Source of the DNA: Bacteroidetes bacterium RIFCSPLOWO2_12_FULL_37_12
GTDB lineage: Bacteria; Bacteroidota; Bacteroidia; 2-12-FULL-37-12
Length of the DNA stretch: 51,915 bases
Assembly (NCBI GenBank): GCA_001769655.1
Contig: MEPC01000025.1
Coordinates: 1 to 51,915, forward strand
Direction of reading: 5' to 3'
Part shown: positions 1 to 51,915 of the stretch, in pieces
Layout of the letters: every line of letters starts with the position of its first letter
Position numbering within the stretch: the stretch's first letter is position 1
The notes under the pieces: model-generated
Seen by the model: the letters and a program-made list of their open reading frames with translations, nothing else
Told to the model about the DNA's origin: nothing
Database searches by the model: none
Translations under genes and position numbers: made by a program

Positions 1-673
1 AAGTTGTACAAGAGTTGGCATCAGTGACTGTAACAGAATAAGTTCCTGCACCTAACGCATTTTGGGTTTGAGTAGTTGCGCCACTGTTCCAGAGGTAAGT
101 ATAACCTGCTGTGCCACCGGATGGAACAGCGGTAGCAGTACCATTGGAATTACCATTACAGCTTGGATTAGTACCGGATGCGGAAACAGTAAGCAGAGAA
201 GGATTACTTAATGTTACATTTCCGGAGGAAGTACAGCTATTAGCATCGGTTGCCGTAACAGAGTAAGTGCCTGCTGAGAGCGAAGAAATGGAGGAAGTGG
301 TTGCTCCGGTATTCCATAAATATGTATAAGAACCGGCACCGCCGCTGGCAGAGGCAGTGGCAGAACCATTGGCACCGCCATTGCATCCGGGGTTTGTACC
401 GGTGGCACTGACTGAAACAGCAACGGGATTGGAAAGAGTAGTATTGGCAGAATTAGTGCACGATTTTGAATCGGGGACAGTAATAGTATATGTTCCCGCC
501 ACAAGACTGGATGCGGTAGTAGTGGTTTGTCCTGAGTTCCATAGATAGGAATATGGAGAAGTACCCCCTCCGGCTGTAGCTGTGGCACTACCGTTTGAGC
601 CACCGTTGCAGGATGGATTTGTATTCGATACAGAAATGGATATAGCAGAAGGATTTGTAAGAGTAATATTTGC
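1..673 (-). pseudogene. In-frame continuation of the SprB-repeat gene beyond the TAA; partial at the left edge
   Basis: Reading on from codon 674-676 in the same frame gives ANITLTNPS and then SprB repeats 15, 16 and part of 17 with no further stop up to base 1. The remainder of repeat 14 follows the stop with no gap, so the interruption is a single nonsense codon. Sister repeats have Ser (TCA/TCT) at this place, so one C-to-A change (TCA to TAA) would explain it. The end of the gene, where a type A or type B T9SS sorting domain would be expected, lies outside the window. A sequencing error cannot be excluded. Confidence 0.8.
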
Positions 674-3600
674 TTAAGCTGTGCAATTATTTGCATCTGT
701 TGAAGTTACAGTATAAGTGCCTGCCGAAATAGAAGAGATAATAGATGTTGTTGATGAATTAGACCATAAAAATGTATAACTGGGTGTTCCACCTGAGCCG
801 CTTGCTGTCGCACTTCCATTAGATCCACCATTGCATCCTGGATTTGTTCCGGAGGTTGATACAGTGAGGATTGTGGGATTAGAAAGTGTCACTGACGTGG
901 AAGATGTACAAGTATTTGCATCGGTAATGGTGACAGTAAAAGTGCCTGCAGATAAAGAAGAAATAGATTGAGTCGTTGCACCTCCATTCCATAAATACGA
1001 ATATCCGGGCGTACCGCCACCTGCAGAGGCAGTAGCTGAACCATTAGAACCGCCATTACAACTTGGATTTGTACCTGATGTTGTAGCTGTCAATAGTGAT
1101 GGATTTGAGATTGTGACACCAGAGGAAGCAGTACAACTATTGGCGTCTGTAATTGTGATTGTATAAGTACCGGCAGAGAGTGAGGAAACCGTAGAAGTAA
1201 TTGCACCTGTGGACCAGTTATAGGTATAGGGTGCAGTCCCGCCTGACGGAGTGGAAGTAGCAGTACCATTATTACCTCCATTACAACTTGGATTTGTACC
1301 TGTAGCAGATACAGTTAACAAAGCAGGATTAGAAATAGTAACAGAATTTGAGGCAGTACAGGATTTAAAATCTGTAACGGTAACTGTATAAGATCCAGCC
1401 GCAAGTCCGGAGATAATAGCTGTTGTTTGACCAGAGCTCCAGAGATAACTGTAAGGAGAAGTTCCACCGCCTACAGTAACAGTAGCACTGCCATTTGTTC
1501 CGCCATTGCAACTTGGGTTTGTTCCTGAAGTTGAAAGAGTCATCGCGGCGGGATTTGAAATAATTACATTTGAAGAAGAAGTGCAACTATTAGCATCAGT
1601 GACAGTGACTGTAAATGTTCCTGCAGAAAGAGATGAAATAGCAGAAGTAGTTGCGGCGGTTGACCAGAGATAAGTAATACCACCTGTTCCACCGGTGCCT
1701 GAAGCAGTGGCACTACCATTTGAACCCCCATTGCAACCTGGATTTGTGCCTGAAGTTGAAACAGATAATAATGTGGGATTTGTGAGAGTTACATTATTGG
1801 AAGCAGTGCATGTTTTTGCATCTGTGATAGTAACGGTGTAAGTGCCAGCCCCTAAGCCAGAGCGGGTCGAAGTAGTGGCACCACCATTCCATAAATAAGT
1901 ATATCCAGGAGTCCCTCCGCTGGGAGTTGCAGTAGCAGTACCGTTGGTTCCTCCATTACAACTTGGATTAGTTCCTGAGACAGTCAAAGATAAAGCGGTT
2001 GGAGTAGTAAGAGTGACACTACTTGAGGCAGTACAACTGTTTCCATCAGTGATGGTAGCTGTGTAAGTCCCGGCAGACAAAGAAGAAATCGTAGAAGTAG
2101 TTGCGGCTGTAGTCCAAACGTAAGTGTATGTTCCGGTTCCACCTGCACCCGATACTGTTGCTGTTCCATTAGTACCTCCGTTACAGCTTGGATTTGTTCC
2201 GGTAGATGTAGCTGTAACTACTGTAGGATTTGAAAGAGTAGTGCTTCCAGAAATTGTACATGATTTTGTATCAGTAACCGTAACTGTATAGGTGCCTGCA
2301 GTAAGACCAGACAAAGTGGAAGTAGTTTGTCCTCCATTCCATAAATAAGTATAGGGAGCGGAGCCACCGCCAGGTGTTGCTGTAGCGGAACCATTTGCAC
2401 TTCCATTACAACTCGGATTCGTACTGGAAACAGAAAGTGTTAAAGGAACAGGATTAGAAATAGTGACACTTGTAGTTGCGGTACAGCTATTAGCATCTGT
2501 TGCAGTAACAGTATAGGTTCCTGCAATTAAAGAAGAAATAGTTGAGGTTGTAGCCGCATTTGACCATGTATAAGTAATTGTACCTGTTCCACCGGAACCG
2601 GTAGCAGTGGCACTACCATTAGAACCGCCATTACAACTTGGATTTGTTCCCGAAGTAGAAACAGTCAATAAAACCGGATTTGTTAATGTAGTTGAACCGG
2701 AAATAGTACAACTCTTAGAATCAGTGACAGTCACGCTATAGGTACCTGCTCCCAACGAGGAACGCGTCTGAGTAGTTTGCCCGCCATTCCATGCATAGGT
2801 ATATCCTGGAGTGCCACCTCCGGCGGTAGCTGTGGCAGAACCGTTTGTACCACCATTACAACCAGGATTAGTGCCGGTTACAGATAATGTGAGAGCAGAA
2901 GGACTTGAAAGAGTGACACTTCCTGAGGAAGTACAACTGTTCCCGTCTGTTGCAGTACAAGTGTAAGTGCCTGCCGCTAACGAGGTGAGAGTAGAAGTAG
3001 TTGATCCGGTGGACCAGATGTATGTGAAACTTCCCGTACCACCGGATGCGGACGCAGTAGCAGTTCCATTTGAACTACCATTGCAAGATGGATTTGTTCC
3101 GGTGACACTAACAGTAACTGCTGTAGGATTGCTGATGGTTATTGAATTGGAACCGGTACAAGATTTAGCATCCGTAATTGTAACAGTGTAGGTGCCGGCA
3201 GATAATCCCGAGATAGTCGATGTGGTTGCCGCATTAGACCATAAATAAGTATATCCCGCAGTACCACCGCTTGCAGTAGTAGTAGCAGAGCCGTTGGTGC
3301 CACCACTACAACTAGGATTAGTTCCAGACATAGTTGCAGTAACCGCAGACGGAGCAGTGAGTGTCACTGAATTTGATTTTGTACATGCGTTTGCATCAGT
3401 AACTGTCACTGTATAGGTTGCCGCTGATACACCGCTGATGCTTGATGTGGTGGTACTATTTGACCACAGATATGTATAGGGAGAAACACCTCCACTTACT
3501 GTCACCGTTGCAGAACCGTTTGTTCCACCTGAACAGGTTGGATTTGTACTTCCCATAGTTAAAGACAAGACAGTGGGTTGAGTAATTGTGACACTGGAGG

Positions 3601-3787
3601 TTGTAGTTAACGAACCAGCATCTGTTACCGTTACTGTATAAGTACCCGCCGCTATACTGGAAATATCCTCTGTGGTGGCGGCGTTAGACCAAGCATAGGT
3701 GTAAGGTGTTGTTCCGCCTGTAACTGTTAAATTTGCTGAACCGGTGCTTGCTCCGTTACAAGTAACATTAGTACCCACAATAGATGC
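1..3787 (-). repeat. Tandem array of ~225-bp SprB repeats (about 17 units)
   Basis: About 17 consecutive units of ~75 codons are visible. From unit 3 to unit 16 they alternate: odd units mostly carry a DxKSC-type core (DAKSC, DSKSC, DTKSC, DAKTC, DFKSC) and often WNGGQTT or WNGGATT, while even units carry DxNSC cores (DANSC, DGNSC, DANNC) and WSNAATT-like segments. Unit 13 (DANTC) is a partial exception, and unit 17 breaks the pattern. The alternation suggests growth by duplication of a ~450-bp two-repeat unit. Confidence 0.85.
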
Positions 3788-6166
3788 AGTAAAAGTATTT
3801 TCAAGTACATTGAGATTATCAATAAAAAGGTTATTTCCAAAACCATTTGTTGCTTCAAATTTTAATATAACAGTTTGACCAACATAAGCAGAGAGATTAA
3901 TAGTTTCTTTTCTCCAGTCAGCAGAAGAAGCTGGAAACCAATCAGAACTTTGACTGGAAGAATTTGTGCGAAGGTTTGCCGAAACGGCATCAGCATCTTT
4001 GCCGGATTTATTATATAAGGTAGTAGGAAAAGATGAACCACAGTCCGTGGAAATAAATACTTTTAATCTTTCGCTGTTGCTATCTGAAAATCGTGCATAA
4101 GCTAAATCAAATTGTGCAATTGGGTTTGTGGCACCAGATAAATTTATTTTACCGGTTATTAATTCATCTGTAGTTCCAACATTTGTACTATAGTTAAAGA
4201 AATTTATCCATGCAACGGTGGTTGAGGTTCCACCGCTTCCGGTAGTTGATGCTCTGCTTGCCCATGTCAACCCTCCATCTGTATTTGTAATGGACCATCC
4301 GCCGGGAGGAAAAGTCCCTGATTCAAATGTCTCGGTATAGGGTATGGCATTTCCTCCTACCTGTATGTAATTGGTTTTAGTTTCAATATCAGAGCCAAAA
4401 CCATTTGTAGCAGTAAGAGAAACCGTATAAGTACCGGAGGAATTATAACTAATGCTTGTAGGATTTTGAGAAGTGGAAGATGAGGGAGTGGCACCGGTAA
4501 ATGTCCATGACCAGGAAGTTGGTGTATATGTACTTAAATCAGTGAAATTAACTGATAAGGTAGAACTACAGGTACTTGTTGGTGAGCCAGAAAAATTAGC
4601 AACGGGCGGCGAAGAACAACTGTATGCACTCATTCCGGTTAGCCCACATGCTGTAAGATTGGCAGTTGTACTATGTGACATTACATAATTTCCACCGGCT
4701 ATGTCAGTTCCTGAATCAAGTGTCCGGATGGAAGTTCCGTTTGTAATAGAATAGTGCATAACCTTTCCACTATTGATAATATGTCCCAACTGATGATTGT
4801 GACCTAACTCATGCAGTGCCACTGATTCAAAATCCGATTCACCGGCTGAGGGGGCAGTGGGACCAAATTCCCAGGTTACACCCCCTGTTCCATCTCTTTT
4901 GAATTTAATATCAATGCCACTTACTCTCCAGCGGGAACCACAACTGGAATAATAACTATAGCCAGTGCCCAAAACACCGGAAGACAACGCACCGGCGCTA
5001 TTGTCAAACATAATTACATTAGTTCCATCTGCTCCCGCTGAATTAATGGTTGTAGTGCCACCTGTTTCCAACACATTCCAACCTGTGTTACATCTCCAGC
5101 TTGTTAGAGCGCGTTGAAAAGCCGCCTTTGCTGTTGTATGCGTATCGAAGTTTACTCCACTGTTAGCAGTGTTTGTACTGTATTTATAGGTATAACCACC
5201 CGAACCATTTTGGTTGTATAAGTCAGCTTCCTGTTCAGGAGAGCTAATGGTGGTTTGTGCGTAAGAAATTGTTAAACTTGAACCCGAAGTTCCAGTGCCA
5301 CCGCCGCCTCCTGAAACCACCACCTGTATGGTTCCGGTGCCGGCATTTGATGGGACTTTAATCTGGATTTGTGTGGATGACCAGCTAACAACCCTATCGG
5401 AGGCGGCACTGATATACGTGGCACCACCGTCATCAGCGTTTTTAAATTTAACAGTGCCTGAAGCGGATGTTCCCAAATTACTGCCATTGATTGTTAAAAC
5501 ACTTTGAGTTCCGGCAGTGATTGTAGTAGGAGTAAAAGAACTGATAACTGGAGCGGCGCGTGAAATCTGTGCTTTACGCTCTGAGTCAATGTTTCTGGCT
5601 ACAATTTTTTCAAAATCATATTTTTTTACTTCACGGTAACTTTTGTTAAGGCGGGAATTTATATTCTGATAAACTTCCGTTTTTACATTTTGATACTTCT
5701 TAAAAGGATCAATTGCCTCCCCATTCGATTCATCATATTTAACAAATGCCTGAGCGCTTGCAAAGGGAATAAATTTTAAATTTTCATCTATAAACCGGTT
5801 TGAAATTATTTTTTTTGACGTAGAACTTTTAGTTAAAAAAAATAAACCTACATCTCCTGCATTCAGCTCAAGGGTTGGATTGACAACATGGAGATCGCCA
5901 CCAATTAATCCTCCTTCTGTTATCAGTTCCAATTCGTAGGGAAGTGAACCACCTTTAAATACTTTAAAAACTTCAATGATGTTAGAAGTAAATATCAGAG
6001 TGTGTTCAGGATTCCAGAAACAGGATTTACTTTTTACCCTGCCTTCTACAATGAAAGACGATTGGTTTACCCTTTGTTCAAAGGGAACTTCCACCATCAG
6101 GCATTGAGAAAATCCGGTGATTCCGAATAAGGCAAATGTGAAACATGAGATTAAAAATTGTTTCAT
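674..6166 (-). CDS. Giant secreted metzincin-like protein with IPT, PKD, jelly-roll and SprB repeats (ends at an in-frame stop)
   Basis: The 1830-residue product begins with a signal peptide (MKQFLISCFTFALFGITGFS). In order: an N-terminal region of ~200 residues; an IPT/TIG domain (~206-301); a zinc-protease region with HELGHNHQLGH at residues 452-462 followed by a Met-turn-like VMHYS (Met ~470), which resembles metzincins but has Gln where the third-turn Gly is usual; a PKD domain (~516-602); a 'choice-of-anchor J' jelly-roll region (~605-790); then fourteen ~75-residue SprB repeats from ~794 (typical cores NPSCNGG, YTYLW, SLSAGTYTVTVTDA, C). SprB repeats are known from the gliding adhesin SprB and other T9SS cargo; adhesion or peptidase roles here are inferred. 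Translation stops at TAA 674-676 in the middle of repeat 14, although the same frame stays open to the window edge with three further repeats. The truncated product has no T9SS sorting domain, so as written it would probably not be exported correctly. Confidence 0.88.
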   Translation of the reverse strand: MKQFLISCFTFALFGITGFSQCLMVEVPFEQRVNQSSFIVEGRVKSKSCFWNPEHTLIFTSNIIEVFKVFKGGSLPYELELITEGGLIGGDLHVVNPTLELNAGDVGLFFLTKSSTSKKIISNRFIDENLKFIPFASAQAFVKYDESNGEAIDPFKKYQNVKTEVYQNINSRLNKSYREVKKYDFEKIVARNIDSERKAQISRAAPVISSFTPTTITAGTQSVLTINGSNLGTSASGTVKFKNADDGGATYISAASDRVVSWSSTQIQIKVPSNAGTGTIQVVVSGGGGGTGTSGSSLTISYAQTTISSPEQEADLYNQNGSGGYTYKYSTNTANSGVNFDTHTTAKAAFQRALTSWRCNTGWNVLETGGTTTINSAGADGTNVIMFDNSAGALSSGVLGTGYSYYSSCGSRWRVSGIDIKFKRDGTGGVTWEFGPTAPSAGESDFESVALHELGHNHQLGHIINSGKVMHYSITNGTSIRTLDSGTDIAGGNYVMSHSTTANLTACGLTGMSAYSCSSPPVANFSGSPTSTCSSTLSVNFTDLSTYTPTSWSWTFTGATPSSSTSQNPTSISYNSSGTYTVSLTATNGFGSDIETKTNYIQVGGNAIPYTETFESGTFPPGGWSITNTDGGLTWASRASTTGSGGTSTTVAWINFFNYSTNVGTTDELITGKINLSGATNPIAQFDLAYARFSDSNSERLKVFISTDCGSSFPTTLYNKSGKDADAVSANLRTNSSSQSSDWFPASSADWRKETINLSAYVGQTVILKFEATNGFGNNLFIDNLNVLENTFTASIVGTNVTCNGASTGSANLTVTGGTTPYTYAWSNAATTEDISSIAAGTYTVTVTDAGSLTTTSSVTITQPTVLSLTMGSTNPTCSGGTNGSATVTVSGGVSPYTYLWSNSTTTSSISGVSAATYTVTVTDANACTKSNSVTLTAPSAVTATMSGTNPSCSGGTNGSATTTASGGTAGYTYLWSNAATTSTISGLSAGTYTVTITDAKSCTGSNSITISNPTAVTVSVTGTNPSCNGSSNGTATASASGGTGSFTYIWSTGSTTSTLTSLAAGTYTCTATDGNSCTSSGSVTLSSPSALTLSVTGTNPGCNGGTNGSATATAGGGTPGYTYAWNGGQTTQTRSSLGAGTYSVTVTDSKSCTISGSTTLTNPVLLTVSTSGTNPSCNGGSNGSATATGSGGTGTITYTWSNAATTSTISSLIAGTYTVTATDANSCTATTSVTISNPVPLTLSVSSTNPSCNGSANGSATATPGGGSAPYTYLWNGGQTTSTLSGLTAGTYTVTVTDTKSCTISGSTTLSNPTVVTATSTGTNPSCNGGTNGTATVSGAGGTGTYTYVWTTAATTSTISSLSAGTYTATITDGNSCTASSSVTLTTPTALSLTVSGTNPSCNGGTNGTATATPSGGTPGYTYLWNGGATTSTRSGLGAGTYTVTITDAKTCTASNNVTLTNPTLLSVSTSGTNPGCNGGSNGSATASGTGGTGGITYLWSTAATTSAISSLSAGTFTVTVTDANSCTSSSNVIISNPAAMTLSTSGTNPSCNGGTNGSATVTVGGGTSPYSYLWSSGQTTAIISGLAAGSYTVTVTDFKSCTASNSVTISNPALLTVSATGTNPSCNGGNNGTATSTPSGGTAPYTYNWSTGAITSTVSSLSAGTYTITITDANSCTASSGVTISNPSLLTATTSGTNPSCNGGSNGSATASAGGGTPGYSYLWNGGATTQSISSLSAGTFTVTITDANTCTSSTSVTLSNPTILTVSTSGTNPGCNGGSNGSATASGSGGTPSYTFLWSNSSTTSIISSISAGTYTVTSTDANNCTA

Positions 6167-6215
6167 AATTACTAATGTTAATAGGGTTAAAAATTTGAAA
6201 AATAAAAAATGTGTG

Positions 6216-6376
6216 TTACTGTTCAGTCAAAAAATGAAAAAATACAATTTTGCCACAGATTACACGGATTAATGTTGCAAAAAATCTTAAAATCGTGTTT
6301 AATCAGTGTAATCAGTGGCTAAATTTTTTTTTCTTGTTCAATTAGCGTTTTAATTAATTTGGGTAATGAACAGTAA
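6216..6376. repeat. ~160-bp nested inverted repeat, MITE-like
   Basis: Outer perfect inverted repeats TTACTGTTCA (6216-6225) and TGAACAGTAA (6367-6376) enclose an inner pair of 21-bp arms (6252-6272 and 6299-6319) matching at about 19 of 21 positions; the arms contain the words CAGATTACAC and GTGTAATCAGTG. No transposase is encoded. It could be a non-autonomous element or a degenerate repeat family; copy number elsewhere is unknown. Confidence 0.6.
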
Positions 6377-6733
6377 TAATTATTCGAAGCTAAATATTCT
6401 TAAGAAAAATTATATACCGGATAAATATTAGAGTCAAAATTCCGGTCAAAAAAAAGCTAAAGGTAATGAAATTCAGTTGAGAAAACCAATAAAAATCGGG
6501 TATTTTATTCACAAAAGGCAAACATTGGTAGGATTTTGTAAGTAATTGATTATTAGCTATTAATGTTTAAGAATCAACGACTGTATTTTTTAACCGTAAT
6601 TTCAAGAAAATTCATGAATTTATTTTGTAAATTTGAATTTGACGGAATAATAGCGGGTTATTTTACTTCAACTCTGTAAACTTTAGTTCTTTACAAGCTC
6701 TAAACTGTACGAGATAGAACAAATGAATATAAA

Positions 6734-6811
6734 AATTAACCGCTAATTGACATTAATTATTCGCGTAAATTCGCGTTTAATTTATTTATTCACGTAAATT
6801 AGCGGTTAATT
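6734..6811. repeat. 78-bp inverted repeat with arms AATTAACCGCTAATT
   Basis: Perfect 15-bp arms at 6734-6748 (AATTAACCGCTAATT) and 6797-6811 (AATTAGCGGTTAATT) surround a centre with TTCGCGTAAATTCGCG. A related element lies at 11580-11681, so this is an interspersed repeat rather than a gene-specific hairpin. Confidence 0.7.
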
Positions 6812-6865
6812 TATTTTTTCCCAGATTAATTTATTTTAACCGATAAAACTACACTCTTCAAACGA

Positions 6866-9085
6866 ATGAAAAAGTATATTACCTGGATTTCTTTTGTTCT
6901 CGTTTTCTTTGCTTTATGGAAAACTCAGGCACAAAATTTAAAATCCGTCACTAAATTCTCACTTACCGGCTTTAATGGTTTTTCTTATTCCCTCTGGGAT
7001 TCCGCAACATTTTATAAAAATGGAAAACTTATTGATTGGCCCTTCACCGGCGGATTCAACAGTTCACAGTTTTTTCATTGTAAACTGAATGAAGATAATA
7101 TTCCTGACCTGGTAATCTTTGACAGAGACGGAAATACACTTACAACTTTTATCAATACGGGTAAAAATGAATTGCTTCCTTTTCGTCATGCGCCCGAGTA
7201 TGTAACTAATTTTCCCGCAATGTATAATTGGATACATGTATATGACTTTAATTGTGATGGTGTTGATGACCTTTTTACTTCTGAGTACGATTACATAAGT
7301 TCCTACACAGGAATCATGAAGAATAATCAGCTTAAATTTTCAAATAACTCTATTAAGCTGAAAGCAGATTCTCTTCCGGTCTTTTGTCCCTCTTCTGATA
7401 TTCCAGCTTTTGCAGATATTGATTTCGATGGAGATATGGATATACTTTCGTTTGATCAGTTTGGCACCCGAGTGGTTTATTATAAAAATCTTTCTATGGA
7501 TAATTTTGGTACCTGTGACACTCTTTTATTTTCTTCTCCCGTTTGTTGGGGAAATTTTTCTGAAGATTTTTCTACTAACAATGTTAATCTGAATGACTCC
7601 TGCTCAGGAGGAAGGTGGGCTAAAAATGGCATAGTTGAGAATAATCTGCATGCAGGCAGTACCTTGCTTGCTTTGGATTATGACGGAGATAACGATAATG
7701 ACTTGTTGGTCGGTGACATCTCATTTTATTATTTGAATTTACTCACGAATGGGGGAACAAATAACTACGCAAATATTACTGAACAAAATCCGACTTTCCC
7801 CACCTCATCTGATAAAGTAAATATCCGAATTTTTCCCGCTTCTTATCTTATTGACATTGACAATGATAATATCAAGGACCTTATAGCGGCTCCAAATGCT
7901 CCTCCTGCTTCGGCTAATATAAACCAGATTTTTACCTATAAAAATACTTCACTGACAACATCCTATTCACTACAATACCTCAGTGACACTCTCTGGTCAG
8001 GAAAAACCATTGATGTGGGAACCGGTGCCATGCCCGTATTTATTGATTTGGATAAAGACGGGTTGAAGGACTTATTGATCGGGAATCAATTTTATACCTA
8101 TAATAACGGTAAGCAAACCGGGCAATTAATGTATTTTAGAAATACTGGAACTCTTTCCTCTCCTGCTTTTACTATGGATACGGATGATTACTTATCTGCG
8201 TCTTCGTTTGGTTTATTTGGATTATCTCCTGCTTTCGGTGACATGGATAATGATGGTGATTCAGATTTACTTTTAGGGGATTTGGAGGGTCATGTTCATC
8301 TTTTTTTGGATACTGCCGAAGTAAATTCACCAGCTAATTTTGCTTTAAAACAATTTAACTATAAGAACATTGATGCCGGGAACAGTGCCATTCCGCAGTT
8401 ATTTGATTTGAATGAAGATGGAAAACTGGATATTATAATAGGGGAGAGGGGAGGTAGAATAAAATACTACGAGAACATAGGTACGTTAACAGAACCGGAT
8501 TTTTCAGATACACCAACCAGTTCATTTTTAGGAAAAGTAGATGTGATGAAACAATGTTGCACGGGGTATTGCGCACCACTTTTTACAAAATCGGAGGGAA
8601 AAATCATACTTTTAGCCGGTTCAGAAAATGGATGGATTTATGAATACGATGATATTGCTAATAACCTGAACGGTAATTTTCTTCTGATTGACTCCGTGAA
8701 AATTCCAGGTCATAGAATATTTTTAAGCATGGGAGATATAACCAATGATAATTCATCAGAAATGGTAATTGGTAATTTTGGAGGAGGAATTTTTATGTAT
8801 AAACTTTCATCTGCTACGTCAATAAAAGAGAACGTCTATTATCAAAATAATTTCCTCTTTTATCAATCGGGGAATGATTTGAATATTGAGATTTTTAAAC
8901 ATTTATCTGATTTACCTTACGAAATCACAATCTATAATTCAAGTGGCACCTCTGTTAAACAGCTTTCGGTTTTTCCATTTAATAATCGTTATAAAATTCC
9001 AATAGGAGAGATTTCTGCCGGGTTTTATTTTATAGTGTTAAGAAACAGGGGAGGGGTAGTTGTTGGAAAATGGGTGAAGATGTGA
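6866..9085 (+). CDS. Secreted FG-GAP/VCBS-repeat protein with T9SS type A sorting domain
   Basis: The 739-residue protein starts with a signal peptide (MKKYITWISFVLVFFALWKT, then QAQ). About eight calcium-loop motifs of the FG-GAP/VCBS type follow, for example DFNCDGVDDLF, DIDFDGDMDIL, DYDGDNDNDLL, DIDNDNIKDLI, DLDKDGLKDLL, DMDNDGDSDLL and DLNEDGKLDII; these normally form blades of a beta-propeller. The last ~85 residues (ITIYNSSGTSVKQL to GKWVKM) look like a T9SS type A C-terminal domain, so export through the outer membrane and surface attachment or release are inferred. The ligand or role is unknown. Its neighbours give no pathway; an inverted-repeat element sits just upstream. Confidence 0.88.
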   Translation: MKKYITWISFVLVFFALWKTQAQNLKSVTKFSLTGFNGFSYSLWDSATFYKNGKLIDWPFTGGFNSSQFFHCKLNEDNIPDLVIFDRDGNTLTTFINTGKNELLPFRHAPEYVTNFPAMYNWIHVYDFNCDGVDDLFTSEYDYISSYTGIMKNNQLKFSNNSIKLKADSLPVFCPSSDIPAFADIDFDGDMDILSFDQFGTRVVYYKNLSMDNFGTCDTLLFSSPVCWGNFSEDFSTNNVNLNDSCSGGRWAKNGIVENNLHAGSTLLALDYDGDNDNDLLVGDISFYYLNLLTNGGTNNYANITEQNPTFPTSSDKVNIRIFPASYLIDIDNDNIKDLIAAPNAPPASANINQIFTYKNTSLTTSYSLQYLSDTLWSGKTIDVGTGAMPVFIDLDKDGLKDLLIGNQFYTYNNGKQTGQLMYFRNTGTLSSPAFTMDTDDYLSASSFGLFGLSPAFGDMDNDGDSDLLLGDLEGHVHLFLDTAEVNSPANFALKQFNYKNIDAGNSAIPQLFDLNEDGKLDIIIGERGGRIKYYENIGTLTEPDFSDTPTSSFLGKVDVMKQCCTGYCAPLFTKSEGKIILLAGSENGWIYEYDDIANNLNGNFLLIDSVKIPGHRIFLSMGDITNDNSSEMVIGNFGGGIFMYKLSSATSIKENVYYQNNFLFYQSGNDLNIEIFKHLSDLPYEITIYNSSGTSVKQLSVFPFNNRYKIPIGEISAGFYFIVLRNRGGVVVGKWVKM

Positions 9086-9202
9086 AAACTTTAGTGTTAC
9101 ATAACAGTAGCAATGCTATCCTAATTTTTTTCGTACGCGATTTGATTAATTCAGTTTTTTTGTTTTATTTTGTAAGAGTTATTATAGATATAATAGATAA
9201 AA

Positions 9203-9463
9203 ATGCCTGAGATTAGTAGATTTTTTGGAATTATTGTAAGAATGTATTTTAATGATCATTCCCCACCACATTTTCATGCTGAATATCAGGAATACGAAGC
9301 AAAGTATGATATTAAAACATTGAAAATAATTAAAGGCAAAATGTCTAAACGTGCAAATGCATTAATTTTAGAATGGGCAGATGATCACAGAAAGGAATTA
9401 ATCAAAAACTGGGAATTATCAGCCGTTCCCAAACCTTTAAAATCAATAGAGCCATTAAAATAA
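9203..9463 (+). CDS. DUF4160 family protein
   Basis: The 86-residue product begins MPEISRFFGIIVRMYFNDH, followed by SPPHFHAEY, the N-terminal signature I associate with DUF4160 (PEI..F.GI.I.M...DH.PPHFH). It ends with NWELSAVPKPLKSIEPLK, also family-typical. It lies 11 bp upstream of a DUF2442 gene in the same direction, a pairing common in bacteria. The function is not established; a toxin-antitoxin-like role has been suggested from the pairing, so treat that as inference. A broken second pair occurs at 46.2-46.6 kb. Confidence 0.85.
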   Translation: MPEISRFFGIIVRMYFNDHSPPHFHAEYQEYEAKYDIKTLKIIKGKMSKRANALILEWADDHRKELIKNWELSAVPKPLKSIEPLK

Positions 9464-9474
9464 TTTTTTTTATT

Positions 9475-9720
9475 ATGAATAAGATTGTGAGAATAAAAAT
9501 TTTAAATAATTATCGAATCCGTTTAAAATTCAATGATGGTATATCAAAAACGGTAAATTTTTTACCATTTATTGGAAAAGGATTTACAAAGGAAATTCTT
9601 AAACTGAATTATTTTAAGAAAGCTACCATAGAACCTGGAGGTGGCATTGCTTGGCCCAATGGATACGATTTTTGTCCTGATTTTTTGAAAGAGTATGTAG
9701 AAATTACTCCCAAAAAATAA
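9475..9720 (+). CDS. DUF2442 family protein
   Basis: The 81-residue protein has the DUF2442 layout: a strand-rich start (VRIKILNNYRIRLKFNDG), a middle VNFLPFIGKGFTKEI, and the C-terminal GGGIAWPNGYDFCPDFL, where family members usually read G.I.WpnG.D..P..L. The start lies 11 bp after the DUF4160 stop, so the two are probably co-transcribed. The family is small and of unproven function; members are often next to DUF4160. Confidence 0.85.
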   Translation: MNKIVRIKILNNYRIRLKFNDGISKTVNFLPFIGKGFTKEILKLNYFKKATIEPGGGIAWPNGYDFCPDFLKEYVEITPKK

Positions 9721-9754
9721 TCATAAAATAAAAAGATGCACTAAATCAGTTTAC

Positions 9755-11428
9755 CTACTTCGTACTATCTGCAATTCCTATTTCATTCCCAATGACTTGA
9801 TTTTTCAGCTTGATAAACTTTCCGTTATTACTTTGCAATTTGTATTTTACAGAATAAAAATACGTGCCTTTCTCCAACTCATCCACGGGCAATTCAAATT
9901 TCAGCAAGCCCGGTGTGCCTTCCATCAACCACTCTTTCACTACCTGTCCAAGATTATTATAAACTATGAGTGACACTGTTCCTTCTTCGGGAATAAGCGC
10001 TGTGAATTGTAATGGTGTATTTTTGGAAGGATTCGGATAGGGCTCACTTACTTTTATTTCTTTAAATTCTGATTCGACTCTTACCGCAATGGTTTTAGAA
10101 TAATCTTCATCATTTGTTTCTGCATTTCTGGTAATTTTTACCCGGTAGTAAAAATTTGCAGGAAATTTTTCACCGAGGTCTCTGTAAACATAGTGTGTTA
10201 AACCCTTTTTGATTTCAGTTATTTCCGGGTTACCGGCAAATCCCATGTTGCTTGGGTTTAATCCACTTTCTACCGTAAATTGAACTTTAGCGTATTCCTG
10301 AGGAGTATCCCATTCCACCGAAACAATTCCATCCTCATTTTTCCCATTAAGATTAACAATTTCTACAATGGGTAGCGGAGAACCCGCGCTTTGAGAACCA
10401 AAAGTCCAGTAATTATCATTCGATGCGTTGCTGTTTACAAATTCTACATATTTACTTACATCATTTACATTCACAGGGGTAGTTTGAGTTGTCCAGTTAG
10501 ATGCGGGTACACCACTGTTATTTGCTAATAAAAGATCCGCAATACGTTGAGCCGAATTCAGAGCTCCAAAATCGCTGTACTCATAATATAATCTTCTGCG
10601 GGTATTTGCTCCATTAACACGGTTACTGGTCCAATAATATTTATCGGTAATGCCACCCGGAAGTTTGGCAAAATCAATGTAATTATAGTTTATCGGAATA
10701 GCTTTGTAAAACCGACATTCGTTGGTATTTTCTTCGTTTACTCCACCGGTAGTCACTTCGAGTGACATTAACCTTAATGTGCCACCGTCACCTACCGGGA
10801 AATAATGCATCCCTGCATCTTTCTTAATATTTCTGGAAACAACTCCTTCCACATAAGAAGAGGAAGAACAGGGAATATACTTTTTTACTCCATGAGAATT
10901 CAAAAATAACTTAGAGGTTGCACTTAATCTTAAGATTCCCGAGGTTAACACAAGTACTACACTATCGGCGGGTACATTATCATCCATATCTAACGAATGG
11001 TCTGAAATAGCACCCGAACTTCTATTGATGGTTAGCTTTTGAAGTTTTGAAATACCAGAAGGAAAAGAAAAAGCACCGGAATTTCCTGCTATTTCAAGTT
11101 TTGAAAGAGAAGTAGTGATAAAATTCGATGCGGCAACCCCTGAAATCTGACCAGATACAGATATAGAGTAACTTCCTACATTGACACTGCCCCCATTGAT
11201 AATTATATCATTGATTTGCGCGTCTGAAGTAAGATCGATGGTATGATTTACAATAATGTTGTCGTTATTGCCAGGAGTTCCTACCGGAGACCAGATAGCA
11301 ATGTTATTCAAATTTCCATTTGCTATGCTGATATAATCTATTGCATACAGTATATGAGAACAATATACAGTTAGCAATAAATAAATTAAGGTAGTAGTGG
11401 TACTGAGTAGTTTGTGATTGGTTTTCAT
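9755..11428 (-). CDS. Secreted protein with T9SS type A sorting domain
   Basis: The 557-residue product has an N-terminal hydrophobic signal (residues ~8-29) and a strand-rich N-terminal half (AIWSPVGTPGNNDNIIVNHTI, then ININGGSV-like turns) resembling secreted beta-helical surface proteins. A central region carries a fibronectin-like stretch (~350-450). The C-terminus, from VSEPYPNPSKNTPL to FIKLKNQ, is a T9SS type A sorting domain. Substrate and role are unknown. Unusually for this phylum, an excellent Shine-Dalgarno sequence (AAGGAGG, complement of 11437-11443) lies 8 nt before the ATG, which supports this start. Confidence 0.85.
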   Translation of the reverse strand: MKTNHKLLSTTTTLIYLLLTVYCSHILYAIDYISIANGNLNNIAIWSPVGTPGNNDNIIVNHTIDLTSDAQINDIIINGGSVNVGSYSISVSGQISGVAASNFITTSLSKLEIAGNSGAFSFPSGISKLQKLTINRSSGAISDHSLDMDDNVPADSVVLVLTSGILRLSATSKLFLNSHGVKKYIPCSSSSYVEGVVSRNIKKDAGMHYFPVGDGGTLRLMSLEVTTGGVNEENTNECRFYKAIPINYNYIDFAKLPGGITDKYYWTSNRVNGANTRRRLYYEYSDFGALNSAQRIADLLLANNSGVPASNWTTQTTPVNVNDVSKYVEFVNSNASNDNYWTFGSQSAGSPLPIVEIVNLNGKNEDGIVSVEWDTPQEYAKVQFTVESGLNPSNMGFAGNPEITEIKKGLTHYVYRDLGEKFPANFYYRVKITRNAETNDEDYSKTIAVRVESEFKEIKVSEPYPNPSKNTPLQFTALIPEEGTVSLIVYNNLGQVVKEWLMEGTPGLLKFELPVDELEKGTYFYSVKYKLQSNNGKFIKLKNQVIGNEIGIADSTK

Positions 11429-11436
11429 ATAGTTAC

Positions 11437-11443
11437 CCTCCTT
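11437..11443 (-). promoter_or_regulatory. Strong Shine-Dalgarno sequence before the T9SS cargo gene at 11428
   Basis: The minus strand reads AAGGAGG followed by GTAACTAT and the ATG at 11428. Most starts in this window show no such motif, consistent with the known scarcity of Shine-Dalgarno use in Bacteroidota, so this one is noteworthy. Confidence 0.7.
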
Positions 11444-11579
11444 TTTGACTGTGTAAAAATTTTTTATGCCTGATTCTTAATACAAAGATGAGGGTAATTT
11501 GCCAAAGGGGTTATAAGAAAAGAGTAATTTCTTACGCAGTCAGAAGATGAATTATACCAACCTGAAACAGAAATACTAA

Positions 11580-11681
11580 AATTAACCGCTAATTGACGCT
11601 AATTATTCGCGAATATACGCGAACAAAGAAATAAAAAAATTAACCGCTAATTTATTTATTCGCGTAAATTAGCGGTTAATT
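11580..11681. repeat. Second AATTAACCGCTAATT inverted-repeat element
   Basis: Two forward arms AATTAACCGCTAATT (11580-11594 and 11638-11652) and one reverse arm AATTAGCGGTTAATT (11667-11681) occur with CGCGAATA and TTCGCGTAAATT words between them. It is a rearranged relative of the element at 6734-6811, and it lies downstream (3') of the minus-strand gene ending at 11699. Confidence 0.68.
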
Positions 11682-11698
11682 TTTATTTGATACAAGCC

Positions 11699-13201
11699 CT
11701 AGCTTTGCATCAATTTCAGCAAATTACTATAATAACTATTCCGGTTTATCTTGGATAATAGCCACGCATTATAATTAATTCCTTCATTACTTCCAGGTTC
11801 TAATTTATAGGGAATGGATAAGAATTGTTCGATGCCTTTACGTACTTTTTTGTTGGAAAATGGCTCCGGAAAACGCAAAAAATCACGAAGAAGTTTAAGG
11901 AATTTTAACTCTCTTTCATACGCCTCCAAAGTTAATAATGAACGAAAAGAACGTTTCATTTCAGCTATTCTGTTAAAAATATATTCCTTGTTATCCAAAT
12001 CGAAATGAATGATAACTTCTATAAAAGTAATTTGCATTTGAATTTGTGGTTCCAACTTATCATACTTATCTTTTCGTAAAATCATAGAAAGATTCTTTAC
12101 TGCCTTCGATAAATCTTGTTCACTAAAATACAACGTAGCGAGGTTTAGATAGAGAAAAAGGTCATAAAATGAGATTCCTTTATAAGCTGGATCTTCTTTT
12201 AATCCTTCAAGAAGCGCAATGGCTTCTTTATTCCGGTTTAGAGATGCATAATTGATAACCAGACCGTTATGATAAATAAAAATATATTTTTTAAATAAAA
12301 GTTTATTGAACGACTCCAATTCAGTTAATAAAATATCGGTCCAATGGAGTGACTCCGTAAATTTTTTATTCTTAAATAAGGTATTAATAATCCAACCAAG
12401 AAGGGTAATTTTCTGTTCATGATTACTGATGTTGAAATAATTGGATTTTTCAAAATCAGACCAGCTTTTAAGTAAAAATTCTTCGAGGGTTTTAAATTCC
12501 TGTTTTTGAAGAAGTATCTCGCTCACGCAAGTAAAAATCTGGTGACGTACCTCAGGCAATTTATAGGTTTCTTCTTTTACTTTTAATTCAGCAAGCAAAT
12601 GCTGTAACTTTTCAGTAATATTCGTCTTCCGGCTCGAGAAGTTTGTTTTTTTTAACTCGTGTTTTAGCGATGAAATAATGTATTGAGATTCTTTAACCAC
12701 CTGGTAATGTATATCGTTTTCTTCTCTTTTACGGATGATTTCAGCGGGATCCGGGCTATCAATCCGGTCACTGATTTCGATCATCTGGTTGTAAATCATA
12801 TCTAATAAATCATAATACTTGAATTCAACGGAAGATTTTTCCGCTTTTATGAGCAAAAACAAGGCATGGCGATAGGCACGTTTATAAGTGTAGATCCTTG
12901 CAAGATTTATAGAATTAATGATTTTAATCCTTTCATCCAACTCATCATATAAAACTAATTGGCTTTTTTCAATTTCCCGGAGTAACCTGCCTTTTAACCG
13001 GTAAAATGCATTCCGGTTCCCATCGGGATAAATTTTTTGTATAAGTGCCTCATCCTCATCTTTATACTCTCCGCTTTTTAATAAATCAAAAAGTTTAATG
13101 TCTTTCCGTTCTTCCTGTGTCTCAATGCGAGTAGTAAATATTTTATAATGTCGTATTTCCTCCTTGTTCAGGTTCTTAATGATATCGGAGAGGTTTATCA
13201 T
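11699..13201 (-). CDS. Hypothetical cytoplasmic protein with TPR-like helical repeats
   Basis: I place the start at ATG 13201 (MINLSDIIKNLNKEEIRHYK, 500 residues). The frame is open 42 codons further upstream, but that part reads through a GGTATAGGGTATA-type low-complexity tract and gives an implausible sequence. There is no signal peptide. The protein is almost entirely helical, with TPR-like helix pairs, for example around LARIYTYKRAYRHALFLLIKAE, NYASLNRNKEAIALLEGLK and LNLATLYFSEQDLSKAVKNL. It looks like a Bacteroidota-specific hypothetical protein; a scaffolding role is only a guess. Confidence 0.75.
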   Translation of the reverse strand: MINLSDIIKNLNKEEIRHYKIFTTRIETQEERKDIKLFDLLKSGEYKDEDEALIQKIYPDGNRNAFYRLKGRLLREIEKSQLVLYDELDERIKIINSINLARIYTYKRAYRHALFLLIKAEKSSVEFKYYDLLDMIYNQMIEISDRIDSPDPAEIIRKREENDIHYQVVKESQYIISSLKHELKKTNFSSRKTNITEKLQHLLAELKVKEETYKLPEVRHQIFTCVSEILLQKQEFKTLEEFLLKSWSDFEKSNYFNISNHEQKITLLGWIINTLFKNKKFTESLHWTDILLTELESFNKLLFKKYIFIYHNGLVINYASLNRNKEAIALLEGLKEDPAYKGISFYDLFLYLNLATLYFSEQDLSKAVKNLSMILRKDKYDKLEPQIQMQITFIEVIIHFDLDNKEYIFNRIAEMKRSFRSLLTLEAYERELKFLKLLRDFLRFPEPFSNKKVRKGIEQFLSIPYKLEPGSNEGINYNAWLLSKINRNSYYSNLLKLMQS

Positions 13202-13240
13202 GGGTATAGGGTATAAAGGTATAGAGGTATAGGGGTATAA
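13202..13240. repeat. GGTATAG-type low-complexity tract
   Basis: Four to five imperfect copies of a 7-8 bp unit (GGTATAG, GGTATAAA, GGTATAGA) sit directly upstream of the minus-strand start at 13201. They resemble the heptanucleotide arrays in the gaps of the dcw cluster. Confidence 0.6.
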
Positions 13241-13314
13241 ATCGCAATAATCACCGCTAAAATAGCTAATTCTTATCTTTTTTGATAAAATGTGGAAAAA
13301 ATTTTTAAAAAAAC

Positions 13315-13345
13315 TTGTTTTTCTCACTTTAATGTAGTAAATTTA
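13315..13345 (+). promoter_or_regulatory. Possible Bacteroidota-type promoter for the gene at 13374
   Basis: TTG at 13315-13317 and TAAATTTA at 13338-13345 are 20 nt apart, close to the -33 (TTTG/TTG) and -7 (TAnnTTTG) spacing. The last base of the -7 element does not match. It would give a leader of roughly 20 nt. Confidence 0.4.
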
Positions 13346-13373
13346 TGGTTTAATCGAAAATAGGGTTAAAACC

Positions 13374-14150
13374 ATGATTAGAATCTTTATCAAATCGTTA
13401 TTATTTTCAGGTCTAATTATACTTGCGCTTGTAGGCAAGTCACAATCGCTTGATATAATTGATTTGTCAACTAATGAAAAATTAAATGAGAAAGGGGAGT
13501 ATTCATTAAGTGGAAAGGTAAAAAATAATTCTTCAGATTTATTTAATGGGGAAGTTATTCTTGAAGTGTCACTGGATCGTAGTGGAGGAGAGTCAAACCC
13601 TGGGATTGATAAAGGTGATTTTGAGTATAATTTAGGAAGCATGACATTAAAAGAGAACGAATTCAAGGAGTTTTCCATTGTAAGAAATGCCGCCATAGAT
13701 AATTTCAGACCCGGAAAGAATATTATTTGTGTATGGCCAAGATATATCACCAATAAAAAGGATTTACAACGTAATATTATTTGTGTATGGCCACGGGTTT
13801 ATCCGGATCCAAAAGATAATTCACCAAAAGGAAGTTCAAAAAGAATGGCTGAAAAAGAGAAGAAAACATCTAAGGATTTTTCAGAACAAAATGACCTCTC
13901 ATTCAATGTTTTTCCTAATCCTTTAGTTAATATTACTTACCTGCTTATAAATAGTTTGGATGAAAGAATTGTTCATGTAAACGTGATGAATAATTTCGGT
14001 CAATTAATAAAGACAGTGGATGCCACAGTACCCAAAGGGCAGACATTTGTAGAGGTTGATTTAAACGATGTTGGAAATGGGGTTTACTTTTTCGAGGTGA
14101 CCGACAACGGTAAAAATCATTCTATCAAAACAGGAGTGAAGAACGAGTGA
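13374..14150 (+). CDS. Small secreted protein with T9SS type A sorting domain
   Basis: The 258-residue protein has a signal peptide (residues 1-24, ending near VGKSQS). Residues ~25-115 look like a strand-rich CARDB-like domain, with SLSGKVKNNSSDLFNGEVIL and a LGSMTLKENEFKEFSI segment. The T9SS type A sorting domain runs from SFNVFPNPLVNITYL to SIKTGVKNE. Between them is a basic linker (SKRMAEKEKKTSKDF). A 21-bp perfect direct repeat (13719-13739 and 13773-13793, 54 bp apart) makes NIICVWPR occur twice 18 residues apart, a small in-frame duplication. Function unknown. Confidence 0.82.
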   Translation: MIRIFIKSLLFSGLIILALVGKSQSLDIIDLSTNEKLNEKGEYSLSGKVKNNSSDLFNGEVILEVSLDRSGGESNPGIDKGDFEYNLGSMTLKENEFKEFSIVRNAAIDNFRPGKNIICVWPRYITNKKDLQRNIICVWPRVYPDPKDNSPKGSSKRMAEKEKKTSKDFSEQNDLSFNVFPNPLVNITYLLINSLDERIVHVNVMNNFGQLIKTVDATVPKGQTFVEVDLNDVGNGVYFFEVTDNGKNHSIKTGVKNE

Positions 14151-14156
14151 CTGTGT

Positions 14157-14213
14157 TTATACCTTAAATCCAATCACTATGTAATTATCCGTCTGAACTT
14201 CTTTTCCTTTTTA
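14157..14213 (-). pseudogene. Fragment of a SpoIIE-type phosphatase 3' end; left flank of the small-gene island
   Basis: Read on the minus strand this piece encodes KGKEVQTDNYIVIGFKV and a stop, nearly the same as the last residues (KGKEVQTDDCMVIGFKV) of the SpoIIE-type gene at 19814-23593. Over the 50 bases 14161-14210 versus 19819-19868, I count six differences, all transitions. A stop codon precedes the fragment and similarity ends abruptly on both sides. It is either what is left of a tandem paralogue or one of a pair of direct repeats made when a 5.6-kb island entered at the 3' end of this gene. Confidence 0.75.
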
Positions 14214-14282
14214 TGATGTGGGCAATAGCTATACAGCTGTGTATAATGGTTTATAAACCCCTTCGTTATTGATAAAAAAAAT

Positions 14283-14290
14283 TAACTTTG
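14283..14290 (+). promoter_or_regulatory. Possible -7 element TAACTTTG
   Basis: TAACTTTG fits the Bacteroidota TAnnTTTG element, with a weak TTCG 17 nt upstream. It lies 150 bp before the membrane-protein gene at 14441 and could drive the first genes of the island. Confidence 0.3.
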
Positions 14291-14440
14291 TGGATAGAAT
14301 GGTAATATTTAATATCCTACTAACGCAAATGACTAAACCCCAATTTTAAAATAGAAAAACGGAATATTATTGGCAGTTTACGATTTGGTGCAGATAAAAC
14401 AGAAACTACCCCGATATTCAAAGGATGATGATAAGAAGCC

Positions 14441-14785
14441 ATGAAATACATTTTGAATTTATTTTACTTCTTGGGGCTATTGTTAGGTGGGCTTTTGTTT
14501 GGTTATGCTTTAGTTGGTTATGTAGCTTTAAATGCATTTGAGTTAAAAGAGATGCGGGTGTTTACATTTAGTTTTAAAAAAAATGACTGGATTGTATCCT
14601 TACAGTATAAGTATGTCATAGAGGAAAAGGTATATAATAAAAAAATAGACATGTCTGAAGATTTGTATAGAAAGAATTTTGAAATTGGGTTAAAGGGAAT
14701 AACTATTTTATATTATCCTTATTTCCCCGGTTATTCAGATGTTAAGGGTCTTAATTTAGAAAATCGCAAAAAAAAACCGGTATGA
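14441..14785 (+). CDS. Small membrane protein, DUF3592-like
   Basis: The 114-residue protein has one or two N-terminal membrane segments (residues ~5-33, with GLLLGGLLFGYALVGYVAL). A strand-rich soluble part follows: WIVSLQYKYVIEEKVYNKK, then ITILYYPYFPGYSDVKGL. The Tyr pattern and the 'yyP..P..s' ending recall DUF3592 proteins; this is a weak resemblance. Its stop overlaps the ATG of the next small frame (ATGA at 14782-14785), which points to translational coupling. Function unknown; it is the first gene of the orphan island. Confidence 0.65.
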   Translation: MKYILNLFYFLGLLLGGLLFGYALVGYVALNAFELKEMRVFTFSFKKNDWIVSLQYKYVIEEKVYNKKIDMSEDLYRKNFEIGLKGITILYYPYFPGYSDVKGLNLENRKKKPV

Positions 14786-14931
14786 TTGTTTCTTTAATTT
14801 TCCTTGTCTTTATAAACGCAGTTTATTGGTTTGGCAATAGAAAGAAATGGATAGCAATTTATTCAGGAAAATATGAAGAATATAAAATGTCGGAAACTGC
14901 TCCTCGAACACAAGCTTTTCCGGAGCTGTGA
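14782..14931 (+). CDS. 49-residue membrane peptide coupled to the preceding gene
   Basis: The frame starts at an ATGA overlap with the upstream stop and encodes MIVSLIFLVFINAVYWFGNR followed by a polar tail ending in QAFPEL. One membrane segment (residues ~2-17) is followed by basic residues. Its last codons lie in the first copy of the recurrent junction motif (14910-14940). It may be the detached C-terminal part of a DUF3592-like protein or an independent microprotein. No family was recognised. Confidence 0.5.
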   Translation: MIVSLIFLVFINAVYWFGNRKKWIAIYSGKYEEYKMSETAPRTQAFPEL

Positions 14932-14950
14932 AATTAAAAGGGAGCAAATA
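14910..14950 (+). repeat. Island junction motif, copy 1
   Basis: ACAAGCTTTTCCGGAGCTGT followed by GAAATTAAAAG resembles four other sites (16587, 17766, 18625, 19289) with the approximate consensus CCATAAGTTTTCCGGAGAAG, TGAAATAAAAA, then GTACAAATATTC. It covers the end of the 49-residue frame. Confidence 0.5.
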
Positions 14951-15122
14951 TGTATTTTCAGAAATGGGCATAAATGAATTACAAAGAAATAGAAAACGAA
15001 TGCTGGAACTCTTTGAAGGGTTTAAGGAATATATTGAGAGTGGAGAAGATACTGCGGAGACGGAGCGGATAAAGAGGGAGATAGAGGAGATGGAATTTAG
15101 AGATGGGAAGAAGAAAAAATAA
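14928..15122 (+). CDS. 64-residue charged, probably helical protein
   Basis: The frame begins with GTG (14928), overlapping the stop of the 49-residue frame; an internal Met (MGINELQRNRKRMLELFEGF, codon 13) is an alternative start at 14964. The sequence is rich in Glu, Lys and Arg and looks like a coiled coil (RIKREIEEMEFRDGKKKK). It is followed 19 bp later by a rho-independent terminator. The function is unknown, and whether it is translated is uncertain. Confidence 0.45.
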   Translation: MKLKGSKYVFSEMGINELQRNRKRMLELFEGFKEYIESGEDTAETERIKREIEEMEFRDGKKKK

Positions 15123-15141
15123 AAAAACAAACCAACTTTCA

Positions 15142-15167
15142 AAAGCTCCGGAAAGCGGGGCTTTTTT
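15142..15167. terminator. Rho-independent terminator between convergent genes
   Basis: AAAGCTCC (15142-15149) pairs with GGGGCTTT (15157-15164, one G-T pair) around a 7-nt loop and runs into a T tract on the plus strand. It ends the small plus-strand genes and lies just past the mazF stop of the converging pair. Its left part also repeats, inverted, the GCTTTTCCGGAGC of junction copy 1. Confidence 0.75.
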
Positions 15168-15170
15168 ATT

Positions 15171-15509
15171 TTACATCGCTAATACTTTTCTGATAGCATC
15201 TTTAATTTCATCAAGGGTTTGCGTATCAATAGTGCCGAGTTTTTTAATAAGTCGTTCCTGCGATAATGAACGAATTTGAAAGCAATCGGCTGCAGAAGTT
15301 TTGTTTAGCCCATTGATTGTATCAGGTTCAATTTTGACCATCCATGTAGCAATACTATATCGGTCTTTCCAGTCGGTAAGAGGCACAATTACTTTTAAAG
15401 GTAGTTTGCCTAGCTTATCATCATTGACAATGATAGCCGGTCTTTTCTTTTGTATTTCAGCCCCTTTGGTTGGGTCAAGGTCTATCAACCAAATTTCACT
15501 TTGCTTCAT
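15171..15509 (-). CDS. mazF: MazF/PemK-family toxin (mRNA interferase)
   Basis: From ATG 15509 (MKQSEIWLIDLDPTKGAEI) the product has 112 residues. The GDIW..DLdPt.G.Ei.k.RPaiiv pattern and the later KVIVPLTDW mark the MazF/PemK fold, whose members cut RNA in type II toxin-antitoxin systems. The frame is open back to a TTG at 15521, but the ATG fits better: it gives a 14-nt overlap with the antitoxin stop (15496-15498), the usual coupling. The pair is the only minus-strand unit inside an otherwise plus-strand island. Confidence 0.88.
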   Translation of the reverse strand: MKQSEIWLIDLDPTKGAEIQKKRPAIIVNDDKLGKLPLKVIVPLTDWKDRYSIATWMVKIEPDTINGLNKTSAADCFQIRSLSQERLIKKLGTIDTQTLDEIKDAIRKVLAM

Positions 15510-15708
15510 AAAATTTTTCAAAATCTAAAGTAGTGAATGCGGTTAACTCTTTGTCGTTTACATAATCATTGTAAAGTTCATCAACAGCTAATCCCATTTG
15601 GTGATTTAATTCATCTTTTTTAATGGACTTAATGGTTTCTTCCACCACATAGAATTTTTTATTGAGTGGCAACCGTTTAATTTCTTGCATTATATCTACC
15701 GTTTGCAT
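15496..15708 (-). CDS. Antitoxin of the MazF-type pair
   Basis: The 70-residue protein (MQTVDIMQEIKRLPLNKKFY) precedes and overlaps mazF. It has the acidic C-terminal tail AVDELYNDYVNDKELTAF, then TTLDFEKFYEAK, typical of small Bacteroidota antitoxins paired with MazF/PemK. Such tails wrap around the toxin; the N-terminal half should dimerise and bind the operator. The assignment rests on position, overlap and composition. Confidence 0.82.
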   Translation of the reverse strand: MQTVDIMQEIKRLPLNKKFYVVEETIKSIKKDELNHQMGLAVDELYNDYVNDKELTAFTTLDFEKFYEAK

Positions 15709-16024
15709 AGTATTTTATTTTTATTAATGTACTGTCACTATTAAAAAATCACAAAATCTAACCACAAAGTAATAATAAGAAATTCTTTGTGAATCTTAGT
15801 GCCTTCGTGTTACAAATTCAATTAGTATGTACATTGTTTGTGTTTTGAAATCTCAAAAAATTTCAAAATCCAACATAGTTAGCTACAAAGATACAAAATA
15901 TTTGAATATAACAACCGGTTTCATAAAACAGATTTTAAAATCAGTTCAGCAGAAACTAATCATATTGTAACAAAGGAAATTCAATAAAAATTATGTATCT
16001 TTATGCACTCTAATATGATAGAAA
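15709..16024. other. AT-rich spacer upstream of the toxin-antitoxin pair
   Basis: No convincing gene is seen. Around 15780-15815 there is a degenerate copy of a 'TTTGTGaatcTTAGTGccTTCGTG' sequence, of a type related to 49130-49215. The promoter of the toxin-antitoxin pair should lie near 15710-15760, but no clear element was identified. Confidence 0.5.
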
Positions 16025-16171
16025 ATGGGATGCCTTAAATTAAGCTATTGCGAAACAGAAAACGAATTTGAAAAAGCGGAAGTGTCCCCGATTCGAAAAT
16101 CAATACAATTCAGAATAAAATGCAAAGTTGAAAAAAATCACCCAATGATAAAGATGTATTTTTTCAAATAG
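16025..16171 (+). CDS. Orphan 48-residue 'MGCLKL' fragment of an Rhs-type protein
   Basis: The frame encodes MGCLKLSYCETENEFEKAEV, then SPIRKSIQF and a lysine-rich end. MGCLKL(T/S)Y is the conserved opening of many Bacteroidota proteins that carry an RHS-repeat-associated core. Here the frame stops after 48 codons, with no RHS core (no YDPRLGRW-like motif) anywhere near. I read it as the decayed or displaced start of a polymorphic-toxin-type gene. It lies 6 bp before the next gene, which could mean that the small genes downstream once served as toxin-linked or immunity genes (inference). Confidence 0.6.
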   Translation: MGCLKLSYCETENEFEKAEVSPIRKSIQFRIKCKVEKNHPMIKMYFFK

Positions 16172-16177
16172 ATAAAT

Positions 16178-16582
16178 ATGATATTCAGTAAGATAGTTAC
16201 AATCTTAAAAAAAGAGAGAAAATTTTCGATTAAAAGGTGTTATATATTTTGCTTTGTAATATCTATTTTATTTATCTGTTGCCAGCCTCCAATTATAAAG
16301 TCAAATAAGAATAAGAAAAATAAAAATGGAGATAAAACAGGTTTATGGATAGAAACAATTGATAGCGTTAATGTACTTATTTGTAAATACAAAAATGGAT
16401 TAAAAACAGGACAAGCGACTATATTTTACAAATCAGGGGCATATTCTCGGTTGACTTTTAAAAATGGTAAAAAAAACAGTAAAATGAAAAATTATTCAAA
16501 CAATAACATTCTATGTTCTGAGATTAATTACTCCGATGATAAAATTATAGAGCATAAAACTTATTGCAGTCCGATTTTTTAA
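16178..16582 (+). CDS. Putative lipoprotein with a MORN-like repeat
   Basis: The 134-residue protein has a long N-terminal signal with a lipobox-like SILFICCQ (Cys near residues 36-37). The mature part reads NGDKTGLWIETIDSVNVLI, KYKNGLKTGQATIFYKSGAY and LTFKNGKKNSKM; the 'G.k.G.w..y...G' pattern is that of MORN/toxin-antitoxin YwqK-like repeats. It probably sits in a membrane facing the periplasm. It starts 6 bp after the MGCLKL fragment. Function unknown; YwqK-like proteins are often neighbours of secreted toxins. Confidence 0.6.
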   Translation: MIFSKIVTILKKERKFSIKRCYIFCFVISILFICCQPPIIKSNKNKKNKNGDKTGLWIETIDSVNVLICKYKNGLKTGQATIFYKSGAYSRLTFKNGKKNSKMKNYSNNNILCSEINYSDDKIIEHKTYCSPIF

Positions 16583-16586
16583 GTGC

Positions 16587-16625
16587 CCATAAGCTTTTGC
16601 GGAGCAATGAAATAAATATGATAAA
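16587..16625 (+). repeat. Island junction motif, copy 2
   Basis: CCATAAGCTTTTGCGGAGCA followed by ATGAAATAAATATG starts 4 bp after the stop of the preceding gene and contains the start of the next one (ATG 16618). Confidence 0.5.
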
Positions 16626-17145
16626 ATATTTAATATTTAATCTTCATCTGTGTACTTCTTGTAATTCTGTTATTAGCGAAGCAAGTAATGTTGATAATCT
16701 TTCAGATACTTCAACAGGCGTAAGTAAAGTAACAGACGATTCTTGTGCTGACGATTCTCTAAAACAGAATTCATTCATTTGGTATTCATCATTTGATTCG
16801 CATAAGGCAGGGATTATAATGAAAAGAGGAGACAAACTGGGTAGCATTAAAAGTGCGGATTCAGCTATGGTCTTGGTTGGAAAAATATATAAAATTCAGC
16901 TGGAAAAAATAAAAACGAAAGGAGACACTATTTTTGTAAAAATAGTTAATACCAACTATTTCACCCAACGGATGGGAAGTACCGGATCCTCCGAATTTAT
17001 TTTATCCTGTATCTACACGCTGACTGATCATTTTGGCTTTAACTACGTAAATTTCTTATTTGAAGAGGGTGATCATGGAGGACAACCGGGAACTAGAGAT
17101 AAAAATCACCATTTCGTTGAAAAACCAGAAGCGATCTGTCCTTAA
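16618..17145 (+). CDS. Putative small lipoprotein, unknown function
   Basis: I choose ATG 16618 (MIKYLIFNLHLCTSCNSVIS, 175 residues). The frame is open 18 codons further upstream, but those codons read through the junction motif, while the chosen start gives a short signal with a lipobox-like LCTSC. The mature protein has an Asp/Ser-rich start and a strand-rich body (SADSAMVLVGKIYKIQLEK, GDTIFVKIVNTNYFTQRMG). It ends in GDHGGQPGTRDKNHHFVEK. No family was recognised. It lies between two junction motifs in the orphan island. Confidence 0.6.
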   Translation: MIKYLIFNLHLCTSCNSVISEASNVDNLSDTSTGVSKVTDDSCADDSLKQNSFIWYSSFDSHKAGIIMKRGDKLGSIKSADSAMVLVGKIYKIQLEKIKTKGDTIFVKIVNTNYFTQRMGSTGSSEFILSCIYTLTDHFGFNYVNFLFEEGDHGGQPGTRDKNHHFVEKPEAICP

Positions 17146-17216
17146 TAGCTTATATATTACCGGTAAAATAAAAAGTGTTATTCCTGAGCACTTTCTAAAC
17201 TTCACATGCTTTTTTG

Positions 17217-17224
17217 TAATTTTG
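17217..17224 (+). promoter_or_regulatory. Possible -7 element TAATTTTG just before the gene at 17232
   Basis: TAATTTTG fits TAnnTTTG and lies 7 nt before the ATG, so the transcript would be almost leaderless. No good -33 element is visible. It suggests this island gene has its own promoter. Confidence 0.35.
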
Positions 17225-17231
17225 CTTTTAT

Positions 17232-17765
17232 ATGAAAATTATTTTCTTAAGTTATGCACTACTTTTCTCTTTGACGTGCTTTAATTCAATGGCTCAAAAT
17301 GACACAGATATGACGAAATCTTTTTTTAATAAACATCGAATTGGATTTATAGCAGATTACCAATTTCACGAATATTCCTCAATAGGTTTCTCAATAGGAA
17401 AAGTTGATTATTCAATGGGAAATAATCATTTATTAATGGGAAGAGGGTTTGTTTTGGGAATCAATAAAATTTTTAATTACGAAAATGAAAAAAAACAAAT
17501 AGAATCTCTGATGGCAGTTAAATTATCCTCCTTTATAAATATAGTTTATTTGCATTGTGGAGCAAACATAGAATACTATTTAAAAGATAATCGCTATAAT
17601 TTACAAATTATTCCTGAAATTGGCGTTGGGTTCGTTTGTTTATACATAACCTTTGGTAAACGACTTGAATTAGCAAAGAATAATTTGAATGTTGGTAAAA
17701 ACAATGTTATTTCAATAAGATTGATTGTACCAATTGATCAAGGTATTTTCGGCATTGTTCCTTAA
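17232..17765 (+). CDS. Secreted, beta-rich protein, unknown function
   Basis: The 177-residue protein has a signal peptide (MKIIFLSYALLFSLTCFNSM, then AQ). The rest alternates short strands with Gly and aromatic residues (GFIADYQFHEYSSIGFSIGK, GRGFVLGINKIFNY, LQIIPEIGVGFVCLYITFG), the pattern of a small outer-membrane beta-barrel or a periplasmic beta-sandwich. No family was recognised. A junction motif begins at the base after its stop. Confidence 0.62.
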   Translation: MKIIFLSYALLFSLTCFNSMAQNDTDMTKSFFNKHRIGFIADYQFHEYSSIGFSIGKVDYSMGNNHLLMGRGFVLGINKIFNYENEKKQIESLMAVKLSSFINIVYLHCGANIEYYLKDNRYNLQIIPEIGVGFVCLYITFGKRLELAKNNLNVGKNNVISIRLIVPIDQGIFGIVP

Positions 17766-17810
17766 CCATAAGTATCCCGGAAGAAGAGAAATAAAAAGAT
17801 ACAAAATTCA
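17766..17810 (+). repeat. Island junction motif, copy 3
   Basis: CCATAAGTATCCCGGAAGAA, GAGAAATAAAAAG and ATACAAAATTC follow the stop at 17765 directly and match the other copies at most positions. Confidence 0.5.
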
Positions 17811-17963
17811 TATTGCGAGCGAAAGGAATATTTTTAAGATAAGAGCTAAGAAATCACCCCCACGTAAACAGATGCAGAATACAGATAGTTAAGGCTGTTA
17901 TGTCATTTTGAGCACGTCAACTCCACCAGCTATAATTGAAACTCGGTAAAATATTGCAGACTA

Positions 17964-18617
17964 ATGATAGTAAAGCTTACTAAGCAGAATAAGAAAACTA
18001 CGGATGTGGTTATTCTGGAAAATGAAAATAATTTAGTTATAAAGAAGGAAGGGAAATTGGGAAAACCTGTTTCCTTTTCTTCAACCAGCAAATGTGGTAG
18101 TTATGATGGTGCTATTATAGAAATTCAAAAGCTTACAAAAGAATATCAGACCAAAGGGTATGTATTAGGAGATGAATCGATTGGGCTTATTAACTTTGAA
18201 ACTTTCGATAAAGCAAAATGGCACTTAGGTGGTGATTTTCCAGCAGAGTTAAATCCTCATCAGGCATACATACATACGGGATTTTACATTGGTTGGTTAG
18301 TTCGTAACAGCTTAATAAGTGATGAGTTTAAAAAAGAAAGTAAGGAATACATACAAAAATTTTTAGCTAAAAAAATAACGGCTGTAGAACTATACGAAGA
18401 TCAACTTGACGGAGTATTTAACTCGAATGATTTAAATGATGCAGGATTTAGATTTACGAAAAGTTATTTTGATTTTGAGAAAGGACAATATCTAAAAGAT
18501 TACGAAGAAACATTAGCTGTAAACTTACCTACACTTTTTAATGTTCAAAACACTTGGGAAAATTTTGAAAAGATTTGTAAGTTTTTAGATAAGCGTTACA
18601 AAGATTTTGAAAAGTGA
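17964..18617 (+). CDS. WGR-like plus DUF7832-like protein (possible immunity protein)
   Basis: The 217-residue cytoplasmic protein has two parts. Residues ~1-70 (VVILENENNLVIKKEGKLGK to KLTKEYQTKGYV) resemble a WGR domain: a strand hairpin, then a helix ending in KL..EY..KGY. Residues ~80-215 contain AKWHLGGDFPAELNPHQAYI, HTGFYIGWLVRNSLIS, LNDAGFRFTKSYF and WENFEKICKFLDKRYKDFE, which I recall as the family labelled DUF7832 (name from memory). Such proteins are frequent next to polymorphic toxins, so an immunity role is plausible but inferred. It is flanked by junction motifs on both sides. Confidence 0.65.
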   Translation: MIVKLTKQNKKTTDVVILENENNLVIKKEGKLGKPVSFSSTSKCGSYDGAIIEIQKLTKEYQTKGYVLGDESIGLINFETFDKAKWHLGGDFPAELNPHQAYIHTGFYIGWLVRNSLISDEFKKESKEYIQKFLAKKITAVELYEDQLDGVFNSNDLNDAGFRFTKSYFDFEKGQYLKDYEETLAVNLPTLFNVQNTWENFEKICKFLDKRYKDFEK

Positions 18618-18962
18618 AAATGTCCCATAAGTTTTCACCAAGAAGTTAAATAAAAATGTACGATATTTGCATTTTAGAGAAACGTTTCATAGCTACATTA
18701 ATGAAGCTGACGACAGATTTATACAGTTGGTTTATGGAATGAATAAAGTGGATAAAAGGGGTACCATGGTATTTACTGTTTAAGGCAAACCGCTAACCCA
18801 AAAGCAATATTAAGCTGAAATTGACAGCTCAAGAAAGTAATATGAGCAGGAAGATTATATTAATAAGAAGAATCAGAAAATTTGAATATTTTTTTAAGAG
18901 TGGTATCTTGAATTTAATTCAGGTAAGTTACTCCAGAAAAAATCAAAACTGCTATAAAAAAT
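18618..18962 (+). other. 345-bp spacer with a degenerate coding remnant
   Basis: After junction copy 4 one frame reads KLNKNVRYLHFRETFHSYIN, EADDRFIQLVYGMNKVDKRG and TMVFTV before a stop at about 18783, but it has no start codon and is preceded by an in-frame stop. It has the composition of real protein, so it may be the remnant of an island gene. The rest of the gap shows nothing recognisable. Confidence 0.4.
18625..18670 (+). repeat. Island junction motif, copy 4
   Basis: CCATAAGTTTTCACCAAGAA, GTTAAATAAAAATG and TACGATATTTGC start 7 bp after the stop at 18617. Confidence 0.5.
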
Positions 18963-19256
18963 ATGAAGCAGGAATATTTTATAATGAATAGATCTGTTTT
19001 CTTTGTCAGCTTAAGCATAATCTTACTATGGGTTATTTCATCATTTATTTTTGTTCATAACTCATTACCTTCTGATGGGAGTTATGATATTGGTATTCCA
19101 TTTACATTTATTAAACTTTGGGTAAGCCAATTAGATGATCATATTAAATATAAATTTATGGGATTTAATTTAGTAATTGATTTAATAGTAGTTTCATTAA
19201 TAATTTTTTTAATAAATAAAATAATTCAAAAAATATTTCTCAAAAAGTTGAAATAA
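18963..19256 (+). CDS. Small two-helix membrane protein
   Basis: The 97-residue product has two membrane segments (SVFFVSLSIILLWVISSFIF and NLVIDLIVVSLIIFLIN) separated by a polar loop, and ends in a basic KIIQKIFLKKLK. The second Met (MNRSVFF, 18984) is an equally possible start. No family was recognised. Genes of this size and type are common as orphan or immunity genes next to Rhs remnants. Confidence 0.5.
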   Translation: MKQEYFIMNRSVFFVSLSIILLWVISSFIFVHNSLPSDGSYDIGIPFTFIKLWVSQLDDHIKYKFMGFNLVIDLIVVSLIIFLINKIIQKIFLKKLK

Positions 19257-19288
19257 ATATTCAAATCATTTAGTATCCTCGGTGATGG

Positions 19289-19335
19289 TCTTAAGTTTCC
19301 CAGAGAAGTGTAATAGAAAAGTACAAATATTCGAA
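19289..19335 (+). repeat. Island junction motif, copy 5
   Basis: TCTTAAGTTTCCCAGAGAAG, TGTAATAGAAAAG and TACAAATATTCG lie 32 bp after the stop at 19256 and align with the other copies. Confidence 0.5.
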
Positions 19336-19364
19336 TAGATGCAAGCACCAAGTGCAGTAAAAGA

Positions 19365-19398
19365 ATTTTAACCAACAGCTAATTTTAACCAACAGCTA
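19365..19398 (+). repeat. Perfect 17-bp tandem duplication
   Basis: ATTTTAACCAACAGCTA occurs twice in a row (19365-19381 and 19382-19398), 33 bp before the ATG at 19432. Confidence 0.8.
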
Positions 19399-19431
19399 AA
19401 GAAATACTTTTAAAGACCCTTCAAACAAATA

Positions 19432-19824
19432 ATGAATCCTTACTATTTTTTGTACTACAAAATTTACGTTTTTTTAAACTCAATTAACCATACCCTAAAA
19501 AATACTATAATTGAGTGGTCTGCAATGTGCCTCGTTACAGCCTTGGTAGGTTTGAATCTTTTTACTTTGATTGTAATCTTTGAAATTAAGTCAGGTCACA
19601 TATATATTGATAGTGCATTTCCGGAGAAATCACTTATGGGAATTATTCTAATAATAAATTATTTTATATTTAATCGAAAGGATCGCTATAAAAAGATAAT
19701 AAAAAAATATACCCAAAAAGACAGTTCATTGAGTAGCATTCTTGTTGTGTTTTATTGTATAATGACTTTTTGGCTATTTTTTCATTATGGTTCAGAGGCA
19801 AGAGAATTAAGAATCAAACCTTAA
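19432..19824 (+). CDS. Small membrane protein, last gene of the island
   Basis: The 130-residue protein has three likely membrane segments (around MCLVTALVGLNLFTLIVIF, LMGIILIINYFIFN and ILVVFYCIMTFWLFFHY) with a basic loop RKDRYKKIIKKYTQK between the last two. Its 3' end overlaps that of the convergent SpoIIE-type gene by 11 bp, so the island ends exactly where the repeated phosphatase tail begins. No family was recognised. Confidence 0.6.
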   Translation: MNPYYFLYYKIYVFLNSINHTLKNTIIEWSAMCLVTALVGLNLFTLIVIFEIKSGHIYIDSAFPEKSLMGIILIINYFIFNRKDRYKKIIKKYTQKDSSLSSILVVFYCIMTFWLFFHYGSEARELRIKP

Positions 19825-22800
19825 ACCCAATCACCATGCAATCATCTGTCTGAACTTCCTTTCCTTTCCAGTCATCAAAAAATTGTAGCAGAAGTTGTTC
19901 CTGTTCACGTAGTGGCACTGACTGAATGGAAATTAAGTGGCTTTTGAAGTTTTTGGTGAGAAGTTTTTTATTGTTTTTTCCACCTAACTGGTCAGCAAAA
20001 CCATCCGAAAAGAGATAGACACAATCACCCGGGTTCAATAACACTTTATGAGTGGTAAAAGGCGAACCCGGATCTGTGAATCCACCAATGGAATAACGGT
20101 CGCCTTTTATTTCAATAAGCTCATTATTTCTCAATATCCATAAAGGTCTTACCGCTCCGGCAAATGAAAGTTCATTGCAGGAAGTATCAAGACAGCATAA
20201 ACATAAGTCCATGCCATCCCGCAGATGTTTTGCTTTTTCGTTTTGCTTTAATGCACGATGGATACCGTCATTGAGGAGGGATAAAATTTTTCCCGGATCA
20301 ATATTCTTGTTTTCTATAATGATTTGATTTAATAAATCATTTCCAATCATTGACATAAATGCGCCAGGAACCCCGTGACCAGTGCAGTCAACAGCGGCAA
20401 CTACTTTGAAGTCATTAACGGGGAGATTTTCGGTTTGAGAATTTTTTACATGGTTAAACCAATAGAAATCGCCGCTGACAATATCTTTCGGTTTAAATAA
20501 TACAAATGCTTCGGGGAACGAATTGTAAATAAATGTTTTTTGTGGAAGAATGGCTTCCTGTATGTTCTTTGCATACGTGATGCTATCCGTTATATCGCGA
20601 TTTTTTTCTTTAATGATTTCTTCATTTTTTTTGCTTTCTGTAATATCCGTATCAATGACAACAATCTTTTTTAGTTTGCCGTTTTCGTCAGTAATGGGAG
20701 TAAGCGTGGACTGAATGTAATATGATTTGTTATCTTTTGAAAAATTTACCGACTCATAAATTAAAGATGTTTTTTCCTCAGAACATTTTTTTACCAGTTC
20801 ACGAATGTTAGTATGCCCGCTCACTTCATAAAGTGTTTTTCCTTTAACCATTTTATATTCTTCCAGTGAATAACCAAACAGGCGCGTAAACCCCTCGTTT
20901 ACCCACTCAATTTCTCCCTGAGAATCCATGATCATGACAGAGTTGTATGTCTCACGCGCCACAATGGATAATTTTTCCAATTCCTTATTTATGGCTTCAA
21001 TTTTTTTCTTTTCCTGCTGAAGTTCGGAAGTCCTCTCACCGACTTTTTCTTCAAGAATTCTTTTTTCGACTTTGAGATTCCGTTCCCTCCATTTTATATA
21101 TGAATATATAAAAACCGCCGTTGTAACAATGCATATTAAATAAAACCAATTTGTTTTCCAGAACGGAGGAGTGATAATGATTATAAGGGAAGGTCCTTCG
21201 GGATTCCAATAGCCATCGCTATTGGTTGCTCTCACCCTGAATGTATATTCTCCCGGATTAAGATTCGTATAGTTAACCGAACGTCTGTTTCCTGAGTAAA
21301 TCCATTCATTATTAAAACCCTCCATGATATAGGCATATTTATTTTTAGTTGGGCTGGTGAAATCAAGAGAAGAAAATTCAAAAAACAAAATATTTTCCTT
21401 GTAAGTAAGATTTAATTCCCGGATATCTGTTAAGGGTGTTTTCTTCCGCAAGGGTTTATTCATCAATTGAATGTCTGTGATTAAAACCGGAGGGACAAAA
21501 AAGTTTTCTGTAATTTTATCAGGATAAAAACGGTTTAAACCATTGGGACCGCCAAAAAACATAAATCCGGAACGGGTATTACAGCAAGCATTGGTATTAA
21601 ACTCAAAATCCTGCAAGCCATCATCCACGTCATAGTTTTTAAATTTAAAAGCAGTAGGGTCAAACCTGCATAAACCCTTGTTAGTGCTGATCCATAAATT
21701 GTTTTTACTGTCTTCAGTGATGCAATAAATAAAATTATTTGGGAGACCGTCTTTTTCATAATAAGGATGATTTTTCCCGGTTTCAGGGTCTATTTGATTC
21801 AAACCCACCTGCGTTCCTACCCATATATACCCTCGCTTATCTTTATAGAGTGTGCGTATTCCGTTATTACTTAAAGAAAGAGTGTCATTAGGAATATTTT
21901 TAAATGTATAAAAAGTATCTTTAAGTACATCGTATTTATTCAGACCATTGTTCGTCCCAATCCACATAAACCCATTATTGTCTTCAATAACTTTCCAGAC
22001 GAAATTATCGCAGAGCGTATTTGATATATTTATTATTCTAAAGAATCTTGTAAATTTTTTTGTTTCCGGATCATATTTATCCAATCCATTTTCAGTACCT
22101 ATCCATAGGTTATTCCGGGAGTCCTCAAAAATACAACGTATGCTGTTATTGGAAATAGTGAAAGGATTAGATGGGTCGTTTTCGAAATAAGAGAATTTAC
22201 GATTTTCAGGGTCAAAGCGGTTTAATCCCATCGTAGTTCCTAACCAGACGTAGCCGGCTTTGTCTTCATACATAGCCCAGACATTATTGTTATTAATGGA
22301 AGTACCGTCTGAAAAATCTTTCTTAAGAAAATGAGTGATGTAGGAAGTTCCGGCTTCCTGAAAAATTGCGCCTCCCAGAACCGTTCCTATCCATAAATTT
22401 CCTTTTGAGTCCTCGAGTATTGAACGGACATAATCTTCCGTAAACCGGAAGGGGTTGTTTAAACGTTTTTCAAAATGTTCAAATTTTTTTGGTTTGAGGT
22501 CTAATTTGCTGATGCCGGCTGAAATGGAACCCGCCCAAAGATTTTTTGAATTATCAATGAAAACAGAACGCATCAGGTCAGAATTTATGCTGTTGGGCTG
22601 TGACAGTTCATGAATATGTCTTTTAAATGAAAAATCGTAAGGATTGAATTGAATTAAACCATAGTCAGTGGCAAGCCAAAGTGTGCCACTATCTGTTTGT
22701 GTAATGCTACGAACCGTAGAGGGTTCGAATGTATCAAATATTGAATATTTTCGTTTGGTTCTGGATTTTATTTTATCAGAACTTTCTTTTTCATGGGTAA

Positions 22801-23593
22801 AACGAACGGTTTTCATCTTTTCATTTTCGACAAAAAGATTCAAACCGTCTGCAGTGCCTACCCACAATTTTTTATCTTTATCTTGAAATAAAGAAAGAAC
22901 AAGATTATCGCTTAAGGAAGTTGTGTCACCAGGTTGATAGGTCCACAATTTTATTTCACCTGTATGTAAATTCAACCGGAAGAGTCCGGTATCTGAGCCA
23001 GCCCAAAGTATTCCCGGTGTTGTTTCAATAATAGAAATGACATCGATTTTACTGAGCAAAGAAAAGGAAGGGTAAATATCTTTTATACTTAAAATCGAAC
23101 CGGATTTCCGGTCAAGGCGATATAAACCGGAAATGGTGCCAATCCACATAAAACCATCACTATCTTCATAAACCTGCCAAACCGTTTTGGGGGTAAGGTC
23201 AACAGCCCCCTTTTTCAGAAGGGAATAGCGAATGAATTTTTCCTGCGATATATCAAAATACTGAATTCCTCCATTGAGCGTTCCAACCCATATATTGCTG
23301 GTTTTATCCATAAACAGTGTGGTAAGAAGATTATCAGATAACGTGGTTGAATCACCGATTTTATTTTTATGGACAACAAAGGTGTAACCATCGAAGCGGT
23401 TCAAACCATCCTGAGTGGCAAACCAAAGAAATCCCTTTTTATCCTGAGCAATAGCTATGACAGGGTTCATGGATAAACCATCCTTCATGGAGAAGTTGGT
23501 GAACTTCGGAGGGGAGTAGAAATTTCCTGTAAATTTCTGCGGGAACGCAGAATTAACAGGTACAAGAAATAAAAGCAGAAATAGGAAATACAT
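19814..23593 (-). CDS. Two-component-type sensor: Reg_prop beta-propeller, Y_Y_Y, PAS and SpoIIE phosphatase
   Basis: I take ATG 23593 (MYFLFLLLFLVPVNSAFPQ, a signal peptide; 1259 residues); a TTG at 23608 is the only upstream start. Residues ~30-690 hold about fourteen propeller repeats of the Reg_prop kind (WFATQDGLNRFDG, IWVGTLNGG, WIGTENGLDKYD). Then come a Y_Y_Y domain (~750-800), one membrane helix (~808-832), a coiled coil, a PAS domain (~883-983, with SVMIMDSQGEIEWVNEGFTR) and a SpoIIE/PP2C phosphatase domain (~1011-1259). Metal-binding Asp residues are in AVDCTGHGVPGAFMS and LFSDGFADQ. The periplasmic propeller should sense a ligand and control dephosphorylation of a cytoplasmic partner, typically an anti-anti-sigma factor; no such partner is encoded nearby. 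Its last ~17 codons are repeated at 14157-14213. Confidence 0.9.
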   Translation of the reverse strand: MYFLFLLLFLVPVNSAFPQKFTGNFYSPPKFTNFSMKDGLSMNPVIAIAQDKKGFLWFATQDGLNRFDGYTFVVHKNKIGDSTTLSDNLLTTLFMDKTSNIWVGTLNGGIQYFDISQEKFIRYSLLKKGAVDLTPKTVWQVYEDSDGFMWIGTISGLYRLDRKSGSILSIKDIYPSFSLLSKIDVISIIETTPGILWAGSDTGLFRLNLHTGEIKLWTYQPGDTTSLSDNLVLSLFQDKDKKLWVGTADGLNLFVENEKMKTVRFTHEKESSDKIKSRTKRKYSIFDTFEPSTVRSITQTDSGTLWLATDYGLIQFNPYDFSFKRHIHELSQPNSINSDLMRSVFIDNSKNLWAGSISAGISKLDLKPKKFEHFEKRLNNPFRFTEDYVRSILEDSKGNLWIGTVLGGAIFQEAGTSYITHFLKKDFSDGTSINNNNVWAMYEDKAGYVWLGTTMGLNRFDPENRKFSYFENDPSNPFTISNNSIRCIFEDSRNNLWIGTENGLDKYDPETKKFTRFFRIINISNTLCDNFVWKVIEDNNGFMWIGTNNGLNKYDVLKDTFYTFKNIPNDTLSLSNNGIRTLYKDKRGYIWVGTQVGLNQIDPETGKNHPYYEKDGLPNNFIYCITEDSKNNLWISTNKGLCRFDPTAFKFKNYDVDDGLQDFEFNTNACCNTRSGFMFFGGPNGLNRFYPDKITENFFVPPVLITDIQLMNKPLRKKTPLTDIRELNLTYKENILFFEFSSLDFTSPTKNKYAYIMEGFNNEWIYSGNRRSVNYTNLNPGEYTFRVRATNSDGYWNPEGPSLIIIITPPFWKTNWFYLICIVTTAVFIYSYIKWRERNLKVEKRILEEKVGERTSELQQEKKKIEAINKELEKLSIVARETYNSVMIMDSQGEIEWVNEGFTRLFGYSLEEYKMVKGKTLYEVSGHTNIRELVKKCSEEKTSLIYESVNFSKDNKSYYIQSTLTPITDENGKLKKIVVIDTDITESKKNEEIIKEKNRDITDSITYAKNIQEAILPQKTFIYNSFPEAFVLFKPKDIVSGDFYWFNHVKNSQTENLPVNDFKVVAAVDCTGHGVPGAFMSMIGNDLLNQIIIENKNIDPGKILSLLNDGIHRALKQNEKAKHLRDGMDLCLCCLDTSCNELSFAGAVRPLWILRNNELIEIKGDRYSIGGFTDPGSPFTTHKVLLNPGDCVYLFSDGFADQLGGKNNKKLLTKNFKSHLISIQSVPLREQEQLLLQFFDDWKGKEVQTDDCMVIGFKV

Positions 23594-23657
23594 TTTGTCG
23601 TGATACAAATGTCCGAATAATAATTAAATTAACATAGATTAGAGAATAATAAAAATT

Positions 23658-24299
23658 TCATAGTTTTTCTGCAATTAAAACGGTATTCACTCCTTCCACC
23701 AAATCAAAAATTTTTAAAGAAAATTTGTTTTTCAGAGAATCAACCATTGGGGTCAGCTTGTTATAATTTTTTCCCGAAACCTCAGCGTTGAAAATTACGA
23801 TTCCTTTTTCCAAGGTACGGTTTGAAATCTCCATCCAGAATTGGTTTGTAAAACAAAAATCCGGTACGCAATCATCAATAAACAAATCAATAATAATTAA
23901 TCCAAATACTTCCTTACTATTGGAAATATAATCGGATGCATCGCAGTAATTTACTTTCAAATTTTTATCGGATGCCAGTTGGAATTCATTAAGGGCAATT
24001 TCAATGAGAGTATTATCAAATTCTATGGCAGTAATATTTTTCTGATAATGAAACTTTTTACGGAGAGAGTGAATGACACATCCTCCACCTAATCCTAATA
24101 AAAGGATGTGTTCGACCTGCGAGAGATTTATTTTAACAAGAGCGAAGTTCAGTATTCTTTGCAGGGAGCCATAAGAGTAGTTAGCATTTTGGCTATTGAG
24201 TTTTTTATTTCCGAAGTAAGAGGTCAGTTCAAGTATTCCATTTTTTTCAGTTTGTATCTTTTTTATGGTGGGAATAAGATGGGAAAAAAGATTTTTCAT
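23658..24299 (-). CDS. Spermidine-synthase-like SAM-binding protein
   Basis: The start chosen is ATG 24299 (MKNLFSHLIPTIKKIQTEKN, 213 residues), 7 nt after the stop of the preceding gene. The Rossmann core is clear: HILLLGLGGGCVIHSLRKKF, the acidic end of the second strand ITAIEFDNTLIEIA, YCDASDYI, and LIIIDLFIDDCVPDF where polyamine aminopropyltransferases carry their catalytic Asp. It lacks the usual N-terminal barrel, so it is a short member of the spermidine-synthase-like superfamily; the substrate cannot be told. It is probably co-transcribed with the small membrane protein upstream. Confidence 0.78.
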   Translation of the reverse strand: MKNLFSHLIPTIKKIQTEKNGILELTSYFGNKKLNSQNANYSYGSLQRILNFALVKINLSQVEHILLLGLGGGCVIHSLRKKFHYQKNITAIEFDNTLIEIALNEFQLASDKNLKVNYCDASDYISNSKEVFGLIIIDLFIDDCVPDFCFTNQFWMEISNRTLEKGIVIFNAEVSGKNYNKLTPMVDSLKNKFSLKIFDLVEGVNTVLIAEKL

Positions 24300-24306
24300 G
24301 AAGGAT

Positions 24307-24591
24307 TTATTTCTTTTCAGTGTTTTTGATGGAATCAACCAGCCGTTGTTTTTTTAAGACATTTGGATAAAGAACATCGGTAGAATCAACCAGATGATAC
24401 CAGTAAAAAGCGTCATTCCATCGCCCTTGTTTTAGCATTTCATCGCCCTTTTCAAGTTTTGACTTGGTTGAAACTAAGTATTTATCCCTAAGTGTCACCC
24501 AAAGTGAGAAAATAATCAAAATAACAGTAATCCAGATAAATGCCTTGGGTTTAGTTAATTGTTGATAGAAATTTTCGAAAAAATTTGTCAT
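24307..24591 (-). CDS. Small single-pass membrane protein
   Basis: The 94-residue protein has one membrane helix (AFIWITVILIIFSLWVTL, residues ~17-34) followed by a soluble helical tail with a TPR-like segment (KLEKGDEMLKQGRWNDAFYW, YHLVDSTDVLYPNVLKK). It lies 15 bp after the sialidase-like gene and 7 bp before the spermidine-synthase-like gene, so an operon of three is likely. No family was recognised. Confidence 0.65.
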   Translation of the reverse strand: MTNFFENFYQQLTKPKAFIWITVILIIFSLWVTLRDKYLVSTKSKLEKGDEMLKQGRWNDAFYWYHLVDSTDVLYPNVLKKQRLVDSIKNTEKK

Positions 24592-24606
24592 GTAGGCAAT
24601 AAAAAA

Positions 24607-26049
24607 CTATAATCCAACTACAAGGAATTTGCCGATTTTAAACTTACCGCTGGTGTTAATTTTTAAAAAATACATTCCTTCTGAAAGTGAAGAAATATTT
24701 ACCGTTGATTTATTTATTTCCCTTAGGATGATTTCGCCTTGCGTATTAAAAATTTCTATGTGCGATTTTTCACCATCGGGTATAAAAAGATTCTTCCGGG
24801 AAGATATACTATAAGAAACTTCAAACGGGTTAACAGTTTTAGATTCAAGGATTGATGTATTAACAGGAACAAATGTGCCTTTGCGGTATTTTACTGTACC
24901 GGAATTGTCGTCTTCCCAGACCACAAAAACAGTTCCATTGGAAAGCGCTACATCAGCGTTTCTGATTTCATCCTGGTCAACAATATCAAATTGAGTTGGG
25001 AAACCATTTTTTAAATCATTGGTGAAAAGTATAGGTAGTTCGACTACATTATTAACCACCTGTCTCCAAACGATGGCAGATGCACTCCCATCAGAGGATA
25101 TTCGTGGATAATTTTGAGAGGAAAGACCCATGATATTCTCCGTGAGCGGTTTTACTGAATTTAACGTTGTGCTTTTCAATGATGATTTACTGAGATAGGT
25201 TTTTAAGGTTCCTCCGATGCCGTTCATAAAAACAGAATATAACGTGTCATCTTCTATAAATCCATCGGGTCCCGACGATGGGCAATAGGAAATAGTCCAA
25301 TTATTGTTTTCAATTGCAAATCCGCTTGGGAATGAAGTGGCATTATCATTAGAAATTCCCACCCAGGAATCCCTCAGGTTGTTATTATTCATTCTGTAAA
25401 GCATGGCAATAGTGTCACCGGAATTTGTGATTCCCCCCGGACAGCAATCGCAAACAAGACCCCCTTGCTGGTTACTTGCTTTTACATCTGTCATGAAAGT
25501 GTTTCCGTAATCATTTGATTTTGAAATTACCCAACGTGAATCCCCAAAAGAAGGATCAAATTTCATAAAAGCAACCACAGGGTGTCCGGATTTATCAATA
25601 GTAATTGCAGGAAAACGCGAGATGCTGTCACCAATGAAATCAACCTGAATGGGAGATGAAAAAGTATTTCCCTTATCGAAGGAACGTATCAAGTATATAT
25701 GACTGTTTGAAGATGACTCGGGAGTTTGCTTGACCACTACATATACAGTGTCACCCTTCACTGCAATATCAGGACCCATCCAATTACTTGTTGCGACAGA
25801 CAGCCAGGCAGGATTTAGTTTGATTGGAGTAATGAAGTTGTTTCCATTCCATCGGGAAAAATAAACAGATTCATCGGTCATATTTCCCCAAATCAAAAGA
25901 GGATTTCCGGAACCGTCCATTACGATACGAGGATGAAGGTTGCCAAAATTACTTGTCGTTGCATCTGATTGGGAATTCCAGGTGACAACGTTCTGTGAAA
26001 AAGAAAGGTGGGAAAAAATCAATAGCAGGGTAAATTCAATAGTTTTCAT
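24607..26049 (-). CDS. Sialidase/BNR-repeat-like secreted protein with T9SS type A sorting domain
   Basis: The 480-residue protein has a signal peptide (MKTIEFTLLLIFSHLSFS). BNR/Asp-box-like repeats suggest a six-bladed propeller: RSFDKGNTFSSPIQV, SKSNDYGNTFMTDV and ISNDNATSFPSG all fit S.D.G.tF. It ends in a T9SS type A domain (KNLFIPDGEKSHIEIFNTQG to IGKFLVVGL). The catalytic Arg triad and Tyr/Glu pair of true sialidases were not identified, so the enzyme activity is unproven; many T9SS cargo proteins use this fold for binding. Confidence 0.82.
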   Translation of the reverse strand: MKTIEFTLLLIFSHLSFSQNVVTWNSQSDATTSNFGNLHPRIVMDGSGNPLLIWGNMTDESVYFSRWNGNNFITPIKLNPAWLSVATSNWMGPDIAVKGDTVYVVVKQTPESSSNSHIYLIRSFDKGNTFSSPIQVDFIGDSISRFPAITIDKSGHPVVAFMKFDPSFGDSRWVISKSNDYGNTFMTDVKASNQQGGLVCDCCPGGITNSGDTIAMLYRMNNNNLRDSWVGISNDNATSFPSGFAIENNNWTISYCPSSGPDGFIEDDTLYSVFMNGIGGTLKTYLSKSSLKSTTLNSVKPLTENIMGLSSQNYPRISSDGSASAIVWRQVVNNVVELPILFTNDLKNGFPTQFDIVDQDEIRNADVALSNGTVFVVWEDDNSGTVKYRKGTFVPVNTSILESKTVNPFEVSYSISSRKNLFIPDGEKSHIEIFNTQGEIILREINKSTVNISSLSEGMYFLKINTSGKFKIGKFLVVGL

Positions 26050-26271
26050 AAAATTTTATTTTTCAACAAACTTAAATGAAATTTTCTGATTTCACATAAA
26101 TGGGATAAAAAAGTATCGGTGTTTGGGAATATCGGAGTGTCGGAGTATATGGAACTTTTATAGAAGGAAAATCCTTTATTCCAAAGAATGAATTTTATAT
26201 TGAATATTAAAAATATAAAACACTGAAAAACAACATATTAAATAACATTACTTAAATAATCTAACACTACC

Positions 26272-26304
26272 TTATCCACACTAAAGCCAAATTCATGTGG
26301 ATAA
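26272..26304. promoter_or_regulatory. Inverted pair of perfect DnaA boxes
   Basis: TTATCCACA (26272-26280) and its reverse complement TGTGGATAA (26296-26304) are separated by 15 bp, 26 bp upstream of the MraZ-box array. Both equal the strongest E. coli-type DnaA box. They could link dcw transcription to DnaA, or simply form a hairpin. Another TTATCCACA is found inside murC, near 38341. Confidence 0.6.
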
Positions 26305-26329
26305 AAAGTCCCTGTTTTGACCAAAAAAG

Positions 26330-26374
26330 TGGAAAAAAGTGGTAAAAAATGGGAAAAAGTGGTAAAAAGTGTTA
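26330..26374 (+). promoter_or_regulatory. mraZ: MraZ-box array with exact 10-bp spacing
   Basis: The units TGGAA, TGGTA, TGGGA, TGGTA and TGTTA begin at 26330, 26340, 26350, 26360 and 26370, separated by A-rich pentamers. MraZ proteins are known to bind TGGG-type repeats with about 10-bp spacing upstream of their own gene and to repress the dcw cluster. The array abuts the -7 element, which fits autorepression. Confidence 0.75.
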
Positions 26375-26382
26375 TATATTTG
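26375..26382 (+). promoter_or_regulatory. -7 element TATATTTG of the mraZ promoter
   Basis: TATATTTG is a full match to TAnnTTTG. The -33 region would lie within the MraZ boxes and shows no TTTG. The predicted transcript starts close to 26388, only a few bases before the ATG at 26396. Confidence 0.6.
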
Positions 26383-26395
26383 TACCCGTTATACA

Positions 26396-26878
26396 ATGGA
26401 AACAAATAGCAACAACTTTTTATCGGGGGAATATGAATGTAAAGTGGACGCAAAGGGACGTATGTCGTTACCCTTTAAACTCAAGGCAAAACTTCCCAAG
26501 GAGTCAGAAAACAAAGTGATTCTGAATCGTGGTTTTGAACCCTGCTTGGTTTTGTACTCCGTAAATGAATGGGAAAAAGTATATACTAAAGTAGCCGCAC
26601 TAAACGAGTTTAACGAAGAGGACAGGGTTTTCCAGAGAAATTTTGGACGTGGGAACTCTGAACTGGAACTTGATAACCTTGGCAGAATAATGCTTCCTAA
26701 AACCCTAATGAAACATGCATCCATAGAAAGTGACGTAATCGTAATTGGGTTGGGGAACAGGATGGAAGTGTGGAGCCCCGCAGTATATGAACAATATCTT
26801 ATTAAAGACCAGAAAGAATTTTCGAAGCTGGCGCAGAATGTACTTGGGACGAAAGGAGAGAAGGATAAAGAAAAATAA
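26396..26878 (+). CDS. mraZ: Transcriptional regulator MraZ
   Basis: The 160-residue protein begins METNSNNFLSGEYECKVDAK and carries two AbrB-like MraZ motifs: DAKGRMSLPFKLKAKL and DNLGRIMLPKTLMKHA, the latter matching the family's D..GR..LP. I prefer ATG 26396 to the upstream ATG at 26369, since the family starts just before this F.G.y...D.KGR block and the -7 element overlaps the upstream start. It opens the dcw cluster and should repress it through the box array upstream. Its TAA stop overlaps the first bases of a 53-bp repeat. Confidence 0.94.
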   Translation: METNSNNFLSGEYECKVDAKGRMSLPFKLKAKLPKESENKVILNRGFEPCLVLYSVNEWEKVYTKVAALNEFNEEDRVFQRNFGRGNSELELDNLGRIMLPKTLMKHASIESDVIVIGLGNRMEVWSPAVYEQYLIKDQKEFSKLAQNVLGTKGEKDKEK

Positions 26879-26929
26879 CCTTCAAGGTTTGGTAAGGATT
26901 TGAAGCGATAGATAACCTTGAAGGTTTGG
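26877..26929. repeat. 53-bp dcw-gap repeat, copy 1 (mraZ-rsmH)
   Basis: Arms AACCTTCAAGGTTT and AACCTTGAAGGTTT enclose a centre like GGTAAGGATTTGAAGCGAT. Related copies lie at 27879, 30560 and 33450. The arms can pair into a stem, and each is itself nearly palindromic. Confidence 0.8.
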
Positions 26930-26937
26930 ATTAGAAT

Positions 26938-26963
26938 TAAAATAGAAAATAGAAAATAGAAAA
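26938..26963 (+). repeat. Heptanucleotide array (AAAATAG) before rsmH
   Basis: Three to four tandem units of AAAATAG, period 7 bp, end 5 bp before the TTG start of rsmH. Similar arrays occur in most gaps of the cluster. Confidence 0.75.
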
Positions 26964-26967
26964 CCCC

Positions 26968-27894
26968 TTGGCTTCAACTTTTCATACCCCGGCGTTATTA
27001 AAAGAAACCCTTGAAGCGTTACAAATTAAAAAAGATGGAATTTATGTGGATGCCACTTTCGGTGGAGGAGGTCATGCAACGGAAATATTGAAAAATTTAA
27101 ACAACGGAAAATTAATAGTATTTGACCAGGACCCGACAGCGTTGAAAAATAAACCCGATGCAGAAAAAGATAAACTCATAAAAATTCATTCCAACTTCAG
27201 ATTCATGCAACGATTTCTAACATATATAAATATTATCAAAGTGGATGGCATTGTGGCTGACCTTGGAGTTTCTTCTTATCAGTTTGATACACCGGAAAGA
27301 GGATTTTCAACCCGGTTTAATTATCAACTTGATTTACGAATGAACCCTCAATCCCCGTTTGACGCAAGAGAAATTATTAACTCATGGTCTAAGGAAAAAC
27401 TTAGTGATATTTTCTTTGGATACGCAGATCTCACCAATGCAAATGCAATAGCAACAAAATTAATAGAAGAAAGAAAACACAGGAAAATTGAGACCACTTT
27501 TCAACTGATGGAAGTATTGCAACCATTGACGCATGTTAATTTCGAGAATAAATTTTTTGCCAGAGTATTCCAGGCATTGAGAATTGCTGTAAACGATGAA
27601 TTAAATTCTCTGAAAGAATTTTTAAACCAAACTGCAACTATTTTGAATACAGGCGGAAGATTGGCAGTGCTGACGTATCATTCTTTGGAAGACAGAATAG
27701 TTAAAAATTTTATGCGTTCAGGAAATGCAGAGGGAAAAATTAACAAAGATGATTTTGGAAATCCGCAAGTGTCGTTCAAATCAGTATATAAAAAACCCAT
27801 TCAACCTTCGGCGCAGGAAATAAAAAATAACCAGCGGGCGAGAAGCGCGAAGTTGAGAGTAGGGGAGAAGTTAGAAAAAACCTTCAAGGTTTAG
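26968..27894 (+). CDS. rsmH: 16S rRNA (cytosine-1402-N4) methyltransferase RsmH (MraW)
   Basis: The 308-residue protein shows the family signatures HTPALLKETLEAL at the N-terminus, YVDATFGGGGHATEIL (SAM loop), VDGIVADLGVSSYQFDTPER, RVFQALRIAVNDEL and LAVLTYHSLEDRIVKNFM. It methylates C1402 of 16S rRNA. The start is TTG at 26968: no in-frame ATG exists between the upstream stop (26950) and the conserved HTP motif. The final codons (KTFKV and the TAG) lie inside copy 2 of the 53-bp repeat, so this tail comes from the repeat; the usual arginine-rich end (NQRARSAKLRV) is intact before it. Confidence 0.94.
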   Translation: MASTFHTPALLKETLEALQIKKDGIYVDATFGGGGHATEILKNLNNGKLIVFDQDPTALKNKPDAEKDKLIKIHSNFRFMQRFLTYINIIKVDGIVADLGVSSYQFDTPERGFSTRFNYQLDLRMNPQSPFDAREIINSWSKEKLSDIFFGYADLTNANAIATKLIEERKHRKIETTFQLMEVLQPLTHVNFENKFFARVFQALRIAVNDELNSLKEFLNQTATILNTGGRLAVLTYHSLEDRIVKNFMRSGNAEGKINKDDFGNPQVSFKSVYKKPIQPSAQEIKNNQRARSAKLRVGEKLEKTFKV

Positions 27895-27928
27895 CATGGG
27901 TATAGAGCGGTGGATAACCTTGAAAGTT
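27879..27928. repeat. 53-bp dcw-gap repeat, copy 2 (overlaps the rsmH stop)
   Basis: AACCTTCAAGGTTTAG begins within rsmH and supplies its stop; the second arm reads AACCTTGAAAGTTT. The centre differs from the other copies. Confidence 0.78.
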
Positions 27929-27932
27929 TGGG

Positions 27933-27995
27933 ATTAGAAAAAAGAAAATAAAAAATAGAAAATAGAAGAAAGAAAATAGAAAATAGAAAATAGAA
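27933..27995 (+). repeat. Heptanucleotide array before ftsL
   Basis: About eight imperfect units of the AAAATAG type (AGAAAAT, AGAAGAA) fill most of the gap between rsmH and ftsL. Confidence 0.7.
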
Positions 27996-28006
27996 TTAAA
28001 TATCAC

Positions 28007-28375
28007 ATGCTCAACGAATATAAACAAAATCCAGAGCCGGCAGTCAATGCGCCGGAAGAAAAAAAGGGAAGAAGTTTGTTTGCCCTGTTAGACCGCTGGT
28101 TTCGCATCGAACACGGCGTATCATTGAATATCATTCCTAAACTTGCATTCGTGGCACTGATTGGACTGATTTATATTGGTTATGTGCATTATCACGAAAA
28201 AACGATTCGAAGAATAAATCGCATGAAGGTAGAAATAGAGGATTTGAGAACTGATTTTACAACTTTGAAAGCCAAATGCATGATTGCAAGCAAACAGAGT
28301 GAAGTGGCACGCAAGGTTCAACGGCTTGGTTTAAATGAATTGAAGGAATCGCCGAAGAAGATTATTATAAAATGA
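28007..28375 (+). CDS. ftsL: FtsL-like divisome protein
   Basis: The 122-residue protein fits FtsL by position (between rsmH and ftsI) and by architecture: a ~42-residue cytoplasmic part, one membrane helix (IPKLAFVALIGLIYIGYVHY), then a heptad-like coiled coil (INRMKVEIEDLRTDFTTLKA) and a short tail. FtsL joins FtsB and FtsQ to activate FtsW-FtsI at the septum. Sequence identity across this family is always low, so the name rests on context. Confidence 0.82.
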   Translation: MLNEYKQNPEPAVNAPEEKKGRSLFALLDRWFRIEHGVSLNIIPKLAFVALIGLIYIGYVHYHEKTIRRINRMKVEIEDLRTDFTTLKAKCMIASKQSEVARKVQRLGLNELKESPKKIIIK

Positions 28376-28383
28376 TAAAATGT

Positions 28384-28432
28384 TAAATGGTTAGATGGAT
28401 AAATGGTTAAATAGTTTAACGATTAAAAAATG
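28384..28432 (+). repeat. AT-rich low-complexity tract before ftsI
   Basis: Units such as AAATGGTTAGATGGATAAATGGTTAAATAG repeat the words ATGGTTA and ATGGATA imperfectly. This is the ftsL-ftsI counterpart of the heptanucleotide arrays. Confidence 0.5.
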
Positions 28433-28440
28433 TTTTTAAA

Positions 28441-30549
28441 ATGAAAGTAAAGAGTGACATAATCATACGTTCCAGAATTGCATTTCTGTTTGTGTTTTTA
28501 TTGGCATTTATGGTGGTCATGCGGTTAGGTCAAATTCAGTTTGCAGATGGAAAAAAATGGAAAGAGTTGGCACGGGAGAATACACTTCGTTATAAAACCG
28601 TACCGGCAACCCGTGGAAATATTTATTCATCGGACGGAAGTTTACTTGCAACGTCACTGCCTTTTTATCGTGTTGCATTAGATCCAACCGTTTGTCCCGA
28701 TGAAATGTACATCAGAAATATTGATACACTCTCTCAGCTACTTGCCGGATTTTATCAGGATTATCCTGCGGAGTGGTACTACCGGCTTATCCATAATGCC
28801 CGCAAGGGAAATTCTATTTTACATCAGAATCCAAAAAGGTATCTGGTAATAAACAGGAAACGCATAAATTATCAGGACAAGAAAAAGATGATGACCTGGC
28901 CGATTTTTAAAGAAGGAAGGTACACCGGCGGAGTTATGTTCGAAAAAATAAATATCCGCTTTCTTCCATTTAATACAATGGCACAACGGACAGTGGGATT
29001 TATTAATGAGGATAAAGAAGGGGTAGGATTAGAATACACTTTTGATAAGTTGCTTGCCGGTCAGGATGGGAAGACACTTTTTCAGAAAGTTTCAGGGGGA
29101 GAAATACCCATTTACAATGAGAACATGGTTAAACCCGTTGATGGTCTGGATATCCAAACAACGTTAGATATTAATCTTCAGGATCTGGCACATGATGCAT
29201 TATTAAAGACATTAATTCTGAATGAAGCAAAATATGGTTGTTGTATTTTGATGGAAGTAAAAACAGGGGAGATAAAAGCCATGGTAAATCTTGGCAGATT
29301 AAAAAATGGAAATTATGGGGAAGATTATAATTATGCGCTTGGAGATCAGGGGTTGAATGAGCCCGGTTCAACTTTCAAATTAGCTTCCATGATTGCCTTG
29401 CTTGAAAATACCAATGTTCAATTGGAAGATACCGTGGACACCGGAAAAGGAATATTTAAATTTTACCATTCCGCGATGAAAGATGTGAACAAAGCCGGGT
29501 ATGGTAAGATTACATTGCGAGAAGCATTTGAAAAATCTTCCAATATCGGCATATCCAAAACTGTGCATAAATATTTTTCAAAACAACCACAAAAATACAT
29601 AGATGCCCTCTATAATATGGGAATAAACAAAACATTCGGTTTTCAAATTTACGGGGAAGCAAAACCATTTATAAAAAACACAAAAGATAAATCATGGAGT
29701 GGAGTGTCACTACCATGGATTTCGATAGGTTATGAATTAAAACTGGCACCCGTGCATATTCTTACTTTATATAATGCAGTTGCCAACGAAGGAAAAATGA
29801 TACAACCCATCATTGTAAAAAATATTAAACGTTCTGAAAAAACAGTGGAATCGTTTGAAACCAATACGATTAAGCCATCCATTTGCTCTAAAAAAACACT
29901 TGGAAAAATTTACAGTTTGCTGGAAGGCGTGGTAAAGCACGGTACTGCAAAAAATATATATTCACCTAATTACACGATTGCAGGCAAAACCGGTACAGCG
30001 CAGAAAATTGAAAATGGAAGATATATTCAAAAATATTCAACTTCATTCGTCGGATATTTTCCTGCAGAAAATCCCATGTATAGTTGCATTGTGATTGTTG
30101 ACCAACCCAATGGTATTGCGCAAACCGGTTCTTCCGCCAGTGCGCCGGTTTTTAAAGAGATTGCGGATAAAATTATGGCACTTCAACCGGGTTATCAGAA
30201 AACTATTAAAACCAGAGAACTGCCTTTGGTTACTGTGCCGGCAGTGAAATCAGGAAAATTAGCTGAGGTGAAAGAGTTATGTAATAAACTGGCGGTCTCT
30301 AGTTCCATATCGGGAGAGGGAGAATGGGCTCAATCTCAACGCAGAGATAACGCGATTTTGCTAAAAGGATATAATACTTTTCAGAATCTGGTACCAAATG
30401 TCCAGGGAATGACACTCCGCGATGCTTTATATATTCTGGAACAAAACGGATTAAAAGTAAAAGTACGTGGTAACGGAAAAGTAAAAAATCAATCCTTAAA
30501 TCCCGGAGTCAGGTATGAGAGAGGGATGTTGATTGAGTTGGAATGTTAG
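28441..30549 (+). CDS. ftsI: Penicillin-binding protein FtsI (PBP3-like transpeptidase) with PASTA domain
   Basis: The 702-residue protein has an N-terminal membrane helix (RIAFLFVFLLAFMVVMRLGQ), a dimerisation/pedestal region with RGNIYSSDGSLLA, and a transpeptidase domain with all three active-site motifs: STFK (Ser310, nucleophile), SSN (366-368) and KTGT (516-519). A PASTA domain closes it (LVPNVQGMTLRDALYILEQN to MLIELEC). It cross-links septal peptidoglycan with FtsW. The C-terminal PASTA is usual for this group. It sits between ftsL and murE and is separated from murE by repeat copy 3. Confidence 0.95.
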   Translation: MKVKSDIIIRSRIAFLFVFLLAFMVVMRLGQIQFADGKKWKELARENTLRYKTVPATRGNIYSSDGSLLATSLPFYRVALDPTVCPDEMYIRNIDTLSQLLAGFYQDYPAEWYYRLIHNARKGNSILHQNPKRYLVINRKRINYQDKKKMMTWPIFKEGRYTGGVMFEKINIRFLPFNTMAQRTVGFINEDKEGVGLEYTFDKLLAGQDGKTLFQKVSGGEIPIYNENMVKPVDGLDIQTTLDINLQDLAHDALLKTLILNEAKYGCCILMEVKTGEIKAMVNLGRLKNGNYGEDYNYALGDQGLNEPGSTFKLASMIALLENTNVQLEDTVDTGKGIFKFYHSAMKDVNKAGYGKITLREAFEKSSNIGISKTVHKYFSKQPQKYIDALYNMGINKTFGFQIYGEAKPFIKNTKDKSWSGVSLPWISIGYELKLAPVHILTLYNAVANEGKMIQPIIVKNIKRSEKTVESFETNTIKPSICSKKTLGKIYSLLEGVVKHGTAKNIYSPNYTIAGKTGTAQKIENGRYIQKYSTSFVGYFPAENPMYSCIVIVDQPNGIAQTGSSASAPVFKEIADKIMALQPGYQKTIKTRELPLVTVPAVKSGKLAEVKELCNKLAVSSSISGEGEWAQSQRRDNAILLKGYNTFQNLVPNVQGMTLRDALYILEQNGLKVKVRGNGKVKNQSLNPGVRYERGMLIELEC

Positions 30550-30559
30550 GGGAAAAAAA

Positions 30560-30612
30560 AACCTTCAAGGTTTAGTACGGATTTGAGGCGCCGGATAACC
30601 TTGAAGGTTTGA
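30560..30612. repeat. 53-bp dcw-gap repeat, copy 3 (ftsI-murE)
   Basis: Arms AACCTTCAAGGTTT and AACCTTGAAGGTTT surround AGTACGGATTTGAGGCGCCG. It is followed by an AGAAATT-type heptamer array (30612-30644) up to the murE start. Confidence 0.8.
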
Positions 30613-30647
30613 ATTAGAAAAAAGAAATTAGAAATTAGAATATTAGT

Positions 30648-32123
30648 ATGAAATTGTTAAAAGACATATTGTACAAAGTACCGATATCGTCCATAGTTGG
30701 CAGGACTGATCTTCAGGTGGATGCCATTACGGCTGATTCAAGAAAATCGGGTGGGAATTCGGTATTTGTTGCTGTGAAAGGAACGCAGTCAGACGGACAT
30801 GAATTTATTTCTAAAGCAATCAACAACGGGGCTTCGGTAATTGTTTGTCAGCAACTTTCGCCCGTCTTACAAAAAGAAAACGAACATATCACTTTTGTTC
30901 AGGTAGAAGATTCAGCCAGAACATTAGGAATCATTGCCTCAAATTTCTATGATAATCCCTCGTCAAAACTGAAGTTGGTTGGAATAACCGGAACCAACGG
31001 AAAAACCTCCTGTGCCACTTTACTTTACGAACTGTTCATGTTGCTTGGATATAATTCCGGATTAATATCAACAATAAAAAATTGTATTGGTGCAGAATCC
31101 ATACCGGCAACGCATACTACTCCCGATCCAGTGACACTAAATTCTTTGCTGAATAAAATGGTGCAAAACAATTGCACTCATTGTTTTATGGAAGTCAGTT
31201 CGCATGCCATTGTTCAGGAAAGGATAGCCGGATTGGAATTCAGTGGTGCGGTGTTCACCAACATCACGCATGATCATCTGGATTATCATAAAACGTTTGA
31301 CAATTACATAAAAGCCAAAAAAAGATTTTTTGATTTACTTACAGAACATTCGTTTGCACTTATAAATGCCGATGACAAACATTCTGGTATCATGTTGCAA
31401 AATTCAAAAGCAGTTAAAAAAACTTTTGGAATACATACGCTCTCTGATTTTAAAGTGAAAATCATTGAAAACACTTTCTCCGGATTGCATCTTGAAATAA
31501 ATGGAAAAGATACATGGTTCAGTTTTAATGGAATATTTAATGCCTATAATCTAGGAGCCATCGTAGGCACTGCGGTGTTATTGGGACAAGAACTTTCGCT
31601 GGTATTAGAAAAATTAAGTTCATTGCAACCTGTACGCGGAAGGTTTGAAAAATTAGTTTCACCGAATCAGGTTATTGGAATAATTGATTATGCACACACT
31701 CCCGATGCGTTAGAAAATGTTTTGAATACCATCCATGAGTGCATAAACACCAATCAAAAAGTACTCACAGTAGTTGGTTGTGGAGGAAATCGTGACACTT
31801 CCAAAAGACCTATCATGGCAGAAGTGGCGTGCCGGCTGAGTGACACTGTTATTTTTACTTCCGACAACCCCCGGAGTGAAAATCCCATGCTTATATTAGA
31901 GCAAATGCAGAAAGGGATTCCGGCAATTCATTTAAAAGATACGTTGTTAATACCCGACAGGAAGGAAGCGATTAAAACTGCTTATTCTATGTCAAAGCAA
32001 GGAGACATTTTATTGATTGCCGGGAAGGGGCATGAGAATTATCAGGAAATTAATGGCATCAAATATCCATTCGATGATAAGGATGTTTTATGTGAGGTGA
32101 TGAAGGAGGAAAATAGAAAATAG
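30648..32123 (+). CDS. murE: UDP-N-acetylmuramoyl-tripeptide synthetase MurE
   Basis: The 491-residue Mur ligase adds the third stem-peptide residue. Visible motifs: ADSRKSGGNSVFVAVKG at the N-terminus, the P-loop GITGTNGKTSC (112-122), EVSSHAI, FTNITHDHLDYH and the C-terminal DNPRSENP. DNPR (406-409) is the pattern of enzymes that use meso-diaminopimelate, so an mDAP-type peptidoglycan is predicted. The last codons (ENRK and TAG) run into the heptanucleotide array that follows, so the tail is repeat-derived. Confidence 0.95.
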   Translation: MKLLKDILYKVPISSIVGRTDLQVDAITADSRKSGGNSVFVAVKGTQSDGHEFISKAINNGASVIVCQQLSPVLQKENEHITFVQVEDSARTLGIIASNFYDNPSSKLKLVGITGTNGKTSCATLLYELFMLLGYNSGLISTIKNCIGAESIPATHTTPDPVTLNSLLNKMVQNNCTHCFMEVSSHAIVQERIAGLEFSGAVFTNITHDHLDYHKTFDNYIKAKKRFFDLLTEHSFALINADDKHSGIMLQNSKAVKKTFGIHTLSDFKVKIIENTFSGLHLEINGKDTWFSFNGIFNAYNLGAIVGTAVLLGQELSLVLEKLSSLQPVRGRFEKLVSPNQVIGIIDYAHTPDALENVLNTIHECINTNQKVLTVVGCGGNRDTSKRPIMAEVACRLSDTVIFTSDNPRSENPMLILEQMQKGIPAIHLKDTLLIPDRKEAIKTAYSMSKQGDILLIAGKGHENYQEINGIKYPFDDKDVLCEVMKEENRK

Positions 32124-32182
32124 TAAATAGAAAATAGTAAATAGTAAATAGTAAATAGTAAATAGTAAATAGTAAATAGAAA
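32111..32182 (+). repeat. Heptanucleotide array murE-mraY (AGTAAAT units)
   Basis: About ten tandem 7-bp units, first AAAATAG and then AGTAAAT, run from the last codons of murE to 8 bp before the mraY ATG. It is the longest and most regular array in the window. Confidence 0.85.
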
Positions 32183-32189
32183 TAAAAAT

Positions 32190-33425
32190 ATGCTTTATTA
32201 TTTTTTCAGATGGCTTGATAAAACCTACGACTTACCCGGAGCCGGTGTAGTCGAGTATATTTCTTTCAGAGCATCAATGAGCATAGTTTTCTCGTTACTC
32301 ATATCCATGTTTTTAGGAAAATATTTCATTACTCTTTTGAAGAAAAAGCAAGTGGACGAAACAGTCCGCGACCTGGGTCTTCAAGGGCAGAAAGAAAAAG
32401 AGGGAACACCCACCATGGGCGGTCTGATAATCATTACAGCCATTTTTCTCCCGACGGTATTATTTGCAAAGCTAAACAACATTTATATCCTACTAATTTT
32501 AATCACCACTCTTTGGATGGGAATTTTTGGATTTATGGATGATTATATCAAAGTGTTTAAAAAAAACAAACAAGGTTTAAAGGGAATTTTTAAAATATTA
32601 GGTCAATTCAGCATCGGGCTGGTAATTGGTTTATTCATGTTATATCATGGAAATATTGTAATTCGTAATACGGGGCATCTTCCCTTAAAAGGTAATATAC
32701 TATCCTACGATAAAACGGAAGTGTTAGCGAATGGTAGTGACACAAAAGCAAATCTGACCACTATCCCGTTTCTAAAAGGAAATGAATTTGATTATGCAAC
32801 TCCATTGAAAATTTTTGGGATTGGGAGTGAAAAATGGGTATTTATTATTTTTCTTCCGGTTGTGATTTTCATAGTGAGTGCAGTTTCAAACGGGCTGAAC
32901 ATCACTGACGGCTTAGATGGTTTAGCGGCGGGAACAACCGCTATAATCGGTGCGGCGCTTGGAGTTCTTACTTATGTTTCCGGTAATGCGATTTATTCAA
33001 ATTATCTTAATATAATGTATTTACCAGGTGTGGGAGAATTAACTGTTTATTGTTCAGCATTTGTAGGAGCATGCGTTGGATTTTTATGGTACAACTCTTA
33101 TCCGGCGCAGGTATTTATGGGAGATACGGGAAGTTTATCCTTAGGAGCGGCTGTGGCTGTGTTAGCCATCATGATACGGAAAGAGTTATTGCTACCGGTT
33201 CTTTGCGGGGTTTTTCTGATCGAAAATCTTTCTGTCATTCTTCAGGTCAGTTATTTTAAATATACAAAAAAAAGATTTGGAACCGGAAAGAGAATTTTTA
33301 AAATGTCACCCTTGCATCATCATTATCAATTAACAGGTTTTCATGAATCAAAGATTGTAACCAGGTTCTGGATTGTAAGCATCATTCTGGCAATATTGGC
33401 AATAGTGACACTGAAGCTTAGATAA
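32190..33425 (+). CDS. mraY: Phospho-N-acetylmuramoyl-pentapeptide transferase MraY
   Basis: The 411-residue polytopic membrane enzyme makes lipid I from UDP-MurNAc-pentapeptide and undecaprenyl phosphate. Family motifs are present: [11 protein letters not shown], the aspartates of [45 protein letters not shown] and the C-terminal [19 protein letters not shown]. About ten membrane segments are visible. A periplasmic or loop insertion (residues ~160-205) is typical of Bacteroidota and makes it longer than the E. coli enzyme. Confidence 0.96.
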
Positions 33426-33449
33426 GGGAGCGAAATAGAAAATAGAAAA

Positions 33450-33503
33450 AACCCTTCAAGGTTTAGTAAGGATTTGAGGCGCTAGCTAACCTTGAAGGGT
33501 TGA
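33450..33503. repeat. 53-bp dcw-gap repeat, copy 4 (mraY-murD)
   Basis: Arms AACCCTTCAAGGTTT and AACCTTGAAGGGTT enclose AGTAAGGATTTGAGGCGCTA. The extra C in the left arm is matched by an extra G in the right arm, so the pairing is conserved. Confidence 0.8.
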
Positions 33504-33514
33504 ATGAGAAATAG

Positions 33515-33553
33515 CAAATAGCAAATAGAAAATAGTAAATAGAAAATAGGAAA
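33515..33553 (+). repeat. Heptanucleotide array before murD
   Basis: Five units of AAATAGC, AAATAGA or AAATAGT with 7-bp period end just before the murD ATG. Confidence 0.75.
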
Positions 33554-33557
33554 TAAA

Positions 33558-34907
33558 ATGGCTAAACAAAACTATATCGTAATACTTGGAGGGCGTGAAA
33601 GTGGGGTAGGAGCAGCGATACTTGCCAAAAAGCAAGGGCTAAGAGTTTTTGTTTCTGATTATGAAAAAATTCCGGATGAATGGAAAAAACAACTCATAAA
33701 TAATGAAATTAATTTTGAAGAAGGACAACATACGTTAACTGAGATATTAAAGGCAACAGAGATAATAAGAAGTCCAGGAATACCGGATAAAAGCAAAGTG
33801 ATTCAGGAAATACGGGAAAAAAATATTCCAATTATTGGCGAAATAGAATTTGCAGGAAGGTATTCAAAAGCAAAGATGATATGTGTCACGGGCAGTAATG
33901 GAAAAACAACCACCGTAAAATGGATTTATCATATCTTGAAGAAAGCGGGCAAAGATGTGGCGCTTAAAGGAAATGTAGGAGCAAGTTTATCGGCGGCTAT
34001 TGCAGAAAGAGACAGGGAATATTTTGTGGTTGAACTGAGTAGTTTTCAATTGGAAGATATGCACAAGTTCAGAGCACATATAGCCATACTGTTGAATATA
34101 ACACCCGATCATCTCGACCGATACGGCTATAAAATTGAAAATTATATAAAGGCAAAATTCAGAATTATCCGGAACCAAACCTCCGCTGATTATTTTATTT
34201 ATAATACAGATGATACTATTATTTTAAAAGAGTTAAAAAAATTAAAAAGCAAAAAAATGAAACTTATCCCGTTTTCAGTTAAAAAGAAACTGAACAAAGG
34301 CGGGTTTGTTGATAACACCAATTTAATATTTAATTTAAATCCTAAACAAAACTTCATCATGCCACTAACCACACTTGCATTGGATGGTATTCATAACCGT
34401 TACAATGCCCTCGCATCGGGTTTAACTTCTCTTGTTCAGGGAATAGGTAATCCGGAAATTAAAGAAGCTCTCATGGATTTTGAAAACGTAGAGCATCGCC
34501 TTGAACCGGTTTGCAAGGTTCATGGAATTGAATTTATTAACGATTCAAAAGCAACCAACGTGGATTCCGTTTGGTATGCACTTGAGTGCACTCCCAGAAA
34601 TATTATCTGGATAGCCGGAGGAGTTGATAAAGGAAATGATTACAGCATTTTGACAAACTTAGTATCCAAAAAAGTAAAGGCATTAGTTTGTCTCGGAATT
34701 GATAATCGTCCTATCCACGATGCTTTTTCAAAATTTGTCAGCGTAATGGTAAATACAGTAAGCATGGAAGAAGCGGTGAAAATGGCTTATCACCTAAGTG
34801 ATAAAGGGGATACAGTGCTTTTATCTCCTGCATGTTCAAGTTTTGATTTATTTGAAAATTTTGAAGATAGAGGAAGGCAGTTTAAAACTGCTGTAAGACA
34901 GTTGTGA
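33558..34907 (+). CDS. murD: UDP-N-acetylmuramoylalanine-D-glutamate ligase MurD
   Basis: The 449-residue ligase adds D-glutamate to UDP-MurNAc-L-Ala. Features: an N-terminal Rossmann start (IVILGGRESGVGAAILAKKQ), P-loop CVTGSNGKTTTVKW (around 112-119), ELSSFQLED, LNITPDHLDRY, the linker EHRLEPV and FINDSKATNVDS, and the C-terminal LLSPACSSFDLFENFEDRG. The gene lies in the normal place between mraY and ftsW. Confidence 0.96.
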   Translation: MAKQNYIVILGGRESGVGAAILAKKQGLRVFVSDYEKIPDEWKKQLINNEINFEEGQHTLTEILKATEIIRSPGIPDKSKVIQEIREKNIPIIGEIEFAGRYSKAKMICVTGSNGKTTTVKWIYHILKKAGKDVALKGNVGASLSAAIAERDREYFVVELSSFQLEDMHKFRAHIAILLNITPDHLDRYGYKIENYIKAKFRIIRNQTSADYFIYNTDDTIILKELKKLKSKKMKLIPFSVKKKLNKGGFVDNTNLIFNLNPKQNFIMPLTTLALDGIHNRYNALASGLTSLVQGIGNPEIKEALMDFENVEHRLEPVCKVHGIEFINDSKATNVDSVWYALECTPRNIIWIAGGVDKGNDYSILTNLVSKKVKALVCLGIDNRPIHDAFSKFVSVMVNTVSMEEAVKMAYHLSDKGDTVLLSPACSSFDLFENFEDRGRQFKTAVRQL

Positions 34908-34944
34908 TAAGGTATAGGGTATAAGGAAATTTTTAACAATGAAA

Positions 34945-34972
34945 CATAGAAAATAGAAAATAGAAAAATAAA
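34945..34972 (+). repeat. Heptanucleotide array before ftsW
   Basis: Three to four units of AAAATAG fill the space just before the ftsW ATG at 34976. Confidence 0.7.
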
Positions 34973-34975
34973 ACA

Positions 34976-36127
34976 ATGAACAATCTTCGTAAATGGATGG
35001 AAAAAAATCTGAAAGGGGACCCTATTATATGGTTTATAGTAATTACCTTTTCAGTGATAAGCATATTAGTAGTTTATAGTGCATCGGGTGCATTGGCATA
35101 CAGGAGGATGGAAGGCAACACAGAATATTTTCTGATAAAGCAAGCATTACTCATAGGGTTAGGATTATTAGCTATGTGGTTAGCTCATAAAATTGATTAC
35201 AGATATTACTTTGGATTGTCGCGCATTGCGCTGTGGGTATCAGTGCCATTATTATTATTTACCTGGCTTTTCGGGTCTGATGTGAATCATGCATCACGAT
35301 GGTTAACAATTCCTTTAATAAACCAGACCTTTCAACCCAGTGATTTTGCAAAATTAGCTTTGTTGGCGGCTCTCGCCGGAATGTTATCGAAACGCCAGCA
35401 AAATATAGATAATCTTAAAGAATCGCTTCTTCCTATAGTATTCTGGACGGCACTTATCTGCGGATTAATTGCGTTAAGTAATATATCCACTGCCTGCGTT
35501 TTATTTGTAAGTTGTGTTTTAATGCTTTTTATAGGAAGAGTGCCACTAAAACAAATCGGCATGTTATTTATAGGGGCATTGATAGCAGGTGGTTTGGCGC
35601 TCGCTGTCGGTCAACGTTTACCTACTGCTGTAAGCCGTGTACAGGATTATTTAGAAGCTGATAAAGTAAGTTATCAATCGGAACAATCCTATATAGCAAT
35701 TGCCACAGGTGGAATTATTGGAAAGGGACCCGGAAATAGCGAACAACGAAATTTTCTGCCACAACCATACTCAGATTTTATTTACGCCATTATAGTTGAA
35801 GAATATGGTTTGATTGGTGGTTTAGTAATTCTGTTAATGTATTTATTGCTTCTTTTCAGAGGAGTAGTGACAGTGGCACAAAGTAGCAGAGCTTTTGGAG
35901 GTTTATTGGCGGCAGGGTTGAGTTTCGCCTTGGTTATTCAGGCATTGGTGAATGTTTTTGTTGTTGTAGGATTAATGCCGGTGACCGGTTTACCGCTACC
36001 GATGCTTAGCATGGGTGGTACGTCCATACTTTTTACAGGAGCGGCGCTTGGCATAATTCAAAGCGTTGCACATTTTCAAAAGGTGGAAGAACCGATGGTG
36101 GGTGTACCGGTGATGAATAGTAATTAG
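34976..36127 (+). CDS. ftsW: SEDS-family peptidoglycan polymerase FtsW
   Basis: The 383-residue polytopic protein has about ten membrane helices. Family features: the early VVYSASGALAYRR, a loop with WLTIPLINQTFQPSDFAKL, QRNFLPQPYSDFIYAIIVEE (the conserved FlPe..sDFif..i.EE motif) and the closing GLMPVTGLPLPMLSMGGTS. FtsW polymerises lipid II at the septum with FtsI. Confidence 0.95.
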   Translation: MNNLRKWMEKNLKGDPIIWFIVITFSVISILVVYSASGALAYRRMEGNTEYFLIKQALLIGLGLLAMWLAHKIDYRYYFGLSRIALWVSVPLLLFTWLFGSDVNHASRWLTIPLINQTFQPSDFAKLALLAALAGMLSKRQQNIDNLKESLLPIVFWTALICGLIALSNISTACVLFVSCVLMLFIGRVPLKQIGMLFIGALIAGGLALAVGQRLPTAVSRVQDYLEADKVSYQSEQSYIAIATGGIIGKGPGNSEQRNFLPQPYSDFIYAIIVEEYGLIGGLVILLMYLLLLFRGVVTVAQSSRAFGGLLAAGLSFALVIQALVNVFVVVGLMPVTGLPLPMLSMGGTSILFTGAALGIIQSVAHFQKVEEPMVGVPVMNSN

Positions 36128-36190
36128 AAATTGTTCATTGTTCGTTGTTCATTGTTCATTGTTCATTGTTCGTTGTTTGTTATTAGTCAT
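36128..36190 (+). repeat. Heptanucleotide array GTTCATT before murG
   Basis: Seven to eight imperfect units (TTGTTCA, TTGTTCG, TTGTTTG) with 7-bp period follow the ftsW stop. The unit sequence differs from the other gaps but the period is the same. Confidence 0.8.
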
Positions 36191-36238
36191 TAGTTAATAG
36201 TTATTTGTCATTGGAATATAGAAATTTTATAAAAAAAA

Positions 36239-37414
36239 TTGAAATTAAACGATTCATATAGAGTAATAATAAGCGGGGGTGGCACCGGAGGGCATATTTT
36301 TCCGGCACTTGCCATTGCTAACGAAATGAAAAAAAGAAATCCTCAGAATGATATCTTATTTGTGGGTTCTAAACATCGTATGGAGATGAATAGAATTCCT
36401 GAAGCAGGGTATAAGATTATAGGAATAAATATCAGTGGTTTTCAACGAAAAAAGTTATTTGTCAATCTGAGTTTACCATTAAAAGTAATGGCTTGTCTTG
36501 TAAGATGCGCAGGTATTCTTAGAAAGTATAAGCCACAAATTGCAATAGGAGTTGGTGGCTATGTAAGCGGTCCCTTATTACTATCAGCAGTTTTTAATGG
36601 AATTCCTACATTAATCCAGGAACAAAATTCGTACGCCGGTATAACCAATAAAATTCTTGCTCGCTACGTTGATAAGGTATGTGTTGCATACAACAATATG
36701 GAAAAATATTTTCCAAAAGAAAAAATAATACTTACCGGAAATCCTGTCAAAAATGAAATGTTGGAAAGAAAACCGGAGAAAAGCACAGCAATAGAAACTT
36801 TTCACTTACGTCCAGAATTCCCTGTTATATTTATTTCAGGGGGAAGTTTGGGAGCTAGGACACTTAATCTCTCTGTTCTTAATGCGCTGGATGAAATTTA
36901 CAAAGCTAACGTACAGCTCATCTGGCAAACCGGAGAAAGACCTTATGAAGAAATGGTAAAGTTGTTTGAAAACAGGATGGAAGAAATCGTCAAGAAAAAT
37001 GGAGTGAATTACAATATAATTAAAGAAAGAGTAAAAATTGTTCCATTCATTAAAAACATGCACCAGGCATATTCTGCAAGCGATGTTGTGGTAAGCAGAG
37101 CCGGAGCGCTAACTCTTGCAGAGATTTGTACTGTAAAAATACCCTGCATACTTGTGCCATCACCCAATGTGGCGGAAGACCATCAGACCAAAAATGCAGA
37201 GGTGTTGATACAGAAAGGAGCCGGTTGGCTAATTAAAGATAAAGATGCCCAGGCAAATCTGATAAAGAAAGCAATGCAACTTGCTTTTGACGAATTTGAA
37301 AAAGGTAAAATGATAAATAACCAATCAGGAATAGTTCCGGAAAATGCGGCAGAAAAAATAGTAAATGAAGTTGAAAAATTAATTTCAGAACGGTGTTATT
37401 CTAAAAAAACATGA
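36239..37414 (+). CDS. murG: Lipid II synthase MurG (UDP-GlcNAc transferase)
   Basis: The 391-residue GT28 glycosyltransferase converts lipid I to lipid II on the inner face of the membrane. Motifs: VIISGGGTGGHIFPALAIAN near the N-terminus, GVGGYVSGP, the acceptor loop LIQEQNSYAGITNK, GGSLGARTLN, and SRAGALTLAEI with PSPNVAEDHQTKNAE in the nucleotide site. The start is TTG 36239; no ATG lies between it and the GGGTGGH motif, and the family normally begins just before this motif. The stop overlaps the murC start (ATGATAA). Confidence 0.95.
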   Translation: MKLNDSYRVIISGGGTGGHIFPALAIANEMKKRNPQNDILFVGSKHRMEMNRIPEAGYKIIGINISGFQRKKLFVNLSLPLKVMACLVRCAGILRKYKPQIAIGVGGYVSGPLLLSAVFNGIPTLIQEQNSYAGITNKILARYVDKVCVAYNNMEKYFPKEKIILTGNPVKNEMLERKPEKSTAIETFHLRPEFPVIFISGGSLGARTLNLSVLNALDEIYKANVQLIWQTGERPYEEMVKLFENRMEEIVKKNGVNYNIIKERVKIVPFIKNMHQAYSASDVVVSRAGALTLAEICTVKIPCILVPSPNVAEDHQTKNAEVLIQKGAGWLIKDKDAQANLIKKAMQLAFDEFEKGKMINNQSGIVPENAAEKIVNEVEKLISERCYSKKT

Positions 37415-38799
37415 TAACAGACGAAATAAATAAAACATTTTTTTTGGGCATTGGAGGTATTGGGATGAGCGGGCTTGCAAAGTATCTTTATTCCAAAGGA
37501 ATAGCTGTGGCAGGGTATGACAAAACCAAAACTGTATTGACAAGTGAAATGGAGAAAATGGGAATTAAAATACATTATAAAGATAACCCGGAGTTAATTG
37601 ATGATCTTTTTAAAAGCAAAGAAAAAAATCTGGTGGTTTACACTCCTGCCATCCCAAAGGATAATAATGAGTTTAATTATTTCATTAAAAATAATTTTAA
37701 GTTGATAAAAAGATCCGTTTTACTGGGCAAGATTACTGAAAATAGTTTTACAATTTCTGTGGCAGGAACCCATGGAAAAACCACTACTTCCTCATTGATT
37801 ACACATATTCTTAAAACAGCAGGGATAGATTGCACGGCATTTTTAGGTGGGATTACGGTGAATTATGGTTCAAATTATATAAAGGGAAAAGAAAATATAA
37901 TGGTAGTGGAAGCCGATGAATACGACCGTTCTTTTTTAACGCTCCATTCAGACATCGCGGTAGTTACTTCCATGGATCCCGATCATCTGGATATATATGG
38001 CTCTTTTGCGGAAATGAAACAGGCATATTTGGATTTCACAAGGAAGTTGAAATCAGGAGGGAAATTGATTGTCAGAAATGATTTGGAACTTCAAAGCACT
38101 TACCGGTATTTTCTTTCAGGGAATAATACAAAATCAAGTTCCAATCCAACGTTATATACAGGTAAACTAGAAAATACGGGGAAAGGGATAATGAAGGAAG
38201 AATTCAGCGTTCAAACCCCAACAGGTAAATTGGATCATTTGGTATTGGGTATTCCCGGAAAACACAATGTTGAAAATGCCGTTGCGGCGGTTTCAGTGGC
38301 TCAACTCTTGAAAATTCCGGTTAAAAAGCTCAAAAAAGGATTATCCACATTTAATGGTGTAAAACGCAGGTTTGAAATGATTATAAACCGCCCTACCTTG
38401 CTCTTTATTGACGATTATGCACACCACCCACAGGAGATTTTTTCCTGTCTGGATTCATTAAAAAGGAAAATTAAAAAAAGAAATGTCACTGTCATTTTTC
38501 AACCGCATTTATTCAGCAGGACGCGCGATTTTGCTAGAGAATTCGGAGTGTCACTCAGCTTGGCTGATCAAGTCGTTTTGCTTGAAATTTATCCGGCAAG
38601 AGAGAAACCTGTTCCAGGGGTAACATCGGAAATGATTTATAAATACATTGAGTCACCCCAAAAAACAGTGATAAAAAAAGCTGAAGTCATGAATTGGATA
38701 AAAAAAAATAAAAATAAGTTGGATGTTCTTGTTACCATGGGAGCAGGAGATATTGACCAGTTGGTAAAACCGATTAAAAAGTTATTAGAAAATGAATAA
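37411..38799 (+). CDS. murC: UDP-N-acetylmuramate-L-alanine ligase MurC
   Basis: The 462-residue ligase starts the stem peptide by adding L-alanine. Motifs: FLGIGGIGMSGLAKYLYSKG, the P-loop VAGTHGKTTTSSL (117-129), EADEYDRSF, SMDPDHLDIYG, the GVKRRFE linker, DDYAHHPQEI and VIFQPHLFSRTRDF. It overlaps murG by 4 bp and ftsQ by 8 bp, so the three are tightly coupled, unlike the repeat-separated genes before murG. A perfect DnaA box (TTATCCACA) happens to lie in its coding sequence near 38341. Confidence 0.96.
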   Translation: MITDEINKTFFLGIGGIGMSGLAKYLYSKGIAVAGYDKTKTVLTSEMEKMGIKIHYKDNPELIDDLFKSKEKNLVVYTPAIPKDNNEFNYFIKNNFKLIKRSVLLGKITENSFTISVAGTHGKTTTSSLITHILKTAGIDCTAFLGGITVNYGSNYIKGKENIMVVEADEYDRSFLTLHSDIAVVTSMDPDHLDIYGSFAEMKQAYLDFTRKLKSGGKLIVRNDLELQSTYRYFLSGNNTKSSSNPTLYTGKLENTGKGIMKEEFSVQTPTGKLDHLVLGIPGKHNVENAVAAVSVAQLLKIPVKKLKKGLSTFNGVKRRFEMIINRPTLLFIDDYAHHPQEIFSCLDSLKRKIKKRNVTVIFQPHLFSRTRDFAREFGVSLSLADQVVLLEIYPAREKPVPGVTSEMIYKYIESPQKTVIKKAEVMNWIKKNKNKLDVLVTMGAGDIDQLVKPIKKLLENE

Positions 38800-39634
38800 A
38801 ATAGTACACCGGTTAAACGGAAAATTCAGAAAACCATTGGTGGCACTGCTAGTTGCAGGAGTCACGGCAGGATTATTTTTCCTTATAGGATTCGCTCAAA
38901 TAAATCAGAATGAAAAGCGTTGCAGGGAAATATTTGTTAAAATCGACTCTGATTATGATAATTATTTTGTAGATAAGAATATGGTAATGAAAATAATTAC
39001 TAATGATGGAAAGAACCCAGTCATCGGAAAATTTAAGAAAGAAATTCCAGTGACACAAATAGAAAAAATGTTAAAGAAGAATCCGTTTGTTGATAAAGCG
39101 GAAGTATTTTGTGATTTAAACGGCAACATGAATGTAACCGTGTCACAAAAAAAACCCATAGCAAGAATTTTAACCGGTAGTGGCACCAGTTATTATCTTG
39201 ATGAAAAAGGTGACTTGCTTCCCTTATCCCAAAAATACACAGCGAGGGTACTTGTCATTTCCGGCAAACAGGCGGATTTGGAAGTCAGAAAGTTTTTAGA
39301 AAATAAACGTAAGAAAATGGCTGTTCAACATCCTCTAAAGCCAATAGCAGATTCATCGGTATTTTCCGGACCTGTAATGGAATTAATACAATTTATTATA
39401 TCTGACAAATTCTGGAATATGCAAATTGCCCAGATTAATATACACAATTTTTCAAATGTGGATTTAATTCCTGTAGTGGGAGATCAAGTGATTCAGCTGG
39501 GTGAGCCAATAGAAATTCAAAAGAAATTTCAGTACCTCATGGCTTTTTACCGGCAGGCAATGACTGAAACAGGGTGGAATTTATATAGTAGCATTAGTTT
39601 AAAATTTAAAAATCAGATTGTTTGCAGGAAATAA
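38792..39634 (+). CDS. ftsQ: Cell division protein FtsQ
   Basis: The 280-residue protein has a short cytoplasmic start, one membrane helix (PLVALLVAGVTAGLFFLIGF) and a periplasmic part with a POTRA-like region (MVMKIITNDGKNPVIGKF to VDKAEVFCDLNGNMNVTVSQ, then KKPIARIL) and the FtsQ domain ending at FKNQIVCRK. Position between murC and ftsA, size and topology all fit. It bridges FtsL/B and the cytoplasmic ring. Confidence 0.9.
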   Translation: MNKIVHRLNGKFRKPLVALLVAGVTAGLFFLIGFAQINQNEKRCREIFVKIDSDYDNYFVDKNMVMKIITNDGKNPVIGKFKKEIPVTQIEKMLKKNPFVDKAEVFCDLNGNMNVTVSQKKPIARILTGSGTSYYLDEKGDLLPLSQKYTARVLVISGKQADLEVRKFLENKRKKMAVQHPLKPIADSSVFSGPVMELIQFIISDKFWNMQIAQINIHNFSNVDLIPVVGDQVIQLGEPIEIQKKFQYLMAFYRQAMTETGWNLYSSISLKFKNQIVCRK

Positions 39635-39692
39635 GCTTTTTCGCTTTCCAAAATATCAAATATCAAACATTCAACTATTCAATTAATAAAAC

Positions 39693-40988
39693 ATGCAAAA
39701 CGAAACCATAGTGGCAGGTCTTGATATAGGGACCACCAAAATTTGTGTCATCCTTGGCCGAAAAAATGAATTTGGCAAATTGGAAATTCTAGGCATGGGA
39801 AACGCAGAATCCGGGGGTGTAACCCGTGGCGTGGTGACGAACATTGAAAAAACCGTTCAATCAATTCGAGCGGCTATAAAAGAAGCCGAACAGCAAACGG
39901 GTATTAAAATCGGACTAGTAAATGTCGGTATTGCTGGACAACATATTAAAAGTTTACAAGAACACGGTGTACTGATCAGAGATAATTCTGAAACAGAGAT
40001 TAATCAAGAAGATATTAAACGATTAATTGATAATATGTATCGTTTGGTAGTGCCACCCGGAGATCAGATTATTCATGTGATGCCACAAGAGTTTACGGTG
40101 GATCATGAAGGACTTACTCAGGACCCGGTAGGATCACCCGGTGTACGCTTAGAAGCAAATTTTCATATTATCACCGGTCAGATTTCAGCTATTAATAATA
40201 TAAGCAAATGTGTGAAAAGAGCCGAACTCTCTATTGATGAAGTAATTCTCGAACCTTTGGCATCAAGCGCCTCTGTCTTGAGCGAAGAAGAAAAAGAAGC
40301 CGGAGTAGTATTAATTGACATAGGTGGTGGCACAACAGACCTTGCTATTTTTCATGATAGGATTCTTCGCCATACATCGGTCATTCCTTTTGGAGGAAAT
40401 ATTCTTACACAAGATATTAAAGATGGTTTGGTCCTTACTTCTCAACAGGCAGAATTATTAAAAATAAGATTCGGTTCTGCGCTCGCTCCAGAAACAAAAA
40501 ACAATGAAATTGTTTCCATACCCTCGTTGAGGGGAAGAGACCCAAAGGAGATTTCCGTTAGAAATCTTGCACATATAATTCAGGCAAGAATGGAAGATAT
40601 TATCGAGCACATCGCATACGAAATTCATACGTGTGGATACGGAAACAAACTGACAGCAGGAATTGTTTTAACCGGAGGTGGTTCCTTGCTCCAACATATT
40701 TCACAATTATTTGAATACAGAACCGGTATGGATACCCGAATCGGATATCCGAATGAACACCTCGGAAAATGTAAAATTGACTTGATTAAAAGTCCGATGT
40801 ACTCCACCGGCATTGGTTTAGTATTAACGGGTTTCGATTCTCTTGATTTAAGAAAGAAAAATCAATCACAACTTTCACATGAAGTTAGCGCTAAGAGAGA
40901 CGGAACAAAGGATTGGTTTAACAGAATAATTAATGGCACAAAGAAACTGTTGATTGATGAAGAAGTGGATGACACGAAGAGTTATTAA
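39693..40988 (+). CDS. ftsA: Cell division protein FtsA
   Basis: The 431-residue actin-like ATPase anchors FtsZ to the membrane. Signatures: VAGLDIGTTKICVILGRKNE (phosphate 1), GNAESGGVTRGVVTNIEKTV, VLIDIGGGTTDLAIF (phosphate 2) and GIVLTGGGSLLQHISQLFE (adenosine motif). The C-terminus (KDWFNRIINGTKKLL) provides an amphipathic helix for membrane binding. It is separated from ftsZ by a palindromic CCCTCTCC element. Confidence 0.95.
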   Translation: MQNETIVAGLDIGTTKICVILGRKNEFGKLEILGMGNAESGGVTRGVVTNIEKTVQSIRAAIKEAEQQTGIKIGLVNVGIAGQHIKSLQEHGVLIRDNSETEINQEDIKRLIDNMYRLVVPPGDQIIHVMPQEFTVDHEGLTQDPVGSPGVRLEANFHIITGQISAINNISKCVKRAELSIDEVILEPLASSASVLSEEEKEAGVVLIDIGGGTTDLAIFHDRILRHTSVIPFGGNILTQDIKDGLVLTSQQAELLKIRFGSALAPETKNNEIVSIPSLRGRDPKEISVRNLAHIIQARMEDIIEHIAYEIHTCGYGNKLTAGIVLTGGGSLLQHISQLFEYRTGMDTRIGYPNEHLGKCKIDLIKSPMYSTGIGLVLTGFDSLDLRKKNQSQLSHEVSAKRDGTKDWFNRIINGTKKLLIDEEVDDTKSY

Positions 40989-40998
40989 CTACACTTTC

Positions 40999-41038
40999 AC
41001 CCCTCTCCACTTTGGAGAGGGGATGGGGTGAGGTTTTT
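40999..41038. repeat. CCCCTCTCC inverted repeat, copy 1 (ftsA-ftsZ)
   Basis: CCCCTCTCC and GGAGAGGGG form a hairpin, followed by ATGGGGTGAGGT. A copy in the opposite orientation lies at 42709-42747, so ftsZ is bracketed by it. This is a widespread type of dispersed repeat. Confidence 0.75.
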
Positions 41039-41104
41039 CATTAACTAAAAATAAAAAAAAGGAATAATAAAAAAAATTTAATTAATAAATCAAACAAAAA
41101 AACC

Positions 41105-42589
41105 ATGACAAAATTCGAATTTGATTTACCGACCAAAAAATCATCCATCATCAAAGTACTTGGTGTAGGAGGAGGTGGCAGTAATGCTGTCAATTATATG
41201 TTCCGTCTCGGAATACGCGGGGTGGACTTTGTGGTCTGCAATACAGATGCACAAGCCCTCGAGGCAAGCCCGGTTAGTTCAAAAGTGCAACTGGGAGCCA
41301 ACCTCACTTCAGGTTTGGGAGCAGGTGCTAATCCCGAGAAAGGGAAAAAAGCGGCTATTGAAAGCAGAGACCAGATTCGCCAGCTATTTTCTGATGGCAC
41401 CCGCATGGTGTTTATAACAGCCGGTTTAGGAGGTGGCACCGGCACTGGTGGCGCTCCTGAAATTGCAAAAATTGCCAGAGAGATGGACATTCTTACTGTT
41501 GGAATAGTGACACTTCCTTTCTCTTACGAGGGACCGCGCAAAATTGAAAAAGCCAAGTTAGGACTCGAAGAACTGAAGAAAAATGTTGATACCATTTTGG
41601 TTGTCTCGAATGATAAGCTAAGGGAAATTCACGGGAACCTAAAAATCAGCATGGCATTTGGAAAAGCAGATGACGTGTTAGCCACTGCCGCAAAAGGGCT
41701 AGCAGAAATAATTACACTTCCCGGACATGTGAACGTTGATTTTGAAGATGTGATTACAGTAATGAAAAATGCTGGAACAGCCGTAATGGGTTCAGCCCGC
41801 GTAGATGATGTGGAAAACAGGGCTATCAGAGCCGCAGAATTGGCGCTCTCATCTCCTTTATTGGATAATACAGATATATATGGAGCTAAATATATTCTGC
41901 TTAACATTACCTCAGGAGAAAATGAGGTAACCATGGATGAAGTTGGGGAAATCAATGAATATATTCAGGAAAAAGTTGGCAGGGATGCGTTGGTAATCTG
42001 GGGAAATGGCAAAGATACTTCACTCGGGGACTCCATCAACCTTACAGTCATCGTTACCGGCTTTGAGCACAAACTTAAAAGCATTGAACCAAAAGTTGTC
42101 ATAGATCTGGAATCGAAAATGAAAAAAACAATTCCGGATTCCGGCACGTTGTTTTCAAACAATGCACAAAATAACGGTACTGCGTTTACTCAGGATAAGA
42201 AAGAGGAAGATAAAAAGGTTGTCTATGATTTTGAAACCGGCGCAGAGATTCCTGCTCCTCCGGTAAATAATGAAAAAAAATCATATACGCCGGAACCAAA
42301 TTTAGCTCCATCAGCTCCATCAGCTTCATCCATGAATGAACGCCCTAAAGTTGACCATGCCAGAATGCAGGAAGCGGCGAAAGAAAGGATAGAGCGGTTA
42401 AAAAATTTGAGTGTAAATGTGCCGAATTCCAACATCAAGGATATGTTGAATACTCCCGCTTTTCAAAGGAGAAACACTGTTTTTGAAAATGTACCCCATT
42501 CTTCAGAAAAAGGGGTTTCACGATATACATTAACGGAGGAGAATGAATTATTAGGTAATAACCGTTTTCTTCATGATAATGTAGATTGA
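41105..42589 (+). CDS. ftsZ: Cell division protein FtsZ
   Basis: The 494-residue tubulin homologue builds the division ring. Motifs: VLGVGGGGSNAVNYMFRLGI, NTDAQAL, the tubulin signature GGGTGTG (109-115) in ITAGLGGGTGTGGAPEIA, and the T7 loop VNVDFEDVITVMKNAG. The long C-terminal linker (~330-480) is acidic and proline-rich, and the tail RFLHDNVD is the one expected for Bacteroidota. It is the last gene of the cluster, followed 35 bp on by a terminator. Confidence 0.97.
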   Translation: MTKFEFDLPTKKSSIIKVLGVGGGGSNAVNYMFRLGIRGVDFVVCNTDAQALEASPVSSKVQLGANLTSGLGAGANPEKGKKAAIESRDQIRQLFSDGTRMVFITAGLGGGTGTGGAPEIAKIAREMDILTVGIVTLPFSYEGPRKIEKAKLGLEELKKNVDTILVVSNDKLREIHGNLKISMAFGKADDVLATAAKGLAEIITLPGHVNVDFEDVITVMKNAGTAVMGSARVDDVENRAIRAAELALSSPLLDNTDIYGAKYILLNITSGENEVTMDEVGEINEYIQEKVGRDALVIWGNGKDTSLGDSINLTVIVTGFEHKLKSIEPKVVIDLESKMKKTIPDSGTLFSNNAQNNGTAFTQDKKEEDKKVVYDFETGAEIPAPPVNNEKKSYTPEPNLAPSAPSASSMNERPKVDHARMQEAAKERIERLKNLSVNVPNSNIKDMLNTPAFQRRNTVFENVPHSSEKGVSRYTLTEENELLGNNRFLHDNVD

Positions 42590-42624
42590 TTTTTAGTAGG
42601 ACTCCCACCTTGCCTGTAAAGTGG

Positions 42625-42656
42625 AACCCCGGGTTGTTTATCCGGGGTTTTTTTTT
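42625..42656 (+). terminator. Rho-independent terminator after ftsZ
   Basis: AACCCCGG (42625-42632) pairs with CCGGGGTT across a short loop (GTTGTTTAT), followed by a run of T. It ends the dcw transcript. Confidence 0.9.
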
Positions 42657-42707
42657 ATATCCTATACTCTAAAGCCGTTAACTGAAGGATAAATTTTCCC
42701 CCTTTCT

Positions 42708-42747
42708 AAAAGACCTCACCCCAACCCCTCTCCAAAATGGGGAGGGG
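42708..42747. repeat. CCCCTCTCC inverted repeat, copy 2 (downstream of ftsZ)
   Basis: ACCTCACCCCAACCCCTCTC, then CAAAATGGGGAGGGG: the same element as at 40999-41038 in the opposite orientation. Confidence 0.72.
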
Positions 42748-42874
42748 CAAGAAATCCGTTAAACCCCATACCCTACACTTTTATAGTTTCTCCACATTAA
42801 CACGTATATAACTTCGTTTACTGTTTGTAAGCAATTTAATATTTTTGGTGTCTGAACATCATCTTATAAAATTT

Positions 42875-43897
42875 ATGGAGTGCAAACCAGAAGAGGTCTT
42901 AGAAAATTTAGCCAGAAAAAAATATGCTCCTGTATATTTTTTGCAGGGAGAAGAAACCTATTTTATTGATAAAATAGCAGATATTATTGAGTCAACTATT
43001 TTAAAGTCAGAGGAGAAAGATTTTAACATGTCTGTTTTATATGGAAAAGATACCACCATGAATCAGATTCTTGCGAGCGCCAGAAGGTTTCCCGTAATGG
43101 CGGAAAAGCAAATTATCATGGTTAAAGAAGCACAAACATTAATTGATTTTAATAAAGAAGAAGCACAAAATTTATTGGAGAATTATCTTGTGAAACCCTT
43201 AATTTCCACTCTCCTTGTTTTCTCATACAAATACAAAACACTCGATGGTAGAAAAAAATTATCCCATGTCATCAAAGAAAAAGCGACCCTAGTAACATGC
43301 AATAAGCTTCAGGAAAAATTAGTACCGGACTGGATTACAGATTTTCTGAAAAACAAAAACATAAAAATAGACAGAAATGCCGCCATACTTCTATTTGATT
43401 ATCTTGGAAATAATCTCCAGAAGATAGTTAATGAAACAGATAAAATTATTCTTGGCGCAGGAGAGGGAGGAACCATTACAGAAGACATGGTCATGCGAAA
43501 TATAGGAATCAGCAAAGAGTATAATGTGTTTGAATTAAACAAGGCGTTGCAGAAAAAAGATATTTTAAAAGCCAACCAGATTATTCAATATTTTTCTTCA
43601 AATCCCAAAAATAATCCGGATGTAATGACTGTGGCAACCTTATTTGGCTTTTTTAGCAAATTGCTTTTATTTCATTCTCTCTCTGATAAAACAGAAAACA
43701 GTGCCTCAGTAACCTTAGGCGTTAAACCCTGGTTTGTGAGAGATTATACGGAAGCGGCGCGGCATTATTCTTTTCATAAAACGATACAGATTATTCATTT
43801 ACTAAGAGAAGCAGATGTAAGATGCAAAGGCGTCAATTATACTGAGTCGAGAAATGGGGAAGTGCTGAAGGAACTTGTGTTTAAAATTTTACATTAA
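42875..43897 (+). CDS. holA: DNA polymerase III subunit delta (HolA)
   Basis: The 340-residue protein from ATG 42875 (MECKPEEVLENLARKKYAPV) matches HolA: YFLQGEETYFIDKIADII near the start, FNMSVLYGKDTTMNQILASA, RRFPVMAEKQIIMVKEAQ and the middle helical domain LFDYLGNNLQKIVNETDKII. Delta opens the beta clamp within the clamp loader. The frame is open upstream to a TTG at 42845, but the ATG fits the family start. A TATTTTTG (42840-42847) just before may be a -7 element. Confidence 0.92.
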   Translation: MECKPEEVLENLARKKYAPVYFLQGEETYFIDKIADIIESTILKSEEKDFNMSVLYGKDTTMNQILASARRFPVMAEKQIIMVKEAQTLIDFNKEEAQNLLENYLVKPLISTLLVFSYKYKTLDGRKKLSHVIKEKATLVTCNKLQEKLVPDWITDFLKNKNIKIDRNAAILLFDYLGNNLQKIVNETDKIILGAGEGGTITEDMVMRNIGISKEYNVFELNKALQKKDILKANQIIQYFSSNPKNNPDVMTVATLFGFFSKLLLFHSLSDKTENSASVTLGVKPWFVRDYTEAARHYSFHKTIQIIHLLREADVRCKGVNYTESRNGEVLKELVFKILH

Positions 43898-43924
43898 AAA
43901 AACGGAGCACCGTGTTTTTACATC

Positions 43925-46117
43925 CTACCTCACAAACAACATCTCTCTATATTTAGGCAGTGGCCAGAGCTCATCGGGAACAATGTGTTCCAGCTTGTTG
44001 CAATGGTAGGTGATAGTATCAAAGTGGGCATTTCTTACTTCCTCACAGTAAGCAATTGCTTTTTTTCGTGAATCAATCAGGTCATTGATTTTTTTACGGT
44101 TCTCTGTCATTTGTGTCACTGACGTTTTAATTTTAGCAATTCTTTCTGCAATTTCTTTCACTAGTTCAACTTGTGGTTTTGCCAGTTTAGTTGAAAATCC
44201 AGATTTTTTCATGCCTTCAATATTCTGAAAGAGCTGATTCAAATAATTCACTGCCGCGGGTATTACATGCGTCAATGCCACATCACCGAGAATACGGGCT
44301 TCAATCTGCACTTTTTTAATGTAATTTTCCAAACGCATTTCATGACGGGCGTGCATTTCCCGCTCATTAAAAATATGATGCTTTAAAAATAATTCTTCCG
44401 ATTTTTTTGAAATGTATGCATCTAACGCGTGGGGAGTTGATTTAATATTGCTTAAACCGCGTTTTTTTGCCTCAGCCGCCCATTCCGAAGAATAATTATT
44501 ACCCCCAAAAATAATTTTCTTTGAAGAAGTAATGTATGAACGGAGAACATCAAGAATGGCGCTGTCTTTTTCTTTACCTGATTTGATTTTCTGGTCCACC
44601 TCTTTTTTGAATTCCGATAATTGATTGGCTACGATGGTATTCAGCACGGTCATGGAAGAGGAACAATTATCAGAAGAGCCCACTGCCCGGAACTCAAATT
44701 TATTTCCGGTAAAAGCAAAAGGGGAGGTACGATTCCTATCGGTATTGTCAAGTAAAATTTCAGGAATTTTAGGAATACCCAAACCCAGAGATTTTTTACC
44801 TCCGTCACCGTTATTGTTGGTTTTCTTTTTTTCAATGTCATCGAGTACGTTGGTCAGTTGTTCTCCAATAAACACCGAGATGATGGCTGGGGGTGCTTCG
44901 TTGGCGCCCAAACGGTAATCGTTCCCGGCAGAAGCGATAGAAGCTCTTAACAAGTCAGCGTTTTCATAGACCGCTTTTATAGTTGAAATAAATATGGAAA
45001 GAAACCAAAGATTGTCGGCTGGATTTTTTCCGGGGGAAAATAAATTTTTTCCGGTATTGGTCATCATAGACCAGTTATTATGTTTTCCGGAACCGTTGAT
45101 TCGTGAATAGGGTTTCTCATGCAAAAGAACTTTAAAATTATGCTTAACAGAAACTTTATCCATTAAATCCATCAATAATTGATTGTGGTCAATAGCGATA
45201 TTCAATTCTTCAAAAATGGGAGCACATTCAAACTGACTTGGCGCCACTTCGTTATGTCTTGTTTTGAGAGGGATTCCTAATTTATACGCCTCGGTTTCCA
45301 TGTCTTTCATAAAAGCATAAACACGGTCGGGAATGGAACCGAAATAATGGTCTTCCAACTGTTGCCCTTTCGCAGGAGTGGCGCCGATGAAAGCTCTGCC
45401 GCAGGTGAGAAGGTCAGGTCTTGCAAAAAACAATGCTCTGTCCACTAAGAAATATTCCTGTTCTACGCCGAGAGTGGCAATTACTTTGGTGACTTTTGGG
45501 TCAAAATATTTGCATACTTCCGTAGCGGCTTTATCAACAGCCGCAACTGCTTTCAATAAAGGTGTTTTATAATCGAGGGCTTCACCGGTATAGGAAACAA
45601 AAACGGTGGGAATGCAAAGGGTGGTTCCGTTTTTATTTTCCATCAGAAAGGCGGGGGAGGAGGGGTCCCAGGCGGTATAGCCACGGGCTTCAAATGTATT
45701 TCTTAATCCACCGCTTGGGAAAGAGGATGCATCGGGTTCTTGCTGAACCAAAGCGGAGCCGGAAAAGGACTCTATGGCTTTTCCGTTACCGTTTGTCTCA
45801 AAAAAAGTATCATGTTTTTCGGCAGTGGCGCCCGTGAGGGGTTGAAACCAATGCGTATAATGAGTGGCTCCGTGTGAGATAGCCCATGATTGCATGGCTT
45901 CCGCAACGTGGTTTGACACTTTGCGATCCACACTGACGCCGGTTTCTACGGAATGAAGAATGGTATCATAGATAGTTGCCGGCAGGATTTTCTTCATTTT
46001 ATCGTGAGTAAAAACCTTTAACCCAAAATATTCGGTGACATTTGGGGCGGGTGTTTTTACTTCTACAATAGGTCTGGATTGGGCTAATTCAACAGCTCTG
46101 AATCTGAGTGTGCTCAT
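43925..46117 (-). CDS. glnN: Glutamine synthetase type III (GSIII)
   Basis: The 730-residue enzyme forms glutamine from glutamate, ammonia and ATP. Its length and motifs identify GSIII rather than the ~470-residue GSI: HWFQPLTGATAEKHDTF, VEQEYFLVDRALF (first metal-binding Glu), KTRHNEVAPSQFECAP, LHEKPYSRINGSGKHNNWSM and EFRAVGSSDNCSSSMTVLNT. The long helical C-terminal part is typical of GSIII. It is convergent with holA, leaving 27 bp between the stops. Confidence 0.96.
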   Translation of the reverse strand: MSTLRFRAVELAQSRPIVEVKTPAPNVTEYFGLKVFTHDKMKKILPATIYDTILHSVETGVSVDRKVSNHVAEAMQSWAISHGATHYTHWFQPLTGATAEKHDTFFETNGNGKAIESFSGSALVQQEPDASSFPSGGLRNTFEARGYTAWDPSSPAFLMENKNGTTLCIPTVFVSYTGEALDYKTPLLKAVAAVDKAATEVCKYFDPKVTKVIATLGVEQEYFLVDRALFFARPDLLTCGRAFIGATPAKGQQLEDHYFGSIPDRVYAFMKDMETEAYKLGIPLKTRHNEVAPSQFECAPIFEELNIAIDHNQLLMDLMDKVSVKHNFKVLLHEKPYSRINGSGKHNNWSMMTNTGKNLFSPGKNPADNLWFLSIFISTIKAVYENADLLRASIASAGNDYRLGANEAPPAIISVFIGEQLTNVLDDIEKKKTNNNGDGGKKSLGLGIPKIPEILLDNTDRNRTSPFAFTGNKFEFRAVGSSDNCSSSMTVLNTIVANQLSEFKKEVDQKIKSGKEKDSAILDVLRSYITSSKKIIFGGNNYSSEWAAEAKKRGLSNIKSTPHALDAYISKKSEELFLKHHIFNEREMHARHEMRLENYIKKVQIEARILGDVALTHVIPAAVNYLNQLFQNIEGMKKSGFSTKLAKPQVELVKEIAERIAKIKTSVTQMTENRKKINDLIDSRKKAIAYCEEVRNAHFDTITYHCNKLEHIVPDELWPLPKYREMLFVR

Positions 46118-46139
46118 GGGGGTAATAATTTTTTCGGCG

Positions 46140-46147
46140 CAAATCTA
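46140..46147 (-). promoter_or_regulatory. Possible -7 element of the glutamine synthetase promoter
   Basis: The minus strand reads TAGATTTG, a full TAnnTTTG match, 22 bp before the ATG. The -33 element is unclear. Confidence 0.45.
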
Positions 46148-46232
46148 CGGAATTTGGGCAAACGAATGATAAACATCAGGTTTTTAGTTTTCAACATTTT
46201 ATCAACGGTTGGCGATGTATTCACTTTAATTT

Positions 46233-46483
46233 TTATTTTATCCTACCTTTATAAAGTCCATCCAAGGGAAAAATTAACCCCCAATCGTTTCCCCAAACAA
46301 TATTTCCATGCTCAATTTAAATTTCCTGAAATGAGTTAATTTTTTATATTTATCAAACGCAGGGTGATTTTTTTTTCTTAAAAAATCTCCAAAATCCACT
46401 ATTTTCATGTTGTTGTCGTTGAAAATTAACCGTACTTTATATTCCTTCAAATAGTGTGCTTTTTTGATGTTTATTTCCTTCAT
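46233..46483 (-). pseudogene. Frameshifted DUF2442 gene
   Basis: The first frame starts at ATG 46483 (MKEINIKKAHYLKEYKVRLI) and runs to THFRKF; continuing in it gives the unlikely SMEILFGETIGG and a stop at 46274. Shifting one base after THFRKF gives KIEHGNIVWGNDWGLIFPLD, then GLYKGRIK and a stop at 46233, which is the proper DUF2442 ending. Adding one A to the AAA run near 46320 restores a single ~83-codon frame. The gene is thus broken by one base, or the assembly has an indel in a short A run. It starts 5 bp after a DUF4160 remnant. Confidence 0.78.
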
Positions 46484-46488
46484 GACAT

Positions 46489-46647
46489 TTATGTTTTTCT
46501 TGTTATTTTTTCAATTTTTGGTTTTGTATTCATGACAAAAAATTCCATCCACTTTTCTACAATGCGTTTATTATATTTCCGGATAAATTTTATAATATCT
46601 TTTCTCTTCGCAGGTGGAATTTCTTTTCTTCCTTTAACTTTTTTAAA
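46489..46647 (-). pseudogene. C-terminal remnant of a DUF4160-like gene
   Basis: On the minus strand an open stretch without a start codon reads KGRKEIPPAKRKDIIKFIRK, YNKRIVEKWMEFFV and MNTKPKIEKITRKT, then stops 5 bp before the DUF2442 ATG. The 'W....... K.KI..I' ending and helix match the C-terminal part of DUF4160 proteins such as the one at 9203. Upstream frames are broken by stops, and the REP-like cluster begins at 46685. Assignment is by pattern and gene order. Confidence 0.55.
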
Positions 46648-46684
46648 TCATTATTGCCCGATTAAAATAAGTGATATCTTCAAA

Positions 46685-46899
46685 TAGCCCTGAAAGGGCT
46701 AAACTTCATAACACAGGGCATCGCCCTGTGTAGAAAAAACGCGCACTTAACTTAACCCTGAAAGGGTTACACTTCTAATCCCAAACTTAACTATAAAGTA
46801 TTAATGATAAAAGTTACGCCCTTTCAGGGCTTAGGGAATTACTTGACTGATATTACACAGGGCGTTGCCCTGTGTTAGTATATTACGCCCTTTCAGGGC
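46685..46899. repeat. REP-like palindrome cluster (A-B-A, then inverted A-B-A)
   Basis: Six short palindromes occur in 215 bp: TAGCCCTGAAAGGGCTA (46685), a 21-bp ACACAGGGC...GCCCTGTGT hairpin (46711-46731), TAACCCTGAAAGGGTTA (46753), GCCCTTTCAGGGC (46818), a second 21-bp ACACAGGGC...GCCCTGTGT hairpin (46855-46875) and GCCCTTTCAGGGC (46887). The two halves are mirror images. REP elements of this kind are often moved by Y1 tyrosine transposases; none is encoded here. Confidence 0.8.
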
Positions 46900-47002
46900 T
46901 AATCGAAAGACATACATAATCTGGGGGGTACTTTTGTAAAATCACTATTTATCAGAGAGAGAATAGTTGTTTTTATATGTTTAGTAGGACAACAATGATG
47001 TG
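46900..47002. other. Short spacer between REP cluster and T9SS cargo gene
   Basis: Nothing beyond AT-rich sequence is seen. Together with the REP cluster it makes a 355-bp gene-free stretch (46648-47002). Confidence 0.5.
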
Positions 47003-48238
47003 TTATAATACGATTAATTTGCCATTCCCGAATTCATTTTTTTCATTGAATAATCTATAAAAATAAAATCCAACCGGTAGGTGTAAATTTAACGTTTCAT
47101 GTTTAGAATTTAGAGTTTGTTGATGTACGAGCTGACCGAGTACATCATTAATCTTCAATTCAAAATTCTGAATTTTTATTTCTTCATTCTGTATTTCTAT
47201 TGTGATGTAATGGTTAAATGGGTTGGGATAAACAGTTACTCTTGTTTTTTTGTCTGATAAATTTGCAATGCCCGAATTTTGCTGATAATAATATTGACAG
47301 GTTGTTCCGTTCAACAATGTATCCCTTACCCATTCTTGTATCAATACACTTGTTTGATTACCACTCGCATCATAAACCCATATATTTTGTGAGTGATTTT
47401 TCCATGCTGAATCATTCACTATCCAATATTGATATAACTGGCGAATTAGGTTTCCTTTGTTATTATATGTCCAAATAAATTGACTATTATTTCCCCAAAC
47501 ATTTCCGCTCCATGTTTGATACAATTCACTTGTCGGATTTCCTTTGGTATCATACGTCCATATATGTTGATTACTATTTTCCCAAATTGTTGTGTTCCAG
47601 CCTTGAACTAACTCACTCGTCCGATAACCTTTGTCATTATAAGCATATATAACTTTTGTATGATTTTTCCAATTAGACGTTGAATCATTCCATGTTTGTA
47701 TTATATAATTTGCTATTTTTCCATTGTTATCATACGAATAAGTATTTAGAACACTATTTAACCAGATATTCCCATTTAAACCCAGTGATATTTTATTTAT
47801 TAAATTTCCATTAGTATCGTAAATAAAAGTATCTTTTTGAATATTCCAAATAGTATTTTTCTGACTTTGATGTAAAATACTTATAATGTCTCCGTTGCTG
47901 TTGTAAACAAAAGATTTTTTGTGACTAATCACCCAGGAAGTATCATCCCAATAACTTGATAAATAACTTAGTTGATTTCCATCCGCATTATATGTGTTTG
48001 TTGATATGGTACTATTGAGCCATGTATGTATTGTGTCATTCCAATATTGCAATAAATCACTTGTGGTTTTTCCATTGGCATCGTAGGTATAAGTATTTTT
48101 ATAATTATTCTGCCATGAATTTGTGATGGTATCCCAGTTAAAACAAATGCCACTGTCTTGTTGAAAACTGTTGTTTTGTGCAAAAAGAACAGGGTTAATC
48201 GCGAAAGTAATGGCAGTAAGTAAAATTTTAGTTTTCAT
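47003..48238 (-). CDS. Secreted YD-like repeat protein with T9SS type A sorting domain
   Basis: The 411-residue protein has a signal peptide (MKTKILLTAITFAINPVLFA). Residues ~30-320 contain seven to eight ~40-45-residue repeats of the form 'Y.YD.nGn....L.Q.W....W.N....', for example TYDANGKTTSDLLQYWNDTI and WTYDTKGNPTSELYQTWSGN. These resemble YD/RHS-like beta repeats but lack an RHS core. The C-terminal ~90 residues are a T9SS type A domain (VTVYPNPFNHYITIEI to GNGKLIVL). The stretch QTLNSKHETLNLHL in it is almost repeated in the next gene. Function unknown. Confidence 0.85.
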   Translation of the reverse strand: MKTKILLTAITFAINPVLFAQNNSFQQDSGICFNWDTITNSWQNNYKNTYTYDANGKTTSDLLQYWNDTIHTWLNSTISTNTYNADGNQLSYLSSYWDDTSWVISHKKSFVYNSNGDIISILHQSQKNTIWNIQKDTFIYDTNGNLINKISLGLNGNIWLNSVLNTYSYDNNGKIANYIIQTWNDSTSNWKNHTKVIYAYNDKGYRTSELVQGWNTTIWENSNQHIWTYDTKGNPTSELYQTWSGNVWGNNSQFIWTYNNKGNLIRQLYQYWIVNDSAWKNHSQNIWVYDASGNQTSVLIQEWVRDTLLNGTTCQYYYQQNSGIANLSDKKTRVTVYPNPFNHYITIEIQNEEIKIQNFELKINDVLGQLVHQQTLNSKHETLNLHLPVGFYFYRLFNEKNEFGNGKLIVL

Positions 48239-48244
48239 TTTTAT

Positions 48245-49090
48245 TTATGGTTTTTGAACAATCAACTTCCCTCTCACGATTTCTTTTTCTCTATTTAACA
48301 CTTTGTAAAAATAAATTCCGTTTGAGAGGTTTAAATTCAATGTTTCTCGTTTGGGGTTTAAAGTTTGTGAATGTACCGTTTGTCCTAATAAATCATAAAT
48401 GACCGCATCCACTTCTGAAAATAGAGGGTCTGATATTTCTAAAATGGCAACACCATTAATCGGATTAGGATATATAGTAGCTACACTATTTTTTTTTAAT
48501 TTATCAATTATAAATGTGCCTGAATCGGGGGAAATAGTTACATTATCAATTTCAACAATAAACCAATTATTATTGTCTCTGTACTTGAAGGCAATATAAC
48601 TTGGATAGGCAAACTTATTAATATTGATAGAAGTATCTAACCATTTACCTTCTGGTTTCATATTTGTTAAGTTGGCTAATTCAACGAAGTTACCTCCGGC
48701 AGGGTCATTGTTAGCCCCTGAACCCAACCATATTCCTATGTATTTCTGAGGCTCATAGATTTCTGCGAGGCTCAAACTAATTTTAATTGAAATTTTTGAA
48801 GGTGATATTATTTTTAATGGAGGGCTAACATACCAATCTTCTATGGTATCAGTTGGATTTTCTGGATCCAGGTTGTAATGGTGAGATATACAATTTGGCA
48901 AAGAAGGAATACCAGGGTAGTTGTCAAAATACCAATCAGATTGAGATTGGAAACCTAAGCGAAATTGTACCCACCCTGCTTTTTCTTCTGGAGAATCGAA
49001 ACCAGTGTAATAGGGCAAAGGGAGGGATTGTGCCTCAGCTTTATAAATAAATATTATAAAGATAAACAATATACCAAATTGCTTTTTCAT
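48245..49090 (-). CDS. Secreted jelly-roll (choice-of-anchor J-like) protein with T9SS type A sorting domain
   Basis: The 281-residue protein has a signal peptide (MKKQFGILFIFIIFIYKAEA). A jelly-roll domain begins at LPYYTGFDSPEEKAGW and ends at NWFIVEIDNVTISPDSGTF, the pattern of 'choice-of-anchor J' or MAM-like domains (TGFds..e...W...., I.IDNV.I). A T9SS type A domain follows (ATIYPNPINGVAILEI to VRGKLIVQKP). It lies 6 bp upstream of the YD-like gene, in the same direction, and their sorting domains are similar, so they may be an operon of related cargo. Confidence 0.83.
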   Translation of the reverse strand: MKKQFGILFIFIIFIYKAEAQSLPLPYYTGFDSPEEKAGWVQFRLGFQSQSDWYFDNYPGIPSLPNCISHHYNLDPENPTDTIEDWYVSPPLKIISPSKISIKISLSLAEIYEPQKYIGIWLGSGANNDPAGGNFVELANLTNMKPEGKWLDTSININKFAYPSYIAFKYRDNNNWFIVEIDNVTISPDSGTFIIDKLKKNSVATIYPNPINGVAILEISDPLFSEVDAVIYDLLGQTVHSQTLNPKRETLNLNLSNGIYFYKVLNREKEIVRGKLIVQKP

Positions 49091-49256
49091 ATTAATAAAT
49101 TTTATGTTTGTATCAAATATGTAAAACTCACTACAGAGACATGGAGATCACAAAACTACAAAGAGATTATATTTTTCTCAGTGTTTCTCATGTTCTCTGT
49201 GTCTTCGTGGTTTTCTTATCTGTTGAGGAAATATTCAAATAAAACCATTATTAATA
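49091..49256. repeat. Spacer with degenerate 'GTGTCTTCGTGG' type repeat
   Basis: Around 49130-49215 the words CAGAGACATGGAGATCACAA and CTCTGTGTCTTCGTGG form a loose inverted repeat. Sequences like this are scattered in many Bacteroidota genomes, and a poorer relative is found near 15780-15815. Confidence 0.4.
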
Positions 49257-51915
49257 TCATAACCGTTCTACCATAACTTCTTTCATTTTCTCCTTGCACT
49301 TTATAATAACTCTGTAAACGCCCACAGGTACTTTATCAAGAGGAAGCTTATGTTCTATGGGACCTGGTTCTACTTTAAGATTGTCAGAACTATATACTTT
49401 CCCCATGCTGTTAATAAGTGAAACATTGATATTATTTTTTTCTTCGGCAATAAATTTTACGCGTAATTCATTGCCACCAGCAGGGTTGGGAATAACTTCT
49501 ACTTCACGGAAACAGCCATAAGCATTTGGGTCAGGAATGCATGCAATAGCATTATCATCTGAATCCATATTAATGGTTACTAAGTCATATTCAACACAAC
49601 CATTAACCGAAACCATTTGCAATTCATAAGTAGTGGTGTTGGCAGGTGAAACTTCAATAGATGAGCCCTGAGCAATAAAACTGCCGGTAGCATTATCGTA
49701 CCAGGTATAAGTATTGCCATTCTCAATGGGTGAGGCTGTTAAGATGGTTTTGCAACCCCTGCCAATCGTTTGGTCAGCCCCTGCATTGGGTGTCACACAA
49801 TCAGGTCTGTGAATATTAAACCGTACCCTACCCATTTCAGAGTTATTTTCTGTGACAGTTTGGATAACATCATAATTAAACTCTTTTTTGTTGACGCCTT
49901 CCGGCTGAGCATTGTAATTGAAACCCACCAAAATAGGCAGTCGTTCACAGGGTTCAAATTGAATGTTTTCAATTGTAGCTTCTGCGGTTCCTGTGATGGA
50001 AATGGTATATGGCGATGGAGCATTAGGAAAATGTTGCAAAGAATGATGATGCAAAATCCCGTTACGTGACATGTGGCTGAATTTTCCTACCTCAAATCCT
50101 CTGCCTTTTCTCCCACCTTTTACCCATTTTTCATATATTTCCTTACCTAAATCAATGCGAACCATTCCATCAGCCGTAAACGGTTGATTTATTTCTTCCT
50201 CAGCAATGTTAAATAGGAAATTGTAACTTGTAGCGACTTCACAATATACATTTCCAGTTTGAACCACAATGTTATCTGGATTTTCGTTCACAACATGAAT
50301 ATTTTTCATAATTATGTTATTGTTCCGTTTAACATTATGAAGAACATCACTTTCTTCATCAAAAGCCATTCCGAAAGGATTGTTTGGATTCGATGGATTA
50401 GGTGTAGAAGTTTCAATTCTTGCTAATAAACATATATAAACCTTTGGTAGTCCAAAATCAGCTGGGTTAAAAGGAAACCATGGAATTTCAATAATAGTGA
50501 AATCTCCTGCAGGAATTACGGGAATTGTTACAGGCGTAGCAGGAATAATATTACCCCAAATTTTTCCATAATTCATATAATTTACCCAATAAAAGGGCCA
50601 ACTACTAGCCGTTGTCATTTTTGTCCAATAAACTTTAAGTTGTTCGGTACCTAAAGATGCTTGGCATCCTCTGTTTCTTACTTTAATATAAAGATAGTTT
50701 GGATTATTATTTGCCGAATAATCAGGGTCTTGATGAATAAGACCACCGTCTTGATAAACACGATTCCAAATGTCGAAAGCTAGCCCTGGAACAAAATTAT
50801 GTGGTTCTTGACCATTATCTCCATAATAGTCCTTCATCCATAAATCTGGTGGAATATTGCTTGCTGTTACATTCACAGTAATAAGTTCTTGGCAATTGTT
50901 GGCATCAGTTACAGCATAAGTGGTGTTAGTAATTGGGCTAACAGTGATAAATGCATTAGAAGATCCAGTATTCCATATAAAAGGTGGCGTACCGGTAGCA
51001 GTGAGGGTAACAGACCCTGGCTGTCCGCCACATGTTTCAACTGTAGGAGATGGAGGGCTAATGGTTACGAAATTTACATTAATGGTAGCAGTGGCAACTC
51101 CGCCGCATTCGTTGATATCCCTCACGAAATATGTAGTATTAATCGTTGGGCTTACATTAATAGAATCGGTGGTAGCACCAGTACTCCATAGATAAGAACT
51201 TGCACCCGAAGCGGTGAGGGTTACAGATTGCCCTCTGCAAATTGTACTAGATGTTGGGTAAACAGTTATTACTGAAGGGAGGAGTACGGTAATTTGAAAA
51301 GCGTAGGTTGTAATTGACTGTGGATAAGGTGGTGGACAATGCTCATCTTTAACGCTGATAGTAACAGTATATACACCCACATCGCTATTGGTGGGTGTCC
51401 AACACAAGTCCGCTTCATAATACCCTGGTTCAGTGTAAATATTTTCAAAAACAGCGCCAGTTATACCTGAAAATTCTACAGTTAGATTATCATAATTAGC
51501 ATCATTTACAATAATGGGGAAACAAACCTCTGATTGAGCACATATTGACTGGGAGGAGATAGGGTTAATAACAGGTGCCGTGTTATTTGCTGAAATAACT
51601 TGCGTGAAAACATCCGAACTACAATTGTTAAATGCAGTTAGAGTAACTGTATAGGAAGTTGCTCCGGTCGTATAAGTATGGGTAGGATTTAATTCGGTGG
51701 AAGTAGCAGTTCCATCTCCAAAATCCCATAAATATGAATGGGCATAAGTAGATTGGTTAGTAAAATTGATGGGAGAATTAGGACAAACCGTGTTTGGTGA
51801 ACTAGAGAATTGTGCGGTGGGTAAGTTTCCAGATAATCTTGCAGTTCCGCCAAAAGTTATACTATAAATCCCGCTTCCGTATAGATCAGTATCTAGGCAC
51901 AAAGCATAAGTATGG
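49257..51915 (-). CDS. Large secreted PKD/Ig-like protein with T9SS type A sorting domain (5' end outside the window)
   Basis: The frame is open to the right edge; the visible 886 codons lack the start and signal peptide. In order: a PKD domain (AQFSSSPNTVCPNSPINFTN to YTVTLTAFNNC), an Ig-like/cadherin-like domain with APVINPISSQSICAQSEVC, two Ig-like repeats (ICRGQSVTLTASGASSYLWS and VETCGGQPGSVTLTA), then a ~350-residue region with LWMKDYYGDNGQEPHNFVPG and YLYIKVRNRGC, a further Ig-like segment (NAGADQTIGRGCKTIL), and a T9SS type A domain (VEVIPNPAGGNELRVKF to KEVMVERL). It is probably a large surface or secreted adhesin; binding partners are unknown. Confidence 0.85.
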   Translation of the reverse strand, partial: HTYALCLDTDLYGSGIYSITFGGTARLSGNLPTAQFSSSPNTVCPNSPINFTNQSTYAHSYLWDFGDGTATSTELNPTHTYTTGATSYTVTLTAFNNCSSDVFTQVISANNTAPVINPISSQSICAQSEVCFPIIVNDANYDNLTVEFSGITGAVFENIYTEPGYYEADLCWTPTNSDVGVYTVTISVKDEHCPPPYPQSITTYAFQITVLLPSVITVYPTSSTICRGQSVTLTASGASSYLWSTGATTDSINVSPTINTTYFVRDINECGGVATATINVNFVTISPPSPTVETCGGQPGSVTLTATGTPPFIWNTGSSNAFITVSPITNTTYAVTDANNCQELITVNVTASNIPPDLWMKDYYGDNGQEPHNFVPGLAFDIWNRVYQDGGLIHQDPDYSANNNPNYLYIKVRNRGCQASLGTEQLKVYWTKMTTASSWPFYWVNYMNYGKIWGNIIPATPVTIPVIPAGDFTIIEIPWFPFNPADFGLPKVYICLLARIETSTPNPSNPNNPFGMAFDEESDVLHNVKRNNNIIMKNIHVVNENPDNIVVQTGNVYCEVATSYNFLFNIAEEEINQPFTADGMVRIDLGKEIYEKWVKGGRKGRGFEVGKFSHMSRNGILHHHSLQHFPNAPSPYTISITGTAEATIENIQFEPCERLPILVGFNYNAQPEGVNKKEFNYDVIQTVTENNSEMGRVRFNIHRPDCVTPNAGADQTIGRGCKTILTASPIENGNTYTWYDNATGSFIAQGSSIEVSPANTTTYELQMVSVNGCVEYDLVTINMDSDDNAIACIPDPNAYGCFREVEVIPNPAGGNELRVKFIAEEKNNINVSLINSMGKVYSSDNLKVEPGPIEHKLPLDKVPVGVYRVIIKCKEKMKEVMVERL

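Follow-up and report, generated by a model that had tools for sequence, protein, structure and literature searches.

Two perfect DnaA boxes facing each other upstream of mraZ, at the head of the division (dcw) cluster, raise the question of whether DnaA directly controls dcw transcription and thereby ties division to replication initiation, as was proposed in a preliminary description of this DNA, or whether the site has another explanation. The window, that is the whole stretch of 51,915 nucleotides that was analysed, is one entire contig (C25) of a draft genome from class Bacteroidia, 3.94 Mb in 43 contigs. The locus contains the following features.

24607-26049, minus strand: left neighbour, a secreted-type protein with a Por_Secre_tail domain (Pfam)
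26050-26395, no strand: divergent intergenic region (ORF list, Pfam)
26272-26280, plus strand: outer box of the pair, perfect DnaA-box word TTATCCACA, ending 48 bp before the first MraZ repeat (sequence)
26296-26304, minus strand: inner box of the pair, perfect DnaA-box word (TGTGGATAA on the plus strand), ending 24 bp before the first MraZ repeat (sequence)
26329-26371, plus strand: predicted MraZ operator, GTGG at 26329, GTGG at 26339, ATGG at 26349, GTGG at 26359 and a partial GTG at 26369 (sequence, array finder)
26375-26382, plus strand: putative Bacteroidia -7 promoter element TATATTTG (sequence, inference)
26396-26878, plus strand: mraZ (PF02381, E 2.4e-34)
26968-42589, plus strand: dcw cluster (ORFs; Pfam for seven named genes)
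38341, plus strand: third copy of TTATCCACA, within the Mur ligase ORF 37411-38799 (murC position; Pfam Mur ligase domains)
51319, minus strand: fourth copy of TTATCCACA, within ORF 49257-51902

DnaA-box sequence is present upstream of mraZ as two perfect copies of TTATCCACA in inverted orientation with a gap of 15 bp, exactly as first described; the ATG of mraZ is located 91 bp past the second box, and not 92 bp. Fewer than one copy of this word had been expected in the window; the mean in 100 dinucleotide shuffles was 0.77, and four copies were reached in only 1/100 shuffles. The preliminary description counted the pair and the copy in the ORF at the murC position, but the window holds four copies, the one at 51319 having been overlooked. 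Also overlooked were the MraZ operator repeats beside the boxes.

An MraZ operator is marked by at least three repeats of the GTGG type that precede mraZ at intervals of about 10 bp. The present array consists of four units and one partial unit spaced exactly 10 bp apart, and is by its sequence predicted to be of the MraZ operator type. The consensus of the -7 promoter element in Bacteroidia is TAnnTTTG, and we take TATATTTG, which fits it, to be such an element. The dcw genes confirmed by Pfam were rsmH/mraW, ftsL, an ftsI-type PBP, mraY, the Mur ligase at the murC position, ftsA and ftsZ. Elsewhere in the window, an ORF of 1830 aa (674-6166, minus strand) has a GC content of about 0.45, compared to about 0.35 in the rest, and a strong third-position skew of -0.36 on its coding strand; this ORF was possibly acquired.

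Conservation of the site was studied in 117 mraZ upstream regions from 58 families (family labels transferred by hand), namely those of 116 class genomes, mostly one per genus, and of L083, a Cytophagales MAG contig with the closest MraZ found (61% identity). The 116 genomes were obtained from two MraZ searches with 55 and 184 matching genomes; of the 55, G051, whose genus was already represented, and G056, in which the gene is split, were left out. The relatives found belong to the same class, none being nearer. The f39 genomes G038, G078 and G112 were all without an MraZ match though at least 91% complete, and mraZ may have been lost in this family. The relaxed word TTWTYMACA was observed in the last 150 bp of 96/117 upstreams, with a mean of 9.0 and a maximum of 14 in shuffles, and in 11/117 of the control regions at -400 to -200. 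Over the same 150 bp the strict word TTWTCMACA occurred in 76/117 (shuffles 2.9, maximum 8; distal control 8/117) and perfect TTATCCACA in 14/117 (shuffles 0.2, maximum 2; distal control 2/117). Counted by families with at least one genome carrying the word, the relaxed form was found in 49/58 and the strict form in 40/58. These word counts show class-wide conservation, well above chance, of an element before mraZ that resembles a DnaA box.

An array was recognised in 106 upstreams, the present genome included, and in 11/117 the array finder returned none. A box word accompanies 87 of the 106 arrays, lying no more than 5 bp inside the array or 60 bp ahead of it. The nearest word is plus-oriented in 69 of the 87, directly before the GTGG repeats; 48 of these words end 2-3 bp before the first repeat and 10 more 12-14 bp before it. 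The 18 minus-oriented nearest words are mostly located 5-7, 16-19 or 23-27 bp before the array, and the inner box of the present genome (minus, 24 bp) fits the last group. Because the box keeps so constant a distance from the MraZ repeats, its binding factor may well act next to MraZ.

Conservation of the pair in related genomes had been proposed as a check, and its outcome was mixed. Most relatives have a single box before mraZ, often with A at position 6 (TTTTCAACA, TTATCAACA, TTATTAACA), and at least two boxes within 60 bp of the array were found in 4/106 upstreams, including that of the present genome. The single box-like word is thus class-wide, but the inverted pair as such is, by these sequences, not conserved. 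In the present genome an inverted perfect pair, its boxes ending 24 and 48 bp ahead of the array, would stand in place of the usual single site. The closest relatives also gave a divided result: L083 has a plus-oriented perfect TTATCCACA 1 bp before the MraZ repeats, but of five genomes in f49 and f15, families among the closest by MraZ, four have no box word near mraZ (G057 and G187 in f49, G014 and G214 in f15) and G157 (f15) has only the weak TTTTTAACA.

The alternative that survives best, although we consider it unlikely, is that the conserved word belongs to some other regulator, or else extends the MraZ operator, and happens to resemble a DnaA box, having become a perfect one here by drift or selection. 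The rigid spacing to the MraZ array speaks for this alternative, as does the flank: the mraZ words are preceded by an AAG of their own and are richer in T at position 3, with base frequencies differing from those of words beside nadA, so that another binding protein may be the occupant. GTGG, the MraZ core, is moreover present in TGTGGATAA, the minus orientation of the box. However, position 6 is A in 57 of the 69 nearest plus-oriented elements, and these therefore carry GTGG on neither strand. The minus-oriented boxes are furthermore out of the 10-bp register, with core-to-core distances of 13-15 bp in the 5-7 bp class and 24-27 bp in the 16-19 bp class. This alternative is also opposed by MraZ arrays outside the class. 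In other classes of the phylum, 57 genomes had an MraZ match and the 11 with loci were read; none of these 11 has the word adjoining the array, and therefore MraZ sites do not need the box word. Three of them (L303, L310, L311) have TTWTYMACA within 200 bp of mraZ, away from the array. The E. coli array is likewise without an adjoining word, TTTTCCACA being located about 235 bp before mraZ and away from the MraZ repeats. In most of the other-class loci L302-L309, the MraZ repeats are preceded by a -35 box resembling TTGACTTT; in Bacteroidia, by contrast, the repeats are upstream of the -7 element.

A further argument against this alternative is that the words before mraZ match those enriched near nadA. 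DnaA-box clusters resembling oriC adjoin nadA in several families of the class, and we infer that the nadA side is oriC in these relatives. Three f39 genomes have 13-16 boxes upstream of nadA, and the f39 clusters (L080, L081, L184, L186) contain a repeated box-N2/3-box-N12-box module beside the gene. In the complete genome G039, a box cluster is located between nadA and nadB (L193:11561-11852), 10 kb from dnaA and also near an MnmG-like gene, genes being named from translations and nadA confirmed by TIGR00550. Among the 128 genomes with a match, 70 nadA upstreams were collected, and the three f39 genomes were kept out of the shuffle test. The 67 further upstreams contained 87 TTWTYMACA sites, compared to 15.6 in shuffles (maximum 26). 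Unbiased word counts for the nadA upstreams returned TTATTAACA, TTATCAAC and TATCCACA among the leading words; the forms with A at position 6 that are common before mraZ are therefore also common near nadA. A second word, ATACTAACA, was strongly enriched near nadA (13 genomes, 0.5 expected) and is perhaps another origin element. Near nadA, A and C sites numbered 37 and 7 in genomes with A at position 6 near mraZ, and 4 and 7 in those with C. The match at the level of genomes is weak (Fisher p 0.056 for 18 untied genomes of 25, the 7 ties left out), and the relatives compared are not independent.

It is considerably less probable that the pair is there by chance or binds DnaA passively, as a titration site would, without affecting dcw. 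There is a precedent in E. coli, where the DnaA boxes upstream of ftsZ proved irrelevant to ftsZ transcription, according to the account in PMC8203912. The present genome holds 78 perfect boxes (44 plus, 34 minus; 21 in the mirror-image control), and 23 of the 30 examined sit within ORFs of at least 100 aa. Against a passive site, the arrangement box-N10-20-inverted box occurs a single time in the 3.94 Mb draft genome, as the pair upstream of mraZ. Under random placement of the 44 plus and 34 minus sites, the probability was 0.0037 for convergent boxes so spaced and 0.035 for any two boxes whose starts are no more than 24 bp apart. The class-wide conservation and the near-fixed spacing of the word also oppose this explanation. 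Tight perfect pairs were found in 16/395 genomes, the present one included (mirror control 2/395). In other genomes, the pairs at the 15 loci read, which include one pair each of G293 and G326, are at other genes, as judged from translations, and not at mraZ. At loci L075, L076, L077, L073 and L074 taken together, tight inverted perfect pairs were seen between divergent gyrA-like and clpC-like genes (f52, f9) and also beside parA-like genes (f22), with names taken from translations.

A chromosomal oriC at the pair, unwinding in the AT-rich stretch at about 26160-26271, is highly improbable. By eye, the two boxes do adjoin this stretch. A skew switch at this place had been named in advance as the sign of an origin; however, plus-strand third-position GC skew was positive on both sides of the pair, with values of +0.145, +0.205 and +0.181 in the minus-strand genes to the left and +0.176, +0.152, +0.265 and +0.186 in the first plus-strand genes to the right. 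Of four minus-strand genes at the right end of the window, three again had positive skew. No switch was thus observed at 26.2 kb in the genes on either side, and because the skew keeps its sign across the site, an origin at the pair is ruled out. A cluster of many DnaA boxes is absent as well, with two boxes here versus 13-16 at the f39 origins, and the oriC-like cluster of G039 is 1.73 Mb from mraZ. For G039, sampling the skew in 20 stretches of 20 kb gave too weak a signal to locate the origin, and the box cluster at nadA serves as the guide to it instead. The oriC of the present genome was not found upstream of nadA, around dnaA or in a search for the triple-box module: no box occurs within 600 bp upstream of nadA, the 18 kb around dnaA contain one near-box, and the module, present in 6/197 genomes (mirror control 1/197), is absent from this genome. 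A group of three DnaA-type boxes in 85 bp (L064:6018-6102, in G000:C28) was set aside as a candidate; because it is flanked by an XRE-type regulator and a primase-like gene with recombinases, as read from translations, it was taken to be probably the origin of a mobile element. The idea that the inverted pair forms an RNA hairpin or terminator can be practically dismissed, since its two complementary 9-bp arms and 15-nt loop are located between divergent genes, where no transcript end is expected, and most relatives have a single site unable to form a hairpin.

The explanation that we favour is that the boxes are probably DnaA sites and make up, jointly with the adjoining MraZ repeats, a composite region controlling the dcw promoter. 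DnaA is, with similar confidence, the most likely box factor, and the DnaA of the present genome is complete, with its helix-turn-helix domain. Some findings weigh against DnaA, namely the four of five f49/f15 genomes without the word, the departure of TTTTCAACA and TTATCAACA of most relatives from the TTATNCACA consensus at position 6, and an AAG flank and base frequencies unlike those of the nadA-side words, as would be seen for the site of another protein. DnaA would occupy the boxes next to MraZ and would modulate MraZ repression of dcw transcription, and the output of the division genes would then follow the DnaA (ATP/ADP) state of the replication cycle. The recurrence of a DnaA-type site at a near-fixed spacing from the MraZ repeats in many relatives suggests a possible link between chromosome copying and division. 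For the class Bacteroidia as a whole it is quite possible, but less assured than the reading of the site itself, that dcw is headed by a dedicated composite operator, with DnaA and MraZ side by side at fixed spacing, which arose in the class and was kept in most families, gating dcw transcription by replication initiation. The sign of the effect is a tentative guess: ATP-DnaA could add to the repression, which would be relieved after initiation, and activation is nearly as likely.

How bacteria time division to replication is an open question, and the DnaA-type site that is tied to the MraZ operator across the class allows a simple and direct test of the link between the two in a large group. 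DnaA sites at division genes are already known. In B. subtilis, DnaA binds the ftsL promoter region (Goranov et al. 2005, as cited in PMC8203912). Both cases have DnaA sites, putative ones in Bacteroidia, before early dcw genes and would tie replication to division genes; however, B. subtilis belongs to another phylum, a composite with MraZ repeats is not described in the account cited, and the class-wide, near-fixed spacing is a feature of Bacteroidia. In Caulobacter, DnaA binds the ftsZ promoter and activates ftsZ (Hottes 2005, Fernandez-Fernandez 2011, as cited in PMC8203912), which resembles the putative role of DnaA in Bacteroidia as a transcription factor for division genes. The difference is that DnaA acts at ftsZ in Caulobacter, whereas the boxes of Bacteroidia are at the head of dcw, before mraZ. 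Within the portions of the literature available to our search, no report of a DnaA box before mraZ in Bacteroidota was found, and the class-wide composite of a DnaA-type box with the MraZ operator appears to be new. The MraZ operator described for E. coli, mycoplasmas and Burkholderia, as summarised in PMC7761207, is a repeated GTG motif with a period of about 10 bp before mraZ, and the present repeats share this motif, period and place before mraZ. The operator of E. coli and Burkholderia is downstream of the -10 box (PMC7761207), whereas the repeats here are upstream of the putative -7 element and, unlike those of the published operators as far as these are described there, are preceded by DnaA-type boxes.
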